Assembly (NCBI GenBank): GCA_003416985.1
Contig: QVIN01000003.1
Span: forward strand, 496,001 to 560,000
DNA length: 64,000 nt
Origin: Duganella sp. BJB480
Lineage (GTDB): Bacteria > Pseudomonadota > Gammaproteobacteria > Burkholderiales > Burkholderiaceae_D
Direction: 5' to 3'
A program made the position numbers and the translations under genes. The notes below the pieces were generated by a model that was not told where the DNA came from, made no database searches, and saw only the letters and a program-made list of their open reading frames with translations. Below, piece after piece: positions 1 to 64,000 of the stretch (positions within the stretch are counted from its first letter, which is position 1; each line of letters begins with the position of its first letter).

Positions 1-173
1 TCGTTGGCGTAGTACGACGAGCGATAGGTCGGATCGTTTTGCAAGGCCGCTTGATAGGCCTGCATCAGCCCCAGCGCCATCGCGCCCGTGCCATGCAACA
101 AAAAGCCGGCGCACAGTGCCCGCGCCAACACCTTCACCAGCGTGCGCGGTTGAGCTTTAGACTGTTTGGACAC
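1..173 (-). CDS. TolC-family outer-membrane channel, N-terminal fragment (cut by window edge)
   Basis: Only the first 57 codons are inside the window. The frame starts at a GTG (173-171), four bases after the hlyD stop, and a GGAGG lies eight bases upstream inside the end of hlyD, which decides this start. The fragment reads as a basic N-terminus, a hydrophobic signal-peptide stretch ending near GAMA, then LMQAYQAALQNDPTYRSS, which resembles the first helix of mature TolC-like channels (family pattern: x-x-A-L-x-N-D-P). TolC proteins form the outer-membrane duct of type I secretion systems. The position directly after the ATPase and adaptor genes completes a three-part exporter. The rest of the protein cannot be judged from this window. 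Confidence 0.75.
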   Translation of the reverse strand, partial: MSKQSKAQPRTLVKVLARALCAGFLLHGTGAMALGLMQAYQAALQNDPTYRSSYYAN

Positions 174-176
174 GTT

Positions 177-1538
177 CTATTCCTCCGTCATCGACGTCTT
201 GGCGCGGTCGAAGACCGGCTTCAGCAAGTAACTCATCATCGAACGCTCGCCAGTCTTGACGAACATTTCCACCGGCATGCCGGAGACGATGGCGAGGTGC
301 TCCTTCTGGATCAACTTGCTTCCTTCGGCCGACACCCGGGCGCGCACCTTGTAGTACGCCGCGCCGCTGCGCTCATCCACAGTCCTGTCCGCTGCCACCT
401 GTATCACTTCGCCAGGGATATGCGGCGTCTTGTTGGCATTGAAGGCCGAGAAGATCAGCTCCACCTTCAGGCCCGGATGAACCTTATCGATCAGGTTGAC
501 CGGCAATTGGCCTTCCACCACCAGGGCGTCGGCGGTCGGCACGATCTCCATCATGCGCGAGCCGGCGGCAACGATACCGCCACGGGTGAACACGTTCGAT
601 CCCACCACGACGCCGTCGACCGGCGACTTCACGTCCACGCTGGCGACGTCGAATTTCTGCGCATCCAGGCGGCCTTGCAGCGCCTCGGCTTCCTTCTGGG
701 TGTCGGCAAGCTGGGTACGCACTTCCTTCTGGTAGTCCTGGTTACGCTGCTGCTTGCGCAGCGTCAGTTCCATGATCTGGCGCTGTGCACGGCCGATGTT
801 GCCGACATCCTCGGCGATCGCGCCATTGACCTGCGAATAAGTGCGCTCCACTTCCAGCAGGCGGTTGCGAGCGAGGTAGCCTTCCTTGGCCAGGTCGCGC
901 GAATTATCGAGCTGCTCCTTCAGCATGGCCAGCTGGTCCTTCTTGTTGTCGCGCGACTGTTGCAAGCCGGAGATCTGCGACCTCAGACCTTCGATGTTTT
1001 CATCGGCACCACCGAGTTCGCTATGCAGCGAGCCCTGACGCGACGCCAACAGTTGGTTTTGCAGCGTCATCGCTTCGATCACCGCCGGCTCGTCCTTGTA
1101 GGGCAACAACGAGGCCGGCAGATTGATCGACTTCTGTCCACTCAACTCGGCCTGCAAACGCGCCTCGGTCGCGCGTGCGCTCACATACTGCACGCGAGTG
1201 ATATCCATTGCGGACTTCACCTGCACGTTGTTCATGCGGACCAGCACCTGACCGGCTTTGACCACGTCGCCGTCCTTCACCAGGATGTCCTTGACGATCC
1301 CGTTCTGCAAATACTGGATGGCCTGGCGATTCGATTCCTTGGCAACCGTGGCCTGCATTGGCACGCCTTTGTCCAGCGGAGCAAAGATCGCCCACACCAG
1401 AAAGCCCAGCACGCCGAACAGGACGATGGCCCAGCCCACCCGAGCGTAGGCGCCGGCATCCGTATTGACCGTCAACGGCTCGACGTCGTGGCTGATGACT
1501 TCGGTCGCTGGCTCTTGCTTCTTAACGATATTTACCAT
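177..1538 (-). CDS. HlyD-family type I secretion periplasmic adaptor
   Basis: This 453-residue membrane-fusion protein should bridge the inner-membrane ATPase and the TolC channel. After a short cytoplasmic tail there is one membrane helix (about residues 34-53), then a split lipoyl/barrel-sandwich half containing IVKDILVKDGDVVKAGQVLV (about 80-100). A long Gln/Glu/Arg-rich coiled coil follows (about 120-290), then the second half with the typical DVKSPVDGVVVG (about 300) and a beta-barrel domain reaching MPVEMFVKTGERS near the end. Length and order fit PrtE/HlyD proteins. The start ATG lies two bases after the upstream ATPase stop, so the genes are translated as one operon with a common promoter upstream of the ATPase. 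Confidence 0.95.
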   Translation of the reverse strand: MVNIVKKQEPATEVISHDVEPLTVNTDAGAYARVGWAIVLFGVLGFLVWAIFAPLDKGVPMQATVAKESNRQAIQYLQNGIVKDILVKDGDVVKAGQVLVRMNNVQVKSAMDITRVQYVSARATEARLQAELSGQKSINLPASLLPYKDEPAVIEAMTLQNQLLASRQGSLHSELGGADENIEGLRSQISGLQQSRDNKKDQLAMLKEQLDNSRDLAKEGYLARNRLLEVERTYSQVNGAIAEDVGNIGRAQRQIMELTLRKQQRNQDYQKEVRTQLADTQKEAEALQGRLDAQKFDVASVDVKSPVDGVVVGSNVFTRGGIVAAGSRMMEIVPTADALVVEGQLPVNLIDKVHPGLKVELIFSAFNANKTPHIPGEVIQVAADRTVDERSGAAYYKVRARVSAEGSKLIQKEHLAIVSGMPVEMFVKTGERSMMSYLLKPVFDRAKTSMTEE

Positions 1539-1540
1539 GA

Positions 1541-3415
1541 TTATTCCTGTTCCGTCGGCGCTGGATTGTTCACATCGCCGAGATTTTCCTGTGCCTGCTG
1601 TGCACGCTGCTGCAACATCTGCTGGGCGGCCTGTTGTGCAGCCGCCTCCTGGGCTGCCTGTTGCTGGGCCGCCTGCTGCTGGGCTGCCTGTTGCTGAGCG
1701 GCCTGTTGCTGGGCTAGCGCTTGTTTTTGGTTGGCCTCGGTCAAGGCAGCCAATACCTGGTTGGTCTCGCCAAACAGGGCGACCGAACCATCGCGCAGCA
1801 GCAGCAATTTGGTGGTAACAGCGATCGCGCTGGTGCGGTGAGTGATCAGCACAATCGTCTTGCCGCGTGACCGCAGATCGCCGATGGCCTGCACCAGCGC
1901 GGCTTCGCCGACATCATCCAGATTGGAATTGGGCTCGTCCAGCACCAGCACCGCCGGGTCACCGTACATAGCGCGTGCCAGGCCGATGCGCTGACGCTGC
2001 CCGCCCGACAGGCCGGCGCCGCCATCACCCAACATGGTGTCATAGCCATTAGGGAAATGCAGGATCATATCGTGCACGCCGGCGCGCTTGGCCGCCAGTA
2101 CCACCTTATCCGAATCCACCTCGCCGAAGCGCGCGATATTTTCACTGACCGTACCACCGAACAATTCGATGTCCTGCGGCAGATAGCCGAGACTCGGTCC
2201 CAATTCAGCCTTGTTCCACTGGTAGATATCAGCGCCGTCCAGACGGACCTTGCCGACAGCGGACGGCCACACGCCGACCAGCAAGCGCGCCAGCGTCGAC
2301 TTACCCGAACCGCTGGGGCCGATCACGCCCAGCACATCGCCCGATTGCACTGCGAAGCTGACGCCCTTCAGCACTGCGACCTGGCTACCCGGCGGCGCGG
2401 CGGTCACGCCTTCCACCGTCAGATTGCCTTGCGGCTTAGGCAGCTCCATACCGGCGGGGCGCGCAGGATTATTCTGCAGCAGGTTGCTCAAGCGTTCATA
2501 CGCGCTGCGGGTGTTGGCGAACGATTTCCATACGCCGATCACTTGCTGCACTGGCGCCAGCGCCCTGCCAACCAGAATCGAGGCGGCGATCATCATACCG
2601 GGGGTGATTTTATTTTCCAGGACCAGCAAGGCGCCAAAGCCCAGCACCAGCGATTGCAGTGCGACCTGGACAAATTTGGTTATCGCGCCGACCAGGCCGG
2701 CCTTTTCGCTGGCCTCCGCCTGCAGATGCAGGAATTTTCCATGCAGCTTGAACCAACGGCCCATCAGGTTCGGCAGCATGCCCATCGACTCGATCACCTC
2801 GGCATTGCGCAAATTATTGGTCGCAAGGGTGCTCGATGCGATCGACATGGCGTTGGCGTCAGCCAGCGGCTTGTGGGAAACGCGCTCGTTGATATAAGCC
2901 AGCAGTACAAGCACCACGGTGCCGCCCAAGGCGAACAGACCCAGCGAGGGTTCGAACACAAAGATCACGATCAGGTAGACCGGGAACCAAGGCGCGTCAA
3001 AAAATGCGAACAAGGCGTTACCGGTCAGGAATTGACGCACGTTGGTCAAGTCCTGCAGCGCCTGGCCGGCGTTGGCGCCGGCGCGTTTCAAATTCTGTTC
3101 GAACGCCGCCGTGTAGACGCGCTTATTGAGCTGCATGTCGAAACGCGCGCCCACCCGTACCAGCACAAAGCTGCGTATCAGTTCCAGCGCGGCCATCATC
3201 AGGTAACCACCCAGCATCATCAGCGTCAACATGAGCAGCGTGAGCTCGTTGCGGCTGGCCAGCACGCGATCATAGACCTGCAGCATATAGATGGAGGGAA
3301 CCAGCATCAGCAAGTTGCTGATGGCGCTGAACGTTCCGACGGTGACGAAGGTCTTTTTGAACGTGAGCAGAACCTGTCCAATTTCGTTCTTAGGATTGAA
3401 TAATTTGTTTTTCAT
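1541..3415 (-). CDS. Type I secretion ABC transporter/permease, PrtD type
   Basis: A 624-residue fused permease-ATPase that should power export of unfolded C-terminal-signal substrates. The N-terminal half has about six membrane helices (residues 20-300). The nucleotide-binding domain shows Walker [10 protein letters not shown] (near 364), signature [14 protein letters not shown] (near 468) and Walker [14 protein letters not shown] (near 492). No N-terminal C39 peptidase or C39-like domain is present, as in PrtD/AprD rather than HlyB. The start was placed at the ATG at 3415 (MKNKLFNPK); an in-frame ATG five codons upstream is less likely. The last about 60 residues form an unusual Ala/Gln repeat tail. 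The gene leads an operon with hlyD and tolC, behind a CRP-like palindrome. Confidence 0.95.
1650..1712 (-). repeat. 15-bp tandem repeats encoding AAQQQ units in the transporter tail
   Basis: About four near-identical 15-bp units encode successive AAQQQ pentads. They continue into more degenerate Ala/Gln codons down to about 1590. The repeat lies at the C-terminal end of the secretion ATPase, beyond the folded nucleotide-binding domain. Copy number could vary by slippage. Confidence 0.8.
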
Positions 3416-3534
3416 AATATGCGTGGGCAATACAAAGGCGGAGCAGCGGGTTCGTCATCCGACGGGCGTATCCCCGAAGGAGGTAACGAATGACTTTTCC
3501 TGCAAGAAACAGCCTAGATTTGAGTAGACGAGAG
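3416..3534 (-). promoter_or_regulatory. Leader of the secretion operon with alternative pairings
   Basis: About 110-145 nt of untranslated leader separate the inferred promoter from the ATPase start. It contains GTCATTCGT and, about 27 bases later, ATGACGAA. GTCAT can pair with ATGAC, or TTCGT with ACGAA, but the two pairings exclude each other. No known riboswitch consensus was recognised. The function is unknown. Confidence 0.3.
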
Positions 3535-3575
3535 ATTATCGCCTAAAATCGACGGAAAATGTGATGCTCATCACA
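3535..3575 (-). promoter_or_regulatory. CRP-type palindrome and promoter of the type I secretion operon
   Basis: The sequence TGTGATGCTCATCACA (3560-3575) is an exact TGTGA-N6-TCACA site and is also symmetric through most of its core. It lies 145 bases upstream of the ATPase start. On the minus strand a GATAAT hexamer (3540-3535) follows, placing the palindrome over the -35 position, roughly the class II CRP geometry (centre near -40). The same consensus recurs upstream of the surface-protein gene and of fecR. The -10 is a visual match only. Confidence 0.7.
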
Positions 3576-3684
3576 AATTTTACACTTCAGTGCAAAATAA
3601 AGACGCATCAATGGTGCTGGCCACCCCGATTATTGTATTCAGCGCAGTTGCTACGCCATATGGCATTGTTGCACGCAAATGTAA

Positions 3685-3710
3685 AAAAGCCAGACCGAAG
3701 TCTGGCTTTT
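3685..3710 (-). terminator. Rho-independent terminator of the surface-protein gene
   Basis: On the minus strand an AAGCCAGAC stem, short TTCG loop and GTCTGGCTT stem are followed by a run of T residues (3690-3685). It stands about 50 bases after the stop codon of the DUF4214/RTX gene and should isolate that highly expressed transcript from the downstream secretion operon. Confidence 0.85.
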
Positions 3711-3717
3711 CAGGAAA

Positions 3718-3747
3718 CATCGGAGCGCGCTGTTCTGCGCTCCGATG
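3718..3747 (-). terminator. Second hairpin directly after the surface-protein gene
   Basis: A perfect 11-bp inverted repeat (CATCGGAGCGC, 8-base loop, GCGCTCCGATG) begins about 14 bases after the stop codon and precedes the T-tract terminator. It has no T-run of its own. It could protect the 3' end of the mRNA or assist termination. Confidence 0.6.
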
Positions 3748-3760
3748 TAACAACCGGCTA

Positions 3761-6700
3761 TTAAGCCAGGGTCAGGACGTTCGACGAGATCGCGGTCGTC
3801 GAAGCTGCGTGGTAGCCGACCAGAACGATCGACTCGAACACGCCAGCACCGTGGTCGTAGGTCACAACGGTGTCAGCACCAGCTGCGCCGTAGGCGAAGA
3901 TGCCGTTTGCTGCATCGTAGGTACCAGCAGCGAACACCACGTGACCAGCAACGCCAGCCAGGTTGGTTGCAGCCAGGTCAGCAGCAGCGACGGTCAGACC
4001 AGCCAGCGCGGTCAGATCGATCTTGGTGCCTGCAACAGCGCCTTTGATGACGTCGAAGGTAGCGGTCAGTTCGCTGGTCGCGGTGTTCAGCGTAGCGTTG
4101 ACACCCGAAGCGCCCGAAGCTTGCACGATGGTCGAGGTGTTGCCGGTGATGGTGATGGTATCAGCACCTGCACCGCCGGTGATGACGTCAGCACCGCCGC
4201 CGCCAACGATCACGTCTTTGCCCGAACCGCCGTTGATGTGGTCAGCACCGGTACCACCGGTCAGGGTGCTAGCAACAGTACCGCTACCGGTGATGGTGTT
4301 GGCACCTTTGACTTCAGTGATGGTTACACCTTTCAGCGATGCCGAAGCGTCGATCACGTCACCGCCGTTTGCCGAACCTTTGAAGGTTGCAACTACGGTC
4401 GACGAAGCAGTCAGAATGCCGGTGGTCAGCGAAACACCGGTGGTAGCAGCGCCGGAACCAGCAACGTTCAGGCCCGAAGCGTCGAACGAGGTCAGAGCGG
4501 TCGAACCAGCGGTCAGCAGGGTGTGCGCAGTGCCCGATACGGTGATCGCCTTAACATCGCTACCAGCGATGGTCAGGGAATCGGTAACGGTGCCAGCTGG
4601 AGTGGTCGAGCTGTCGGTGGTCGTGACTTTGATCGTTTCGACGTTGGCGGCGTTGATAGTGCCGAACGAGGTCGTAGCAGCATTGGACAATGCAACGTTC
4701 AGCACGTCAGCGGTACCAGCCAGTGCGCCGGTGATGCCAGCGGTGTAAGCAGTACCGGTGCCGGTCAGTGCCAGGGTCGCGCCCGAGGTCAGGCCGTTCA
4801 CGGTCAGGTTGGTTGCGCCAGCGGCGGATACGTAGTTGTAGCCACCCAGTACGTTCGCATCGATGGTTTCCGAAACTGCGCCGGTGATGGTCAGATGGGT
4901 GAAGCCGGTCACAGCCGCAGCCAGAGCATTGCTGCCCGATGCGGTTACGGCATCGCCAGCAGCCATTTGCAGGGTGTTGGTGCCTGCGCCGCCGGTAGCG
5001 CCGCCGCCGGTGCCCAGGGTCGAAACGATAACGGTGTCGTTGCCGCCACCGAAGGTCACGGCTTTGGTCGCGAGAGCGGCCATGGTCACAACGTTGTTAC
5101 CAGCGGTGAACGAACCGGTTTCAGCAGCGTTCAGCGACACGGTCACGCCCGAGGTGTTGCTCGAGGTGAAGGCGGTGGCAGCAGCCACGGTCGAACCGGT
5201 CAGGTCCAGAGCCTTGTCGCCGGTGACGGCGATGGTTTTCACAGCAGCGCCGGTCACGTTCAGAGCCGAATCAGCACCGGTAGCGGCGATGTTCAGGGTC
5301 TTCACTTTAGCATCGACCAGAGCACCAGCCATACCATTGACGGTCACGCCCAGGGTCGTAGCAGTGGCGGTAGCCGAGTTGTCGGTTACGGTCACGGTGC
5401 CGGTACCGTTGGTCAGCGACAGGGTAGCCAGCGCGTTGGTGTTAACCGAAGCGTTGACGAAGTTGTTCAGGGTAACGGAAGCGATCGTGTTAGCCTTGGT
5501 GCTGTCGGTGTTAGCCGAGTTCAGGTCGGTGATGGTGATGGCGCCATCGATGATACCGCCAACTGCGGTAACAGCGGCAGTACCTGCGGTGCCTTGAGCA
5601 TTCGCCACGGTGACGGAAGCAGCCTGCGCACCGGTTGCGGCCAGATCGGTAACATTGCTGTTAGCGGTCGTGCTGGTGAAGGTTACGACGTGACCAGCCG
5701 TTGCTGCGCTGGTGGTCCAGCCAGTCAGGGCACCCGAGTAGGTACCCAGGGCTGCAGCTGCACCGGTGATGGCGCCGTTAGCCAAACTGGCGAACACGGT
5801 GTCCAGTTGAGCTTGGCTCAATGCACCAGCGCCTGCGGTGAAGGTCAGGCCGCCCAGGGTGACGATGCCACCAGCAGCCAGGCCGCCGGCGCCGGAGGTA
5901 ACGGTTGCGGTTTCGGTCGCAGCAGGGACGCCAGTCACGCCTTGTACAGCGGCTACAGCAGCGGTCTGGTTGACGGTTACAGCGGTCGTGGCCGCGCCAC
6001 CATTCACAACAATGTTGCCACCGGTTGCAGCGTAACCTGCAGTGGTATTCGAGGTAGCAGCAGCGATATTCTGGGTGACGTTCACGGTGGTGCCGCCAGC
6101 AACGGTAACGGTGCTGCCGGTAACGTTTGCCGCGCCGGTGTTAGCATCGGTCACAACAGCGGTGATCGCGCCAGCGGTGGTCGAGCTGCCAACGTTGACT
6201 GCGCCACCGGTGGTTACGCCGGTGAAGGTTGCGCTGATCGACGAGCCGCCGGAGATCGACGAGGTCAGGCCAGCAACGGATGCATTGTTCACGACGATAG
6301 CAGTGGTAGCAGCTGCCTTGATGGTGTCAGCGCCGACCGAAGCGGAAACCGCCAGGTTGGTTACGCCGGCAACAGCGGAGGTGTCCACAGTAACGGCTTC
6401 CAGGCTCTGCACATTCAGGTTCTGAATGTTTTTGATGGTTACGCCACTCAGTGGGGTGACGGTGCCGCCGGTGGCGAAGTCGTTGATGTTCAGGGTGTTG
6501 GTGCCGGTGCCACCGTCGATCGAATCGAAAGCGGTCAGGGTTGGCGCGGTGCCACCCAGGGTTGCCGAGTAAACGTCGTTGGCGGCGGTGCCGACCAAGG
6601 TGTCAACGCCGGTGGTCAGCGTGGCGTTCACAACTACTGGAACGATCAGGCCGGCGATTGCCTGGGTCACATTGGCGTGGAACGCGGTCAGGTCGGTGGT

Positions 6701-7267
6701 CGCGGTAACTTGTGCCAGCAGGCCGTGGATAGCAGCGGCAGCAGCGTCGCCCGAGAACGAGATGATCTTAGGGATGGTGTCCAGCGAATTGGTGAAGTCG
6801 GTAGCGACAGCATTGACCTTGGCAACCAGGGCGGTATCCAGCAGGCCTTGTGGCGAGGTGTTGGTGCCGTTCACGGCGCCTTCGGTGATGGCCAGGGAGG
6901 CGTTTTCACGGCTCACGGCACCGGTTTCGATGGCGTTGACCCAGAAATTGGCGCCAGCGTCAGCGTCGCGGTGGAATACGTTGTTGTAGACGTCGTTGAC
7001 GAACTTCAGGACCGACAGGTGATCGTTGCCCGGAGGAGCGACTTTGTTGGCGAAGCTGCCAACCAGCAGGCCAACGGCCGAAGTTGGGTGAGCTTGCGAG
7101 TAGGCGCTCAGGGCAGGAACGGTGGTCAGCGCGGTGTCGGTGCCAGCATTTGGGTCAGCAGCCAGCAGTTGGGCCGTGAAGTTGGCCAGGCCGGTTGGGT
7201 CTGCAGGACGGCCAAAGTAGGAAATGTACAGTTGCTGTACGACTTGAGTGTAATCGATTGCCGCCAT
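3761..7267 (-). CDS. DUF4214/RTX surface-layer-like protein, probable type I secretion substrate
   Basis: An 1168-residue protein rich in Ala, Thr, Gly and Val, with no cysteine seen. Residues 1-140 resemble DUF4214 (VVQQLYISYFGRPADPTGL at the start). The middle is a long series of Thr/Ala/Val beta-rich repeats like those of S-layer and large exported proteins. Near residues 1030-1075 there are RTX-type calcium motifs (GGTGADHINGGSGKDVI and similar), and the end is hydrophobic (ISSNVLTLA), as in type I secretion signals. No N-terminal signal peptide is seen, as expected for this route. The matching exporter is encoded just downstream on the same strand. A strong 5' leader hairpin, an AAGGA ribosome site and two 3' hairpins suggest high expression. 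S-layer function is inferred. Confidence 0.85.
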   Translation of the reverse strand: MAAIDYTQVVQQLYISYFGRPADPTGLANFTAQLLAADPNAGTDTALTTVPALSAYSQAHPTSAVGLLVGSFANKVAPPGNDHLSVLKFVNDVYNNVFHRDADAGANFWVNAIETGAVSRENASLAITEGAVNGTNTSPQGLLDTALVAKVNAVATDFTNSLDTIPKIISFSGDAAAAAIHGLLAQVTATTDLTAFHANVTQAIAGLIVPVVVNATLTTGVDTLVGTAANDVYSATLGGTAPTLTAFDSIDGGTGTNTLNINDFATGGTVTPLSGVTIKNIQNLNVQSLEAVTVDTSAVAGVTNLAVSASVGADTIKAAATTAIVVNNASVAGLTSSISGGSSISATFTGVTTGGAVNVGSSTTAGAITAVVTDANTGAANVTGSTVTVAGGTTVNVTQNIAAATSNTTAGYAATGGNIVVNGGAATTAVTVNQTAAVAAVQGVTGVPAATETATVTSGAGGLAAGGIVTLGGLTFTAGAGALSQAQLDTVFASLANGAITGAAAALGTYSGALTGWTTSAATAGHVVTFTSTTANSNVTDLAATGAQAASVTVANAQGTAGTAAVTAVGGIIDGAITITDLNSANTDSTKANTIASVTLNNFVNASVNTNALATLSLTNGTGTVTVTDNSATATATTLGVTVNGMAGALVDAKVKTLNIAATGADSALNVTGAAVKTIAVTGDKALDLTGSTVAAATAFTSSNTSGVTVSLNAAETGSFTAGNNVVTMAALATKAVTFGGGNDTVIVSTLGTGGGATGGAGTNTLQMAAGDAVTASGSNALAAAVTGFTHLTITGAVSETIDANVLGGYNYVSAAGATNLTVNGLTSGATLALTGTGTAYTAGITGALAGTADVLNVALSNAATTSFGTINAANVETIKVTTTDSSTTPAGTVTDSLTIAGSDVKAITVSGTAHTLLTAGSTALTSFDASGLNVAGSGAATTGVSLTTGILTASSTVVATFKGSANGGDVIDASASLKGVTITEVKGANTITGSGTVASTLTGGTGADHINGGSGKDVIVGGGGADVITGGAGADTITITGNTSTIVQASGASGVNATLNTATSELTATFDVIKGAVAGTKIDLTALAGLTVAAADLAATNLAGVAGHVVFAAGTYDAANGIFAYGAAGADTVVTYDHGAGVFESIVLVGYHAASTTAISSNVLTLA

Positions 7268-7311
7268 GATGATAGTTCCTTAAAAAGTTTGGTTTAAACC
7301 AGAAATTCTGC

Positions 7312-7346
7312 GGCTCAGAGCATACAGCGCCGTATCACACTGAGCC
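7312..7346 (-). promoter_or_regulatory. 5' leader stem-loop of the surface-protein mRNA
   Basis: On the minus strand GGCTCAG and CTGAGCC pair, with an inner ATAC/GTAT stem. The hairpin starts about ten bases after the inferred transcription start (near 7357) and sits well ahead of the AAGGA ribosome site (7281-7277). A further palindrome, GGTTTAAACC, lies at 7291-7300. A 5'-terminal hairpin of this kind stabilises abundant outer-membrane mRNAs such as ompA; the same role is inferred here. Confidence 0.5.
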
Positions 7347-7363
7347 CTTTTGCAGAAGGTGGG

Positions 7364-7409
7364 AGTATATTGCCATACCAAGGGACAATTGTTGTGATGG
7401 GCATCACAA
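7364..7409 (-). promoter_or_regulatory. CRP-type palindrome and promoter of the surface-protein gene
   Basis: TGTGATGGGCATCACA (7393-7408) is an exact TGTGA-N6-TCACA site, extended by one symmetric base on each side. A TATACT -10 lies on the minus strand at 7369-7364, so the palindrome is centred near -42 to -44, close to the class II activator position. The gene start is about 100 bases further on. No good -35 is visible, as expected for an activator-dependent promoter. Confidence 0.7.
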
Positions 7410-7561
7410 AACAAATGTTTTTCTTCCGACTTTGCAACTAGTTGTAAATTATTTGCGCGTTATTTATGCAAGATCGATAAATATACACAAATAATCACCT
7501 TACTATTGCGCTATCAGCCCCATCCGGTCGCCTTTATATCATAAGCGCCCGGTATACACAA

Positions 7562-7597
7562 AAATGGGTAATGCTGCCTTTGCAACATTACCCATTT
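7562..7597 (-). terminator. Terminator after the fecR-domain gene
   Basis: A perfect 12-bp stem (AAATGGGTAATG / CATTACCCATTT) with a 12-base loop lies about 32 bases after the stop of the FecR-domain gene, followed on the minus strand by further T residues. Confidence 0.8.
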
Positions 7598-7629
7598 CTG
7601 TCATCCAACTACTTGAAAACCGAGACCGC

Positions 7630-9012
7630 TCAACGCCCCCACTTGGTAGCGCCGTTCACCGTGACGAAGTTGGACTTGTATTGGAATAAATACGCAGCTT
7701 CCTCCACATTGGCCCCGCCCAGATATCCCTTGATACGGTTATCGGTAATTTGATTTGGATTGACCAACTCACCGTGCTGACTAATATTGCCCGCCACACT
7801 GAACGGCACGCGCATATTGTCACCGACCACATCCAAACTGGTCTTGAACGTCCGCTTGGCGAAATCCACATCCAATTGCGCATTCTCGACTGCCGCCTGA
7901 ACCCAGTTTCCACCTGTGCGCTGAAGGACCGCATCGCTGCCGGTCAGCACAAACGAGGCGGTACCTTCGCGCGGCGCCACGTAGGCGGTCGATTTCAGGC
8001 GGGCGATGTTATATGGCCCCAGCACCAACTCCAGGTCATACGTGCCATTTTTCATCTTGGCTTGAGTCGCGGCATCCATGCTGCCGCCAGCGATCGCCTC
8101 GTAGCGGCCCCAGATCACCTCCTCCGGGCCGCGCGTCACCACGGGCGGCAAGACCGGCGGCGTGACCGGCTTGACCGGCACAACGGTTTCCGGCTGCTGA
8201 TCCACCAGCGGCGGCACCGATGCCCCACCACCCGGCGTGACATTGTTCTGCGTGATCTGCTTGCTGTTGTTCAGCACATTGTTGGACTTCTGCGCGTCGA
8301 GGTTGACGTCGGCGCCGGGACTGCTGCCCCCCACCTTGCCCACCGGCTCATCCGGACGCGCCGGCGCGCCCTGGTCGGCCGGCGACATCACCGGGCTGCG
8401 CAGCAGTTGCGGACTGGTCTGGCCGCGCTGCACCTGCAGCATCAGCCCGGCCTGGCCGGCGAACAGCTCGCGGCTGGCGCCGCCCTCGCAGGGGCCACCG
8501 CCTTCGGGGCCGCAACTGCCGGCGAAGCCGCTGACCACCACGCCGCCGGACATCACCGTCACGCGCGAGGTCTGCTGGTCGGTGTAGACCACGAAGTCGG
8601 TGCCGCGCACGCCGATCGCGGCGACCGGCGTGTTGAAGCGGAAGTTCTGCCGCGCCTGCTTGACGCCGGCGCCGGAAATGCTGCGCGCCACGCCCTGCAA
8701 CAACTCCAGCTTGACGCGGGTGTTGACCGGATTCTGCGCATCGATGTGGTAGGCCACGATGCGCGCCTTGCTGTTCGGGCGCAGCACGAGGAAACCCTGG
8801 TCGACGGTCTTGACATAGACATAGCCGTCGGCGCCGGTGGTCAATTCATCACCTTCCTGGACGGCGGCGTCGAGCGCGAGCGGGCGCGCGGCGACACTGA
8901 CCTGCCCAGTGACGAACACGACTTTCCCAGCCTCGGCGGCCTGGGCGGCGGATGCCAGCATCCCCAGCCCCAGCAACATCGCTGCATATATGGTGTGAAA
9001 TTGATTGCGCAT
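7630..9012 (-). CDS. Secreted FecR-domain protein with C-terminal barrel-like domain
   Basis: A 460-residue exported protein. A signal peptide (about 1-25, ending AAQA) is followed by a FecR domain (about 30-155, with FNTPVAAIGVRGTDFVVY). Next come a cysteine pair (SCGPEGGGPC), a Pro/Asn/Gln-rich linker (about 210-300) and a C-terminal domain (about 310-460) rich in alternating strands, with IKGYLGGANVEEAAYLF near the end. That last pattern resembles the C-terminal barrel of TbpB-like surface proteins (family pattern G-x-F-x-G-P-x-A-x-E-x-x-G). There is no membrane anchor or lipobox, so this is not a canonical FecR anti-sigma factor, and no sigma factor partner lies nearby. It is divergent from the cyclase/Slam-like/Crp operon and has its own CRP-type promoter. 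Confidence 0.8.
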   Translation of the reverse strand: MRNQFHTIYAAMLLGLGMLASAAQAAEAGKVVFVTGQVSVAARPLALDAAVQEGDELTTGADGYVYVKTVDQGFLVLRPNSKARIVAYHIDAQNPVNTRVKLELLQGVARSISGAGVKQARQNFRFNTPVAAIGVRGTDFVVYTDQQTSRVTVMSGGVVVSGFAGSCGPEGGGPCEGGASRELFAGQAGLMLQVQRGQTSPQLLRSPVMSPADQGAPARPDEPVGKVGGSSPGADVNLDAQKSNNVLNNSKQITQNNVTPGGGASVPPLVDQQPETVVPVKPVTPPVLPPVVTRGPEEVIWGRYEAIAGGSMDAATQAKMKNGTYDLELVLGPYNIARLKSTAYVAPREGTASFVLTGSDAVLQRTGGNWVQAAVENAQLDVDFAKRTFKTSLDVVGDNMRVPFSVAGNISQHGELVNPNQITDNRIKGYLGGANVEEAAYLFQYKSNFVTVNGATKWGR

Positions 9013-9034
9013 AATAAGTTTCTCCCTCAGCCTA

Positions 9035-9077
9035 CATTGTCCGCTATCGTCCCCGAAAGTATGTGACCCGGGTCACA
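9035..9077 (-). promoter_or_regulatory. CRP-type palindrome between fecR-domain gene and cyclase operon
   Basis: TGTGACCCGGGTCACA (9062-9077) is a fully symmetric TGTGA-N6-TCACA site, extended to 18 bases by flanking A/T. Toward fecR, GACAAT (9040-9035, minus) is spaced exactly as a -10 for a class II site centred near -41.5, with GAGGGAG ahead of the ATG. Toward the cyclase, TACAAT (9092-9097, plus) is a possible -10 but at a less typical distance, so control of that side is uncertain. Confidence 0.75.
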
Positions 9078-9259
9078 TTCTTTCAATTGGATACAATTGA
9101 CCAACCGCCGCCGCAACACGGCCGACAAAGCCGACGAAAGAGATGTAAAACAGTCAATTTTGCTCTATTCCATCCCGGCACAAGCCGTTATACTGGGCGA
9201 TTATTTTACCTCAGCAACTATCGGCCCGCCGGCCGCCAGCCACCAGACCACCGCTCATC

Positions 9260-11080
9260 TTGCGCATCCCGTTCACCGCCACCGCCGTCGCCCGCAGCTG
9301 CATCGCCCTGGCCGCGCTGCTGATCACCGCCTGGGTCCAGTGGGACCAGGGCGGCGCCTCGCAGCGGCTCGACAACTGGCTGCGCGACCGCTACACGCTG
9401 ATGCGCGCCAGCGCCCAGCCGGAGCGGCGCGTGCTGCTGGTGGACATCGACGAGACCAGCCTGGAACGCTATCCGTGGCCGTGGCCGCGCACCCGCATGG
9501 CGGAGATGGTGGAGGCGCTGCTGGCCGACGGCGCCCGCGGCGTGGCGCTCGACATCCTGCAGGAGAAGGCGGCCGACGCCGCCGGCGACGCCCGCATGAC
9601 CATGCTGTCGCAGCACGCGCCGCTGGTCATGGCCCAGCTGTTCGATTTCAGCGAGCGCGACGATCCGCTGCACAGCGGCGTGCTGTCCGGCGGCGAACCC
9701 GGCGCCGTGCCGGGCGCGGTGCCGGCCTACGGCTACATCGCCAACCACGCCGGGCTGGCGCAGGCCGCCCATTTCGGCAACATCGGCGTGGCCCCCGACG
9801 GCGACGGCGTGCTGCGCCGGGTGCCGATGTACACCAGCTTCAACGGCCGCAGCTATCCGACGCTGTCGCGCGCGCTGTTCGACTGCTGCGCCGCCGGCCG
9901 GCCGCTGCCGCCCACCGCCACCGGCTGGGTGCGCGTCCCCTACACCCGCGCCTGGCCCGCCTACGACGTGGCCAAGGCCGCCGACCTGCTGGACCAGCGC
10001 GTGCCGCCCGAGTTCATCCAGGGCCGGCTGGTGCTGATCGGCTCGTCCGCGCTGAGCATCGGCGACCGCGTGGCCACGCCGCTGGGCGCGCTCAGCGCCG
10101 GGCTGATGGTGCACGCCTCCATGCTGACCGGCCTCTTGGACCGCCAGGCCGGCCTGGCGCCGGCGCCCTGGCCCGGCAGCCTGATCGCGCTGCTGTTCTG
10201 CCTGGCCGTGACGGCGCTGTCGATCTACACGCTGCCGCGCCGCACCGCCGCCGTCAACATCGCGCTGCTGGCGGCCGACTCCGCGCTGTGGCTGCCGCTG
10301 GCCTACCTGGTCGCCCCGCACGACGCCGGCTTCGGCCCGTCCGGGCCGCTGCTGTCCATCCTGTTCCTGCTGCTGGTGGCCGTGCCCTTCCACTGGCAGC
10401 AGGCGCAGACCCGCTCGCGCCGCCTGCTCGACACGCTGCGCCAGTATGTGGCAGGCGACGTGGTCGACGAGCTGTTGCGCAGCAACCTGGAGGACCCGCT
10501 GGCCCCGCGCCAGCTGGAGGTGACCACGCTGATCGCCGACATGGAGGGCTACACCACCCACGTCGAGTCGCTGCCGGTCGAGGAGGCCGCGCGCCTGACC
10601 ACCGAGTTCCTCGATTGCCTGACGCGCCCAGTGCAGGCCATGCGCGGCACCCTCGACAAGTACACCGGCGACGGCATGGTGGCGTTCTGGGGCGCGCCGC
10701 TGCCCAATCCGGACCACGCCAACCTGGCGCTGGACGCGGCGCGCGCCATGCTGCAGGCGGTGCGCCACCTGAACACGCGCCGCGCCGCCGCCGGCCAGCC
10801 GCCGCTGCGGGTACGCATCGGCATCGAAAGCGGGCTGGCGATGGCGGGCGACTTTGGCACGGCCATGCGCAGCATCTATACTGCGGTAGGCGACAGCGTC
10901 AACACGGCCTCGCGGCTGGAGCAGGCGGCGCGCGACTACCCGTACGACATCATCATCGGCGAAGGAACGGTGAGCCGCGCGAGCCGCCACCGTTTCCGCC
11001 AACTAGGCCAGCGCACGTTGCGCGGCAAGGAGCACCCGATTAATCTGTACACCCTCGAGGACGCGCCATGCGCGCCGTAA
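9260..11080 (+). CDS. CHASE2-domain class III adenylate/guanylate cyclase
   Basis: A 606-residue membrane sensor. One N-terminal membrane helix is followed by a periplasmic CHASE2 domain (about 30-300, with VLLVDIDETSLERYPWPWPR and LVLIGSSALSIGDRVATPLG). Three closely spaced helices (about 308-380) and a cytosolic class III cyclase domain (about 415-600) follow. Catalytic features are present: metal-binding Asp in LIADMEGYTTH, Lys and second Asp in DKYTGDGMVAFWGAP, and Asn/Arg in GDSVNTASRLE, so the enzyme should be active. Adenylate rather than guanylate specificity is inferred from these residues and from the Crp-family gene in the same operon. The frame opens at TTG (9260); no ATG or GTG lies earlier in frame, and the first membrane helix requires this start. 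The stop overlaps the next gene by 13 bases. Confidence 0.9.
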   Translation: MRIPFTATAVARSCIALAALLITAWVQWDQGGASQRLDNWLRDRYTLMRASAQPERRVLLVDIDETSLERYPWPWPRTRMAEMVEALLADGARGVALDILQEKAADAAGDARMTMLSQHAPLVMAQLFDFSERDDPLHSGVLSGGEPGAVPGAVPAYGYIANHAGLAQAAHFGNIGVAPDGDGVLRRVPMYTSFNGRSYPTLSRALFDCCAAGRPLPPTATGWVRVPYTRAWPAYDVAKAADLLDQRVPPEFIQGRLVLIGSSALSIGDRVATPLGALSAGLMVHASMLTGLLDRQAGLAPAPWPGSLIALLFCLAVTALSIYTLPRRTAAVNIALLAADSALWLPLAYLVAPHDAGFGPSGPLLSILFLLLVAVPFHWQQAQTRSRRLLDTLRQYVAGDVVDELLRSNLEDPLAPRQLEVTTLIADMEGYTTHVESLPVEEAARLTTEFLDCLTRPVQAMRGTLDKYTGDGMVAFWGAPLPNPDHANLALDAARAMLQAVRHLNTRRAAAGQPPLRVRIGIESGLAMAGDFGTAMRSIYTAVGDSVNTASRLEQAARDYPYDIIIGEGTVSRASRHRFRQLGQRTLRGKEHPINLYTLEDAPCAP

Positions 11081-12375
11081 GCCCGTCGCTGCTGCTGGCG
11101 CTGCTGCTGACGCTGCCGTGGTGCGGCGCGTCGGCCGCCGGCCAGGCGCAGCAGCACGACATCGTGGTGGCGGCCGCCGCCGACGGCGGCGCCAACGCCG
11201 AGCCGGCGCCGTACGCGCCCATCCAGCAGGAAGAGCTGTACCTGGAGGCGATGCGGGCGCTGGCGGCCGACCAGCCCGAACGCGCCAACGCCCTGCTGCT
11301 GCGCTTCCTGGAGGGCGAACCGCGCCACGCCGGCGCCTGGCTGGACCTGGCGTTCAGCCAGTGCACGCTGGGCCACGGCGCCGAGGCCGAGCGCCTGTTC
11401 CAGGAGATCGAGCACCGCTTCAAGCCGCCGCCGGCGATCCAGGAGCTGATCGACCAGCACCGCGCGCGCGGCTGCGACACCAAGCCGTCGTGGCGGCCGC
11501 TGTGGGCGCTGTCGCTGGGCCGCGGCTACGACAACAACATCAACCAGGGCGCCAGCAGCAGCGAGTTCTCCACCGGCAGCGGCAGCACGCTGACGCAGTG
11601 GGAGCTGCCGGCCGACTACATGCCCAAGCCGGACCGCCAGACGACGGCCGGGGTCGACTATCTGCAGCAGCTCGACGAGACCGGCTCGCTGCTGATCGCC
11701 CAGTTGCGCGTGCGCCAGAACGACAATGTGCACGCGCAGGACTCGGCCTCGCTGCAGCTGGGCTACGAGCGCCCGTGGCAATGGGGCGCGTGGCGCGGCT
11801 ACGGCACGGCGGCCTTCAGCGTGCTGCAGCTGGAACACCAGTTGTACCAGCGCCAGGAGCAGGTGCAGCTGCGCGCGACGCCGCCGCTGGCCGTGCCGGA
11901 GAACCTGCAATGGTCGCTGCTGGCCAGCCTGAGCCACGTGCGCTATCCGACCCGCACCAAGTACGATTCCAACACGCTGGAGCTGGGCACCAGCCTGTAC
12001 TGGCGCGGCACGCAGCAGGTGTCGTTCTCGCTGAGCGGCCTGCTGGACAAGGGCCAGAACGGCCGCCTGGGCGGCGACCGCCACGGCTGGTACAGCGCGC
12101 TGCAGATGACCCAGCCGCTGCCGTACAAGAATCTCAAGGCGGAGCTGGGCTGGACGCGCCAGGTCTGGCAGAGCAGCGACGTGTACTCGCCGGAGATCAT
12201 CGACATCATCCGCCACCAGGACACGCGGCAGCTGCGCGCGGCCGTGGTGATGCCGATGGGGACGCACCAGAGCCTGCAGCTGGAATGGCGCGCGGTAAGA
12301 AATCAGGAAAACATCTCGCTGTTTCAATATAATAGCCATGCAATCCAGCTCAACTGGCGCTGGGACAATTTCTAA
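11068..12375 (+). CDS. Slam-like (DUF560-type) outer-membrane protein with TPR domain and beta-barrel
   Basis: A 435-residue exported protein: signal peptide (about 1-24), helical TPR-like region (about 45-135, with YLEAMRALAADQPERANALLLRFL), then about 280 residues of alternating strands typical of an outer-membrane barrel, starting LWALSLGRGYDNNINQGASSS and ending in WRWDNF with a terminal Phe. This order (TPR domain plus 14-strand barrel with a GYDxNIN start) is that of surface lipoprotein assembly modulators and type XI secretion outer-membrane proteins. Its start overlaps the cyclase and its end overlaps the Crp gene by 38 bases, so translation is coupled. A candidate client, the FecR/barrel protein, is encoded divergently. 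Other TPR-barrel families cannot be excluded from sequence alone. Confidence 0.75.
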   Translation: MRAVSPSLLLALLLTLPWCGASAAGQAQQHDIVVAAAADGGANAEPAPYAPIQQEELYLEAMRALAADQPERANALLLRFLEGEPRHAGAWLDLAFSQCTLGHGAEAERLFQEIEHRFKPPPAIQELIDQHRARGCDTKPSWRPLWALSLGRGYDNNINQGASSSEFSTGSGSTLTQWELPADYMPKPDRQTTAGVDYLQQLDETGSLLIAQLRVRQNDNVHAQDSASLQLGYERPWQWGAWRGYGTAAFSVLQLEHQLYQRQEQVQLRATPPLAVPENLQWSLLASLSHVRYPTRTKYDSNTLELGTSLYWRGTQQVSFSLSGLLDKGQNGRLGGDRHGWYSALQMTQPLPYKNLKAELGWTRQVWQSSDVYSPEIIDIIRHQDTRQLRAAVVMPMGTHQSLQLEWRAVRNQENISLFQYNSHAIQLNWRWDNF

Positions 12376-13207
12376 CACCGTATCCGATGATTTCACACCG
12401 CCCCGCCCTCACCGCCACCGCGGCGCCGTCCCCATGACGGCGCCCGACGAGCAAGCGCCCGCTGCGGCACCGCTGGATCCGGCCGCACCGCCGCTGGATC
12501 CGGTCGCGGCGGCGTTGGAGTCCGGCCAGCCGTACAGCATGCAGGTCCACCTGCGCAAGATTCCGCTGCTGGCCAACCTGACCGAAGAGGAAATGGCGAT
12601 GGTGCGCGCCGACCTGCGCATCCGCCAGTACGCCAAGCGCGAGGTGGTGCTGCAAAAGGGCGCCAACGGCGACAGCCTGCTGTTCCTGTTGCAGGGCCAG
12701 CTGCAGGTGGTCGACATCACCGAGGACGGCCGCGCGATCGGCCTGCGCATGCTGGCGCCGGGCGACTTCTTCGGCGAGATCGCCGTGATCAACGGCACCA
12801 TGCGCTCGGCCTCGGTCGTGGCGACCACGGCGGTGCTGGTGGCGCTGCTGCCGCGTAACACGGCGCTGCACCTGTTCTCGCACTCGCCGTCGGTGGCCAA
12901 CCAGATGCTGCGCTTCCTGGCCGCCAAGGTGCAGCGCGACTCGGAATTCCGCGCCCTGCTCAGCATCCACAACACGGCCAAGCGCATCTACAGCTTCCTC
13001 GAGCTGGTCAAGGAAAAGAAGGAAGGCGACGTCGAGGTGGTGGAGAACCTGCCGACCCACCAGGACATCGCCAACATGATCAACACCAGCCGCGAAACCG
13101 TCACCCGCACGCTGCTGGCGCTGGTCCAGCAGGGCATCGTCAAGAAGGGCACGCACCGCCTGATCATCGTCGATCCGCAGGCGCTGCAGAAACTGGCGCA
13201 GAGCTAG
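12338..13207 (+). CDS. Crp/Fnr-family transcription regulator with cAMP-type pocket
   Basis: A 289-residue regulator. After a Pro/Ala-rich extension of about 65 residues there is a cyclic-nucleotide-binding domain (about 70-190). Its phosphate cassette, FFGEIAVINGTMRSASV (near 144), keeps the Glu, Arg and Ser that contact cAMP in E. coli CRP. A dimer helix and a winged helix-turn-helix follow, with recognition helix TSRETVTRTL (near 250); the RETVxR pattern is the CRP type that reads TGTGA. No Fnr-type N-terminal cysteines are seen. The ATG at 12338 overlaps the upstream gene; an ATG at 12434 would remove most of the extension and is a real alternative. Co-transcription with the cyclase and three matching sites in the locus support a local cAMP circuit. 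Confidence 0.9.
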   Translation: MQSSSTGAGTISNTVSDDFTPPRPHRHRGAVPMTAPDEQAPAAAPLDPAAPPLDPVAAALESGQPYSMQVHLRKIPLLANLTEEEMAMVRADLRIRQYAKREVVLQKGANGDSLLFLLQGQLQVVDITEDGRAIGLRMLAPGDFFGEIAVINGTMRSASVVATTAVLVALLPRNTALHLFSHSPSVANQMLRFLAAKVQRDSEFRALLSIHNTAKRIYSFLELVKEKKEGDVEVVENLPTHQDIANMINTSRETVTRTLLALVQQGIVKKGTHRLIIVDPQALQKLAQS

Positions 13208-13236
13208 CGCGCGCGGCCGTCCGCGCGGGGGCGCCA

Positions 13237-13245
13237 TGCTATAAT
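13237..13245 (+). promoter_or_regulatory. Extended -10 promoter ahead of the glycan export genes
   Basis: TGCTATAAT is an extended -10 element about 110 bases upstream of the Wzm-type permease start. No good -35 is visible, which extended -10 promoters can tolerate. Confidence 0.5.
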
Positions 13246-13353
13246 CCGCCGCTTTGCCACCCGGCCAGCGCGCCACCGCCCCATGACGAAAACCACCCGC
13301 CCGCTCCACCGCCGCGCCCCGCGCCGGACACCCAGCCAGACCGGAGTGGCCCG

Positions 13354-14154
13354 ATGATTTCGCGCGCGATGTTCAGCGGCCTGTGGCGCTATCGCGGCTT
13401 CGTGCTGGGCAGCGTGCAGCGCGAGTTCCAGTCGCGCTACCGCAACTCGCTGCTGGGCGCGGCATGGACCGTGCTCAACCCGCTGGCCATGATCGTGGTC
13501 TACACCGTCATCTTCTCGCAGGTCATGGGCAGCCGCCTGCAGGGCAGCACCGCCACCTTCGCCTACAGCATCTACCTGTGCGCCGGCGTGCTGACCTGGG
13601 GCCTGTTCGCCGAGATCACCGGGCGCAGCCAGTCGGTGTTCATCGACCACGCCAACCTGATCAAGAAACTCCAGTTCCCGCGCATCTGCCTGCCCATCAT
13701 CGTGGTGCTCAACGCGCTGGTCAACTTCGCCATCATCTTCGGCCTGTTCACCGCCTTCCTGGTGATCTCCGGCAGCTTCCCCGGCTGGGTCTACTTCGCG
13801 GTGTTCCCGGTGCTGCTGCTGCAGATTATCTTCGCCATCGGCCTGGGCATGGTGCTGGGCGTGCTCAATGTCTTCTTCCGCGACGTCGGCCAGTTCTTTT
13901 CCATCGTGCTGCAGTTCTGGTTCTGGTTCACGCCCATCGTCTACCCGGCCGCCACGCTGCCGGCGTCGGTGCGCGCGCTGCTGGTGTGGAACCCGATGGC
14001 GGCCGTGATCGGCGCCTACCAGCAGATCCTGGTCAGCGGCCAGGCGCCGCAGTGGGGCAGCCTGCTGCCGGTCGCCGTGGCCGGCCTGCTGTGCTGCGTG
14101 CTGGGCCTGCAGCTGTTCCGCAAGCGCGCCGGCGAGATGGTCGATGAACTGTAA
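13354..14154 (+). CDS. ABC-2 type polysaccharide export permease (Wzm-like)
   Basis: A 266-residue inner-membrane protein with about six hydrophobic helices and the ABC-2 pattern near the N-terminus (REFQSRYRNSLLGAAWTVLNP), as in Wzm/KpsM/TagG permeases. These export undecaprenyl-linked or lipid-linked glycans together with a Wzt ATPase, which is the next gene 21 bases downstream. It opens the plus-strand part of the glycan cluster behind an extended -10 element. Length and topology are normal for the family. Confidence 0.93.
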   Translation: MISRAMFSGLWRYRGFVLGSVQREFQSRYRNSLLGAAWTVLNPLAMIVVYTVIFSQVMGSRLQGSTATFAYSIYLCAGVLTWGLFAEITGRSQSVFIDHANLIKKLQFPRICLPIIVVLNALVNFAIIFGLFTAFLVISGSFPGWVYFAVFPVLLLQIIFAIGLGMVLGVLNVFFRDVGQFFSIVLQFWFWFTPIVYPAATLPASVRALLVWNPMAAVIGAYQQILVSGQAPQWGSLLPVAVAGLLCCVLGLQLFRKRAGEMVDEL

Positions 14155-14175
14155 GCGCCACACCGGGAGCACACC

Positions 14176-15396
14176 ATGGGCAGCATAAGCGTCAAACAAC
14201 TGGGCAAGGCCTACAAACAATACGGCAACCGCTGGAGCCGCCTGGCCGAGTGGGTGCTGCCGGCCATGGGCCCGCGCCACCGCCTCAAGTGGGTGATCCA
14301 GGACGTCAGCTTCCAGCTGGCGCCGGGCGAGGCGGTCGGCATCATCGGCATCAACGGCGCCGGCAAGAGCACGCTGCTCAAGCTGATCACCGGCACCGCC
14401 CAGCCCACCACCGGCAGCGTCCACATCACCGGCCGCGTGGCCGCGCTGCTGGAGCTGGGCATGGGCTTCCATCCCGAGTTCAGCGGCCGCCAGAACGCCT
14501 ACATGGCGGGCCAGCTGCTGGGCCTGACCGTCGAGGAGATCAGCGCGCTGATGCCGGAGATCGAGGCCTTCGCCGACATCGGCGACTACATCGACCAGCC
14601 GGTGCGCGTGTACTCGTCCGGCATGCAGATGCGGCTGGCCTTCAGCGTGGCCACGGTGCGCCGCCCGGACGTGCTGATCGTCGACGAGGCGCTGTCGGTG
14701 GGCGACGCGTACTTCCAGCACAAGAGCTTCGAGCGCATCCGCGAGTTCCGCAAGCTGGGCACCACGCTGCTGATCGTCAGCCACGACCGCGCCGCGATCC
14801 AGTCGATCTGCGACCGCGCGCTGCTGCTCGACCGCGGCCGCCTGGCCTTCCAGGGCCGGCCCGAGGAAGTGATGGACTACTACAACGCCCTGATCGCCGA
14901 GCGCGACGGCGTCAACGTCGAGCAGACCACCGCCGCCGACGGCCGCACCCAGACCAGCTCGGGCAACGGCAAGGCCACGGTCACCGCGATCAGCATCGAG
15001 AACGCCGACGGCGCGCCGCTGGAGGTGCTCAACGTCGGCGTGCCGGTCACGCTGCGCGTCAAGGTGAAGGTGCATGAGGACCTGCCGCGCCTGGTGCTGG
15101 GCTACATGATCAAGGACCGCCTGGGCCAGCAGATCTACGGCACCAACACCCACCACATGGAGCAGCCGCTGACCGGCCTGCGCGCCGGCGAGCAGATCGA
15201 GTACTGCTTCCGCTTCCCGCTCAACCTCGGCCCCGGCAGCTACTCGGTGACCACCGCGCTGACCAGCAACGAGACCCACCTGGCCGACAACTACGAGTGG
15301 CGCGACCTGGCGCTGCTGTTTATCGTCATGAACATGAACCGCAAAGAATTCGTCGGCACCAGCTGGCTGGAACCGGCGATCGAGATCGCCCGATGA
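14176..15396 (+). CDS. ABC polysaccharide export ATPase with C-terminal Wzt domain
   Basis: A 406-residue ATPase partner of the preceding permease. The N-terminal 245 residues hold Walker A GINGAGKST (near 57), signature VYSSGMQMRLAFS (near 145) and Walker B VLIVDEALSVGD (near 168). The C-terminal part (about 275-400) is a beta-rich Wzt_C-type carbohydrate-binding domain, which in O-antigen exporters recognises the modified non-reducing end of the finished chain. This implies that export here depends on a capped glycan. Its stop overlaps the next start as ATGA, and the next gene is a methyltransferase that could install that cap. Confidence 0.93.
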   Translation: MGSISVKQLGKAYKQYGNRWSRLAEWVLPAMGPRHRLKWVIQDVSFQLAPGEAVGIIGINGAGKSTLLKLITGTAQPTTGSVHITGRVAALLELGMGFHPEFSGRQNAYMAGQLLGLTVEEISALMPEIEAFADIGDYIDQPVRVYSSGMQMRLAFSVATVRRPDVLIVDEALSVGDAYFQHKSFERIREFRKLGTTLLIVSHDRAAIQSICDRALLLDRGRLAFQGRPEEVMDYYNALIAERDGVNVEQTTAADGRTQTSSGNGKATVTAISIENADGAPLEVLNVGVPVTLRVKVKVHEDLPRLVLGYMIKDRLGQQIYGTNTHHMEQPLTGLRAGEQIEYCFRFPLNLGPGSYSVTTALTSNETHLADNYEWRDLALLFIVMNMNRKEFVGTSWLEPAIEIAR

Positions 15397-16700
15397 GCGC
15401 CGGCTTCTACCGTGCCTTCGAGGACCGCTACCGCGGCTCGCGCGAGCTGATCAAGCAGCGCCTGCGCGCCTACGAGCCCTTCTTCGCGCCGCTGCGCACG
15501 CTGCAGGATCCGCCCGCCGCGCTCGACCTCGGCTGCGGCCGCGGCGAGTGGCTGGAGCTGCTGGGCGAACAGGGCTTCCGCGCCCACGGCGTCGACCTCG
15601 ACGACGGCATGCTGGCGGCCTGCCGCGAGCGCGGCCTGGACGTCGAGCTGGGCGACGCCGTGGCCTGCCTGCGCGCGCTGCCGGACAACAGCCTGGCCGT
15701 GGTGTCGGCCTTCCACCTGGTCGAGCACATCCCGTTCGAACTGCTGCAGACGCTGGTGGCCGAGGCACGCCGCGTGCTGCTGCCGGGCGGCCTGCTGATC
15801 ATGGAAACGCCCAACCCGGAAAACCTGGTGGTGGGCGCGTCCAGCTTCTACCTCGACCCGACCCACCTGCGGCCGATCCCGCCGCAGCTGCTGGCCTTCG
15901 TCACCGAGTTCGGCGGCTTCGGCCGCCACAAGGTGGTGCGCCTGCAGGAGGAGGCCGGCCTGCGCGGCGACACGCCGGTCGCCCTGATCAACGTGCTCGA
16001 CGGCGTCAGCCCGGACTACGCGGTGGTCGCGCAGAAGCGGGCCGAGGCGGCCGTGCTGGCGCCGTTCGAAACGGCCTTCGGCGCCGGCTACGGCCTGGCG
16101 CTGGGCCAGTTGGCGCAGCGCTTCGAGCAGCGCCTGGAAGGCCGCGACGACGCCCTGCGCGCCGCGCTGGCCGAGCTGGAAAAGCACACCATCGACAGCA
16201 AGCTGCGCCTGGCGGGCGCCGAGTCCGGCCTGGAGGGCGTGACCCGCCTGAGCCAGGCGAACGCCGCCCGCAGCGAGGAGCTGGCGCACGCGCTGGCCGA
16301 TCTCTCCAACCGCGTGCACGCCACCGAGGTGGCGCAGCAGCAGGCCGAGGAGGCGCGCCGGCAGATCGCCGCGCTGCTGGCCAGCAGCTCGTGGCGCATC
16401 ACCGCGCCGTGGCGCATGGTGGGCGGCTGGGCGCACCGCGTGCGCGCCGCCTTGCGCGCGCGCGCCAAGGCCGCGCTGCTGGGCGCCGCCCGCGCACTGC
16501 AACGGGCGCCGCGCCTCAAGCGCCTGCTGCGGCCGCTGTTGCTGCGCATTCCCGGCGTGACCCGCGTCTACCAGGCCAGCATCGCCGCCGGCCAGGCCAT
16601 GCCGCCCGAACCGCAGGCGCCGCTGGGCGACATGTCGCCGCGCGCGCTGCGCGTCTACCGCGACCTTCAATCCGCGCTCGAGAAGACAAGGAAACATTGA
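15393..16700 (+). CDS. SAM-dependent methyltransferase with C-terminal coiled coil
   Basis: A 435-residue protein whose first 240 residues form a class I methyltransferase, with motif I ALDLGCGRGEWLELL (near 42), acidic GVDLDDGML and post-motif VVSAFHLVEHIPF. The last 180 residues are Ala/Arg/Glu-rich and probably coiled coil plus amphipathic helices (ALLASSSWRITAPWRMVG), a pattern common in glycan-chain modifying enzymes. It starts at the ATG overlapping the Wzt stop (ATGA) and ends overlapping the next start (TGATG), so the three genes are coupled. A role as chain-terminating methyltransferase recognised by the Wzt_C domain is likely but inferred. Confidence 0.88.
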   Translation: MSAGFYRAFEDRYRGSRELIKQRLRAYEPFFAPLRTLQDPPAALDLGCGRGEWLELLGEQGFRAHGVDLDDGMLAACRERGLDVELGDAVACLRALPDNSLAVVSAFHLVEHIPFELLQTLVAEARRVLLPGGLLIMETPNPENLVVGASSFYLDPTHLRPIPPQLLAFVTEFGGFGRHKVVRLQEEAGLRGDTPVALINVLDGVSPDYAVVAQKRAEAAVLAPFETAFGAGYGLALGQLAQRFEQRLEGRDDALRAALAELEKHTIDSKLRLAGAESGLEGVTRLSQANAARSEELAHALADLSNRVHATEVAQQQAEEARRQIAALLASSSWRITAPWRMVGGWAHRVRAALRARAKAALLGAARALQRAPRLKRLLRPLLLRIPGVTRVYQASIAAGQAMPPEPQAPLGDMSPRALRVYRDLQSALEKTRKH

Positions 16701-19700
16701 TGCGTATCGTCATCGATTTGCAGGGAGCCCAATCCGAAAGCCGCTTCCGCGGCATCGGCCGCTATTCGCTGGCGCTGGCGCTGGGCGTGGCGCGCAACGC
16801 CGGCCAGCACGAGGTCTGGCTGCTGCTCAACGGCGCGCTGGCCGACGCCATCGCCGACCTGCGCGCCGCCTTCGCCGGCCTGGTGCCGCCCGAGCGCATC
16901 TGCGTGTTCGAGGTGCCGGTGCCGCTGGCCGAGCTGCACACCGACAACAGCGCCCGCACCCGCGCCGCCGAGCTGCTGCGTGAGCACGCCATCGCCCAGC
17001 TGCGCCCGGACGCGGTGCTGGTCACCAGCCTGTTCGAGGGCTTTGTCGACGACGCCGTGGTCTCGGTCGGCAGCTTCGCCGGCGCCGAGCGCACCGCCGT
17101 GGTGCTGTACGACCTGATCCCCTTCCTCAATCCGGACGCCTACCTCGGCACGCCGGCCCAGCGCCAGTACTACGAGCGCAAGATCGCCTCGCTGCGCCGC
17201 GCCGGCCTGCTGCTGTCGATCTCGGACTACTCGCGCCAGGAAGCCATCGACGCGCTGCGGCTGGCGCCCGAGCAGGTGGTGGCCATCTCCACCGCGGTGG
17301 ACGACAGCTTCCAGCCGGCCGCGCCGGACGCCCGCCTGTGGTCCGAGCTGCGCGGCCGCTACGGCCTGACGCGCGCCATGCTGATGTACGCGCCGGGCGG
17401 CTTCGACGCCCGCAAGAACATCGACGGCCTGATCACCGCCTTCAGCCTGCTGCCGCCGACGGTGCGCGCCGGCCACCAGCTGCTGATCGCCAGCAAGGTC
17501 GGCCAGCACGACCGCGACGCGCTGCTGGCGCACGCGGCGCGCGCCGGCCTCGCCGCCGACGAGCTGATCTTCACCGGCTACGTCAGCGACACCGACCTGA
17601 TCGAGTTGTACCGCAATGCCGCGCTGTTCGTCTTCCCGTCGCGCCACGAGGGCTTCGGCCTGCCGGCGCTGGAGGCCATGGCCTGCGGCGCGCTGGTGAT
17701 CGGCGCCGACAACACCAGCATCCCGGAAGTGATCGGCTGCGACGAGGCGATGTTCAACGCCGACGACCCGGCCGCCATCGCCGCCAAGATCGCCGAGGTG
17801 CTGACCGACGACGCGCTGCAACAGCGCCTGCGCGCGCACGGCGCCCAGCAGGCCAAGCGCTTCTCGTGGGACGCGACCGCGCAGCGCACCGTGCGCGCGC
17901 TGGAGGCCTGGCGCGGCCAGGCCCCGGCGGTTGCAGCCACGCCGGTGCGCAAGCCGAAGCTGGCCTTCGTCACGCCGCTGCCGCCCGAGCGCACCGGCAT
18001 CGCCGACTACGCCGCGCAACTGCTGCCGGCGCTGCTGGACCACTTCGACATCGAACTGGTGCTGAAGCAGGACCAGCTGACGCTGGGGCCGGAACTGGCC
18101 GCGCTGCCGCAACGCAGCGTCGACTGGTTCGACCAGCACGCGGACGATTACGACCAGATCCTCTACCAGTTCGGCAACAGCCCCTTCCACAGCCACATGT
18201 TCGGCCTGCTGCGCCGGCATCCGGGCGTGGTGGTGCTGCACGACTTCTTCCTGAGCGGCGTGCTGGCCTACGAACAGCGCACCGGCAACATGCCGGGCGT
18301 GTGGTCGCAGGCGCTGTTCGACAGCCACGGCTACCCCGCCCTGCTGGCCGGCCAGCACACCGACCAGGCCGAGGCGATGCGCGTCTACCCGTGCAACCTG
18401 GCGGTGCTGCAGGACGCCACCCGCGTCATCGTCCACTCCGAGCACGCCCGCAGTCTGGCGCGCCAGTGGTACGGCGAACAGGCGGCGGCCAACTGGAACG
18501 TGGTGCCGCTGCCGCGCGCGCTGCCGGCGCAACAGGACCGCGGCGCCGCCCGCCGCGCGCTGGGCATCGCCGACGACGCGCTGCTGGTGTGCAGCTTCGG
18601 CTTCATCGCGCCGACCAAGCTGACGCTGGAACTGATCGAAGCCTGGCTGGCCTCGCGCCTGCACGCCGACCCGCGCTGCGTGCTGGTGCTGGTGGGCGAG
18701 AACCACGGCGGCGACTACGGCGCCGAGGTGACGGCCGCCATCGCCGGCCACGAGCGCATCCGCATCGCCGGCTGGACCGACGAAGCGGTCTACCACCAGT
18801 ACCTGCAGGCGGCCGACATCGGCGTGCAGCTGCGCAGCGTGTCGCGCGGCGAGACCTCGGCCGCCGTGCTCGACTGCATGAACTACGGCCTGGCCACCAT
18901 CGTCAACGCCAACGGCTCGATGGCCGCGCTGCCCACCGACACCGTCTGGCAACTGGCGGACCATTTCGAGCTGGCGGCGCTGACCGCCGCGCTGGACGGC
19001 CTGCGCGACGACGCCGGCCGCCGCCAGGCGCTGGGCGCGGCCGCCGCGCACCTGCTGCACACCGCGCACAGCCCGGCGCAATGCGCGCGCCTGTACGCCG
19101 AGGCGATGGCCGAAGCGGCCGCCGACGCGCGCCGCGACCGCCCGGCGCTGCTGCGCGCGCTGGCCGAACGCGACGACCTGCCGGCCGACGAAGCCTCGCT
19201 GCAACAACTGGCGGCGGCCATCGCCCGCCTGCCGGAGCCGGCGCTGCCGCGCCAGCTGCTGGTCGACGTCACCGCCATCGCCCGCCACGACCTGAAGACC
19301 GGCATCGAGCGCGTGGTGCGTACCCAGGCGGCCGAGCTGCTGCGCGCGCCGCTGCCGGGCTGGCGCGTGGAGCCGGTCTACCTGACCGACGAGGGCGGCC
19401 GCTGGCACTACCGCTACGCGCGCCGCTACACCGCACAACTGCTGGGCATCAAGGCCGAGCTGCACGACAGCGTGGCCGACACCAGCAGCGGCGACATCTT
19501 CTACAGCGCCGACTACACGCCGGGCGCGGTGATGGCCGCCGCCCAGGCCGGCCTGTACGCGCACTGGCGCGCGCGCGGCGTGCAGGTCAACTTCCTGGTG
19601 CACGACCTGCTGCCGGTGCTGCGGCCGGAGTTCTTCCCGTCCGGCGCCGACCAGCACCACGGCGCCTGGCTGCGCTGCATCGCCGCCGAGGCCGACCGGG

Positions 19701-20422
19701 TGATCTGCATCTCCGACGCGGTGCGCCAGGAGCTGCGCCAGTGGCTGCGACAGCAGGACGCCGAAGCGCCCCTGCCGAAGCTGGCGGTGCTGCACCACGG
19801 CGCCGACATCGGCAACGAGGCCGCCGCGCCATCGGCGCCGGACGCCGAGCTGGCGCGCTGCACCGCGTTGCCGAGCTTCCTGATGGTGGGTACGATCGAG
19901 CCGCGCAAGGGCCATCTGCAGGCGCTGGACGCGTTCGAGCAGTTGTGGGCCGAGGGCGTGGAGGCGCATCTGGTGATCGTCGGCGCCGAGGGCTGGAAGC
20001 CGCTGCCGGCGCACGAGCGCCGCACCATTCCGCGCATCGTGCAGCGCCTGCGGCAGCATCCGCAACTGGGCAAGCGCCTGTTCTGGCTGCAGGGCCTGGA
20101 CGACCAGGCGCTGCAGCAGCTGTACCGCGACAGCGCCTGCCTGCTGGTGCCGAGCGAGGGGGAAGGTTTCGGCCTGCCGCTGATCGAGGCCGCCAGCCAC
20201 GGGCTGCCGTTGCTGGCGCGCGCGCTACCGGTGTTCCGCGAGGTGGCGGGCGGGCATGCGCAGTATTTCGACGGCACCGACGGCGCCGCGCTGGCCCAGG
20301 CGGTGCGCGCCTGGCTGGCGCTCGACGCGCAGGGCAAGGCGCCATCGTCGGCCGGCATGCCGTGGCAGACCTGGGCCGACAACGCGGCCGGCCTGCTGGC
20401 CGTGCTGCGCGGCGAACGTTAA
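16700..20422 (+). CDS. Three-domain GT-B glycosyltransferase (GT4 type)
   Basis: A 1240-residue protein made of three successive GT-B units. Unit 1 (about 1-410) has the GT4 motif HEGFGLPALEAMACG (near 316). Unit 2 begins near 417 (LAFVTPLPPERTGIADYAAQ); its motif is degenerate (RGETSAAVLDCMNYG, near 715), with Asp where the second Glu is usual. Unit 3 begins near 850 (LLVDVTAIARHDLKTGIERV) and has SEGEGFGLPLIEAASHG (near 1150). Multi-domain enzymes of this build polymerise or extend mannan- and rhamnan-like O-antigens. The ATG at 16700 overlaps the preceding stop. An open frame continues far upstream but is only an overlap shadow of the methyltransferase gene. Confidence 0.9.
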   Translation: MRIVIDLQGAQSESRFRGIGRYSLALALGVARNAGQHEVWLLLNGALADAIADLRAAFAGLVPPERICVFEVPVPLAELHTDNSARTRAAELLREHAIAQLRPDAVLVTSLFEGFVDDAVVSVGSFAGAERTAVVLYDLIPFLNPDAYLGTPAQRQYYERKIASLRRAGLLLSISDYSRQEAIDALRLAPEQVVAISTAVDDSFQPAAPDARLWSELRGRYGLTRAMLMYAPGGFDARKNIDGLITAFSLLPPTVRAGHQLLIASKVGQHDRDALLAHAARAGLAADELIFTGYVSDTDLIELYRNAALFVFPSRHEGFGLPALEAMACGALVIGADNTSIPEVIGCDEAMFNADDPAAIAAKIAEVLTDDALQQRLRAHGAQQAKRFSWDATAQRTVRALEAWRGQAPAVAATPVRKPKLAFVTPLPPERTGIADYAAQLLPALLDHFDIELVLKQDQLTLGPELAALPQRSVDWFDQHADDYDQILYQFGNSPFHSHMFGLLRRHPGVVVLHDFFLSGVLAYEQRTGNMPGVWSQALFDSHGYPALLAGQHTDQAEAMRVYPCNLAVLQDATRVIVHSEHARSLARQWYGEQAAANWNVVPLPRALPAQQDRGAARRALGIADDALLVCSFGFIAPTKLTLELIEAWLASRLHADPRCVLVLVGENHGGDYGAEVTAAIAGHERIRIAGWTDEAVYHQYLQAADIGVQLRSVSRGETSAAVLDCMNYGLATIVNANGSMAALPTDTVWQLADHFELAALTAALDGLRDDAGRRQALGAAAAHLLHTAHSPAQCARLYAEAMAEAAADARRDRPALLRALAERDDLPADEASLQQLAAAIARLPEPALPRQLLVDVTAIARHDLKTGIERVVRTQAAELLRAPLPGWRVEPVYLTDEGGRWHYRYARRYTAQLLGIKAELHDSVADTSSGDIFYSADYTPGAVMAAAQAGLYAHWRARGVQVNFLVHDLLPVLRPEFFPSGADQHHGAWLRCIAAEADRVICISDAVRQELRQWLRQQDAEAPLPKLAVLHHGADIGNEAAAPSAPDAELARCTALPSFLMVGTIEPRKGHLQALDAFEQLWAEGVEAHLVIVGAEGWKPLPAHERRTIPRIVQRLRQHPQLGKRLFWLQGLDDQALQQLYRDSACLLVPSEGEGFGLPLIEAASHGLPLLARALPVFREVAGGHAQYFDGTDGAALAQAVRAWLALDAQGKAPSSAGMPWQTWADNAAGLLAVLRGER

Positions 20423-20425
20423 GCC

Positions 20426-20457
20426 CCCGTCACTCCCGCGCAGGCGGGAATGACGGG
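20426..20457. repeat. REP-like palindrome between convergent genes, copy 1
   Basis: CCCGTCA..CCCGC and GCGGG..TGACGGG form a long near-perfect stem around a GCAG loop. It fills the 42-base gap between two convergent genes. A closely related element with the same CCCGC-GCAG-GCGGG core occurs at 37371-37396. The core resembles dispersed REP elements widespread in proteobacteria and may act as a bidirectional terminator. Confidence 0.7.
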
Positions 20458-20464
20458 CTGGCGT

Positions 20465-21673
20465 TCAGGGCTTTTCGTGGAAGCGTTCCAGGCCGACCTG
20501 CATGGTGCCGGTGCTGGTGCCGACGTCGTGATACAAAATCAGCAGATCCATGTTCTCGCGGTCGCGGAACAGATATTCCTTCAAGCGCCGGATCTGGTCC
20601 GTGCTCAGCTGCCCGATGTTGTTGGTGGCCACCTGCTCCACGTCCGAGTAGTAGCGCGCATACCAGCCGGACACCTTCGAGCCGAACGAATCGGTCAGCA
20701 TCACCAGCCGGCGCTTGGGCGCCTTCGGGTTGTGGAAGCGCGAGATGTCGTACAGCGTCTCGGCGTATTCCTTGAACTCGGGGAAGCAGCGCCCGCCGTA
20801 GCACGAGTCGACGCCGGACGCGGCGAAATCAACGCCCTGGATCGGCCCCTTCAGCTGGATGCCGGCGAACAGGCCCGAGATGTCGGACGGGATGTCCTGG
20901 AGCGTGACCACGGTCAGCGGCGGCGCGGCCGGCTCCAGCGGCCGGCCGAAGCGCGGCAGCGTCAGCCGCGCGACGTCGGCCAGGCCGCCGCCGCTCCAGT
21001 GGAACCAGTGCTTGGGAAACAGCACCTCGCGCTGGTTGATCTCGCGCATCTCCTGCAGCGGATAGTAGATCGACGGCTGCGCCTCCGGGCCGAAGGCGCC
21101 GGAGGCGAGCCAGCCGGCCACCGGCGTCGCGGCCGAGGCGCACACCGGCGCCAGCCAGGCCGGCAGGTCGTCGTACACCACCACCGGCGCCGACGGCACG
21201 ATCATCATCTGCGGCCGCAGCCCCATCGCGTGGAAGTCGTGGAACAGGCGGCCGATGTACTCCGGCGTGCCGGGCTTGGTCTCGCCGCCCGCGCAGGCGG
21301 CCTTGACGGCGGAGAAGCGCGGCACGTTGGTGCCGTGGGCGCTGAGGAAGATGCGGCCGTGGCGCCCAGCCTCGACCTGGATCGACGGGAATTCGTGGAA
21401 CAGGCGGTAGCGCAGCCGGTTGTGGGCTTGCAGCAGCGCGGCGCGGAAGCCGAAGTTGTCGTTGATCCAGGCGTCGAGCTTGGGCGGCAGCGCCAGCGCC
21501 GACGGCCAGTCGGTGGGGCGGTCCGGCAGCGAGGCCAGCACGCGGTTCTCGCCGCGGCGGTCTTTCACCGCGTGCATGCCGCCGACGATGGCGGGAATGG
21601 ACAGCAGCGCGACCAGCGCGATCTTGGCCGCGTGCCGGCGCAGCGGGCCGGTGGAGGAAACAGACGTCATCAT
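20465..21673 (-). CDS. AlgJ/AlgX-like SGNH-hydrolase-fold protein for glycan O-acetylation
   Basis: A 402-residue protein with one N-terminal membrane helix (about 15-35) and a periplasmic domain. The AlgJ/X-type family is suggested by DAWINDNFGFRAALLQAHNRLRY early on, HWFHWSGGGLADVARL (near 220) and MLTDSFGS (near 328), which carries the likely nucleophilic Ser. In AlgJ the middle motif is D-x-H; here the residue two before the His is Trp, so the usual Asp is not evident. Its first ATG overlaps the MBOAT stop (TGATG). Together the pair should move acetyl groups across the membrane and onto the exported glycan. The start at the first of two adjacent ATGs is chosen because of this overlap. Confidence 0.82.
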   Translation of the reverse strand: MMTSVSSTGPLRRHAAKIALVALLSIPAIVGGMHAVKDRRGENRVLASLPDRPTDWPSALALPPKLDAWINDNFGFRAALLQAHNRLRYRLFHEFPSIQVEAGRHGRIFLSAHGTNVPRFSAVKAACAGGETKPGTPEYIGRLFHDFHAMGLRPQMMIVPSAPVVVYDDLPAWLAPVCASAATPVAGWLASGAFGPEAQPSIYYPLQEMREINQREVLFPKHWFHWSGGGLADVARLTLPRFGRPLEPAAPPLTVVTLQDIPSDISGLFAGIQLKGPIQGVDFAASGVDSCYGGRCFPEFKEYAETLYDISRFHNPKAPKRRLVMLTDSFGSKVSGWYARYYSDVEQVATNNIGQLSTDQIRRLKEYLFRDRENMDLLILYHDVGTSTGTMQVGLERFHEKP

Positions 21674-23082
21674 CAGAAACGGAAGTAAATAAACGGGTTG
21701 TAGGTGCCGGCGGCCATGTTCAGCACGCACAGCAGGAGGGCCGCGACCAGCGCGGCCGAGCGCAGCGGCGCGGCCTGCAGCAGCGCGGAGGCGCGGCCGT
21801 CCAGCGTCTGGCGCGGCAGGCGCACGGTGGCGATCAAGGTGCCGATTACCAGCGCCAGGGCCGACGAGGCGGTGAAGTCGAGCTGCCACGGGTGCGGCGC
21901 GGCCGCCTCGGGCTGCAGGCCGGCCATGGTGCGCAGGAAGGACAGCGCGTGCGGCACGCTGTCGGCGCGGAAGAACACCCAGCCCAGCATGACCATCAGC
22001 AGCGTCCAGCCCTGCGCCACCAGCGCCGGCAGCCGCGCCAGCGCCGCGCCCAGGCCCAGGCGCTCGAGCACCAGCAGGGCGCCGTGCCACAGGCCCCAGA
22101 TCACGAAGGTCCAGGCGGCGCCGTGCCACAGGCCGCACAGCAGGAACACCAGGCCCAGGTTCAGGTAGGTGCGCAGCGGGCCGTGGCGGTTGCCGCCCAG
22201 CGGGATGTACAGGTAGTCGCGGAACCAGGACGACAGGCTGATGTGCCAGCGGCGCCAGAACTCGGTCATCGACAGCGAGGCGTACGGGCGCTCGAAGTTG
22301 GGAGGGTAGCTGAAGCCCAGCATGTGGCCGATGCCGATCGCCATGTTGGAGTAGCCGCCGAAGTCGAACAGGATCTGGATGGTGTAGCAGGCGATGCCGA
22401 TCCAGGCGCCGGCCGTGGTCAGCTGCGACGGGTCCTGGGCGAACAGGCGGTCGGCCGACAGCGCCACGGTATTGGCGATCAACATCTTCTGCGCCAGGCC
22501 GACGATGAACTGGCGGAAGCCGGCCCAGATGCGGGCGTTGGGCAGGTCGCGGTGCTCGATCTCGTGGGCGATCTGGCGGTAGCGCACGATGGGGCCGGCG
22601 ATCAGCTGCGGGAACATGGCCTTGTACATGGCGAAGCGCCAGAAGCTGCTCTGCACCTCGATGTCGCGGCGGTACAGGTCGATCAGGTAGGAGATGCCCT
22701 GGAAGGTGAAGAACGAGATCCCCAGCGGCAGCACCACGGCCGGCACCGTCACGCCGTGGCCCAGCGGCTGCGCCAGCTGGTTGTAGATGCCGGCGAAGAA
22801 ACCGATATATTTGTAGTACATCAGGAACGCCAGGTTGGCCGCCACGCCCAGCAGCAGCATGGCCTGGCGGCGGCGCTGGCCCCGGGCGGCGTTGATCAGC
22901 CAGCCCACCCCGTAGTTCAGCAGCGCCGACGCCAGCAGCAGCGGCACGAAGCGCGGCTCGCCCCAGGCGTAGAACAGCAGGCTGCCGATGAGCAGCACGC
23001 CGTTTTTCCACGGCAGCGCGTAATACAGGATCAGGAACAGGGGGAAGAAATAGAATAAGAACGTGGCGGAACTGAAAACCAT
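21673..23082 (-). CDS. MBOAT-family O-acyltransferase (AlgI-like)
   Basis: A 469-residue polytopic membrane protein with many hydrophobic helices. It carries family landmarks: LPLGISFFTFQGISYLIDLYR, FRDYLYIPLGGNRHG and the catalytic-His region LWHGAAWTFVIWGLWHG. Such proteins take acetyl groups from a cytosolic donor and pass them to a periplasmic partner, here the overlapping AlgJ-like protein. The start at 23082 (MVFSSATFLFYFFPL) is typical for AlgI/DltB-like proteins; the 30-residue in-frame extension upstream lacks sense. The gene reads away from the divergent GT2 gene, with a shared 200-base promoter region. Confidence 0.93.
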   Translation of the reverse strand: MVFSSATFLFYFFPLFLILYYALPWKNGVLLIGSLLFYAWGEPRFVPLLLASALLNYGVGWLINAARGQRRRQAMLLLGVAANLAFLMYYKYIGFFAGIYNQLAQPLGHGVTVPAVVLPLGISFFTFQGISYLIDLYRRDIEVQSSFWRFAMYKAMFPQLIAGPIVRYRQIAHEIEHRDLPNARIWAGFRQFIVGLAQKMLIANTVALSADRLFAQDPSQLTTAGAWIGIACYTIQILFDFGGYSNMAIGIGHMLGFSYPPNFERPYASLSMTEFWRRWHISLSSWFRDYLYIPLGGNRHGPLRTYLNLGLVFLLCGLWHGAAWTFVIWGLWHGALLVLERLGLGAALARLPALVAQGWTLLMVMLGWVFFRADSVPHALSFLRTMAGLQPEAAAPHPWQLDFTASSALALVIGTLIATVRLPRQTLDGRASALLQAAPLRSAALVAALLLCVLNMAAGTYNPFIYFRF

Positions 23083-23283
23083 GAATAACCTCGATAGGGG
23101 ACCGGCCGGGTCGCCGCAGTCAACAAAAAGATTGCCGGGGCGAACATTATCGCAGACCTGCCGTATAATCACGGCGGATTATACTTGCCTTATATGTAAC
23201 CGGCTGTAACGGCACTTGCCGCACCAATGGCCGCCCCGTACCTTAAACGCCCCCGCATTGACGCACCCTAACCACCGAAGACT
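23083..23283. promoter_or_regulatory. Divergent promoter region between MBOAT and GT2 genes
   Basis: Holds a TATAAT on the plus strand (23164-23169) and a GATAAT on the minus strand (23151-23146). Neither has a convincing -35, so exact promoters are uncertain. Confidence 0.35.
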
Positions 23284-24279
23284 ATGCAGCAAACCAAATC
23301 CCCGTCCGTCGCCGTCGTCATCCCCAGCTACAAAGTGACGCGCCATATCCTCGGCGTGCTGGCGGCGATCGGCCCCGAGGTGGACCGCATCTACGTGGTC
23401 GACGACCGCTGCCCCGACCAGTCCGGCGCCTATGTGCGCGCCCACAACACCGACCCGCGCGTGGTGGTGGTCGAGCATGCGGAGAACCAGGGCGTGGGCG
23501 GGGCCGTCATGACCGGCTACCAGGCCGCCATCGCCGGCGGCGCCGACATCATGGTCAAGGTCGACGGCGACGGCCAGATGGACCCGGGCCTGATCCCTGC
23601 CTTCATCGCCCCCATCCTGGCCGGCGAGGCCGACTACACCAAGGGCAACCGCTTCTTCGACCTGGAGCAGATCGGCAGCATGCCGCCGATGCGCCTGTTC
23701 GGCAACGCCATGCTGTCGCTGCTGACCAAGCTGTCGTCCGGCTACTGGGACCTGTTCGACCCGACCAACGGCTACACCGCGATCCACCGCGACGCCGCCC
23801 GCCACCTGCCGTTCCACAAGATCAGCAAGCGCTACTTCTTCGAGACCGACATGCTGTTCCGCCTCAACACGCTGAACGCGGTGGTGCACGACGTGCCGAT
23901 GGACGCGGTCTACGGCGACGAGGTCAGCAACCTGAAGATCTCCAAGATCGTCACCGAGTTCATGGCCAAGCACGTGCGCAACTTCTGCAAGCGGGTGTTC
24001 TACAACTACTACCTGCGCAACATGTCGCTGGCCTCGATCGAGCTGCCGCTGGGCGCGCTGATGCTGGTGTCGGGCAGCGTCTACGGCGGCCTGCACTGGA
24101 TCGACTCGGCCCGCGCCGGCCTGCCGACCGCGGCCGGCACCGTCATGCTGTCGGCCATGCCTATCCTGATGGGCATGCAGCTGCTGCTGGCCTTCCTGGC
24201 CTACGACATCGCCTCGGTGCCGCGCAAGCCGCTGCAGGGCCGCGTGCGCCTGACGCGCAGCACACTCGTCCGCAACTGA
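23284..24279 (+). CDS. Family 2 glycosyltransferase, DPM/polyprenyl-phosphate sugar type, membrane-anchored
   Basis: A 331-residue enzyme. The GT-A domain shows VAVVIPSYKVTRHILGVLAA at the N-terminus, VVDDRCPDQSG, then VKVDGDGQMDPGLI with the acidic metal-binding triad and FDPTNGYTAI. Two hydrophobic segments near 250-275 and 290-315 anchor it in the membrane. Similar enzymes charge undecaprenyl phosphate with a sugar for use on the periplasmic face. The downstream GT-C type membrane protein (54 bases later, same strand) is a plausible user of that lipid-linked sugar. Confidence 0.88.
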   Translation: MQQTKSPSVAVVIPSYKVTRHILGVLAAIGPEVDRIYVVDDRCPDQSGAYVRAHNTDPRVVVVEHAENQGVGGAVMTGYQAAIAGGADIMVKVDGDGQMDPGLIPAFIAPILAGEADYTKGNRFFDLEQIGSMPPMRLFGNAMLSLLTKLSSGYWDLFDPTNGYTAIHRDAARHLPFHKISKRYFFETDMLFRLNTLNAVVHDVPMDAVYGDEVSNLKISKIVTEFMAKHVRNFCKRVFYNYYLRNMSLASIELPLGALMLVSGSVYGGLHWIDSARAGLPTAAGTVMLSAMPILMGMQLLLAFLAYDIASVPRKPLQGRVRLTRSTLVRN

Positions 24280-24333
24280 CGCTGCGGCGCGCGGCCGCCA
24301 GGCCGCCGCCAACTCCAACCCATTCGATAGTCC

Positions 24334-26424
24334 ATGCGCCCACTCCACCGCCTTGCCGCCCGTATTCCCCGCCCGTCCGATCCGGCCCTGTTTGCGATCG
24401 CGCTGCTGGCCATCTTCCTGTACATCGTGTTCCGCAACATCGGCCTGTATCCGACCGTGTTCGGCGACGAATGGTCGTACAGCAGCTTCACCCGCCTGAC
24501 GCCGTTCAAGGACACGCAGGTGCCGTCCTACCTGTACTACACGGTGTACCGGCTGACCAGCTTCTGCGGCGAGGGCTTCCTCGAGTGCGCGCGCCTGATC
24601 AACGCCGTGTTCTACGTCGGCGCCACGCCCTTCCTCTACCTGATCGCGCGCCAGTACATGCCGCGCCGGCTGGCCGCCGTGATCGCGCTGCTGGCCGTGC
24701 TGGCGCCGAGCAACAGCTACACCGCCTACTTCATGCCGGAAGCCATGTACTTCTGCGGCTTCTGGCTGTTCAGCTGGACCGTGCTGCGCGGCCTGGGCCG
24801 GGTCGACGTCCGCGCCGTGATGCTCAGCTCGGCGATCCTGGGCCTGCTGGCGATGGTCAAGGTGCACGCGCTGTTCCTGATCCCGGCCTACGTGGTCTAC
24901 CTGGCCTACGCCGCCTTCGCCCAGCGCCAGGCCGGCGACCGCTGGCGCTGGCTGCGCCGGGCGCTGCTGCTGGTGGCGGCGGCGCTGGCCACGGCCGCCG
25001 CGGTGCGCTACGCGGTGGGCTACCTGTACGCCGGCCGCAACGGCCTCTACCTGCTGGGCACCTTCTATTCCAACCAGGCGCAGACCCGGCCCGGCGTGGG
25101 CGTGCTGATCCAACTGGCGCTGGCCAGCCTGCAGGGCCACCTGATGGGTCTGGTGCTGATGTCCGGCATGCCGCTGGCGGCCGCCGCGCTGCTGTGCGCC
25201 AGCCGCGCCCAGCGCAACGGCGCCGCGCGCGGCAGCAACACGCTGCTGGCCTACGCCGCGCTGATGATCCCGTCGCTGGTGGCGGTGACGGCGCTGTTCA
25301 CGGCGCTGGTGGCCGGCGGCGGCAGCGGCGAAAGCGGCGCGCGCCTGCACATGCGCTACTACGATTTCGCGCTGCCGCTGATGCTGATGCTGGCCGGCAC
25401 CCAGCTGGCGGCGCCGCGCCCCGGCGCGGGCTGGCGCGCCCGCCTGCTGGCGGCGCTGCCGCTGCTGCTGGCGACCTGGGCGGCCTGCCGCTACCTGATT
25501 CCGACCTACACCCCCAACTACATCGACAGCCCCACCCTGTACGGCATCACGCGCGACCACGGCAGCATGCTCGGGCTGACCGCCTTCGGCGTGGCGGCGC
25601 TGCTGCTGTGGATCGTCCGGCCGCGCCAGGCGGCGCGCTGGTTCGTCTACATCGTCACGCCGCTGGTGGTGATCGTCTCCGGCGTCAAGCTCAACCAATA
25701 CACCCGCATGGCGCAGCACGCGGACGCCTTCGTCAAGGCCGGCCAGTTCGCGCACCACTACCTGGCGCCCGAGGAGCTCAAGCACCTGACCATCATCGGC
25801 GACGACGGCGGCAACCTGCTCAAGAGCCGCTTCTTCGTCGACAGCGTCGAGGCCAGCGTGCTGCAGGTGCCGCCCGGCCAGCCGATCCCGGCGGCCACGC
25901 TGGCGCAGCCGCACGCCTGGCTGCTGGTGGTGGGCGACTATCCGCTGCCGGCCGGCGCGGTGCGCCACAGCGGCATGCGCGGCTTCACGCTGGCGCGCAT
26001 CGTGCCGCCGGAGGAGGCGCGCCAGCACCGCTTCGCCGAGGCCGAGGATGACACCCTGCGCAGCACCGGGCTGTCGGGCATGGAACATTGGGGCCGCTGG
26101 TCCGACGGCGAGCTGGTCACGCTGCGTTTCGCCCAGCCGCTGCCCAAGCAGTTGCTGCTGCGCCTGGACGTGGCGGCCTACGGACCGAACGCCGGCCTGG
26201 ACTTCCAGGTCACGGCCGGCGGCCAGACCGTGCCGCTGCGCGCGGACGGCGCGCACGGCATGAAGGAACTGCGCTTCAGCACCGACGGCGCGGCGCGGGT
26301 GATCACCATCAAGGTGCCGAAGCCGACCTCGCCGCAGGAACTGGGCAACGGCAGCGACCAGCGCAAGCTGGGCATCGGCCTGTACAGCCTGGAAACCGTC
26401 GACGCCGCAGCGCCCCGGCCCTGA
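24334..26424 (+). CDS. Polytopic GT-C-like membrane glycosyltransferase
   Basis: A 696-residue protein with about eleven hydrophobic helices in the first 480 residues and a soluble C-terminal domain of about 200 residues. An early acidic motif, VFGDEWSYSSF (near 45), lies in the first periplasmic loop, where ArnT/PMT-type GT-C enzymes hold their catalytic acidic residues. The family was not recognised further. The most likely role is transfer of a sugar from a polyprenyl-phosphate donor made by the preceding GT2 enzyme. It ends convergently with the next gene, six bases apart. Confidence 0.65.
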   Translation: MRPLHRLAARIPRPSDPALFAIALLAIFLYIVFRNIGLYPTVFGDEWSYSSFTRLTPFKDTQVPSYLYYTVYRLTSFCGEGFLECARLINAVFYVGATPFLYLIARQYMPRRLAAVIALLAVLAPSNSYTAYFMPEAMYFCGFWLFSWTVLRGLGRVDVRAVMLSSAILGLLAMVKVHALFLIPAYVVYLAYAAFAQRQAGDRWRWLRRALLLVAAALATAAAVRYAVGYLYAGRNGLYLLGTFYSNQAQTRPGVGVLIQLALASLQGHLMGLVLMSGMPLAAAALLCASRAQRNGAARGSNTLLAYAALMIPSLVAVTALFTALVAGGGSGESGARLHMRYYDFALPLMLMLAGTQLAAPRPGAGWRARLLAALPLLLATWAACRYLIPTYTPNYIDSPTLYGITRDHGSMLGLTAFGVAALLLWIVRPRQAARWFVYIVTPLVVIVSGVKLNQYTRMAQHADAFVKAGQFAHHYLAPEELKHLTIIGDDGGNLLKSRFFVDSVEASVLQVPPGQPIPAATLAQPHAWLLVVGDYPLPAGAVRHSGMRGFTLARIVPPEEARQHRFAEAEDDTLRSTGLSGMEHWGRWSDGELVTLRFAQPLPKQLLLRLDVAAYGPNAGLDFQVTAGGQTVPLRADGAHGMKELRFSTDGAARVITIKVPKPTSPQELGNGSDQRKLGIGLYSLETVDAAAPRP

Positions 26425-26430
26425 GCCGGC

Positions 26431-26847
26431 TCAGCGCTGGAACACCAGGAATTTGGCGCTGAGGAAGTTCAGCGCCAGGCCGGCCAGCGTGCCGCAGCAC
26501 ACCGCCAGCAACGGCGCGGCCGGCAGCAGCGGCGCGGCGGCCGGCCAGTGCGCCATCAGCGCGATCACGGCGGCCGAGACGCCATAGTTGACGGCGCCGC
26601 CGAAGGCCATGGCGCCGACGTAGCGCCACCACTGGCGCCACGGGCTGCCGGTGTCGGCGTCGAAGGTGTAGCGGCGGTTGATCCGCCACGTGACCCACAC
26701 CGCCGACAGGAAGGACAGCACGCGCCCGGCGTGGAAGCCGCTGCCCAGCGCCAGCGCCAGGTACAGCACCAGCACGTCGACCGCCAGCCCGGCCACGCCG
26801 GCCACGGCAAAGCGCAGCAGCTGGCGGCGGAGGTGCGGCGCCAGCAT
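26431..26847 (-). CDS. GtrA-family small membrane protein
   Basis: A 138-residue protein with four hydrophobic helices and the GtrA pattern (LLRFAVAGVAGLAVDVLVLYLAL at the start, the inner INRRYTFDAD, final LNFLSAKFLVFQR). GtrA-like proteins are proposed to flip undecaprenyl-phosphate-linked sugars. It is three bases downstream of a GT2 gene on the same strand; this GT2-GtrA pairing is typical of glycan-decorating modules. A second GtrA gene lies at 27938, making two such modules in the cluster. Confidence 0.88.
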   Translation of the reverse strand: MLAPHLRRQLLRFAVAGVAGLAVDVLVLYLALALGSGFHAGRVLSFLSAVWVTWRINRRYTFDADTGSPWRQWWRYVGAMAFGGAVNYGVSAAVIALMAHWPAAAPLLPAAPLLAVCCGTLAGLALNFLSAKFLVFQR

Positions 26848-26850
26848 GGG

Positions 26851-27798
26851 TCAGGCGTCGGACGCCGGGCGCGGCGCCGGCACCGCCAGGTAGGCGAAGC
26901 GCTTCTGCTCGATGCGGCCCTTGGTGACGGTGTCGAGGATCAGGCCGCACGACAGCGACAGCACGCTCAGCATGCCCAGCCCGGTGCACAGCACGGCCGT
27001 CGGCAGGCGCGGCACCAGGCCGGTGCGCAGATAGGTGGCCACCAGCGGCTCGGCCAGCACCAGCGCCAGCAGCGCGCACAGGCCGGCGCCCAGGCCGAAG
27101 AACGGCAGCGGCTTTTCGTTCTTGAACAGCTTGACGATCATCCACAGGATGCGGACGCCGTCGCGGTAGGTGTTGAGCTTGCTGACCGAGCCGTCCGGCC
27201 GCGCGCCGTAGCGGGTCGGCACCTCGGCCACCGGCATGCGCAGTTCCAGCGCGTGCACGGTCAGCTCGGTCTCGGTCTCGAAGCCGGCCGCGTGCGCCGC
27301 AAAGGACTTGGCGTAGCGGCGCGAGAACACGCGGTAGCCCGACAGCATGTCGGTGAAGGTGTTGCCGAACACGGCGGCCACGCAGCCGGTCAGCAGGCGG
27401 TTGCCGAAACGGTGGCCGAAGCGGTAGGCTTCCTGCTCGTCGGCGTGGCGGGTGCCGACCACCATGTCCAGGCCCTCGTCGAGCAGCCGGCGCACCAGCT
27501 GCGGCGCCACGCTGGCGTCGTAGGTGTCGTCGCCGTCGACCATCACGTAGACGTCGGCGTCGACGTCGGCGAACATGCGGCGGATCACATTGCCCTTGCC
27601 CTGCTGGCGCACGCTGCGCACGATGGCGCCGGCCGCGCGCGCCACGGCCTGGGTGTCGTCGCTGGAGTTGTTGTCGAACACGTACACCGGCGCGCCCGGC
27701 AGGCAGGCGTTGAAGTCGCGGACGATGGCGGCGATGGTCAGGGCTTCGTTGTAGCACGGGACAACGATGGCGATACGGTGCTGGGGAAAGGGATTCAA
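26851..27798 (-). CDS. Family 2 glycosyltransferase, dolichol-phosphate-mannosyltransferase type
   Basis: A 315-residue enzyme with an N-terminal GT-A domain: IAIVVPCYNEALTIAAIV, VYVFDNNSSDDT, YVMVDGDDTYD (metal-binding Asp residues) and DMLSGYRVFSRR. Two C-terminal membrane helices lie at about 235-260 and 270-295. It belongs to the GtrB/DPM1-like group that loads a sugar onto polyprenyl phosphate on the cytosolic side. The next gene is the matching GtrA-type flippase. It is transcribed away from the second GtrA gene. Confidence 0.9.
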   Translation of the reverse strand: MNPFPQHRIAIVVPCYNEALTIAAIVRDFNACLPGAPVYVFDNNSSDDTQAVARAAGAIVRSVRQQGKGNVIRRMFADVDADVYVMVDGDDTYDASVAPQLVRRLLDEGLDMVVGTRHADEQEAYRFGHRFGNRLLTGCVAAVFGNTFTDMLSGYRVFSRRYAKSFAAHAAGFETETELTVHALELRMPVAEVPTRYGARPDGSVSKLNTYRDGVRILWMIVKLFKNEKPLPFFGLGAGLCALLALVLAEPLVATYLRTGLVPRLPTAVLCTGLGMLSVLSLSCGLILDTVTKGRIEQKRFAYLAVPAPRPASDA

Positions 27799-27937
27799 TT
27801 GAGCATCTATGAGGATCGGTTGCGAAATTGTACAGGAGTCCGGTCATGCCGCACACCGCAGCCGGCCGCCGCTTTGCCCCCGCTGCGGGCGGACGCTGCT
27901 AAAATGGCAGCCCTTCGGCCCTCGGATCGCACTCTTC

Positions 27938-28315
27938 ATGGTTAAACAGATGTTCCTGCAACGCCAGTTCCTGGTCTTCGTGGCCGGCGGCGTGCTGACC
28001 GCGCTGATCGACATCGGCCTGATGCAGCTGGCGCTGCGCGCCGGCCTGCCGCCGCTGACCTCGGCCAGCCTCGGCTTCGTGGCCGGGCTGGTGGTCAACT
28101 ACGCCTTCCACGCCCGCGTCACCTTCGCCCGCCTGAGCCAGAGCCACAGCATGTGGCGCTACCTGGTGGTGGTGGCGATCAATTACGGCCTGACGCTGCT
28201 GCTGGTGGCGCTGGCGCAAGCGCTGCTGGGCAGTCCGCTGGCCGGCAAGCTGATCTCGCTGCCGGTGGTGGCCGCCAACGGTTTCCTGTTGAGTAAATTC
28301 TGGGTATTCAAATGA
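27938..28315 (+). CDS. Second GtrA-family membrane protein
   Basis: A 125-residue protein with four hydrophobic helices. FLVFVAGGVLTALIDIGLMQ begins it and VVAANGFLLSKFWVFK ends it, as usual for GtrA proteins. The start ATG at 27938 is used; MFLQRQF five codons later is possible. An upstream in-frame extension is probably not translated. The stop overlaps the next gene (ATGA). A TAAAAT hexamer about 40 bases upstream may be the -10. Confidence 0.85.
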   Translation: MVKQMFLQRQFLVFVAGGVLTALIDIGLMQLALRAGLPPLTSASLGFVAGLVVNYAFHARVTFARLSQSHSMWRYLVVVAINYGLTLLLVALAQALLGSPLAGKLISLPVVAANGFLLSKFWVFK

Positions 28316-29193
28316 CTGCTGACATCGCCACTCCCACCCTGACCTTCGCGCCGGTGCGCTACGACGAGGCCGCGCTGGCCCAGTACGGCGCGCTGTTCGC
28401 CGCCTGCTTCCCGGACGCGTCCAAGTTCACGCCGGCCTATCTGCGCTGGCTGTACGCCGACAATCCGGACGGCGCGGCGGCCGGCTACGACGCCTGGGAC
28501 GGCGAGCGCCTGGCCGCGCACTACGTGTGCGTGCCGGGCGTGGCGCGCATCGGCGGCCAGGACGTGCGGGTGCTGCTGTCGCTCAACACCGCCACCCATC
28601 CGGACTACCAGGGCAAGGGCCTGTTCACCAAGCTGGCCGCGCTGACCTACGACAGCGCCCGCGAACAGGGCTACGACGCGGTCTACGGCGTGGCCAACGC
28701 CAACAGCACGCCCGGCTTCATCCGCAAGCTGGGCTTCCAGCTGGTGCGGCCGCTGGAGGCGCGGCTGGGCTGGGGCGGGGTCGGCACGCGGCCGCACGGC
28801 CAGGGCGCGCCGGCCAGCTTCGAGCGCCAGCGCAGCGCGGCCGCGCTGGCCTGGCGCTGCGCCAATCCCGACAACCCGGTACGCATGCGCCGGCGCGGCG
28901 CGCTGTGGCAATTCGACGCCGCCGCGCTGAGCGTGGCGCGCGCCTACGGCGAACTGGCGCTGCCGGCCGGCGCCGCGCCGGACGCCAACCAGGTGGCCGG
29001 CGGCTGGGCGCCGGCGCGCCTGTTCCTCGGCCTGGTGCCGGACAGCGAGCGCCGCTTCACCGGCTACCCGTCGATCCCGCAGCGGCTGCGGCCGTCGCCG
29101 CTGAACCTGATCTACCGCTCGCTGTCCGGGCGCGTGGCGCAGCTCGATCCGTCGGCGATCCGCTTCAGCTTCCTCGACTTCGATGCCTACTAA
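28312..29193 (+). CDS. GNAT-like N-acetyltransferase
   Basis: A 293-residue protein with a GNAT acetyl-CoA fold in its first half: VLLSLNTATHPDYQGKGLFTKLAALTYDSAR holds the beta4-alpha3 motif (Q-x-x-G-x-G/A type, here YQGKGLFTKL), followed by VYGVANANSTPGFIRKLGF. The C-terminal half resembles the extra domain of acyltransferases from polysaccharide clusters. Substrate is unknown; an amino sugar is plausible because the next gene, overlapping by 11 bases, is a PIG-L deacetylase. The start overlaps the GtrA stop. Confidence 0.8.
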   Translation: MTADIATPTLTFAPVRYDEAALAQYGALFAACFPDASKFTPAYLRWLYADNPDGAAAGYDAWDGERLAAHYVCVPGVARIGGQDVRVLLSLNTATHPDYQGKGLFTKLAALTYDSAREQGYDAVYGVANANSTPGFIRKLGFQLVRPLEARLGWGGVGTRPHGQGAPASFERQRSAAALAWRCANPDNPVRMRRRGALWQFDAAALSVARAYGELALPAGAAPDANQVAGGWAPARLFLGLVPDSERRFTGYPSIPQRLRPSPLNLIYRSLSGRVAQLDPSAIRFSFLDFDAY

Positions 29194-29953
29194 GCGCGCC
29201 GCCGGCACGGCGCTGTTCCTGTTCGCCCACCAGGACGACGAGTACGGCGTGTTCCAGGCCATCGAGGACAGCCTGCGGCGCGGGCGCCGGGTGGCCTGCG
29301 CCTACCTGACCGAGGGCGCGGCCGGCTCCGGCCCGCGCCGCAACGCCGAGTCGCTGGCGGTGCTGGCCGGCATGGGGGTGGACGCGCGCGAGGTGGCCTT
29401 CGCCGGCGACCGCCTGGCCATCGTCGACGGCACCCTGCCGCGCCACATGGCGGCGGCCGGCGGCTGGCTGCGGGACTGGCTGGCGTCCTTCGACGACGTC
29501 GAACTGATCTGCGTGACCGCCTGGGAAGGCGGCCACCACGACCACGACGCGCTGCACTTCCTGGCGGCCCACGCGGCCGAGAAGCTGGGCCTGCTCGCGC
29601 GGCTGCGCCAGTACTCGCTGTACAACGCCCGGGGACGCCGGGCGCCGTGGTTCAACGTGCTGGCGCCGCTGGCGGCCAACGGCGCGGTCGAGCGCGCGGC
29701 CATCGGCTGGGGCGCGCGCGTGCGCCACCTGGGCCGGCTGCTGCGTTATCCGAGCCAGTGGAAGACCTGGGTCGGCCTGTTCCCCTTCGTGCTGTGGCAC
29801 TACCTGCGCCACGGCAGCCAGCAGCTGCAGCCGGCGGCGCTGGCGCGGCTGGCGCAACGCCCGCACGACGGCCCGCTGTACTACGAGCAGCGCCGCTTCT
29901 ACACCTGGGAAGCGATGCAACAGAATATGGCGGAGTGGTTGGCGCACCGGTGA
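29183..29953 (+). CDS. PIG-L/LmbE-family N-deacetylase
   Basis: A 256-residue enzyme with the zinc-binding motif FLFAHQDDEYG at residues 11-21 (family pattern A-H-x-D-D-E) and a second His pair in WEGGHHDHDALH (near 115). PIG-L enzymes remove N-acetyl groups from GlcNAc-linked substrates. Its ATG lies 11 bases inside the GNAT gene, so the two are translationally coupled. An amide-exchange pair, deacetylation followed by re-acylation on an amino sugar, is a reasonable reading. Confidence 0.88.
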   Translation: MPTKRAAGTALFLFAHQDDEYGVFQAIEDSLRRGRRVACAYLTEGAAGSGPRRNAESLAVLAGMGVDAREVAFAGDRLAIVDGTLPRHMAAAGGWLRDWLASFDDVELICVTAWEGGHHDHDALHFLAAHAAEKLGLLARLRQYSLYNARGRRAPWFNVLAPLAANGAVERAAIGWGARVRHLGRLLRYPSQWKTWVGLFPFVLWHYLRHGSQQLQPAALARLAQRPHDGPLYYEQRRFYTWEAMQQNMAEWLAHR

Positions 29954-30028
29954 GTTTTGGAGAGATTCTTTCCGCCGTGGGCGGATAGAATGGCGGCGCT
30001 CAAACCAACACCGAAAGTAACACGCCGC

Positions 30029-31174
30029 ATGAACCAAGAAAAAAACCTGCACTGGGTGCAGCTGCTGCGCGGTATCGCCGCCGTGCTCGTGGTGCTGACC
30101 CATGCCAGGTACCAGTTGCTCGACACGCCCGCCTGGCCGCTGGCCGAGCAGCTGCTCACGCCCGGCGCGATGGGCGTGGACCTGTTCTTCCTCATCAGCG
30201 GCTTCATCATGTACTACTCGACCGCCGGCGCCGCCGGCGGCCCGGCCGAGGCGGCGCGCTTCCTGATCAAGCGTTTCGCGCGAGTGTGGCCGGCCTACGC
30301 CATCGCCACGCTGGCCTTCGCCTATGTCAGCTACGGCGTCGAATACTTCCATGTGGCCGCCAACCGGCTGGCCTTCTGGCACACGCTGGGCATGCTGCCG
30401 TTCGATCCGCGCCAGGCGCCGTACTTCGGCCTGACCCTGGTGGTCGCCTGGACGCTGGAATTCGAGATGTATTTCTACCTGATCTTCGCCGCCAGCATGC
30501 TGTTCAAGCGCCTGCGCTGGGTGGCGCTGGTGGGCTGGGTGGCGCTGACGGTGCTGGTGCTGCCGTACGCCGAACGCGGCTTCAATCTCAGCGTCGAGGG
30601 CGGTCCGGTGTACCCGGTCGGCTACCTGAGCATCGTGACCAGCCCCTTCGTGCTGGAGTTCCTGATCGGCGTGCTGATCGGCTGGTTGTACAGCCTGCCA
30701 TGGTTGCGCGTGCGCAGCCGCCAGCTGGCCTGGAACATGCTGGCGCTGGGCGTGACGTTCGCATTGTGGGCGGCCTACAGCGGCGCGGTGAACACCCACG
30801 GCCCCAGCCACTACGGCTGGCCGCTGGCGCTGATGGTGCTGGCCATGGCGCTGGCCAGCAAGACCGTGCAGATCCGCGTGCCGGCGCTGTTCCTTTGGCT
30901 GGGTTCGATCTCCTACTCGCTGTACCTGACCCATCTGATCACCGGCGCCCTGCTGCAGCACCGCCTGATGGCGAAGGGCCTGGACCCGCTGTGGCACACC
31001 TGGCCCTCGGTCATGCTGACGACCGTGTGCTCGGTGGCGATGGCGGCGCTGTCGCACCGCTACCTGGAACAGGGGCTGTCCAACCTGGTGCGCGACGGCC
31101 TGCTCAAGCTGCTGCCGGCGCGGCCGGCGCCCCAGGCCGCGCCGGCGCCGGTGCCGGCCGCGCGCCGCGCTTGA
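30029..31174 (+). CDS. Acyltransferase 3 family membrane O-acyltransferase (OafA-like)
   Basis: A 381-residue protein with about ten hydrophobic helices. The N-terminus has WVQLLRGIAAVLVVLTHARY, with the catalytic His of the R-x(10)-H pattern, followed by GVDLFFLISGFIMYYS. These enzymes O-acylate surface sugars or peptidoglycan. The start at MNQEKN (30029) fits the family; the 24 residues upstream in frame are probably leader. It adds a second, independent O-acylation route besides the MBOAT/AlgJ pair. Confidence 0.92.
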   Translation: MNQEKNLHWVQLLRGIAAVLVVLTHARYQLLDTPAWPLAEQLLTPGAMGVDLFFLISGFIMYYSTAGAAGGPAEAARFLIKRFARVWPAYAIATLAFAYVSYGVEYFHVAANRLAFWHTLGMLPFDPRQAPYFGLTLVVAWTLEFEMYFYLIFAASMLFKRLRWVALVGWVALTVLVLPYAERGFNLSVEGGPVYPVGYLSIVTSPFVLEFLIGVLIGWLYSLPWLRVRSRQLAWNMLALGVTFALWAAYSGAVNTHGPSHYGWPLALMVLAMALASKTVQIRVPALFLWLGSISYSLYLTHLITGALLQHRLMAKGLDPLWHTWPSVMLTTVCSVAMAALSHRYLEQGLSNLVRDGLLKLLPARPAPQAAPAPVPAARRA

Positions 31175-31245
31175 AAACGCTGGCCCCGCCGCCAATATTG
31201 CTATACATTTAACCCCTTGTCCGCATGCCCTATGTAGAGGATCTA

Positions 31246-32097
31246 ATGAATTGCATCGTCTGTAAGCAACAAACGGCGCCGGGGCTGTCGGCCTGGCACC
31301 GCGTCTGTCCGTCCTGCCGCTACGAGAGCGCGGCGCTGCTGCCCACCATCAACGACGCCGAGGTCCATGTCCACGTGGACGAGACCCAGCGCGAAGCCGG
31401 CCTGAAGGCCATCCGCCAGGAAAATTTCGAGACCATCGTCGGCTACGCGGCCGCGCTGGCGCCGCCCGGCGCGCGCCGGCTGCTGGACGTGGGCGCCGCG
31501 CACGGCTGGTTCCTGGAGGCGGCGCGCGGCCAGTTCGAGGTGCTGGGCATGGAGCCGGATACGGCCGTGGCGGAGAAGACCGCCGCCCGTGGCCTGCCGG
31601 TGCGCAACGGCTTCTTCCCCGACGCGCTGGAGGCGGACGAACGCTTCGACGTGATTGTCTTCAACGACGTGATCGAGCACATCCCGGACATCCACTCGGC
31701 GCTGGCCGCCTGCCGCGAACGCTTGTCGCCGGGCGGCATCCTGATCCTGAACCTGCCCAACAGCCGGGGATTTTTCTACCGCCTGTCCAAGCTGTTCGCG
31801 CGCGCCGGCTGGCGGGCGCCGTTCGAGCGGCTGTGGCAGAAGGGCCTGCCGTCGCCGCACGTGCACTACTTCGAGGCGGGCAATTTAAGCAAATTGGTGG
31901 GGCAGCAGGGACTGGAACTGCGGCTCAAGGCGGAACTGCCGGCGGTGCGCGCCAAGAGCATGCTGGAGCGGCTGCGCTGCGCCGGCCAGGGCAGCTGGCT
32001 GAGCATCTACGCGCAGTACGCGGCCGTCATGCTGACGATCCCGGTGCTGCGCGCCTTCCCCAGCGACATCGTGGTCTGCGTCTACCGCAAACCCTGA
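31246..32097 (+). CDS. SAM-dependent methyltransferase with N-terminal zinc-ribbon-like motif
   Basis: A 283-residue class I methyltransferase. Two CxxC pairs in the first 30 residues (CIVC and CPSC) suggest a small zinc-binding head. Motif I is RRLLDVGAAHGWFLEAA (near 75), followed by VLGMEPDTAVAE and FDVIVFNDVIEHIPD, then SPGGILILNLPN. This is the common type in sugar and glycan methylation (Methyltransf_23-like). The ATG at 31246 is chosen over 31225 because AGAGG stands seven bases upstream. It closes the glycan cluster. Confidence 0.85.
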   Translation: MNCIVCKQQTAPGLSAWHRVCPSCRYESAALLPTINDAEVHVHVDETQREAGLKAIRQENFETIVGYAAALAPPGARRLLDVGAAHGWFLEAARGQFEVLGMEPDTAVAEKTAARGLPVRNGFFPDALEADERFDVIVFNDVIEHIPDIHSALAACRERLSPGGILILNLPNSRGFFYRLSKLFARAGWRAPFERLWQKGLPSPHVHYFEAGNLSKLVGQQGLELRLKAELPAVRAKSMLERLRCAGQGSWLSIYAQYAAVMLTIPVLRAFPSDIVVCVYRKP

Positions 32098-32113
32098 TCG
32101 CCGGGGGCGTGGC

Positions 32114-33760
<1,647 letters not shown>

Positions 33761-34071
33761 AGTGTGTGCGGCGGCCCTGCGGCGGACAGCCAAGCTTTCT
33801 TCAATTAACAGATCTGCGCTGCCGGCCCGGGCTTGGTGTACGACTTGGAGGAAGTGCGGAAGGACCGGCGGGGCGGCGCGCGCTTAGCAGGATACAATGA
33901 GCGCCGTAAACTATACCCTAATTTCCGGCAACTGCGCTAAAAACCGCCGGCTTTTATATTAAAACCCTTGCATCAATGGTATGTATAATAGCCAATCTGA
34001 TCAGAATATCGTTTACTTTCGAGCGCAGCTCCGCCCGCGCAACCCGTTACGCCACCGGATATCCCACCACC
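33761..34071. promoter_or_regulatory. Divergent region between helicase and GGDEF sensor genes
   Basis: No gene is seen in these 311 bases. A TATAAT (33984-33989, plus) lies about 80 bases before the sensor start but without a clear -35. The helicase leader is long and no convincing regulatory structure was recognised. Confidence 0.4.
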
Positions 34072-37000
34072 ATGCACGTGCTTCCGCCGGTCCTGCGCCG
34101 CTGCCCTTCCCTATTGCTGTCCTGTTTGCTGATGCTGAGTTTCCTGCTGGCCTGGCTGCCGCCCGCCGACGCCGGCGCCGCCCCGGCGCCGTCGCTGCGC
34201 TTCAAGAAGCTGGGGCCGCTGGGCGGCGATGAGCCGTCGATGCTGTCGCTGCTGCAGGACCGCAAGGGCTTCGTCTGGGTCGGCACCCACACCAACGGCC
34301 TGTACCGCTACAACGGCTACCAGGCGGTCAAGTACACCAACAACCCGTCCGACCCGCACAGCCTGCCGCACGACCGCGTCTCGGCCATCTACGAGGACCG
34401 CCAGGGCCGCATCTGGGCCGGCACGCAGAACGGGCTGGCGCGCTTCAACCCGGAGAGCAACGACTTTACGCTGTTCGCGCCCACCGGCAAGGCGCCCAAG
34501 AACCACCGCATCATCAAGAACATCATCTCCGACGGCAAGAACGGCATGTGGGTGGGCAGCTGGGGCGGCCTGCAGCACTTCGATCCCAACACCGGCAAGT
34601 TCACCGTCTACGCGCACGACGACGCCGATCCGGCCAGCCTGGCCAGCAACGACCTGAACGCGCTGGCGCTGGACGCGCAGGGCGGCGTGTGGATCGGCAC
34701 CTGGCCGGGCGGGCTGGACTACCTGGCGCCGGGCGCCACCGCCTTCCGCCACCACCAGGTCGACCCGGCGCCCAAGCCGGACGCGCGCGTGAACATCGTG
34801 CGCGCGCTGCAGTTCGACCGGAACGGCGCATTGTGGATCGGCACCGAGTCGGGCGTGATCCGCTGGGACGGCAAGCGCGACTGGGACACCCGCCAGGCCA
34901 TCGCCTCGCCGTACAGCCGCATCACCAACTTCAACCTCGACAACAAGGGCACGCTGTGGTGCACCACGCTGTCGGCCGGCCTGCTGCGCTGGAACGAGGC
35001 CAGCGGCGAGTTCGACCAGTTCGTGCACGCGGCCGACGATCCGTACAGCCTGCCCGGCGACAACCTGCGCGCGGTGATGCAGGACCGCGGCGGCATGCTG
35101 TGGATCGCCTCCTTCACCGACGGCATCAGCCTGGCGAACCTGTCGAGCGAGGGCTTCACCCGCCACGTGCCGTTCCGCATCGACAGCCGCTCGGCGCCGG
35201 CCAGCAACGCACTGCTGAGCCTGGCCCGCGCGCCGGGCGGGCGCATCTGGCTGGGCGGGAACGTCGGCATGAGCTTGTACGATCCGGCCACCAGCACCGT
35301 GATAAAAAGCTACCGCGCGGACGACAAGAAACCCGGCATGCTGAGCCACTCCATCGTCTACAGCATGTACCAGGACGACGACGGCAAGGGCCCGCTGTGG
35401 CTGGGCACGTCCAACGGCCTGAACCGGCTGGACACGCCGGACAGCCCGTTCCAGGTCATCCACTTCGGCAACACCGCGAGCGACTACATCAACGCCATCG
35501 CGCCCGGCGCCGGCGGCGTGCTGTGGCTGGCCACCGGCAACAGCCTGATCCGCTACGAGATCAAGACCGACGCCCGCAAGATCTACTACAACGATCCGCA
35601 GGACCCGAACACGCGCAGCGTCAACGGCACCTCGGCGGTGCTGGAGGACCGCGCCGGGCGCGTGTGGGCCGGCTCGGAATGGAACGGCGGCGGGCTCGAC
35701 CTGCTGGACCCGGCCACCGGCAAGTTCCGCCACTTCCGCCACGCCGGCGCCGACCGCGCCAGCCTGAGCGACGACAACATCGCCAGCCTGCACGAGGACG
35801 CGCAGGGCCGCATCTGGGTCGGCACCAGCAAGGGCCTGGACCTGGTGGTGTTCGGCGCGGACGGCCAGGTCAGCTTCAAGTCCTACGCGGCCGCCATGCG
35901 CGCGCCCAAGATCCTCGCCATCGAGCACGACCTCGACGGCAAGATCTGGTGCAGCACCATCGCCGGCCTGTACCGGCTGGACCCGGCCAACGGCCAGGTC
36001 AGCCACTTCAGCCCGTCGGACGGGCTGACCGAGGGCTACACCGTCAACTCCTCGTCCATGGGCCAGAACGGCGTGCTGTACTTCGGCGGCGTGCACGGCA
36101 TGACGGCGGTGACGCCGTCGGCGGTACGCACCAGCTCGGTGCCGCCGCAGGTGGCGATCACCGACATCACCGTGTTCAACCACTCGCTGCAGGACGGCAA
36201 GCCGGGCGAGAACGTCAAGGCCGAGGGTCCGGTCACCTCGCCCACCGCGCTGACCTTGTCGTCGCAGGCCTCGGTGTTCTCGCTGGAGTTCGCCGCGCTG
36301 CACTACACCGAGCCGGCCGAGAACCGCTACGCCTACCAGCTGCAGGGCTTCGACCGCGACTGGGTGCACACCGACGCCGCCCACCGCAGCGCCAGCTACA
36401 CCAACCTCAACCCCGGCCACTACGTGTTCCGGGTCAAGGCCGCCAACCACCTGGGCGTGTGGAATCCGGAGCCGGCCACGCTGGCCATCACCATCACGCC
36501 GCCGTTTTGGCAGCGCTGGTGGTTCCGCGTGGGCGCCGCCGCGCTGGTGCTGGGCTCGCTGATGCTGGCCTACAAGATCCGCATCCAGCGCCTGACCCGC
36601 CACCAGGCCGAGCTCAAGCAGCTGGTGGCCGCGCGCACGCGCGAGCTGGAGGAATCGAACCGCAAGCTGGCCGCGCTCAGCACCACCGACGGCCTGACCG
36701 GCGTGAGCAACCGGCGCGGCTTCGACCTGGCGCTGGAAGCCGAATGGCGGCGCGCGGCGCGCACCGGCCAGACGGTGGCGCTGTCGATGCTGGACGTGGA
36801 CTACTTCAAGAAGTACAACGACCACTACGGCCACCTGGCCGGCGACTCGGCGCTGCGCACCGTGGCCGAGCTGATCACCGCGCACGGGCGCCGCACCACC
36901 GACCTGGTGGCGCGCTACGGCGGCGAGGAGTTCGCGCTGCTGGCGGCCGCCACCGACGCGGCCGACGCCTTCGGCGTGGCCGAGGAGATCTGCGCCGAGC

Positions 37001-37188
37001 TGGCGCGCAGACAAATGCCGCACGAGCAGTCGCCGTTCGGCATGCTGACCATCAGCATCGGCGTGGCGGTGATGCGGCCGACCGAGGACAGCTCGCCCGA
37101 GCTGCTGGTGCAGATGGCCGACCGGGCGCTGTACCGCGCCAAGGAAAAGGGACGCAACATGGCGTTGCTGGCCATGCCGCCGGCATGA
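34072..37188 (+). CDS. Two-component-propeller sensor diguanylate cyclase
   Basis: A 1038-residue membrane protein. A signal peptide (about 1-33) is followed by a large periplasmic sensor of repeated propeller blades (LLQDRKGFVWVGTHTNGLYR, IYEDRQGRIWAGTQNGLAR and similar, about 45-690). A Y_Y_Y domain comes next (about 740-810, FDRDWVHTDAAHRSASYTNL), then one membrane helix (about 815-840) and a GGDEF domain (about 880-1035). The active site is RYGGEEF, with the allosteric RTTD I-site five residues before it, so it should make cyclic-di-GMP with product inhibition. This is the HTCS-like sensor layout with the kinase replaced by a cyclase. Such sensors often read polysaccharide fragments, which fits the neighbouring glycan cluster. 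Start taken at 34072 for the signal peptide. Confidence 0.92.
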   Translation: MHVLPPVLRRCPSLLLSCLLMLSFLLAWLPPADAGAAPAPSLRFKKLGPLGGDEPSMLSLLQDRKGFVWVGTHTNGLYRYNGYQAVKYTNNPSDPHSLPHDRVSAIYEDRQGRIWAGTQNGLARFNPESNDFTLFAPTGKAPKNHRIIKNIISDGKNGMWVGSWGGLQHFDPNTGKFTVYAHDDADPASLASNDLNALALDAQGGVWIGTWPGGLDYLAPGATAFRHHQVDPAPKPDARVNIVRALQFDRNGALWIGTESGVIRWDGKRDWDTRQAIASPYSRITNFNLDNKGTLWCTTLSAGLLRWNEASGEFDQFVHAADDPYSLPGDNLRAVMQDRGGMLWIASFTDGISLANLSSEGFTRHVPFRIDSRSAPASNALLSLARAPGGRIWLGGNVGMSLYDPATSTVIKSYRADDKKPGMLSHSIVYSMYQDDDGKGPLWLGTSNGLNRLDTPDSPFQVIHFGNTASDYINAIAPGAGGVLWLATGNSLIRYEIKTDARKIYYNDPQDPNTRSVNGTSAVLEDRAGRVWAGSEWNGGGLDLLDPATGKFRHFRHAGADRASLSDDNIASLHEDAQGRIWVGTSKGLDLVVFGADGQVSFKSYAAAMRAPKILAIEHDLDGKIWCSTIAGLYRLDPANGQVSHFSPSDGLTEGYTVNSSSMGQNGVLYFGGVHGMTAVTPSAVRTSSVPPQVAITDITVFNHSLQDGKPGENVKAEGPVTSPTALTLSSQASVFSLEFAALHYTEPAENRYAYQLQGFDRDWVHTDAAHRSASYTNLNPGHYVFRVKAANHLGVWNPEPATLAITITPPFWQRWWFRVGAAALVLGSLMLAYKIRIQRLTRHQAELKQLVAARTRELEESNRKLAALSTTDGLTGVSNRRGFDLALEAEWRRAARTGQTVALSMLDVDYFKKYNDHYGHLAGDSALRTVAELITAHGRRTTDLVARYGGEEFALLAAATDAADAFGVAEEICAELARRQMPHEQSPFGMLTISIGVAVMRPTEDSSPELLVQMADRALYRAKEKGRNMALLAMPPA

Positions 37189-37370
37189 TGGACGCGGACC
37201 GCAACCAGGCGCCGGACGACGATCCGATGCCGCAGCCGCCACAGCCGCCCGAGCCGGGCGATTGCTGCCACAGCGGCTGCACTTTTTGTGTCGAGGATAT
37301 GTACCAGGACGCGCTGGAGCGCTACCGCGACGCGCTCACGGCCTGGCGCGAGCGGCATCCCGGCGCCTGA
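37185..37370 (+). CDS. Small oxidoreductase-like-domain protein
   Basis: A 61-residue protein: an acidic, proline-rich head (PMPQPPQPPEPGD) is followed by DCCHSGCTFCVEDMYQDAL and ERYRDALTAW. The CCxSGCxxCVxDxY pattern matches the short 'oxidoreductase-like' N-terminal domain known from other proteobacterial and eukaryotic proteins, with three conserved cysteine positions that may bind metal. The ATG overlaps the stop of the cyclase gene (ATGA); an adjacent second ATG is three bases later. Biochemical role is unknown. Confidence 0.75.
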   Translation: MMDADRNQAPDDDPMPQPPQPPEPGDCCHSGCTFCVEDMYQDALERYRDALTAWRERHPGA

Positions 37371-37396
37371 GTCGTTCCCGCGCAGGCGGGAACGAC
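37371..37396. repeat. REP-like palindrome between convergent genes, copy 2
   Basis: GTCGTTCCCGC and GCGGGAACGAC form a perfect 11-bp stem with a GCAG loop. It sits in the 27-base gap between two convergent genes, like the related copy at 20426-20457. Probably a dispersed repeat also serving as a bidirectional terminator. Confidence 0.75.
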
Positions 37397-37397
37397 G

Positions 37398-39077
37398 CTA
37401 GAACGTCTCCCACTCATCGCTGGCGGGAGCCTTGGCGGCCTGCTTGATCGCCGGCTTGACCACCGCCGCGCGCACCGGCGCCGCCACCGGCTTGCGGCGC
37501 GGCGCCGGACGCACCACCGGCGCGCTGGTCTCCAGCAACTTGAACACGCTCACCACCTCGCTCAGCTTGCCGGCCTGATCCTGCATCGACTCGGCCGCCG
37601 CCGCGGCCTGCTCCACCAGCGCGGCGTTCTGCTGCGTCACTTGGTCCATCTGCACGATGGCGGTGTTGACCTGCTCGATGCCGTGGCTCTGCTCCACGCT
37701 GGCCGAGGTGATCTCGGCCATGATGTCGGTCACGCGGGTGATGCTGGCGACGATCTCCGCCATGGTCTGCCCGGCCTGGTCGACCAGCTGCGAGCCGGTC
37801 TCCACCTTCTCCACCGAATCGCCGATCAGCTGCTTGATGTCCTTGGCCGCCGCCGCCGAGCGCTGCGCCAGGTTGCGCACCTCGGACGCCACCACCGCGA
37901 AGCCGCGTCCCTGCTCGCCGGCGCGGGCCGCCTCCACCGCCGCGTTCAGGGCCAGGATGTTGGTCTGGAACGCGATGCCGTCGATGACGGCGATGATGTC
38001 GACGATCTTGCGCGACGATTCATTGATCGAGGCCATGGTGCCGACCACCTGTCCCACCACGTCGCCGCCCTTGACCGCGATGCCGGACGCCGACTGCGCC
38101 AACTGGTTGGCCTGGCGCGCGTTGTCGGCGTTCTGCTTGACGGTGCTGGTCAGCTCTTCCATCGACGAGGCCGTCTCCTCCAGCGAGCTGGCCTGCTCCT
38201 CGGTGCGCGCCGACAGGTCCTGGTTGCCGCTGGCGATCTCGCTGGACGCGGTGGCGATGGTGTCGGTGCCGCTGCGCACCTGGCTGACCAGCTGCTGCAG
38301 ATTGCCGGTCATGTCCTGCAAGGCCTGCATCAGCTGGCCCGTCTCGCAGGCCGAGCTGACGGCGATGCTGCGGGTCAGGTCGCCGCCGGCGACGTCGCGC
38401 GCCAGCGCCACCGCCTCCTGCAGCGGCGTGGCCACGATGCGCGCCACCCACACGGCCAGCGCCATGCCGATGACGATGTTCAGCACCAGCAGCACGATGG
38501 CGGTCCAGCGCGCGCTGCTGAAGGTGGCGCTGGCGGCCGCGCTGGCGGCCTCGCCGCCGTCCGAGTTCAGCTTGACCAGCTTGTTGACGGTGGCGGTCAG
38601 CTCGCCCAGCAGCTTGGCCGAGTTGGCGCTGGCCACGGCGCGCGCCTCGACCTTCTGGTTGGCGCGCGACAGCGTCATCATTTTCTCGTGTTCGATCATG
38701 AACGCGGCCAGGCTCTTGTCGAATTCGCCGGCCAGCGTTTTTTCCTCACCCTCGTTGATCACCTTCTCGTAGGCCTGGCGGTGGGCCTTGAGGGTGGCCA
38801 GGGTGTCGTCCATGCGTTTTTCGTAGCCGGCCATGGCCTGCGGGTCTTCGTTGAGCAGGTGCGCCAGCTCCCAGCGGCGATAGTCGCCGACGTCGCCGCG
38901 CAACTCGAGCACCGCGCGCACGCTGGGCATCCAGTTCTGCGCCAGGTCGGTGGACGCCTGGTTGACCTTGCCCATCGACAGAATGGTGCACACGCCCATC
39001 ACCAGCGTCAGCAGCAGCACCGCGCCGAACGACACGATGAGCTTGGTGGCTATTCTCAGGTCGTAAAACCATTTCAT
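37398..39077 (-). CDS. Methyl-accepting chemotaxis protein with C-terminal EWETF tether
   Basis: A 559-residue chemoreceptor. A membrane helix (about 10-32) starts a periplasmic four-helix-bundle sensor (about 33-190), then a second helix (about 192-212), HAMP (about 213-265) and the long signalling coiled coil. The hairpin tip reads [29 protein letters not shown] in overlapping parts, typical of Tsr-class receptors. The protein ends in DEWETF; the xWETF pentapeptide is the docking site for CheR and CheB. A flexible Pro/Ala/Arg linker precedes it. The start at MKWFYDLRI has a GAGGAG site upstream. It stands alone, away from other chemotaxis genes. Confidence 0.95.
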
Positions 39078-39173
39078 TACATTCTCCTCATCGCTGACTT
39101 GGGCCATCCAGTATGCAACGATGTCGGGCCCGCCACCAGCGCAAGGCGGGGAATGTGTTCTCAAAGCAACAGT

Positions 39174-40886
39174 TCAAGGATGGGCCGCGCCGAAATCGAA
39201 CAGGTTCATCAGGTCGCCGATGGCCGGGCGGTTGCGCGGCACGTAGGGCGCGGCCTTGTCGTGCACCGGGTTGGGCAGGTTGTCGCGGCTGCGCGCCGAC
39301 AGCGGCGGCAGCGACCAGTTGCGCTCGATGAACTTGGCGATCGACGCGTGGTCGTAATAGGTGTGGTCGACCACGCCCTTTTTGGCCCACGGCGAAATGG
39401 CCAGCAGCGGGATGCGCGTGCCGTCGCCGAAGAAGTCGATCGGCTGCACGTAGCCGGAATCGTAGTAGCCGCCGCCCTCGTCGAAGGTGACCAGCACCAC
39501 GGTGTTCTTCCACAGCGCCGGGTTGGCCTGCACCCGCTCCAACACGCCGGCCACCAGCTCGTCGAAGCTGGTTTCCATGGCGTAGCCGGGATGGCCGGAG
39601 ATGCTGTCGTACGGGGCGATCACGGCCACCGACGGGAACGTGGCGGCATCCTTGACGTCGACGTAGAACTGCATCAGGTCGACCAGCTTGTCCTTGTCCG
39701 GGCCGTTCATCGTCGAGCTGAAGAAGGTCGGCGTGTCGCACATGCCGCAGTATTCCTTGTCGACTTTCTTGCCGTCGTTGCGGCCGCCGCTATACCACTT
39801 CCACGACACGCCGCCGGCCGTCATGGCGTCGCCGATGTGCGGCATGGTCTGCGGCGGCAGCAGGAATTTGTCCGGCCCCAGCGGCAGCGCCTCGCCCATC
39901 GGGCCGAACGCGGGGTCGAGATTGTTGACCATGTAGTAGTGGCCGGGCGCGCAGTTGCCGTCGTTGAAGGCCGGGTATGGCAGTTGCGACAGCAACTGTC
40001 GGATGCCCGCCACACCGGGCTGGGCCGGATCGGAACAATTGACATAGGTGCCACCGCGATAGCCGTCCTCGGTGTACCAGTTGTTGGTGCCGGGCTGGGC
40101 GTCGGGGTTCTCGATCTGCTTGGCCGGCGGCACGGCGGGCGCGCCGGCCTCCGTGTAGTAGCCGACATCGGCCGTGGCCAGCGCGAAGTAGTTGACGGTG
40201 GTGCCGCCCATGACGGGCTGGTGGTAGTTGTCGGCCAGCGCGTACTGGTCGGCCAGCTTCTTGAACAGCGGCGCGTCGCCGCGCGCCATGTTGTAGAAGC
40301 CCATGGCCACCGCGCCCTGCCCGGTCTTGCCGGGCGCGAGCGGCGCAGGGTTGCTGGGGCCGGGACCGGTCTGGTCGGCCACCCAGACGAACATATCGTT
40401 CCTGCCGCCGTCGACCTGCTGCCACATCTGGAAGAAGCGATGGGTCGGGTCGCCGGTGTGGGCGCCGTAGCCGACGTGGTGGGTGATCTGGAACGGGCCG
40501 TTGGGCAGGTTGGACGGGAAGCGCGCGTCGGGCACGTCCTGCCGCTGGCCGAAGGCGCCGCCGGCCCAAGGCTGCGGCAAAGTGCCGTAGACGCCGTTGA
40601 AGTCCGGCGTCGGCGTGTAGGCGCCGGTGGACAGGCCCAGCTTCTGCGCCGCGTCCGCGAAGCGCGGGCCGGGCGTGCCGTCCCTGTTGACGATTTTCTT
40701 CGACAACAGGTTGGCCACCGTCTGGCCCTTGCGCGGCTGGTAGACGCCGTACAGGTTGTCGAAAGTGCGGTTCTCGCCGACCAGCACGATCACGTGCTGG
40801 ATCGGCGTGGAGGCCGCCCCGCTGGCCGCTGCGGCGGCCGAAGATATCAACGCACCGCAGACCAGCGCCAGCAGGGGACGGGCCAT
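39174..40886 (-). CDS. Secreted phosphoesterase of the phospholipase C/acid phosphatase family
   Basis: A 570-residue exported enzyme. The signal peptide (about 1-20) is followed by IQHVIVLVGENRTFDNLYGVY, the N-terminal motif of the phosphoesterase family (Pfam PF04185 type), with metal-binding Glu/Asn. Later come SVAVIAPYDSISGHPG and VLVTFDEGGGYYDSG (metal-binding Asp/Glu), then RIPLLAISPWAKKG. Such enzymes release phosphate from phospholipids or phosphomonoesters in the periplasm or outside. It starts directly after the TonB receptor stop (no gap), so the two form an operon controlled by the Pho-box array. Exact substrate cannot be told from sequence. Confidence 0.88.
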   Translation of the reverse strand: MARPLLALVCGALISSAAAAASGAASTPIQHVIVLVGENRTFDNLYGVYQPRKGQTVANLLSKKIVNRDGTPGPRFADAAQKLGLSTGAYTPTPDFNGVYGTLPQPWAGGAFGQRQDVPDARFPSNLPNGPFQITHHVGYGAHTGDPTHRFFQMWQQVDGGRNDMFVWVADQTGPGPSNPAPLAPGKTGQGAVAMGFYNMARGDAPLFKKLADQYALADNYHQPVMGGTTVNYFALATADVGYYTEAGAPAVPPAKQIENPDAQPGTNNWYTEDGYRGGTYVNCSDPAQPGVAGIRQLLSQLPYPAFNDGNCAPGHYYMVNNLDPAFGPMGEALPLGPDKFLLPPQTMPHIGDAMTAGGVSWKWYSGGRNDGKKVDKEYCGMCDTPTFFSSTMNGPDKDKLVDLMQFYVDVKDAATFPSVAVIAPYDSISGHPGYAMETSFDELVAGVLERVQANPALWKNTVVLVTFDEGGGYYDSGYVQPIDFFGDGTRIPLLAISPWAKKGVVDHTYYDHASIAKFIERNWSLPPLSARSRDNLPNPVHDKAAPYVPRNRPAIGDLMNLFDFGAAHP

Positions 40887-43133
40887 TTACAGCTTGCCGT
40901 TCAGCGTGACGAACACCTGGCGCGGCGCGCCGGTCAGCAGCGTTTGCGCGGTGCCGTTGACATCGCTGGCCTGGAAGCCGTTGGTGCCGATCGAGCCGAT
41001 GTACTGCTTGTCGAACAGGTTGGTCACGTTCACTTGCAGCGACAGGTCCTTCAGCATGCCCATCGACTTCAGCTTGTAGCCGGCCGACAGGTTGGCCAGC
41101 CAGAACGATGGCACCGAGGCGTCGTTCAGGTAGGTGTAGTAGCGCTTGCCGGTGTACTTGCCGCCGACGCGGGCGAACCAGGTGCCGCTCTCATACGAGG
41201 CTTCGGTGTTGAACAGCGAACGCGGCGCGTCGACCACCTGCTTGCCGCTGACGGCCACCAGGTTGGCGCCGTCCTGGTAGTTCGACTTGTACTTGGAATC
41301 GTTGAAGGTGTACGAGTTGAACCAGCTGATCTCGCGGTTCAGCTTCCACACGGCGATCGCTTCCAGGCCCTTGGTGTCGACCTTGCCGACGTTGACGAAG
41401 GTCGATGGGCAGCCGACGATGCCGGCGCAGGTGGCCACGCTCAGTTGGCGGTCGTCGAAGCGGGCGTTGTAGACCGCCACCGAACCCTGGATGTCGGCGC
41501 GCTTGAAGCGGTAGCCGAGGTCGATGTTGACCGAGGTCTCAGGCTTGAGCTTGGCGATGCCGGCGTTGTACGCGGCCTGGGTCTGCGAGAACGGACCGCT
41601 CACGCCCGGCTGGAACGCGCGCATGTTTTTCGAGGCCGAGGCGAACACTTCGTCGTCGGCGCTGATGGCGTAGTTGACGCCGGCCTGCGGCAGGAATTTC
41701 TTCTCGGCGTCGAGCTCGCCGGCGGCGCGGGTGCCGATCAGGTTGGTGGCCTTGATGTCCACGTCCATCGCCTTGAAGCCGGCGTTGAACTTCAGCTTGC
41801 CGTCCATGGCGCTGAAGGTGTCGGCCACGTAGTACTGCGAGGTGGTGGTGACGAAGTTCTGCTTGAAGTCGGTGCGGAACGGATTCGACAGGAAGAACAT
41901 GGTGTCGGCCGGGCCGGTCACCTTGTAGTAGTTGCGGCTGACGTTGTGGTTGCTGCGCTCGCCCCACAGGCCGGCGGTGATGGTGTGGCTGCCCAGTTCC
42001 CAGGTCAGGTCGCTGGTGACGCCGTCGCGGCCGATCGAGTACTCGGTGGTGCGCAGCGAGATCGGGTTGGCGGCGTCGGTCGCCACATACGGCGTGTACC
42101 AGTGGCCCTGGCCGTCGTTGTCGTGGTGGTAGATGGTGGTCTTCAGTTCGACCGATGGGCCGAAGTTCAGCGCCAGGGTCAGGCCGCCGATGGTGTCCTT
42201 GCGCAGGCCGCCGGCCGAGTAGTAGGCGTCGTCTTGGCTGTTGACGCCGCCGGTGAACTTGTTGCGTGCGGCGTCCACCGCGCGCTGCCAGTCGGGCTGG
42301 TAGTTGTCCCAGCCGTAGCCGAGGCGCTTGACCATTTCCAGCGACACGTCCTGGTAGTCGACTTCGCGGCGGTCGGAATAGTTGAGGAAGCCGGTCAGGC
42401 TGTTCTCGCCGAAGTTGAACACGAACTTCGAGTTCAGCTGATCCTGGTCCTGGCCGCCCTCGCCCTTGGTCTTGTCGGTGCGCTGGCGGGTGCCGCTGAT
42501 GTAGGCCTTGACGACGTTGTTGATCAGGCCGGTATCGACGCGGGCGAAGGTGCGCGAGGTCGAATCGCTGCCGAAGGTTTGCGCGAAGGTCAGGCCGCGC
42601 GTGTCGCTCGGGTTCAGCGTGAAGAATTGCACGGTGCCGCCCAGGTTGCTGGTCGAGGCGGTGCCGACCGCGCCGGCGCCCTGCGATACGGTGACGTTGC
42701 CGACGTTTTCCGAGGAGATGGCGCGGCTGATGTGCAGGCCGTTGTTGTTACCGTAGCTCATGTCGCCCAGCGGCACGCCGTCCAGCGTGAAGCCCAGCTG
42801 GTTCTGGTTGAAGCCGCGCACGCTGAAGCGGGTCGACCACTCGTAGGCGCCGAACGGATCGGCCGACTGGAAGTTCACGCCTGGCAGTTTTTCCAGCACC
42901 TTCAGCGGGCTGGTGCCCGGCAGCGCTTCGGCCAGGTCGGCCTTGTTGATGTTCTGCACCTGACGCGACTGGCCACGGCCGGTGATTTCCACCGTTTGCA
43001 TAGGACCGACGACGGCGCCGGCCACCGAGCTGTCGGCGGCGGCATCAGCCGCGTCGGCGGCAGCGTAAGCGTGGCAAGCGAGGGCTTGCAGGACCACCAG
43101 GCACAATGGTTTCAAAGGGAAGCGCTGTTGCAT
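40887..43133 (-). CDS. TonB-dependent outer-membrane receptor, probably phosphate-starvation induced
   Basis: A 748-residue receptor. The signal peptide (about 1-24) is followed by a TonB box-like MQTVEITGRGQ (about 45-55), a plug domain (ADLAEALPGTSPLKVLEKLPGVNF, FSVRGFNQNQLGFTLDGVPLGD) and a 22-strand-type barrel to the C-terminus. The last residues are VFVTLNGKL, less aromatic than usual. The ligand is unknown. Pairing with a secreted phosphoesterase and control by tandem Pho boxes indicate uptake of an organophosphate or its product under phosphate limitation; this is inference. The ATG at 43133 follows a purine-rich AAGAAAG stretch. Confidence 0.9.
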   Translation of the reverse strand: MQQRFPLKPLCLVVLQALACHAYAAADAADAAADSSVAGAVVGPMQTVEITGRGQSRQVQNINKADLAEALPGTSPLKVLEKLPGVNFQSADPFGAYEWSTRFSVRGFNQNQLGFTLDGVPLGDMSYGNNNGLHISRAISSENVGNVTVSQGAGAVGTASTSNLGGTVQFFTLNPSDTRGLTFAQTFGSDSTSRTFARVDTGLINNVVKAYISGTRQRTDKTKGEGGQDQDQLNSKFVFNFGENSLTGFLNYSDRREVDYQDVSLEMVKRLGYGWDNYQPDWQRAVDAARNKFTGGVNSQDDAYYSAGGLRKDTIGGLTLALNFGPSVELKTTIYHHDNDGQGHWYTPYVATDAANPISLRTTEYSIGRDGVTSDLTWELGSHTITAGLWGERSNHNVSRNYYKVTGPADTMFFLSNPFRTDFKQNFVTTTSQYYVADTFSAMDGKLKFNAGFKAMDVDIKATNLIGTRAAGELDAEKKFLPQAGVNYAISADDEVFASASKNMRAFQPGVSGPFSQTQAAYNAGIAKLKPETSVNIDLGYRFKRADIQGSVAVYNARFDDRQLSVATCAGIVGCPSTFVNVGKVDTKGLEAIAVWKLNREISWFNSYTFNDSKYKSNYQDGANLVAVSGKQVVDAPRSLFNTEASYESGTWFARVGGKYTGKRYYTYLNDASVPSFWLANLSAGYKLKSMGMLKDLSLQVNVTNLFDKQYIGSIGTNGFQASDVNGTAQTLLTGAPRQVFVTLNGKL

Positions 43134-43191
43134 GATTTGTTTTTCTTTCTTGCTGGTTAGTGTGGACTAGGCTTGGAACTAAACTCGCAAG

Positions 43192-43246
43192 ATTGTAGGA
43201 ACTGCATGTGACGCGGCGATGACGGGAATGTGACGGCTTGGTGACA
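43192..43246 (-). promoter_or_regulatory. Four-repeat Pho box and -10 of the TonB-receptor/phosphoesterase operon
   Basis: On the minus strand four consecutive 11-bp units each begin with (T/C)GTCA(C/T): TGTCACCAAGC, CGTCACATTCC, CGTCATCGCCG and CGTCACATGCA (43246 down to 43203). This is the period and core of PhoB binding sites. The last GTCAC is followed after exactly ten bases by TACAAT (43197-43192), the spacing found in the E. coli phoA promoter. No -35 is needed in PhoB-dependent promoters. The receptor ATG is about 60 bases downstream. Confidence 0.8.
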
Positions 43247-43310
43247 TGACAACAAACAACCAGGCGGACTTGAGGTAAGCTGGAAGTTCTTGTCCTTTGT
43301 GGAGGTTCCC

Positions 43311-43634
43311 ATGCGGCGATGGTGTGTATTGCTGGCGGCAGCTTGCCTGGCCTTGTCGGCGTGGGCGGCCGAGCGGACCTTTCCGGCCAACGCGCAGCGC
43401 GGGAAGATGACGCCCGGCTATTTCCCGGAAGTGGGCATCGACGGCGCCACGCGCCGCTTGTCGCCCGCCGCGCGCATCTTCAACCAGGACAACCTGATCG
43501 AGATGCCGGCCGCGCTGCGCGGCAGCGACATCGTGGTCAACTACACGGTGGACGGCGAAGGCAGGATCGACCGCATCTGGATCCTGACCGCCGGCGAGGC
43601 GGCGCAGAAGCTCCCTGCGTCAAGCGCTAAATAG
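43311..43634 (+). CDS. Small secreted protein of unknown function
   Basis: A 107-residue protein with a clear signal peptide (about 1-20, ending AWA). The mature part contains FPEVGIDGATRRLSPAARIF and DIVVNYTVDGEGRIDRIWIL, with the feel of a small beta-rich domain (the VNYTVDGEGRIDRIWILT segment resembles the C-terminal folds of TonB-like proteins, but without the rest). GGAGG stands five bases before the ATG at 43311. It is divergent from the TonB receptor and overlaps the end of the convergent next gene by eight bases. Not recognised as a named family. Confidence 0.7.
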   Translation: MRRWCVLLAAACLALSAWAAERTFPANAQRGKMTPGYFPEVGIDGATRRLSPAARIFNQDNLIEMPAALRGSDIVVNYTVDGEGRIDRIWILTAGEAAQKLPASSAK

Positions 43635-45942
43635 CGAAGCTATCGGCGTGCGGCCTGGCGAGCAGGCCGCATGCAAAAAGCAGCAGTTCCTCCGGCGGGA
43701 TGGGCCGGGAGATGTGATAGCCCTGCAGATAATGACAACCCATCTTTTCCAGGATGGCCGCCTGGCCGGCGGTCTCCACGCCCTCCGCCACCAGTTGCAG
43801 GCCCAGGCTGTGGCCCATGGCGATGATGGCGTGCACCAGGTTGTTGCTGCGCTCGCTGTGCTCGATATCCATGACGAAGGCGCGGTCTATCTTCAGCGTG
43901 TTCAGGTGGAACTGGGTCAGGTAGCTGAGCGATGAGTAGCCGGTGCCGAAGTCGTCCAGCGAGATGCTGACGCCAAGTGCGCGCAACTGCGCCAATACCG
44001 CATGCACCTGGCCGCCATCGTCGATCAACACCCGTTCGGTCAATTCCAGCTCCAGCTGGCGCGCGGCCAGGCCGTTGCTGGCCAGCGCCTGCCGCACCAA
44101 GCCGACAAAGGCCGGATCGGCCAGCTGCCAGGCCGAGACGTTGATGCTGATGGTGATCTCCTCCAGCGCGCCAGATTTCCATTGAGCCACCTGGCGGCAG
44201 GCCTGGTTCAACACCCAGGTGCCAAGTTCGACGATCATGCCGCTATCTTCGGCGACTGGGATGAAACGGTCCGGCGGCACCGCGCCCAGCAGGGCGCTGT
44301 CCCAGCGTAGCAGCGCCTCCACCTTGGTCAGCTTGCCGGTGTGGGAATTGGTGATGGCCTGGTAGACCAGGCGGAATTCGCCGGCCTCGATGGCGCCGCG
44401 CAAGGCGCCGTCGATCACCAGCGCATCCTTGGCGGCGGCGTTCATGGCGTCGTTGAAGAAGCGCATCTCGCCGCGGCCGGCCTTCTTGGCTTCGTACATG
44501 GCGATGTCGGCGTTGCGTATCAGCGTATCGCTATCGCCGCCGTGCAAGGGATAGCAAGCAATGCCGACGCTGGCCGATACGCCGATCGCGTGGTGCGACA
44601 GGTTGAAGCTGTCGGCCATGATGGCGATGACGGCGGCCGCGCAGTCGCTGGCCATTTTCTCGCTGCCGTCCCGTGGCAGGCCGGGCAGGACGACGATGAA
44701 CTCGTCGCCGCCGAAACGGGCCAGCACATCCTGCGGGCGGAGGATGCCGTGCAGGCGGCGCGCGAACTGGCGCAGCAATTCGTCGCCGGCGGCGTGGCCG
44801 AAGGAATCGTTGACGCGCTTGAACTTGTCCAGGTCGATGAACAGGACGGCGCACTCGCCGTCGGAGAAGGCAGCGTTGGCGACCTCCTCCTCCAGCCGCT
44901 TGGACAGCGCATGGCGGTTGAAATAGCCGGTAACGGGATCGATGCGCGCGGCCTGGTACAGCAAATCGTCCTTCTTTTGGCGTTCGCTGACGTCCAGCAA
45001 CTGGACCAGGCAGTACAAACGGCCGCGCTCCTCATACGGCGAGCCCAGCATCTCAACCGGCAGTTTATTGCCGTTATGCAATGTAATGGTTACCCTGTCG
45101 ACGGTGGGAAATTGCACACCGGGGGCCAGGAAGCGGCTGAAATACTGATCCGCCATTTCCCGGGTGAGGCCGGGAAGCAGTTCGCAGACATGGCGGCCGA
45201 TCAGGTCGGCGGGACCATTGAATCCCAGCAGGCGGGCGCAGCGTTCGTTGGCCACCATGACATAGCCGCGCCGGTCCCGGATCAGGAAGCCGTTGCTCAG
45301 GCTGTCGATGGTGCGGGCGTAGCGTTGCTGGATTTCATCCTGCACCGCGTAGATCAAGCCCAGCATGCTCAGGGTCTTAAGGACGGTGGTGCCGGCAAAC
45401 CAGATCAGATATAACTCGGGGCCCAGCGTCACCGCACTCAGGACATTAAAACCGCCGCGCAGAATAAGCGTAATACCCAACAGGCGATAGCGGTTTTTAT
45501 GCTTGATCAAACGCTGCCCGCACCAGAACATGACCACGCCCAATATGGCGGCGCTGCCAGGCGGGACTATCGCCGGATCCTTCAACCAGGCGGCATAACA
45601 TATTCCGGCAATTAATATTCCAACTGGAAGTATCCAGCGTATTTGATACCGATGTAATTCGCCGAGAAAATATTTAGTACCACTCCAATAACCTATCATG
45701 CTGCCGCTAAGCAAAGCGGCGCAAAGCGGGATACGCAACGATTCAGATAAAACCCGATCGCCGATAAACCAGGTGATAATTCCGAACATTACCGACAGCT
45801 GTCCCAATCCCCAGAATAAGGCGTGCTTTTCCTTGCGCTGCATCAGCCAGAGGAAAATAAGCAATGTGCACAGAATAGCGTCAGCCGCAAAGGCTGCCGC
45901 TACTGCGGAGAGGTGGGCGTAATTACTGAGGTCCGTGCTCAT
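43627..45942 (-). CDS. Membrane PAS-GGDEF-EAL cyclic-di-GMP enzyme
   Basis: A 771-residue protein: about seven membrane helices (residues 10-205, MASE-like), a PAS domain (about 215-330), GGDEF (about 345-500) and EAL (about 515-765). The GGDEF site is intact (ARFGGDEF), with RPQD as a five-residue-spaced I-site. The EAL domain keeps EALLRW, NVSAWQL, ELTE, DDFGTGYSSL, the Lys in LKIDRAF, AEGVET and QGYHISRP. Both making and breaking cyclic-di-GMP are therefore possible, and the sequence does not tell which dominates. It is monocistronic and ends convergently with the small secreted protein. Confidence 0.93.
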   Translation of the reverse strand: MSTDLSNYAHLSAVAAAFAADAILCTLLIFLWLMQRKEKHALFWGLGQLSVMFGIITWFIGDRVLSESLRIPLCAALLSGSMIGYWSGTKYFLGELHRYQIRWILPVGILIAGICYAAWLKDPAIVPPGSAAILGVVMFWCGQRLIKHKNRYRLLGITLILRGGFNVLSAVTLGPELYLIWFAGTTVLKTLSMLGLIYAVQDEIQQRYARTIDSLSNGFLIRDRRGYVMVANERCARLLGFNGPADLIGRHVCELLPGLTREMADQYFSRFLAPGVQFPTVDRVTITLHNGNKLPVEMLGSPYEERGRLYCLVQLLDVSERQKKDDLLYQAARIDPVTGYFNRHALSKRLEEEVANAAFSDGECAVLFIDLDKFKRVNDSFGHAAGDELLRQFARRLHGILRPQDVLARFGGDEFIVVLPGLPRDGSEKMASDCAAAVIAIMADSFNLSHHAIGVSASVGIACYPLHGGDSDTLIRNADIAMYEAKKAGRGEMRFFNDAMNAAAKDALVIDGALRGAIEAGEFRLVYQAITNSHTGKLTKVEALLRWDSALLGAVPPDRFIPVAEDSGMIVELGTWVLNQACRQVAQWKSGALEEITISINVSAWQLADPAFVGLVRQALASNGLAARQLELELTERVLIDDGGQVHAVLAQLRALGVSISLDDFGTGYSSLSYLTQFHLNTLKIDRAFVMDIEHSERSNNLVHAIIAMGHSLGLQLVAEGVETAGQAAILEKMGCHYLQGYHISRPIPPEELLLFACGLLARPHADSFAI

Positions 45943-46173
45943 ATATATCGGCCGTCATCTGGCCCGGAATCCTGTGGCGCTGTTTGGGGGTGACTATCTC
46001 CATTGTAAGCTGAACGGCTGCGTAGACGGTATCGCAGGCCGGCCGAAGTGTTGCCTATTAGCACAATACCCATCTTCGCCCTGAAAAGGGCGTACAACCC
46101 TGCTTTTTATGCCAGAAATTGGCATGTACCTGCCAGCTTCCAGCTTGACCTGGGTGATCGCCGACGGCGCCTG
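45943..46173. other. Intergenic stretch with no recognised gene
   Basis: About 230 bases of lower GC between the GGDEF/EAL start and the end of the LysE-type gene. It must hold the promoter of the former. A six-bp GAAA-loop hairpin (46077-46092) is present without a T-tract. Nothing else was recognised. Confidence 0.5.
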
Positions 46174-46779
46174 TCAAACAAACAGGGAAATAGCCAGGGC
46201 CCACATGACCACCGCGATCACGCCATCCAATATCTGCCAGGCGCGCGGCTTGGCGAATATCGGCGTTAAATAGCGGGCACCCAAACCCAGGCTGCTAAAC
46301 CAAACCAATGACGCAAGCATGGCCCCGAGCGCGAAATACAGGCGCCCATTGCCCGGCTGCTGGCCGCCTATCGCCCCAAGCAGCACAACGGTATCCAGAT
46401 AAACATGGGGATTCAACAGGCTGAAAGCCAACATGGCGGCAATGACGGCGCGGCGGTCGCCAGCGGGATTATTCTCGCCCGCCTTTAATACACCGGGATT
46501 CAAAGCCGACCGCGCCGCGCGCAAGCCGTACCAGAAAAGAAACCCAGCGCCAGCGATTTTTATCCAGAATAGCAATGCCGGCGCTTCGACGATTAATTCC
46601 CCCATGCCCGCCACGCCCATTCCTATCAGGACGACGTCGCAGATAACACAGATGGCGATGCAGGTTAAAACAAATTCGCGTTTCAACGCCTGTTTTAACA
46701 GGTAGGCGTTCTGCGAGCCGATAGCGACAATTAAACTACCGCCAAGGCCCATCCCTTTTAAAAAAGCCGTCACTTCCAT
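46174..46779 (-). CDS. argO: LysE/ArgO-family amino-acid exporter
   Basis: A 201-residue membrane protein with six hydrophobic helices, starting FLKGMGLGGSLIVAIGSQNAYLLKQALKR across two family-typical motifs and containing LLNPHVYLDTVVLLG (near 120). This matches LysE/ArgO exporters of lysine and arginine. It is divergent from a LysR-type regulator of the ArgP/LysG group, the classic arrangement in which the regulator, sensing basic amino acids, activates the exporter. Substrate is inferred from family and neighbour. Confidence 0.92.
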   Translation of the reverse strand: MEVTAFLKGMGLGGSLIVAIGSQNAYLLKQALKREFVLTCIAICVICDVVLIGMGVAGMGELIVEAPALLFWIKIAGAGFLFWYGLRAARSALNPGVLKAGENNPAGDRRAVIAAMLAFSLLNPHVYLDTVVLLGAIGGQQPGNGRLYFALGAMLASLVWFSSLGLGARYLTPIFAKPRAWQILDGVIAVVMWALAISLFV

Positions 46780-46836
46780 ATTTTTTCTCCCAAAACGATG
46801 AGGACAGCTTAAACTCCACGGGAAGATAAGTATAAT

Positions 46837-46858
46837 TAATATTACTGACCAAATATTA
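46837..46858. promoter_or_regulatory. LysR-type operator in the argO/argP divergent region
   Basis: TAATATT and AATATTA form an inverted repeat separated by eight bases, containing the T-N11-A spacing typical of LysR regulators. A plus-strand promoter TTAAAC-N16-TATAAT (46809-46836) ends right beside it, so the site would allow autoregulation of argP and activation of argO. Confidence 0.55.
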
Positions 46859-46867
46859 GAGGCGCTA

Positions 46868-47752
46868 ATGAGGCAAGTTGACTATCGCGGCCTGGCGGCG
46901 TTGGACGCCGTCATCGACTATGGCAGTTTCGACAAGGCGGCCGTCGCGCTTTCCATCACCCAATCGGCCGTTTCGCAGCGCATCCGCATGCTGGAAAACA
47001 GTGCTGGCGAGTTGCTGATCGTCCGCAGCCAACCGCCCTCGCCCACCGAGGCCGGCCAGCGATTGATCGCCCATTATCGCCAGGTCCGGCTGCTGGAGGC
47101 GGTGCTGCTGCATCGGCCGGAGTCCGGCGAGGCGCGGCCGGAGATCGCCATCGCCGTCAACGCCGACAGCGCCGCGACCTGGGTCCAGGAAGCCGTGACG
47201 CCGCTGATGAGCAGCGGCGAATGCCTGCTCCACATCCGCCTGGACGACCAGGACCATACCTTGACGATGTTGCGGGAAGGCCGGGTATTCGGCTGCGTGA
47301 CCAGCGAATCGGCGCAAGTTGCCGGAACGACATCGACGCCGCTGGGCGCCATGCGTTATCTCTGCGTGGCGAGCCCGGCGTTTGCCCGGCGCTGGTTCCC
47401 GGACGGCATGACGGCCGCCGCCGTGCAACAGGCGCCGGCGCTGAATTTCGACCGCAAGGATGCGCTGCAGGAACGCTACATCGCCCGCCGCACCGGCTAC
47501 ACCGGCCACTATCCCCATCATTCCTTCGCCAGTTCGGACGGGTTTGTGCGGTTTGTCGAGGCGGGTTTCGGCTACGGCATGCTGCCGATATTGCAGTGCG
47601 AACAGCAATTGAGGGCTGGAACGATGGTGGAGCTGACGCCCGGCGATTATCTGGATGTGCCGCTGATCTGGCACATGTGGGACATCCAGACCACCTTTAC
47701 GCGCTCATTGTCGGACAATGTGATCTCAACTGCGCGCAAATGGCTGCTTTAA
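46868..47752 (+). CDS. argP: LysR-family regulator, ArgP/LysG type
   Basis: A 294-residue regulator. The N-terminal winged helix reads GLAALDAVIDYGSFDKAAVAL and TQSAVSQRIRMLE (residues 8-45). The C-terminal effector-binding domain (about 90-290) matches ArgP, including NADSAATWV, which is conserved in that group (NADSxATW). It is divergent from the argO-type exporter with a shared operator, so it should activate export when arginine or lysine is high. Its stop overlaps the convergent methyltransferase gene by four bases. Confidence 0.92.
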   Translation: MRQVDYRGLAALDAVIDYGSFDKAAVALSITQSAVSQRIRMLENSAGELLIVRSQPPSPTEAGQRLIAHYRQVRLLEAVLLHRPESGEARPEIAIAVNADSAATWVQEAVTPLMSSGECLLHIRLDDQDHTLTMLREGRVFGCVTSESAQVAGTTSTPLGAMRYLCVASPAFARRWFPDGMTAAAVQQAPALNFDRKDALQERYIARRTGYTGHYPHHSFASSDGFVRFVEAGFGYGMLPILQCEQQLRAGTMVELTPGDYLDVPLIWHMWDIQTTFTRSLSDNVISTARKWLL

Positions 47753-48828
47753 GGCCTGTTGTCCAGCGCCGCCAACTCCTGCCGGACGCGTTCTTCCCAC
47801 TCGGCCGGGTCCGGTTCGTAGGTGACGGACGGCTCGGCCGGACCCAAGGCCTGCAAGGCCCCGGTGCGCTGGTAGAGCATGACCGAGGTCCAGGCCACCG
47901 TCCCGGCCGGGAATTGGTATAGCAATTTGAACGCAGGATGGTTCAAGGGATAGGTGGTGGTGCTGACCAGCGCGCCTTCCCGCATCTCGCGCGCCAACTT
48001 TCCGGCGATGGCATCCATCAGCGGGCCGAAGCAGGTGCTGTACATGAACACCAGACTGGCGCCACGCACGTCGACCTTGAACAGGTCCGCCTCGATGAAG
48101 GCGATGCGCGACGCCAGGTCGAGCAGGTGCCGGCCGCTGGCCTCGCCGCCAAACGGCAGTTGCAGCCGGGTATCGGGCGCCAGCGGCGTCGGCAGCGCGG
48201 CCAGCCCCTGACGCGCCAGTGCCAGCAAAGCGTCGAGGCGCCGGACCGCCAGGGCGTGCCGGTAGCCCATCAGCTCCACGCCGATGCAGCGCTGGAACGG
48301 AAACGCCAGCGCCGCCGACATCACCACCTTGCCCAGGCCACTGCCCAGATCGACCATCACGCCGCCGGGACGGATGACCGTGGCGATCGCATCGAAGTAA
48401 TTCTCCAGTTCGAAGCGCTGGAGCTCGCCGTAGATCAAGCCGCCATCCTCCACCAGCCAGGCGCGCAGCTCGGCATCGCTGATCTGCTCCAACGGACGAA
48501 AATCGGGCGGCGGCGCGGTGCGCGGCAACATGCCATGCGGCAGCAAGCTCGCGGGCAAGGTGCCAATGATCGCGCCACGGTGCGGACGCAAGCGCTGCAG
48601 CAGATAGTCGCGGCGCGACTTGTCTTCCACGCAGGCGCGCAGCGCGTAGCCGATTTCGATAAACGGAAGGAAAGGAGAACCGGGCGCCAACTCCAGCGGC
48701 GGGCGCACATGCTGTTCGCCGCCCTGTATGCTCTGGAACAAGGCCTCGAACAGATCGGCCGGATGCCGGAAACCGGCGACCAGCGGCGCCGCCGTCTCGT
48801 GGGTACGAAATGCCGGCGCGTTCCACAT
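47749..48828 (-). CDS. DOT1-like class I SAM methyltransferase
   Basis: A 359-residue protein. The N-terminal third is helical, and the catalytic part starts with GELQRFELENYFDAIATVIRP and motif I VMVDLGSGLGKVVMSAAL (near 155), then CIGVELMGYRHALAVRRLD, the LGSGxGKxxxxxA...GxExxxxR arrangement of DOT1-like methyltransferases. The target is unknown. The start at 48828 (MWNAPAF) follows the DUF5710 stop by ten bases; the longer open frame upstream is a shadow of that gene. Probably co-transcribed with the DUF5710 gene. Confidence 0.75.
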   Translation of the reverse strand: MWNAPAFRTHETAAPLVAGFRHPADLFEALFQSIQGGEQHVRPPLELAPGSPFLPFIEIGYALRACVEDKSRRDYLLQRLRPHRGAIIGTLPASLLPHGMLPRTAPPPDFRPLEQISDAELRAWLVEDGGLIYGELQRFELENYFDAIATVIRPGGVMVDLGSGLGKVVMSAALAFPFQRCIGVELMGYRHALAVRRLDALLALARQGLAALPTPLAPDTRLQLPFGGEASGRHLLDLASRIAFIEADLFKVDVRGASLVFMYSTCFGPLMDAIAGKLAREMREGALVSTTTYPLNHPAFKLLYQFPAGTVAWTSVMLYQRTGALQALGPAEPSVTYEPDPAEWEERVRQELAALDNRP

Positions 48829-48838
48829 AGTCTGCGGA

Positions 48839-49201
48839 TCAGGCGCGCAGGGTGGCCAGCATCTGGTCGACGCCGTCATGCGCCGCCTGCCAGCCCGAGC
48901 TGGCCAGCACCGGCGCGCAGACCGGGCAAGCCTCGAACGGATTGCAATCGTGCGGCAACTCCTGGTAGAACTTGCCCACCACCGACTTGCCCACATAGGA
49001 ATCGACCGACAGCGGCTTGGCTTTCGGCGCCACCGACGCCTTGGCCGGCACGAAATCGGCGCCGCCCGGTGCCAGCCAGCGCTCGAACGGCTCGGTCGGC
49101 TTACCGTCGGGCACGTACCACGATTTGCGCTCGCCATTCCAGCGCGCGCCCAGCGCCTTGGCTTCGTCTTTTTCCGCAAACGGAACTTTTAAAAACATCA
49201 T
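48839..49201 (-). CDS. DUF5710-domain protein
   Basis: A 120-residue protein whose first 45 residues, FLKVPFAEKDEAKALGARWN and SWYVPDG, match the DUF5710 module found in many mobile-element and DNA-primase-like proteins. The C-terminal part carries a CPVC motif (CNPFEACPVC), possibly a metal site. The first of two adjacent ATGs (49201) has GGAG eight bases upstream. Function is unknown; it precedes the DOT1-like methyltransferase in a probable operon. Confidence 0.75.
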   Translation of the reverse strand: MMFLKVPFAEKDEAKALGARWNGERKSWYVPDGKPTEPFERWLAPGGADFVPAKASVAPKAKPLSVDSYVGKSVVGKFYQELPHDCNPFEACPVCAPVLASSGWQAAHDGVDQMLATLRA

Positions 49202-49305
49202 TGTCGCTACTCCGCTAATGGAAGCAGTCATTTTACATGCACGCCCGGTTGACTGCACCGCCCTTCACGCATATAGTTGCCAAAAGCAAGCATTAGGAGG
49301 ATTTG

Positions 49306-50187
49306 ATGGATATGCAACAGCAGGCCGACGTTGTGCGGCAATTCAACCGCTACTACACCGTGCACCTGGGGCTGCTGCGCGGGCGCTACCTGGACACCGA
49401 CTATTCGCTCAGCGAAGGCCGCATCATGTACGAACTGTCGCTGAGTCCCGGCTGCACCGCCAACCATCTGCGCACCAAGCTGGATCTGGACGCCGGCTAC
49501 ATGAGCCGCCTGCTGCGCTCCCTCGGCGAACGCGGCCTGGTCCACGGCGAACGCTCGCCGCAGGACAAGCGCGCCACCCTGCTGAGCCTGACCGACGCCG
49601 GCCAGACGGTCATCGCCGACATCAACCATCGCGCCTCGGCCGAAACGGTGCGCATGCTGGGGCAGCTGGGCGCAACGCAGCGCGCGGAATTGCTGGACGC
49701 GATGCGCAAGGTGCAGCACATCCTGTCGACGCCGGCCACGCGCGTGATCCGCGCCACCGCAGCCGAGCTGGACGATGCCCGCCACCTGCTGCATGAATAT
49801 TTCGACGTCATCAACGTCGTGCTGCGCGACGACGACGACGCGATCCGCGCCTTCCTCAACGACGCCAGCTCGGCGATGTGGATCGCCTACGTGGACGGCG
49901 AGGCGGCCGCCTGCGTGGCCATGCGTCCGCTGCAGGAAGTGGCCGGCGCGACCGAATGCAAGCGACTGTACGTGGCAGACCGTTTCCGCCGGCGCGGCCT
50001 GGCCGAGGCGCTGATGCAGGCGCTGGAAAGCCACGCCGCGCAGGCCGGCTACAACGCCGTCTACCTCGACACCAAGGACGACCTGCACGCGGCGATCCGG
50101 CTGTACGACCAGCTGGGCTATGAACGCTGCGAGCGCTACAACGACAATCCGCAGGCGACCATCTTCATGCGCAAGCGGATAAAGTGA
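49306..50187 (+). CDS. MarR-type regulator fused to GNAT acetyltransferase
   Basis: A 293-residue two-domain protein. Residues 1-145 are a MarR winged-helix domain (LSEGRIMYELSLSPGCTANHL, LDAGYMSRLLRSLGERGLV, SPQDKRATLLSLTDAG). Residues 148-293 are a GNAT domain with CKRLYVADRFRRRGLAEALM (acetyl-CoA motif) and YNAVYLDTKDDLHAAIRLYDQLGY. The fusion is a known architecture. The ATG at 49306 follows AGGAGG by seven bases, a strong ribosome site. It is divergent from the DUF5710 gene with only about 100 bases between. Confidence 0.9.
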   Translation: MDMQQQADVVRQFNRYYTVHLGLLRGRYLDTDYSLSEGRIMYELSLSPGCTANHLRTKLDLDAGYMSRLLRSLGERGLVHGERSPQDKRATLLSLTDAGQTVIADINHRASAETVRMLGQLGATQRAELLDAMRKVQHILSTPATRVIRATAAELDDARHLLHEYFDVINVVLRDDDDAIRAFLNDASSAMWIAYVDGEAAACVAMRPLQEVAGATECKRLYVADRFRRRGLAEALMQALESHAAQAGYNAVYLDTKDDLHAAIRLYDQLGYERCERYNDNPQATIFMRKRIK

Positions 50188-50241
50188 TGGCGCCGTGCCG
50201 TCTGTGAGAAAATCCCGGATTGGATTCTACTCGCGACAACA

Positions 50242-50871
50242 ATGCCCATCATCGAACCTATCACCCTGACGCTGGCCGAACTGGCCAGCCGTTGGAACCA
50301 GACCAGCCGTCAAGTGCTCGAACAAGGCCTGCCGATGTATTTCTACTTCGACGGGCTGGTGTTCGACTTCGGCGACAAATGGCACCGCGCCAACGGCGAC
50401 GTGCAGGAACAGCAGGCTCTGGAAGCGCACCAAACGCGCCTGTCCACGGTCGACCTCGACCTACAACGGCAAGCGCTGCACAAACGCGGCCTGCTGAAAT
50501 TGACGCAGTGGGAGGACGCGCTCGGCGATGAGGCGATGCGCAACCTGCAGGCCGAGTCCGACCGCCTGCACAAGGAAATCGAACGCCTGACGGCGCTGCT
50601 CAAAGAGCGCAACGAAGAGCGTCAGCACCACGTGCGCAACGGCCTGTTGCGTGCCGCGCCGCGCACCCTGCGCGACATCGCCCAGCACGGTCAAAGCAAG
50701 TTCCCGCAATTCGCCTTCATGCCGAACTCCCCCGCCGGCAACGAGAAGATTGCCGCCGGCACCGTGGTGGCGCTGGAGGATGGCTTCCCGGTGAAACTCA
50801 TGCTGACCGAGGTGGATCTGGTGATCGCGATGCTGGATGTGCGGACGGCGGAGGCGGCCGAAAAACCCTAG
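50242..50871 (+). CDS. Hypothetical protein with central coiled coil
   Basis: A 209-residue soluble protein of no recognised family. It begins with a short region that could be an HTH-like helix pair (LTLAELASRWNQTSRQVLE), then an aromatic strand section (MYFYFDGLVFDFGDKW), a Glu/Arg/Leu-rich coiled coil (about 95-132) and a C-terminal section ending VDLVIAMLDVRTAEA. No signal peptide or membrane helix is seen. It follows the MarR-GNAT gene by 54 bases on the same strand. The middle AAPRTLRDIAQHGQ stretch may be a second helix pair. Confidence 0.65.
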   Translation: MPIIEPITLTLAELASRWNQTSRQVLEQGLPMYFYFDGLVFDFGDKWHRANGDVQEQQALEAHQTRLSTVDLDLQRQALHKRGLLKLTQWEDALGDEAMRNLQAESDRLHKEIERLTALLKERNEERQHHVRNGLLRAAPRTLRDIAQHGQSKFPQFAFMPNSPAGNEKIAAGTVVALEDGFPVKLMLTEVDLVIAMLDVRTAEAAEKP

Positions 50872-50884
50872 CCTCGTCGCTAAA

Positions 50885-53092
50885 CTAGAGACTGCTTTTC
50901 CGCCGCAATAATCGTAGTCCATTGGCCACAACCAGGAGACTAGCTCCGACGTCTGCGAACACCGCCATCCACAACGTTGCGAAGCCAGCGACAGCTAGCC
51001 CGAAGAAGACCAGCTTGATGCCCAAGGCAGTCGCGATGTTTTGCATCAGTATCGCGCGGGTCCGACGGCTCAGCCTGATGAAGCCTACGATTTTATGCAG
51101 GTCGTCATCCATCAGAGCCACGTCCGCAGTCTCGATAGCGGTATCGCTGCCGGCCGCCCCCATCGCGAATCCAACTTCTGCCTGGGCAAGCGCGGGCGCG
51201 TCGTTAATGCCGTCGCCGACCATGCCCACCGCTCCGTACCCGGCTTGAAGAATTCGGATCGCGTCCAATTTATGCTCGGGCAGCAGTTCAGCCTGCACCT
51301 GCTGGATACCGACTTGAGCAGCGGTGCTCGTCGCTATAGCGGCATTGTCGCCGGTCAGCATGACGGTCCTGACACCGATGTCGTTCAGCTCTTTGATAGC
51401 TGCGGCCGCGCCGGGACGAACCACATCAGCGACGTAAATAACGCCAACAACCCCAGTCTGCACGGCCAGGAAAACCTTGGTGCAAGCCGCGTCCGTTTCG
51501 CCCAGGCCAGGTGTCGCCTCATGTGGCAGCGGAATACCGGCTTCCGCCATCAGCCGGGCATTGCCCAGGAAATAGACGCATTTTTCAATTTCGCCCTTCA
51601 CGCCCAAGCCGGGCAATGCCTCGAATTTGCTCACGGACTTCAGTTCTGTCGCGGCTGGTCCCGCGCGCATAATGGCCATGGCCAAGGGATGCGTGGAATT
51701 CGCGTCAAGGCTTGCGGCCAGGAGAAGAACGTCGTCCTTTGCATGCTTGCCTTGGGCGCTCACCGAGGTCACTTGAGGGCGGCCTTCGGTTAAAGTTCCA
51801 GTCTTATCGACTGCAATCACCTTCAGCTGATGGCCCATCTCCAGAAACTGACCACCCTTGATCAAAATCCCCGCTCGGGCCGCGGCGGTCAGTCCGCTGA
51901 CAATCGTGACCGGCGTCGAAAGCACCAAGGCGCAGGGACACGCGATGACCAGCATGACCAGCGCCTTATAAAGCCAGACGCTGAACGATACGCCGAATAC
52001 GACAGGCGGGAGGACAGCCACAACGATAGCCAAGCCCACCACCACCGGCGTGTAGTATCTGGCGAAGTGATCGACAAAGCGCTGGGTTGGAGCCTGGTTG
52101 CCCTGCGTCTCGTCGATCACCCGAATAATTTTCGCGAGCACGCTGTCGCTATTGCTCGCGGAAACTTGAATTTCCAGGACACCGTTTTCATTGATCGTGC
52201 CGGCATACACCGTGTCGCCGACAACCTTAGCCACCGGCATGCTTTCGCCAGTGATCGGCGCCTGATTCACCGAGGAGTATCCCGCTGTGACTCTTCCATC
52301 GAGGGCGATGCGTTCGCCCGGCCTGACGCGCAGCAGGTCTCCCACGTTGACCGCTTTAACGCCCACCTCCGTCCACCCGCCGGCCGTCCACACCAACGCG
52401 ACCTCGGGGGCCAGCCGCATCAGTTTGTTGACGGAATTGCGGGCGCGATTGAGCGCCAAACTCTCGATCAACTCAGCGACCGCGAACAAGAAAGTCACCA
52501 TCGCCGCTTCCGGCCACTGGCCAAGAACCAGCGCCCCGCCAACCGCCACACACATCAGGAAGTTGATGTTCAAGGTCAGTGTCTTTAGCGCGATCCATCC
52601 TTTTTTGAGCGTTGGCAGTCCGGCCGCGACCATCGATACCGCCGCCAACCCGGCTATCCAGGGAGATGTGTCGGTGCCGGTAGTCCAAGCCGCCACCTCC
52701 GCCAGCACGGCGCAAATTCCCGAGACCGCGAGGAGAGCCTTCTGCCGCAGACTTAGCGCAGCCGAGGGGCCTTTGGCGCGGCTGCCCGGCTCCCCCTGTG
52801 CCACCAGGGTGGTCGGCATCCCGATTGACCGCAGCGCTTGCTCGATGGCAGCCGTGTTTTCCACATCCTGATGGACCGTCAGCTTGCGCGCAATAAAATT
52901 AAACTCAAGGTCGACGACACCGGACATCCCCTCCAGCTTGTTGCGGATGAGCCGCTCTTCGACCGCACAATCCATGTTTTCAATATGGTAGACAGTTGAG
53001 CTCACTCCCGGCCCAGGTTGGATTGGCGCCGCAGGGGCGCCGCTGGCGCAGGCATTATCACCAGAACAGCATGGTTCGTTCTTCATAGTCAT
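50885..53092 (-). CDS. cadA: Heavy-metal P1B-type ATPase (Cd/Zn/Pb exporter, CadA/ZntA type)
   Basis: A 735-residue efflux ATPase. The N-terminus is Cys-rich (CCSGDNACASG), followed by one heavy-metal-associated domain with NMDCAVEERLIRNKLE; the DCxxEE form, in place of GMxCxxC, is common in Cd/Pb/Zn pumps. About eight membrane helices follow, with the ion-selective CPC in VIACPCALVLSTP (near 385), phosphorylation site DKTGTLTEG (near 430), the GDGINDAPALAQA hinge and a C-terminal hydrophobic pair. The start may be 53092 or 53086 (MKNEPCC). No CadR/MerR regulator is in the window. Base composition is lower in GC than neighbours, and it lies beside a tRNA gene, which hints at acquisition. Confidence 0.92.
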   Translation of the reverse strand: MTMKNEPCCSGDNACASGAPAAPIQPGPGVSSTVYHIENMDCAVEERLIRNKLEGMSGVVDLEFNFIARKLTVHQDVENTAAIEQALRSIGMPTTLVAQGEPGSRAKGPSAALSLRQKALLAVSGICAVLAEVAAWTTGTDTSPWIAGLAAVSMVAAGLPTLKKGWIALKTLTLNINFLMCVAVGGALVLGQWPEAAMVTFLFAVAELIESLALNRARNSVNKLMRLAPEVALVWTAGGWTEVGVKAVNVGDLLRVRPGERIALDGRVTAGYSSVNQAPITGESMPVAKVVGDTVYAGTINENGVLEIQVSASNSDSVLAKIIRVIDETQGNQAPTQRFVDHFARYYTPVVVGLAIVVAVLPPVVFGVSFSVWLYKALVMLVIACPCALVLSTPVTIVSGLTAAARAGILIKGGQFLEMGHQLKVIAVDKTGTLTEGRPQVTSVSAQGKHAKDDVLLLAASLDANSTHPLAMAIMRAGPAATELKSVSKFEALPGLGVKGEIEKCVYFLGNARLMAEAGIPLPHEATPGLGETDAACTKVFLAVQTGVVGVIYVADVVRPGAAAAIKELNDIGVRTVMLTGDNAAIATSTAAQVGIQQVQAELLPEHKLDAIRILQAGYGAVGMVGDGINDAPALAQAEVGFAMGAAGSDTAIETADVALMDDDLHKIVGFIRLSRRTRAILMQNIATALGIKLVFFGLAVAGFATLWMAVFADVGASLLVVANGLRLLRRKSSL

Positions 53093-53144
53093 GGATGTCG
53101 CGCGCGCGAGTGGTAGGAGCCAATTGGAAACCCGGTTGCCAATG

Positions 53145-53180
53145 AAAAAAGCACTTAGATAGACTACTACCTAAGTGCTT
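53145..53180 (-). terminator. Rho-independent terminator of the tRNA gene
   Basis: A perfect 10-bp inverted repeat (AAGCACTTAG / CTAAGTGCTT, 12-base loop) followed by six T on the minus strand, about 18 bases after the tRNA 3' end. Confidence 0.85.
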
Positions 53181-53197
53181 GATTTTCATATTAAATT

Positions 53198-53276
<79 letters not shown>

Positions 53277-53380
53277 AGAAGTCTTGCTTTGCGCTGGGAG
53301 CCTTGCCGGCCCCTCCTGCACGCGCTCGTTTTCAAAACGAACTCGCGAGGATAAGGGCTAGCGCGTCCACTAGTCAAGCC
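53277..53380. other. Gap between rpoD and the tRNA
   Basis: About 100 bases with a perfect TCGTTTT-C-AAAACGA inverted repeat (53326-53340) but no T-tract; rpoD termination or the tRNA promoter must lie here, yet neither is clear. Confidence 0.4.
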
Positions 53381-55624
53381 TTAGTTGCCTTCCAAGAAGC
53401 TTTTCAGCTTGTCCGAACGCGACGGGTGGCGCAGCTTGCGCAGCGCCTTCGCTTCGATCTGGCGGATGCGCTCGCGCGTCACGTCGAACTGCTTGCCGAC
53501 CTCTTCCAAGGTGTGGTCGGTCGACATTTCGATACCGAAGCGCATGCGCAGCACCTTGGCTTCGCGCGGGGTGAGCGAGTCCAGCACATCCTTGACCACG
53601 CCGCGCATCGAGGCGTGCAGCGCGGCGTCCGACGGCGCCAGGGTGTTGTTGTCCTCGATGAAGTCGCCCAGGTGCGAATCGTCGTCGTCGCCGATCGGCG
53701 TCTCCATCGAAATCGGTTCCTTGGCGATCTTCATGATCTTGCGGATCTTGTCCTCGGGCATCTCCATCTTGATGGCCAGCGTCGCCGGATCCGGCTCGGC
53801 GCCGGTTTCCTGCAGAATCTGGCGGGAAATCCGGTTCATCTTGTTGATGGTTTCGATCATATGCACCGGAATGCGGATGGTGCGCGCCTGGTCGGCGATC
53901 GAACGGGTGATGGCCTGGCGGATCCACCACGTCGCATACGTCGAGAACTTGTAGCCGCGGCGGTATTCGAACTTGTCCACGGCCTTCATCAAACCGATGT
54001 TGCCTTCCTGGATCAGGTCGAGGAATTGCAGACCACGGTTGGTGTATTTCTTGGCGATCGAGATCACCAGGCGCAAGTTGGCCTCGGTCATCTCACGCTT
54101 GGCCTTGCGCGCCTTCATTTCGCCGGCCGCCATCTGGCGGTTGATGTTGCGCAGGTCCGGCAGCGGCAGCACGACGCGCGCCTGCAGGTCGATCAGGCGT
54201 TGCTGCAGTTCCTTGATGGTCGGGATGTTGCGGCCCAGGATGGCGCTGTACGCGTGCCCCGCAGCCACTTCGCCGTCCACCCATTCCAGATTGGTTTCGT
54301 TGCCAGGGAAGACTTTGATGAAGTGGGCGCGCGGCATGCCGCACTTGTTCACGGCCACGTCGAGGATCTGCTTCTCGATGTGGCGCACTTCGTCGACCTG
54401 GCCGCGCAGGGTGTCGCACAGCTTCTCGACCACCTTGGCGGTGAAGCGGATGCCCAGCAGCTCGAACGAGATCGCTTCCTGCGCCTTGACGTAGGCCTTG
54501 GAATTGTAGCCTTCCTTCTCGAAGGCGCGGCGCATCTTGTCGAACTGCAGGGAGATGACGTCGAATTTTTCCAGCGCGGCGTTTTTCAACGCTTCCAGCT
54601 GTTCGGCCGAGAAACCGGCGGCGCCCGAGGCGCTCGCTTCTTCCTCTTCCTCTTCTTCCTCTTCTTCCTCTTCCTCTTCTTCCTCGTCCTCTTCGGCCGG
54701 CACGGGCGGCGCTACCGGCGCGGCCACTTCCTCGCTCTCATCGACCAGGCCGTCGACGATTTCGTCGATCTTGATTTCATCGGCGCGGATGCGGTCGGAG
54801 GCGGCGATGATCTCGGCGATCGTCACCGGGCAGGCGGAGATGGCCTGGATCATGTCCTTCAGGCCGTCTTCGATGCGCTTGGCGATCTCGATTTCGCCTT
54901 CGCGGGTCAGCAGTTCGACCGAACCCATCTCGCGCATATACATGCGGACCGGGTCGGTGGTGCGGCCGAAATCGGAATCGACGGTCGACAGCGCCGCTTC
55001 GGCGGCCGCTTCGGCTTCGTCGTCGCTGGTGACGGTGGCGACGTTGTCCGACAGCAGCAGGGTTTCGGCGTCCGGCGCGTGCTCGTAGACGGCGATGCCC
55101 ATGTCGTTGAAGGTGCCGATAATGCCTTCGATCGCTTCGGGATCGACGATATTTTCCGGCAAGTGGTCGTTGATCTCGGCATAAGTGAGGAAGCCACGTT
55201 CCTTGCCGAACTTGATCAGGGTCTTGAGTTTCTGGCGGCGGCGTTCGAGTTCTTCCTCGGTGGCTTCCGTGTCCGACGAGAAAGCGTCCTTCAGCAGCGC
55301 CTTTTCCTTGGCCTTGCGGTCCTTGGCCTTGGCCTTGTCGACCGCCTTCAGTTCGGCGCGTTCGACCGCGTTCAGCGCGGCGACTTCGTCGTTTTCAGGC
55401 TGAAATTCCTTCGGCTTGCGGCCGCGCCGGCCCGGCACTTTGACCGATGGCAGCACGTAGCCCGAAGTATCGATGGCAGCAAGCGTGGCCGCGTCGGTGG
55501 TCTGGCTGACCGCCGGCGGGTTGCTGGCGACACGCGTTTCCGATTTATCCGCCGTTTTAGCGGATTTTGCGGTCACTTTGCTCGGCTTTGCAGCCGCTTT
55601 GGATTCAGGTTTCTTGATTGGCAC
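53381..55624 (-). CDS. rpoD: RNA polymerase primary sigma factor RpoD (sigma70)
   Basis: A 747-residue housekeeping sigma factor. Region 1.1 is in the first part (about 140-230). The non-conserved region between 1.2 and 2 holds a run of 16 consecutive Glu. Region 2 contains [20 protein letters not shown] (near 555), used for -10 recognition, and region 4 ends with [20 protein letters not shown], the -35-reading helix. The Lys/Ala-rich N-terminus ([15 protein letters not shown]) is typical of betaproteobacterial RpoD. The frame starts at GTG (55624). It has its own strong promoter about 350 bases upstream and sits downstream of dnaG in the conserved rpsU-dnaG-rpoD order. Confidence 0.97.
54638..54694 (-). 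repeat. Poly-glutamate microsatellite in rpoD
   Basis: Sixteen successive GAA/GAG codons, then GAC and two more Glu codons, in a nested pattern of TTCTTCCTC and TTCCTC units (plus-strand reading). The tract is in the non-conserved acidic region of sigma70 and could change length by slippage without frameshift. Confidence 0.9.
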
Positions 55625-56069
55625 AGGCGCTTTCGATTACACAACGACTTGCTTATTTAGGATAAAGTTTCTTGCGGCCCTCACGGGCCTACGTCTTCGA
55701 ACATGCCGACTGCACAAGTCCGACAATACTACGACTTACTTACACCTGGTCGGGCCGATCGACCTCAACAGAATTCCACCCTCTCTTGGCGGAAATTCTA
55801 CTGCATCGGACACGCGCGTGGGGGCGAGAAACCATGACCGGGTTGGATCAACCCAAGCTGGCCCCGGCCGCCGACACCCGTCATCCCATGTCGATCAAGA
55901 GCCTAACTGACTGAAAACAAACACACTCTGAACTGAAAAACGATGCCAAAACATACAACACTTAGCGTTTTATTATAGCACGTCACTTTTCATTTTCCAG
56001 AGGGCAGAACCCCACTTCGGCCCGCTGCAACCATGACAGAAACATTACTATACAAAGCGACCTGCAACT
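55625..56069 (-). promoter_or_regulatory. rpoD promoter and long leader
   Basis: On the minus strand TGGAAA (55999-55994), a 16-base spacer and a perfect TATAAT (55977-55972) form a good sigma70 promoter between dnaG and rpoD. Transcription from it gives a leader of about 340 nt before the rpoD start. Two simple hairpins lie in the leader: GGGTTG-GATC-CAACCC type (about 55853) and GGCCC-GTGA-GGGCC (about 55675-55690). No gene is seen. A second TATAGT hexamer (56053-56048) is possible. Confidence 0.6.
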
Positions 56070-57866
56070 TTATCTGTTTGCCAACTCCGCTTCCGCCTCG
56101 CGCAGCAGTTGATCCTGCTGCGCCGTCAGTTCCCGGTAGCGCACGCCGATTTCGTCGGACGACAGGCCGGCCGCGAACAGCTGACTCAGTTCCTGCTTCA
56201 GCGCGTCGTTCTTCACCTGGCGGATCGCGCCGCGCAGGAACAGGCGCACCGCGTCGTAGTCCGATTCCGGCTCCTTGACGATCTCGCCGATGATGCCGTC
56301 GTACTCGTCGCCCTGCGACTTCAGGTGCTGGGCGAAGGCGGCGAAGCTGCCGTTGGGGCCCAACGCCTGGGCCGACGCCACCAGCTGCGCCAGCCGTTCG
56401 GCCGGCTCGGCGCCGAAGTACTGGAACGCCGCCAAGGCCGAGGCGTCGATGTCCAGCGCCAGCGGCGGATGCGCCACCAGCAGCCGCACGATCTGCAACT
56501 CCAGCCCGACCGGCACCGGCCGGCCGGTGCGGGGCGGCGCCTGGCGCGCCACAGCCACCGGCTTGGCCAGCTCGAACAGCGCCTCGATCTCGGACGGCGT
56601 GGTCTGCGTCAACTGCGCCAGGCCGCGAACGATCTGCAGGCGCAGCGCCGTGGGCGTCATCGATTGCAACATCGGTTTGGCGTCGAACTGGGCGCGCGCG
56701 CGGCCTTCCGGGCTCTGCAAATCATGCTCGCCGACCGCTTCCTTGACCAGGAACTGCGACAGCGGCATGGCCTCGTGGATCTCCTGCTCGAACGCTTCCC
56801 TGCCGTGGGCGCGCACATAACTGTCCGGGTCGTGCTCGGTGGGCAGGAACAGGAACTTGATGGTCTTGTTGTCCGTCACGTGCGGCAGACAGGCTTCCAG
56901 CGCGCGCCGCGCGGCGCGGCGGCCGGCCTTGTCGCCGTCGAAACTGAAGATCACCGTGTCGGTTTGACGCAACAATTTCTGTACGTGATGGGTGGTGCAG
57001 GCGGTGCCCAGCGTTGCCACGGCTTGCGGGAAACCCATCTGCGCCAATGCCACTACGTCCATGTATCCCTCCGTCACCAGCACATAACCCGCATCGCGGA
57101 TCGCCTGGCGCGCCTCGAACAGGCCATACAGTTCGAATCCCTTTGAAAATAAAGGCGTTTCGGGAGAATTCAAGTACTTCGGTTCACCGTGGTCCAGCAC
57201 CCGGCCGCCAAAGGCGATGACCTGGCCTTTGGTGTTTTTAATCGGAAACATCACGCGCTCGCGGAAGCGGTCGTAGCGTTTGCGGTTGCCGCCGTCCTCG
57301 TCCACCTTGTCGATCACCAGGCCGGCCTCGGCCAGCGCCACCGCCTCGTAGTCGGGGAAGATGGAGCGCAGGTTGTCCCAGCCGGCCGGCGCGTAGCCCA
57401 GGCCGAAACGGGCGGCGATTTCGCCGGTCAGGCCGCGGTTCTTCAGGTAGGCGATGGCGTCGGTGGCGCCGCGCAATTGGGCGCGGTAGAAATCGCTGGC
57501 GCGCGTCATCGCCTCGGTCAGGGCCAGGCTCTGCGCGGCCATTTGCGCGCGCTGGGCCGGCGGTATCTTGTCGTCCTGCTCGGGCACCACCATGCCGACG
57601 TTTTGCGCCAGCTCTTTGACGGCATCGACAAAGCCCATGCCGGAATATTCGATCAGGAAACCGATCGAGGTGCCGTGGGCGCCGCAGCCGAAGCAGTGGT
57701 AGAACTGCTTGGTCGGGCTGACCGTGAAACTGGGCGATTTTTCATTGTGAAACGGGCACAGGCCCATGAAATTCGCGCCGCCTTTTTTCAGCTGCACGTA
57801 GCGTCCGACCACGTCGACGATGTCGACCCGGTTCAGCAAATCGGAAATAAAGGATTGTGGAATCAC
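56070..57866 (-). CDS. dnaG: DNA primase DnaG
   Basis: A 598-residue primase that makes RNA primers at the replication fork. The N-terminal zinc finger is CPFHNEKSPSFTV...FHCFGCG type (about 37-65, read here as CPFH and CFGC). The TOPRIM catalytic core contains YVLVTEGYMDVVALAQMGF (Glu near 268) and IFSFDGDKAGRRAARRAL (DxD near 310). The C-terminal DnaB-binding region follows (about 450-598). Length is normal. The frame opens at GTG (57866). It lies between yqeY and rpoD on the same strand, as in most Burkholderiales. Confidence 0.97.
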   Translation of the reverse strand: MIPQSFISDLLNRVDIVDVVGRYVQLKKGGANFMGLCPFHNEKSPSFTVSPTKQFYHCFGCGAHGTSIGFLIEYSGMGFVDAVKELAQNVGMVVPEQDDKIPPAQRAQMAAQSLALTEAMTRASDFYRAQLRGATDAIAYLKNRGLTGEIAARFGLGYAPAGWDNLRSIFPDYEAVALAEAGLVIDKVDEDGGNRKRYDRFRERVMFPIKNTKGQVIAFGGRVLDHGEPKYLNSPETPLFSKGFELYGLFEARQAIRDAGYVLVTEGYMDVVALAQMGFPQAVATLGTACTTHHVQKLLRQTDTVIFSFDGDKAGRRAARRALEACLPHVTDNKTIKFLFLPTEHDPDSYVRAHGREAFEQEIHEAMPLSQFLVKEAVGEHDLQSPEGRARAQFDAKPMLQSMTPTALRLQIVRGLAQLTQTTPSEIEALFELAKPVAVARQAPPRTGRPVPVGLELQIVRLLVAHPPLALDIDASALAAFQYFGAEPAERLAQLVASAQALGPNGSFAAFAQHLKSQGDEYDGIIGEIVKEPESDYDAVRLFLRGAIRQVKNDALKQELSQLFAAGLSSDEIGVRYRELTAQQDQLLREAEAELANR

Positions 57867-57958
57867 AGGGCTATACGGTCTTGTTATGGATCAGACTATA
57901 CCGCCGCGCCGATCCGGTTTTGACGCGGATCAAGCGGCGGCGGCGGGAACAACAGGCG

Positions 57959-58408
57959 TCAGGCCGGAGCCAGCGCCTTCTTGACCAGCGCGGACACCAC
58001 GGTCATGTCGGCACGGCCAGCCAGCTTGGGCTTGACGATGGCCATGACCTTGCCCATGTCCTGCGGACCGGCGGCGCCCGAGGCGGCCACGGCGGCGGCC
58101 ACTTCGGCGGCGATTTCCTCGTCGGACAGGCCGGCCGGCATGTAGGCGGTCAGCACCACCAGTTCGGCTTTTTCGATGTCGGCCAGGTCGGCGCGGCCGC
58201 CGGCTTCGAACTGGGTGATCGAATCCTTGCGCTGCTTGATCATTTTTTCCACGATGGCCACGGTCTGGTCGTCGTTGACTTCGATGCGCTCGTCCACTTC
58301 CTTGCGCTTGATTTCCGCGAGGATCAGGCGGATGGTCGCCAGGCGACCGGCTTCCTTGGCGCGCATGGCGTTTTTCATGTCTTCGGTGATTTGTTCTCTC
58401 AAGCCCAT
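57959..58408 (-). CDS. yqeY: GatB/YqeY-domain protein
   Basis: A 149-residue helical protein. GLREQITEDMKNAMRAKEAG at the start, KRKEVDERIEVNDDQ in the middle and PQDMGKVMAIVKPKLAGRAD near the end match YqeY, which resembles the tail domain of the GatB amidotransferase subunit and may bind tRNA or tRNA-like RNA. It is conserved between rpsU and dnaG. A hairpin terminator separates it from rpsU, so it may be expressed partly by read-through. Confidence 0.93.
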   Translation of the reverse strand: MGLREQITEDMKNAMRAKEAGRLATIRLILAEIKRKEVDERIEVNDDQTVAIVEKMIKQRKDSITQFEAGGRADLADIEKAELVVLTAYMPAGLSDEEIAAEVAAAVAASGAAGPQDMGKVMAIVKPKLAGRADMTVVSALVKKALAPA

Positions 58409-58448
58409 GGAATTTCTCTCAAAAAATTGTAGGAGTAAAAATGCGAAA

Positions 58449-58474
58449 ACCCGCCGCGGCGAACCGGGGCGGGT
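58449..58474 (-). terminator. Attenuator/terminator between rpsU and yqeY
   Basis: ACCCGCC and GGCGGGT pair on the minus strand about 60 bases after rpsU, followed by TTTTC. It resembles the partial terminator known after rpsU in the E. coli macromolecular synthesis operon. Confidence 0.65.
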
Positions 58475-58535
58475 ATCTCTTAAGCAACCCGAGGCGTGAG
58501 CGCCATACTACCGGGTTGAATCTGCAAGCGCAGTC

Positions 58536-58748
58536 TTAGAAGAGTTTTTTCGGCAGTTGCTGGCTGCGGATGCGCTTGTAGTGACGCTTCACTGCAGCTG
58601 CCAGCTTGCGCTTACGCTCAGCCGTTGGCTTTTCGTAGAACTCGCGTGCGCGCAGTTCGGTCAGCAGACCGGTTTTTTCGATGGTGCGTTTGAAGCGACG
58701 CATTGCGACTTCGAACGGCTCGTTTTCTTTAAGGCGAATAGTGGTCAT
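58536..58748 (-). CDS. rpsU: Small-subunit ribosomal protein bS21
   Basis: A 70-residue basic protein starting [20 protein letters not shown] after the Met, with [20 protein letters not shown] and a basic C-terminus, which is bS21 in full. It helps the 30S subunit pair with the mRNA ribosome site. The ATG at 58748 is the conserved start; the longer in-frame extension is leader. It heads the rpsU-yqeY-dnaG-rpoD block. Confidence 0.97.
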
Positions 58749-58942
58749 GTAAAAATTCAAACCGTTTGAGGTTATAGGGAGAAAGAGACTATAGCAGCTT
58801 TTGCGGAAAAATGGAAGACGCCTGGCCATCTGAACGGCCATGCGTCAAGCTTTGACAGCAAAAACAACGCGGCGTATGGTGCAATCTTTCTACAACTTCA
58901 ACGATTGCGGGACGCCACTTACTTCCAGGGACCGTCAGTATA

Positions 58943-60151
58943 TCAGACCGCCTGCCCGGCCGCCACACCCGAAGCCCACGCCCACTGGAAGTTGTAGCCG
59001 CCCAGCCACCCGGTGACGTCCACCGCCTCGCCGATGAAGTACAGGCCCGGCACCTTGTTGGCCATCATGCTCTGCTGCGACAACTCGCGGGTGTCGACGC
59101 CGCCGCGCGTGACTTCGGCCTTCTTGTAGCCTTCCGAGCCGTTCGGCGTGATGGTCCACTGGTTGATCGCCGCGCCCAGCTTGCGCAGTTGGGCGTCGGG
59201 CAGGTCGGCCAGGCGAGCATCCGGCGCCAGGCCGTGCGCCAGCAGCAAACCCTCGGCCAGGCGCGCCGGCAGCCACTGCGACAGCACGTTGCCCAGCTGC
59301 TTCTTGATCGTGCCCTTGCCTTCGATCAGCGTGGCCGCCAGGTCCAGTTCGGGAATCAGGTTGATGACGATGGGCGTGCCCGGCGTCCAGTACGAGGAAA
59401 TCTGCAGGATCGCCGGGCCGGACAGGCCGCGATGCGTGAACAGCAAGTCTTCGCGGAAACGGCCGCCGGTCGGGTTGCGGCCCTTGAAGGAGCCGGTTTC
59501 TACATCCACCTCCAGCGCGATGCCGGCCATTTCCACGAACGGCGCCCACTGCTGCGGGTCGAAGGTCAGCGGCACCAGCGCCGGGCGCGGCTCGACCATG
59601 CGCAGGCCGAACTGCTCGGCGATGCGGTAGCCGAAATCGGTGGCGCCGATCTTGGCGATCGACAGGCCGCCGGTGGCGATCACCACGCTGTCGGCCTCGA
59701 TGTCGCCGCTGTCGGTGTGCAGCACGAAGCCGCCACCGTCCGCCTGCGCCACGCCGGCGACCTTGCACGGCATGCGCCAGTGCACGTCGCCGGCCGAGCA
59801 TTCGTCCTTGAGCATGTCGATGATCTGTTCGGCGGAGTCGTCGCAGAACAGCTGGCCGCGATGTTTTTCGTGGTAGCCGATGCGGTGCTTCTTCACCAGC
59901 GCGACGAAGTCGGCGGGGGTGTAGCGCGACAGGGCGCTCTTGCAGAAGTGCGGATTGTCGGACAGGAAGTTGGCCGGGCCGGCGTTGATGTTGGTGAAGT
60001 TGCAGCGGCCGCCGCCGGAGATGCGGATTTTCTCGGCCAGCTTGGTGGCGTGGTCGATCAGCACCACACGCTTGCCGCGCTGGGCCGCCGTGGCCGCGCA
60101 CATCATGCCGGCCGCGCCCGCGCCGATTACCGCTACATCAAACTTTGCCAT
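58943..60151 (-). CDS. NAD(P)/FAD-dependent oxidoreductase, HI0933/BaiN type
   Basis: A 402-residue flavoprotein. The FAD dinucleotide-binding motif is DVAVIGAGAAGMMCAATAAQ (residues 4-23), followed by GGGRCNFTN (near 47), the hallmark of the HI0933 family, and VVIATGGLSIAKIG (near 136). The C-terminus GLYFIGEAVDVTGWLGGYNF holds the second FAD contact. The family includes BaiN and uncharacterised flavoproteins. The substrate is unknown. The gene precedes nothing on its strand within 100 bases and follows ybiB by about 50 bases, possibly in one transcript. Confidence 0.92.
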   Translation of the reverse strand: MAKFDVAVIGAGAAGMMCAATAAQRGKRVVLIDHATKLAEKIRISGGGRCNFTNINAGPANFLSDNPHFCKSALSRYTPADFVALVKKHRIGYHEKHRGQLFCDDSAEQIIDMLKDECSAGDVHWRMPCKVAGVAQADGGGFVLHTDSGDIEADSVVIATGGLSIAKIGATDFGYRIAEQFGLRMVEPRPALVPLTFDPQQWAPFVEMAGIALEVDVETGSFKGRNPTGGRFREDLLFTHRGLSGPAILQISSYWTPGTPIVINLIPELDLAATLIEGKGTIKKQLGNVLSQWLPARLAEGLLLAHGLAPDARLADLPDAQLRKLGAAINQWTITPNGSEGYKKAEVTRGGVDTRELSQQSMMANKVPGLYFIGEAVDVTGWLGGYNFQWAWASGVAAGQAV

Positions 60152-60200
60152 ATCAAATCCAATCGTCCAAAGGCGTATTGTACTTGAAGGCTCCGCCCGC

Positions 60201-61193
60201 TTACTCGATCGGCCCGCTCACCCGCTGGCGCGACTGCAAGGTGCGCGACACCAGCAGGCACTGCTGCACCTGCTCGGCGATCGATGGCGGCACCGGCACC
60301 TCGCCGTCCAGCACCGAGCGGATCCAGGCCGCCGTGGTGGCCGCGCCCTTGTCCTCCGGCAGCAGCGGCAGTTCGCCCACCAGGGTCTGCTTGGGCACCA
60401 GCGTCGTGCGCAGGCCGCCGTGGAACCAGTCGATTTGCTGCGCCTTGTTGGCGTTGGCCACCGTCTCGCCCTCGGTGCCGCGCATCAGGAAGGCGTCGCC
60501 ACGCTCCGGCAGGGCCGCCGTGGTGAAGTATTCGCCCAGCATCTCCAGGTACTCGGGGTGCGTGTACGACACCAGCCGCAGCGCCGGCCCGGCGAACGGC
60601 TGCATGATCTTGACCAAGGTGTGGGTGGAATTGCGCACGCCCAGCCGGCGCCGCAGCGACAGCAGATGCGCCAGCTTGGGCGCCAGCGCATCGATGGTGA
60701 TGAAGGCCGGATGGCCCTGCGACATGGCCTCCTCCGCCTCGGCGCGGTGGCGCGCGGCCGGCACGCCCAGCGCCTCGAACACCTCGGCCGTGGCGACCCG
60801 GCCGGCGTCGTGCGCCACGCCGTGCACCAGCACCGGCACGCCCTCGCGCGCCAGCAGCATGGCCAGCAGCGGCGTCAGGTTGGCCATCTTGCGGGCGCCG
60901 TTGTAGGTCGGGATGCAAACCGGCGCGAACTGGCCCGGCGGCGCGCTGAACGGCTCGAAGGAGGCCTCGGCCGCGTCGAGGAAGCCGGCGATCTCCTCCA
61001 CCGATTCGCCCTTGATACGCATGGCCAGCAAGATGCCGCCCAGCTCCAGCTCGGAAACGCGGCCGTCCAGCATGGCGGCGTACAGGTCGTGGGCGTCGTC
61101 GCGGGTCATGCTGCGGGCGCCGTTTTTGCCCCGGCCTATTTCTTTGATGAAACGTGCGGCCGGGAATGGTTCGATGGTGGTTGGTGTGGTCAT
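60201..61193 (-). CDS. ybiB: YbiB/TrpD2-family DNA-binding protein
   Basis: A 330-residue protein with the anthranilate-phosphoribosyltransferase fold: AARFIKEIGRGKNGARSMTR near the start, IPTYNGARKMANLTPLLAM (near 92) and GTEGETVANANKAQQIDW (near 225). It lacks the usual TrpD catalytic signature and matches YbiB, which in E. coli (TrpD2) binds nucleic acid and is tied to the SOS response. It is divergent from the DAHP synthase gene with 74 bases between. Confidence 0.9.
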   Translation of the reverse strand: MTTPTTIEPFPAARFIKEIGRGKNGARSMTRDDAHDLYAAMLDGRVSELELGGILLAMRIKGESVEEIAGFLDAAEASFEPFSAPPGQFAPVCIPTYNGARKMANLTPLLAMLLAREGVPVLVHGVAHDAGRVATAEVFEALGVPAARHRAEAEEAMSQGHPAFITIDALAPKLAHLLSLRRRLGVRNSTHTLVKIMQPFAGPALRLVSYTHPEYLEMLGEYFTTAALPERGDAFLMRGTEGETVANANKAQQIDWFHGGLRTTLVPKQTLVGELPLLPEDKGAATTAAWIRSVLDGEVPVPPSIAEQVQQCLLVSRTLQSRQRVSGPIE

Positions 61194-61267
61194 GGCGTCA
61201 GCTTAAACCAGTCGGCCGCATTTCGGCTACACTATCCCTCCCCCGCAATAAATATACGTAGAGAATC

Positions 61268-62326
61268 ATGATCTCCCCAGATATCGAAAACATCAACGTC
61301 ACCTCGTTCGCGCCGATGCCGTCGCCGGAAGCCTTGCACAGCAAGCTGCCGCTGACCGACAGCGCCTCGGACACCGTGATGAAGGGCCGCGAGGCCCTGC
61401 GCAACATCATCGACCGCAAGGACAAGCGCCTGTTCGTGGTGGTCGGCCCCTGCTCGATCCACGACCCGGTGGCCGGCCTGGACTACGCCCGCCGCCTGAA
61501 GGCCCTGCAGGCCGAAGTGGCCGACACCATGCTGCTGGTGATGCGCGTGTATTTCGAGAAGCCGCGCACCACCACCGGCTGGAAAGGCTATATCAACGAC
61601 CCGGACATGGACGATTCCTTCCGCGTCAACGTCGGCATGGAGAAGGCGCGCCAGTTCCTGCTGGACGTGTGCGAGCTGGGCCTGCCCACCGCCACCGAGG
61701 CGCTCGACCCGATCTCGCCGCAATACCTGGGCGACCTGATCGCCTGGACCGCCATCGGCGCCCGCACCACCGAATCGCAGACCCACCGCGAGATGTCGTC
61801 CGGTTTATCCACGCCGGTGGGCTTCAAGAACGGCACCGACGGCGACATCAGCATCGCCATCAACGCCATCCTGTCGTCGGCGCATCCGCACTCCTTCCTG
61901 GGCATCAACGCCCAGGGCAACGTGGCGATCGTGCGCACGCGCGGCAACGGCTACGGCCACGTGGTGCTGCGCGGCGGCGACGGCCGACCGAACTACGATT
62001 CGGTGTCGATCGCGATCGCCGAGCAGGCGCTGGCCAAGGCCAAGCTGCCGGCCAACCTGGTGGTGGACTGCTCGCACGCCAACAGCTACAAGAAGCCTGA
62101 ACTGCAACCGCTGGTGATGGCCGACGTCATCCACCAGATCGTGCAGGGCAACCAGTCGCTGGTCGGCGTGATGATCGAGTCCAACATCGTCGGCGGCAAC
62201 CAGAAGATCCCGACCGACCTGACTCAGCTGAAGTACGGCTGTTCGGTCACCGACGGCTGCATCGACTGGGAAACCACCGAACAGATGCTGCGCGACGCGC
62301 ACAAGCAACTCAAGCACCGTCCATAA
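61268..62326 (+). CDS. aroG: 3-deoxy-7-phosphoheptulonate (DAHP) synthase, class I
   Basis: A 352-residue enzyme that condenses phosphoenolpyruvate and erythrose 4-phosphate, the first step of the shikimate pathway. Motifs: VVVGPCSIHDPVAGLDYAR (near 58), RVYFEKPRTTTGWKGYINDP (near 95), SGLSTPVGFKNGTDGD (near 178), and VDCSHANSYKKPE with the metal-binding His. Class I AroG/F/H type; which aromatic amino acid inhibits it cannot be told by eye, so the symbol aroG is tentative among isozymes. It ends two bases from a convergent gene. Confidence 0.95.
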   Translation: MISPDIENINVTSFAPMPSPEALHSKLPLTDSASDTVMKGREALRNIIDRKDKRLFVVVGPCSIHDPVAGLDYARRLKALQAEVADTMLLVMRVYFEKPRTTTGWKGYINDPDMDDSFRVNVGMEKARQFLLDVCELGLPTATEALDPISPQYLGDLIAWTAIGARTTESQTHREMSSGLSTPVGFKNGTDGDISIAINAILSSAHPHSFLGINAQGNVAIVRTRGNGYGHVVLRGGDGRPNYDSVSIAIAEQALAKAKLPANLVVDCSHANSYKKPELQPLVMADVIHQIVQGNQSLVGVMIESNIVGGNQKIPTDLTQLKYGCSVTDGCIDWETTEQMLRDAHKQLKHRP

Positions 62327-62327
62327 G

Positions 62328-62627
62328 CTAGCCGAAGGCCATCACCCGCGTGGCCACGCCGAACGCCCCCGCCAGCGCCGCCTCGGCCTGGCTGGCCGGG
62401 GCGCTCAGTTCATCCAGGTCCAGATACACCCTGCAGTCCTCCACCTTGACCGAGTAGCGGCGCGGCTCCGGCTCGTCGGACTCCAGCACCGCCCGCACCT
62501 CCTCCTCGCCGATACGGAACAGCGCCACGCCCGGCAGCTCCTGCCAGGCCAGGCCGCGCGGCACCAGGCGCGCGCCGCTGATGGGCACATCCTTGAGTTT
62601 GCAAATCAGCTTCCATCGTCCAGACAT
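62328..62627 (-). CDS. Short NirD-like/Rieske-fold protein lacking the cluster-binding segment
   Basis: A 99-residue protein. Its N-terminus (WKLICKLKDVPISGARLVPR, then VALFRIGEEEVRAVLE) and later YSVKVEDCRVYLDLDEL match the two ends of NirD-type Rieske domains. In those proteins about 40 residues with CxH and CxxH cluster ligands (or their remnants) lie between VRAVL and YxVKVEDG. Here only about ten residues (ESDEPEPRRY) join them, so no iron-sulfur cluster can bind. It is either a reduced structural relative or a remnant. It is convergent with the DAHP synthase gene and no nirB is nearby. Similarity is by eye. Confidence 0.5.
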   Translation of the reverse strand: MSGRWKLICKLKDVPISGARLVPRGLAWQELPGVALFRIGEEEVRAVLESDEPEPRRYSVKVEDCRVYLDLDELSAPASQAEAALAGAFGVATRVMAFG

Positions 62628-62813
62628 CGCGCGCCTCCCTAGTCAACTCACCCCGGTTGTCTAAGCAAAAGCGGTGCCACGAAAACCGCGCCAATTCCTG
62701 ACCGAATGGCAAAATTCCGCACTCCGCCAGTGCGGCCCGGAGCCGCCGTGGTGCATGCTTGCACGCACTTTCCATTACAATGGCGGATTCCTCTTTTCAT
62801 TTGTGCTCCCTCC

Positions 62814-63854
62814 ATGATCGTTCTCGGCGTCGAATCCTCCTGTGACGAAACCGGCCTTGCGCTGTACGACACGCAACACGGCCTGCTGTCCCACGCCCTG
62901 TATTCGCAGGTGGCGATGCACGAGGAGTACGGCGGCGTGGTGCCGGAACTGGCCTCGCGCGACCACATCCGCCGCGCCATCCCGCTGCTGACGCAGACGC
63001 TGGAAGGCGCCGGCAAGACGCTGGCCGACATCGACGCCATCGCCTACACGCAGGGCCCCGGCCTGGCGGGCGCGCTGCTGGTGGGTTCGTCGGTGGCGTG
63101 CAGCCTGGGCCTGGCGCTGGACAAGCCGGTGCTGGGCGTGCACCACCTGGAGGGCCATCTGCTGTCGCCGCTGCTGGCGTCGCAGCCGCCGGAGTTCCCC
63201 TTCATCGCGTTGCTGGTCTCGGGTGGACACACCCAGCTGATGCGGGTGGACGGCGTCGGCCAGTACACGCTGCTGGGCGAAACGCTGGACGACGCTGCCG
63301 GCGAAGCCTTCGACAAGTCGGCCAAGCTGCTGGGCCTGGGCTATCCGGGCGGGCCGGCGATTTCACGCCTGGCCGAGTTCGGCGATCCGACGGCCTACAA
63401 GCTGCCGCGCCCGATGTTGCATACCAAGGATTTCAATTTCAGCTTCTCCGGCCTGAAGACGGCGGTGCTGACGGTGGTGAAGAACCACGAGGAAAAGGTC
63501 ATCGCGAATATCTGCGAGCAGGACAAGGCCGACATCGCGCGCGGCTTCGTCGACGCCATCGTCGACGTGCTGACCGCGAAGTGCGTGTCCGCGCTCAAGC
63601 ACACCGGCCTGAAGCGGTTGGTGATCGCGGGCGGCGTGGGCGCCAACTCGCAGCTGCGGGCGTCGCTGAACGCGGCGGCGGCCAAGAAGAAGTTCAAGGT
63701 CTACTACCCCGAACTGGAATTCTGCACGGACAACGGCGCGATGATCGCCTTCGCCGGGGCCATGCGCTTGATGATCAACCCGGACGCGGCAAAAAAGGAC
63801 TACTCGTTCAACGTGCGTCCGCGCTGGCCGCTGGACGACATCAAGGTCGTCTAG
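62814..63854 (+). CDS. tsaD: tRNA N6-adenosine threonylcarbamoyltransferase TsaD
   Basis: A 346-residue enzyme that transfers the threonylcarbamoyl group to A37 of ANN-decoding tRNAs together with TsaB and TsaE. Motifs: [19 protein letters not shown] at the start, [14 protein letters not shown] (metal-binding His pair near 112-116), [10 protein letters not shown] (ATP-binding, near 135) and [20 protein letters not shown] (metal Asp near 305). Length is normal. The ATG at 62814 is chosen; the 36 residues upstream in frame do not belong to the family. The stop overlaps a convergent gene by three bases. Confidence 0.97.
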
Positions 63855-64000
63855 GCAAACGCCACCGAGGCCAGCACGGCCAGGCCGGCCAGCGCCAGCA
63901 GGTATTTGAGCTTGCCCTGGCCCAGATGCACACCGCGCGCGGCAATGCGCTCGCTGCGCAGACGATGCTCGTCCGACGACGATTCGTGGGCCACTGTGTT
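63851..64000 (-). CDS. C-terminal fragment of an unidentified protein (cut by window edge)
   Basis: The minus strand has an open frame entering from beyond 64000 and ending at TAG (63853-63851), inside the tsaD stop region. The 49 visible residues read [20 protein letters not shown], then [24 protein letters not shown]. This is a charged stretch followed by one membrane helix at the very end, as in a tail-anchored or small membrane protein. The family is not recognisable from the fragment. Confidence 0.5.

Follow-up and report, generated by a model that had tools for sequence, protein, structure and literature searches.

A probable cAMP regulon dedicated to surface-layer export at a single locus of Duganella sp. 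BJB480

Can a bacterial locus that exports a surface protein also carry its own cAMP-dependent control over that export? The question is raised by a 64,000-nucleotide stretch of the Duganella sp. BJB480 genome (contig QVIN01000003.1, positions 496,001 to 560,000; hereafter the window), for which an original prediction from the sequence placed exact TGTGA-N6-TCACA palindromes at three promoters of an export block and proposed that these targets, a CHASE2 class III cyclase and a Crp-family protein form a self-contained sensory system for building a surface layer. Our analysis indicates that surface-layer export is probably under the control of a dedicated cAMP regulon in the window; its elements are collected in Table 1.

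Table 1. Coordinates of genes, sites and predicted signals of the locus, numbered from the first base of the window.
Feature	Position	Strand	Remarks
HlyD-family membrane fusion protein, type I secretion	177..1538	-	Pfam; TIGR01843 381.9 bits (cut-off 208.65)
PrtD-type ABC exporter, type I secretion	1541..3430	-	TIGR01842 773.9 bits (cut-off 510.15); start codon uncertain
-10 box GATAAT, exporter promoter	3535..3540	-	19 nt past site A
Site A, TGTGATGAGCATCACA	3560..3575	-	Upstream of exporter operon; exact TGTGA-N6-TCACA
Hairpin with T-rich end, likely terminator of surface-protein gene	3685..3730	-	-16.5 kcal/mol, z -2.5
Surface protein, 1168 aa	3761..7267	-	N-terminal DUF4214, RsaA-like body, RTX repeat
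-10 box TATACT, surface-protein promoter	7364..7369	-	23 nt past site B
Site B, TGTGATGCCCATCACA	7393..7408	-	Upstream of surface-protein gene; exact TGTGA-N6-TCACA
Hairpin with T-rich end, likely terminator of fecR-domain gene	7555..7605	-	-30.5 kcal/mol, z -8.9
FecR-domain protein, predicted surface cargo	7630..9012	-	Signal-peptide-like N-terminus, proline-rich linker, C-terminal TbpB/fHbp-like barrel
-10 box GACAAT, fecR-domain gene promoter	9036..9041	-	20 nt past site C
Site C, TGTGACCCGGGTCACA	9062..9077	-	Between fecR-domain and cyclase genes; predicted class II placement relative to fecR
CHASE2 class III adenylate cyclase	9260..11080	+	TTG start in ORF list, uncertain
TPR + 14-strand outer-membrane barrel, possibly Slam-like (type XI) translocon	11068..12375	+	Predicted model
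Crp-type regulator	12338..13207	+	Start uncertain: 12338, 12428 or 12434

All three palindromes were recovered exactly as predicted, and the expectation that they were not chance matches was borne out, with 0.06 exact occurrences expected in the window and three or more in 0 of 100 shuffles. Across the whole genome (36 contigs, 7,267,612 bases) sites A, B and C are the only exact TGTGA-N6-TCACA palindromes and all fall within 5.5 kb, so that the sites cluster at this locus rather than being general; a reversed control pattern had no exact match in the same 7.27 Mb scan. When up to one mismatch was allowed, the palindrome matched 33 times vs. 23 for the control, and therefore only the exact sites clearly exceed background. 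Of the 30 one-mismatch places in the genome, 12 were inspected, and none of these 12 shows a DUF4214 N-terminal motif. Within the stretches scanned around the two further DUF4214 genes of this genome, no site with one mismatch or fewer was found, and a two-mismatch stretch is present at one of them (L202). Two simple explanations can thus be set aside: a chance origin of the palindromes is ruled out by the shuffles, the genome-wide scan and the gene-position counts in relatives given below, and a general CRP regulon in this genome is ruled out by the restriction of exact sites to the window locus. In a scan of viral contigs for the site together with GATAAT, five contigs matched.

Conservation was assessed in 80 related loci, with the denominator for each promoter set by gene position. 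The exact site is found at the exporter promoter in all 34 relatives with a readable region, at the surface-protein promoter in 62 of 63, and at the fecR promoter in 42 of 68 (with one mismatch in 23 more), which places the palindromes at the same export-block promoters as in the window; two control patterns gave no exact match at these promoters in the relatives. All 150 exact sites follow TGTGAY-N4-RTCACA (Y at position 6, R at position 11), and from locus to locus the arms stay exact and fixed in place, whereas flanks and inner bases vary. An exact site is missing from eight of the 80 loci, several of them being short contigs or cases where the Crp gene lies apart from the others. In 77 of the 80 loci the cyclase, barrel and Crp genes are found together, and in 72 of 80 they keep the identical arrangement, a divergent fecR gene included. 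Four further sites of the Y/R type lie outside the locus in one relative (G001), an observation that speaks for caution over a strictly self-contained circuit. Among sites outside the locus, two precede other exporters and two adjoin other DUF4214 genes, which fits a role in surface export.

The sites also follow the regulator gene from genome to genome. Every one of the 25 genomes with the Crp gene has a site, compared with 37 of the 72 without it, and in the 18 genomes with a strong Crp orthologue, 39 of the 57 exact sites are no more than 20 kb away from that gene. For orthologous exporters, a site was detected in all 16 readable genomes with the strong Crp form (14 exact, two with one mismatch; one exact case, G003, was placed by coordinates as its start motif was not detected) and an exact site in 6 of 6 with a Crp form of ~41%, but it was missing in three of the four readable genomes where Crp was not detected. 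A start motif was likewise missing in G070, G046, G009 and G004. For the plus-strand exporter of G070, the best stretch has two mismatches and there are zero exact matches; G046 and G009 (contig edges) and G004 (46% identity) were left out of these exporter-promoter counts. Rather than retaining the genes without the palindromes, relatives with the circuit keep both.

Promoter geometry suggests how the sites may act. The gap from site to -10-like box is 19 nt in 33 of 37 sites at exporter promoters (shuffled mean 1.8), 22-23 nt in 58 of 70 at surface-protein promoters (shuffled mean 8.3) and 20 nt in 28 of 41 at fecR promoters (shuffled mean 2.5), these statistics covering 148 of 153 sites, as those with no called fecR gene or an incomplete flank were dropped. 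If transcription starts 7 nt past the -10 hexamer, sites A, B and C would be centred at about -39.5, -43.5 and -40.5, in agreement with the -40 to -44 originally proposed. Judged from sequence, this near-constant spacing would be as at class II CRP promoters, where the site lies near -41.5 over the -35 region. With the two likely terminators (Table 1), neither of which was listed by a simple consensus terminator scan, sites A, B and C each appear to face a separate transcription unit. Autoregulation of the cyclase operon through site C was also considered; the -10-like TATACT near 9187, located by eye, has site C ~130 bases upstream, and autoregulation is for this reason not claimed.

Both signalling proteins have their key residues intact, as had been predicted. 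The window Crp scores above cut-off for Pfam PF00027 (cNMP-binding) and PF13545 (Crp helix-turn-helix), and its recognition helix reads RETVTR, of the RE..R type. Among 79 aligned Crp sequences (those within length limits from 81 loci, the window included), the phosphate-binding cassette residues G146, E147, R156 and A158 are invariant, position 157 is S or T, and the RETV(T/S)R helix is universal, with one sequence having S for T. In the cyclase, D427, D471, K467, T541, N548 and R552, which we take to be the two metal Asp, the ATP-type Lys/Thr pair, and the Asn and Arg of the active site, are invariant in all 68 sequences within length limits from the same 81 loci, and the protein aligns with the adenylate cyclase structure 1wc1.

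The presumed output of the circuit lies at the cell surface. The exporter operon runs on into a TolC-type gene just beyond the window (Pfam OEP 186.9 bits, cut-off 22), so that PrtD ABC, HlyD and TolC genes stand consecutively, as defines PrtD-class type I secretion. The surface protein matches Caulobacter RsaA with an E-value of 8.9e-33, over two significant collinear stretches and a third weak one, in a comparison affected by strong composition bias that the program corrected; with residues 561-950 reversed, no RsaA match was obtained at E 10. The idea of surface-layer building gains support from this similarity, although only three of five cargo proteins tested, the window's included, match RsaA and two do not. 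The FecR-domain and TPR proteins have barrel folds according to predicted structures. Fold matches liken the C-terminal barrel of the FecR-domain protein to TbpB, fHbp and HphA, and only its separate domains were used because the model has a pTM of 0.51. The TPR-barrel gene, which has a 13-base overlap with the cyclase gene, lies between it and the Crp gene, and the model of its product combines a periplasmic TPR part with a 14-strand barrel, an architecture shared with type XI translocons. The TPR_Slam model matched 3 of 44 barrel members, weakly (best E 0.0013), and not the window's own protein, and no Slam structure stood among the fold matches listed for it (alignments comprised right-length sequences only: the window plus 43 of 49 for the barrel and plus 43 of 61 for FecR). 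On these models the two proteins form a putative pair resembling the Slam type.

What is read directly from the sequence comprises the sites with their promoter positions, their exclusivity in this genome and their conservation, together with the RsaA similarity and the intact residues of cyclase and Crp; the barrel folds come from models. From these we infer the following chain. The CHASE2 cyclase would sense a periplasmic or surface signal and produce cAMP; Crp, encoded two genes downstream, would bind cAMP and then TGTGAY-N4-RTCACA at the three class II promoters. It would thereby activate the PrtD/HlyD/TolC type I exporter operon, the RsaA-like DUF4214 surface protein, which is most likely the exporter's cargo, and the FecR-domain protein with its TbpB-like barrel. 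The latter would most likely be carried to the cell surface by the TPR-barrel protein, and its FecR part may there act in or on the sensing step.

How local such a circuit would be depends on its source of cAMP. Two other regions of the genome resemble the window cyclase (E 7.7e-51 and 5.4e-33), three further CHASE2 proteins are encoded, and in Sinorhizobium meliloti three cyclases feed one Clr (PMC5498481). A regulon that is local while its signal is global, with the CHASE2 cyclase as one of several inputs and most cAMP coming from other cyclases, is nevertheless rather unlikely, given the tight linkage of cyclase, barrel and Crp genes described above and given that four genomes in which Crp was not found (G040, G070, G090 and G046) also have no full-length match to the window cyclase. 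The original prediction of a local surface-export regulon is supported, with sites that are exclusive to the locus in this genome, conserved and track Crp. That the circuit would be self-contained is less well supported, since other cyclases and CHASE2 proteins are present and cAMP diffuses. The identity of the binding protein can be questioned as well. Thirteen Crp-type HTH proteins in the genome exceed the family cut-off, and another of them, acting as a global CRP, might bind the sites while the local Crp does something else. We consider this highly improbable: a global CRP should have many sites rather than three, the site at the exporter tracks the window-type Crp gene, and among the genome's Crp-type proteins the RETV.R helix with FGE..RSA was found only in the window Crp (12 of the 13 were aligned, the window's included, and the thirteenth was screened by motif only; L020 and L023 resolved to one ORF).

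The sign of regulation and the nature of the palindromes can be weighed in the same manner. Crp might instead repress the three promoters and the circuit turn the surface layer off, since polymerase can also be blocked from a site with its centre near -40, and one sigma-70-like pair overlaps site C (9086-9058). However, the spacing kept among relatives is nearly that seen in class II activation, with the site covering the -35 region, and no -35/-10 pair on the minus strand was listed at sites A and B by the consensus scan, which makes repression improbable. Least probable of all, to the point of being nearly negligible, is that the palindromes are RNA hairpins or functionless inherited sequence. 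On the plus strand, site C does score as a hairpin of terminator-like form, but all three sites precede the -10 boxes and so should not be part of the transcripts predicted for the three targets, and neither the constancy of the arms amid changing flanks and inner bases nor the absence of the site at three of four readable exporters without detected Crp fits this reading.

The closest known system is the CyaD1/Clr/FecR module of Sinorhizobium, which differs in DNA box and output. There, CyaD1, a cyclase with a CHASE2 region, works with the cAMP-dependent Crp-type regulator Clr, and the locus tags run from clr (SMc02175) and cyaD1 (SMc02176) to a FecR-domain gene (SMc02177, taken as a neighbour from its tag number) and a target (SMc02178) (PMC5498481). 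Both loci thus unite CHASE2 cyclase, Crp-type regulator and FecR-domain genes, and the Clr outputs include surface polysaccharide (PMC5498481), the presumed outputs in the window being likewise surface-related. The Clr box, TGTT-N8-AACA or relaxed HGTYHCNNNNGRWACA (PMC5498481), is not fitted by the window boxes, in which position 4 is G and not T or C. The three-cyclase Clr system also has a wider regulon, and the portion of its description drawn on here mentions no S-layer exporter or TbpB-like barrel (PMC5498481).

Other parts of the locus have their likenesses elsewhere. The window Crp shares with E. coli CRP the RE..R helix and the phosphate-binding cassette, and its presumed sites share the TGTGA-N6-TCACA pattern and, by predicted position, the placement over the -35 region; it is not an orthologue by NCBIfam (70.1 bits against the canonical CRP equivalog NF008732, below the cut-off of 266), and three sites contrast with the global regulon of E. 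coli CRP. The Caulobacter RsaA S-layer has type I exporter genes and an O-antigen anchor, and shares with the window an RsaA-like surface protein, a PrtD-type exporter and O-antigen-type ABC transporter genes nearby, whereas the DUF4214 N-terminus and the cAMP/Crp circuit set the window apart; we know of no cAMP/Crp control of the S-layer in Caulobacter. TbpB, LbpB, fHbp and HphA are cargo of Slam (type XI), and the window likewise has a TPR and 14-strand barrel beside a protein with a TbpB/fHbp/HphA-like C-terminal barrel, though, unlike Slam cargo, this candidate carries a FecR domain. An outer-membrane barrel, NsrA, also belongs to the Clr pathway. Compared with FecR/PupR signalling, the protein has a signal-peptide-like start instead of the anti-sigma region, and a cyclase would take the place of the sigma factor.

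A bolder and rather unlikely reading is a variant of cell-surface signalling that reports on S-layer export via cAMP, with feedback matching supply to the state of the surface. The TPR-barrel translocon would deliver the FecR/TbpB-like protein to the surface, the FecR part, or failed export of the protein, would be read by the CHASE2 domain, and the cyclase would drive Crp, which would in turn control the exporter, the S-layer protein and the FecR protein itself. If true, this would be a new form of cell-surface signalling. With or without such feedback, in the dedicated regulon that we favour it would be a cyclase, and not a sigma factor, to which a signalling domain of the FecR type and a Slam-like export pair are tied. 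Global control is the role usually ascribed to Crp regulators, whereas the window's Crp-type protein seems to be devoted mainly to a single purpose, and its sites are kept at three promoters in dozens of species. A limited literature search found no such regulator of S-layer-like export in Oxalobacteraceae-type bacteria, for which the locus would offer a testable control circuit.

The original prediction of three exact TGTGA-N6-TCACA palindromes was borne out: all three were found, against 0.06 expected in the window, and none of 100 shuffles reached that number. When the search was extended to the whole genome (7,267,612 bases), no further exact palindrome was retrieved and the reversed control pattern gave no match, showing that the sites are clustered at this locus rather than general. 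At up to one mismatch the genome contained 33 palindrome matches versus 23 for the control, and thus nothing beyond the three exact sites is clearly above background. The stretches examined around two further DUF4214 proteins of the genome (L202 on G000:C32 and L204 on G000:C35) had no palindrome; in the same numbering the window spans G000:C30:496001-560000.

Features of the export locus and its palindromes (window positions unless a locus is named)
Feature	Position	Strand	Basis or remark
HlyD	177-1538	(-)	domain and family-model matches
PrtD-type ABC exporter	1541-3430	(-)	TIGR01842, 773.9 bits
TGTGA-N6-TCACA palindrome, before exporter	3560-3575	(-)	exact pattern match
DUF4214/RTX surface protein	3761-7267	(-)	1168 aa
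TGTGA-N6-TCACA palindrome, before surface-protein gene	7393-7408	(-)	exact pattern match
FecR-domain protein	7630-9012	(-)	
TGTGA-N6-TCACA palindrome, before fecR gene	9062-9077	(-)	exact pattern match
CHASE2 class III cyclase	9260-11080	(+)	
TPR-barrel protein	11068-12375	(+)	overlaps cyclase gene
Crp-type regulator	12338-13207	(+)	start uncertain
O-antigen-type ABC transporter genes	13354-15396		after Crp gene
TolC-type gene	L140:14824-16173		outside window, after HlyD/PrtD; Pfam OEP, 186.9 bits

Hairpins with T-rich ends are located 3' of the fecR gene (-30.5 kcal/mol, z -8.9) and of the surface-protein gene (-16.5 kcal/mol, z -2.5), neither of which was listed by a simple terminator scan of the window; given these hairpins, the three sites probably face separate transcription units. 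The N-terminal part of the FecR protein matched the models of leptospiral LipL45 (E 8.1e-9) and Lsa33 (E 2.9e-8), far below their cut-offs.

Conservation was assessed by searching genome contigs with the Crp and taking the best 80 of 134 relatives, mostly from Massilia, Duganella, Rugamonas, Pseudoduganella and Noviherbaspirillum. These loci (1,483,313 bases) held 150 exact palindromes and no match to the reversed control, with at least one palindrome in 72 of the 80; position 6 was C/T and position 11 A/G in all 150 (hereafter Y/R type). With regions defined by gene position only, an exact site was found before the exporter in 34/34 regions, between the fecR and surface-protein genes in 62/63, and between fecR and the cyclase in 42/68 (plus 23 with a one-mismatch site), while two control patterns had no exact match in any of these regions. 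In 77 of the 80 loci the cyclase gene is accompanied by those for the barrel and the Crp, and 72 loci share a single gene order that includes fecR in divergent orientation.

The best -10-like hexamer was placed 19 nt past the site in 33/37 exporter promoters, 22-23 nt in 58/70 surface-protein promoters and 20 nt in 28/41 fecR promoters; 200 rounds of shuffling the downstream sequence gave means of 1.8, 8.3 and 2.5 (maxima 6, 16 and 9), respectively. A 21-nt gap corresponds by calculation to the classical class II position of -41.5. Five IMG/VR contigs (L197-L201) also carry a site, with GATAAT 19 nt on.

Of 97 genomes from the family, 28 have an orthologous exporter (68% identity or more). Seventeen of these encode a strong Crp, and the 16 with readable upstream sequence had 14 exact sites (G003 by coordinates) and two with one mismatch. 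All six exporter genomes with a ~41% Crp had exact sites; in four (L142 and L143, from G012 and G053; L144, from G054; L145, from G068) two palindromes start 31 to 90 bases apart, a spacing that suggests paired binding at this promoter. Among the five genomes without a detected Crp, no exporter site was found upstream in three (G040, G070, G090), G046 has its exporter at a contig edge, and G065 (86% complete, with a more distant CHASE2 cyclase) has a site. No match to the window's cyclase reached E 1e-20 in G070, G090 or G046, while that in G040 is partial (33% identity). In G040, a member of the window's genus, the exporter adjoins Wzm/Wzt (L192, G040:C30:590001-608000), and the 18 kb region yielded neither a site nor any match to the FecR protein, cyclase, barrel, Crp or surface protein, as though this genome had lost the circuit or never acquired it.

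At the family level, at least one exact palindrome was present in 62/97 genomes, including all 25 with the Crp (E 1e-30 or better) versus 37 of the 72 without (Fisher 1.7e-6, without correction for relatedness). A sample of 398 genomes from the phylum yielded the Crp at E 1e-38 in three, all from the window's family and one being the window's own. The 18 strong-orthologue genomes have 57 palindromes, of which 39 are no more than 20 kb from the Crp gene; all 39 are of Y/R type, compared with eight of the 18 located elsewhere. Two of these eight are on other contigs, ahead of ABC exporter genes (L157, L159), two adjoin DUF4214 genes by Pfam (L154, L158; one between divergent frames), two precede beta-propeller protein genes with lipoprotein-like starts (L152, L153), L156 is inside a coding frame, and L151 is between an inositol monophosphatase gene and a divergent gene with no Pfam match and, by eye, a PEP-CTERM-like end. 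Four of them (L151-L154) belong to G001, whose regulon has possibly expanded.

Six exact palindromes beginning TGTGACAG occur within ~3 kb of G042 (G042:C77:84799-87813), in which no Crp of this type was detected, and look like a repeat array or a cluster of another regulator. The non-Y/R palindrome TGTGAAACGTGTCACA, or its complement, recurs off-locus at G011:C34:157348, G045:C2:165755, G052:C25:8797 and G075:C14:362536, and may be part of a conserved coding sequence or a different site.

Among described systems, the nearest that we found is the CyaD1/Clr cascade of Sinorhizobium meliloti. Its CyaD1, which contains a CHASE2 region, has a locus tag consecutive with those of Clr, SMc02177 (a FecR-domain protein) and SMc02178; Clr is fed by three cyclases and binds in a cAMP-dependent manner to a TGTT-N8-AACA palindrome in the SMc02178 promoter (PMC5498481). 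The idea of a module of CHASE2 cyclase, Crp-type regulator and FecR-domain protein is therefore already known. What sets the Duganella locus apart from the cascade as described is its DNA box, its confined regulon and its S-layer and barrel outputs. Literature searches, a weak test of novelty, returned no paper joining CHASE2, cAMP and type I secretion, or joining S-layer, cAMP receptor protein, adenylate cyclase and type I secretion.

The observed sites and their conservation are best read as a private cAMP regulon, in which the CHASE2 cyclase would signal to the Crp via cAMP, and the Crp is predicted to bind and activate three probable class II promoters, those of the exporter, its predicted RsaA-like cargo and the FecR-barrel protein. 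To call the circuit self-contained, as was originally proposed, goes too far because the genome holds two more cyclase-like regions and three more CHASE2 proteins. Judged by its sequence signature, the regulon is real, conserved and unusually tight.
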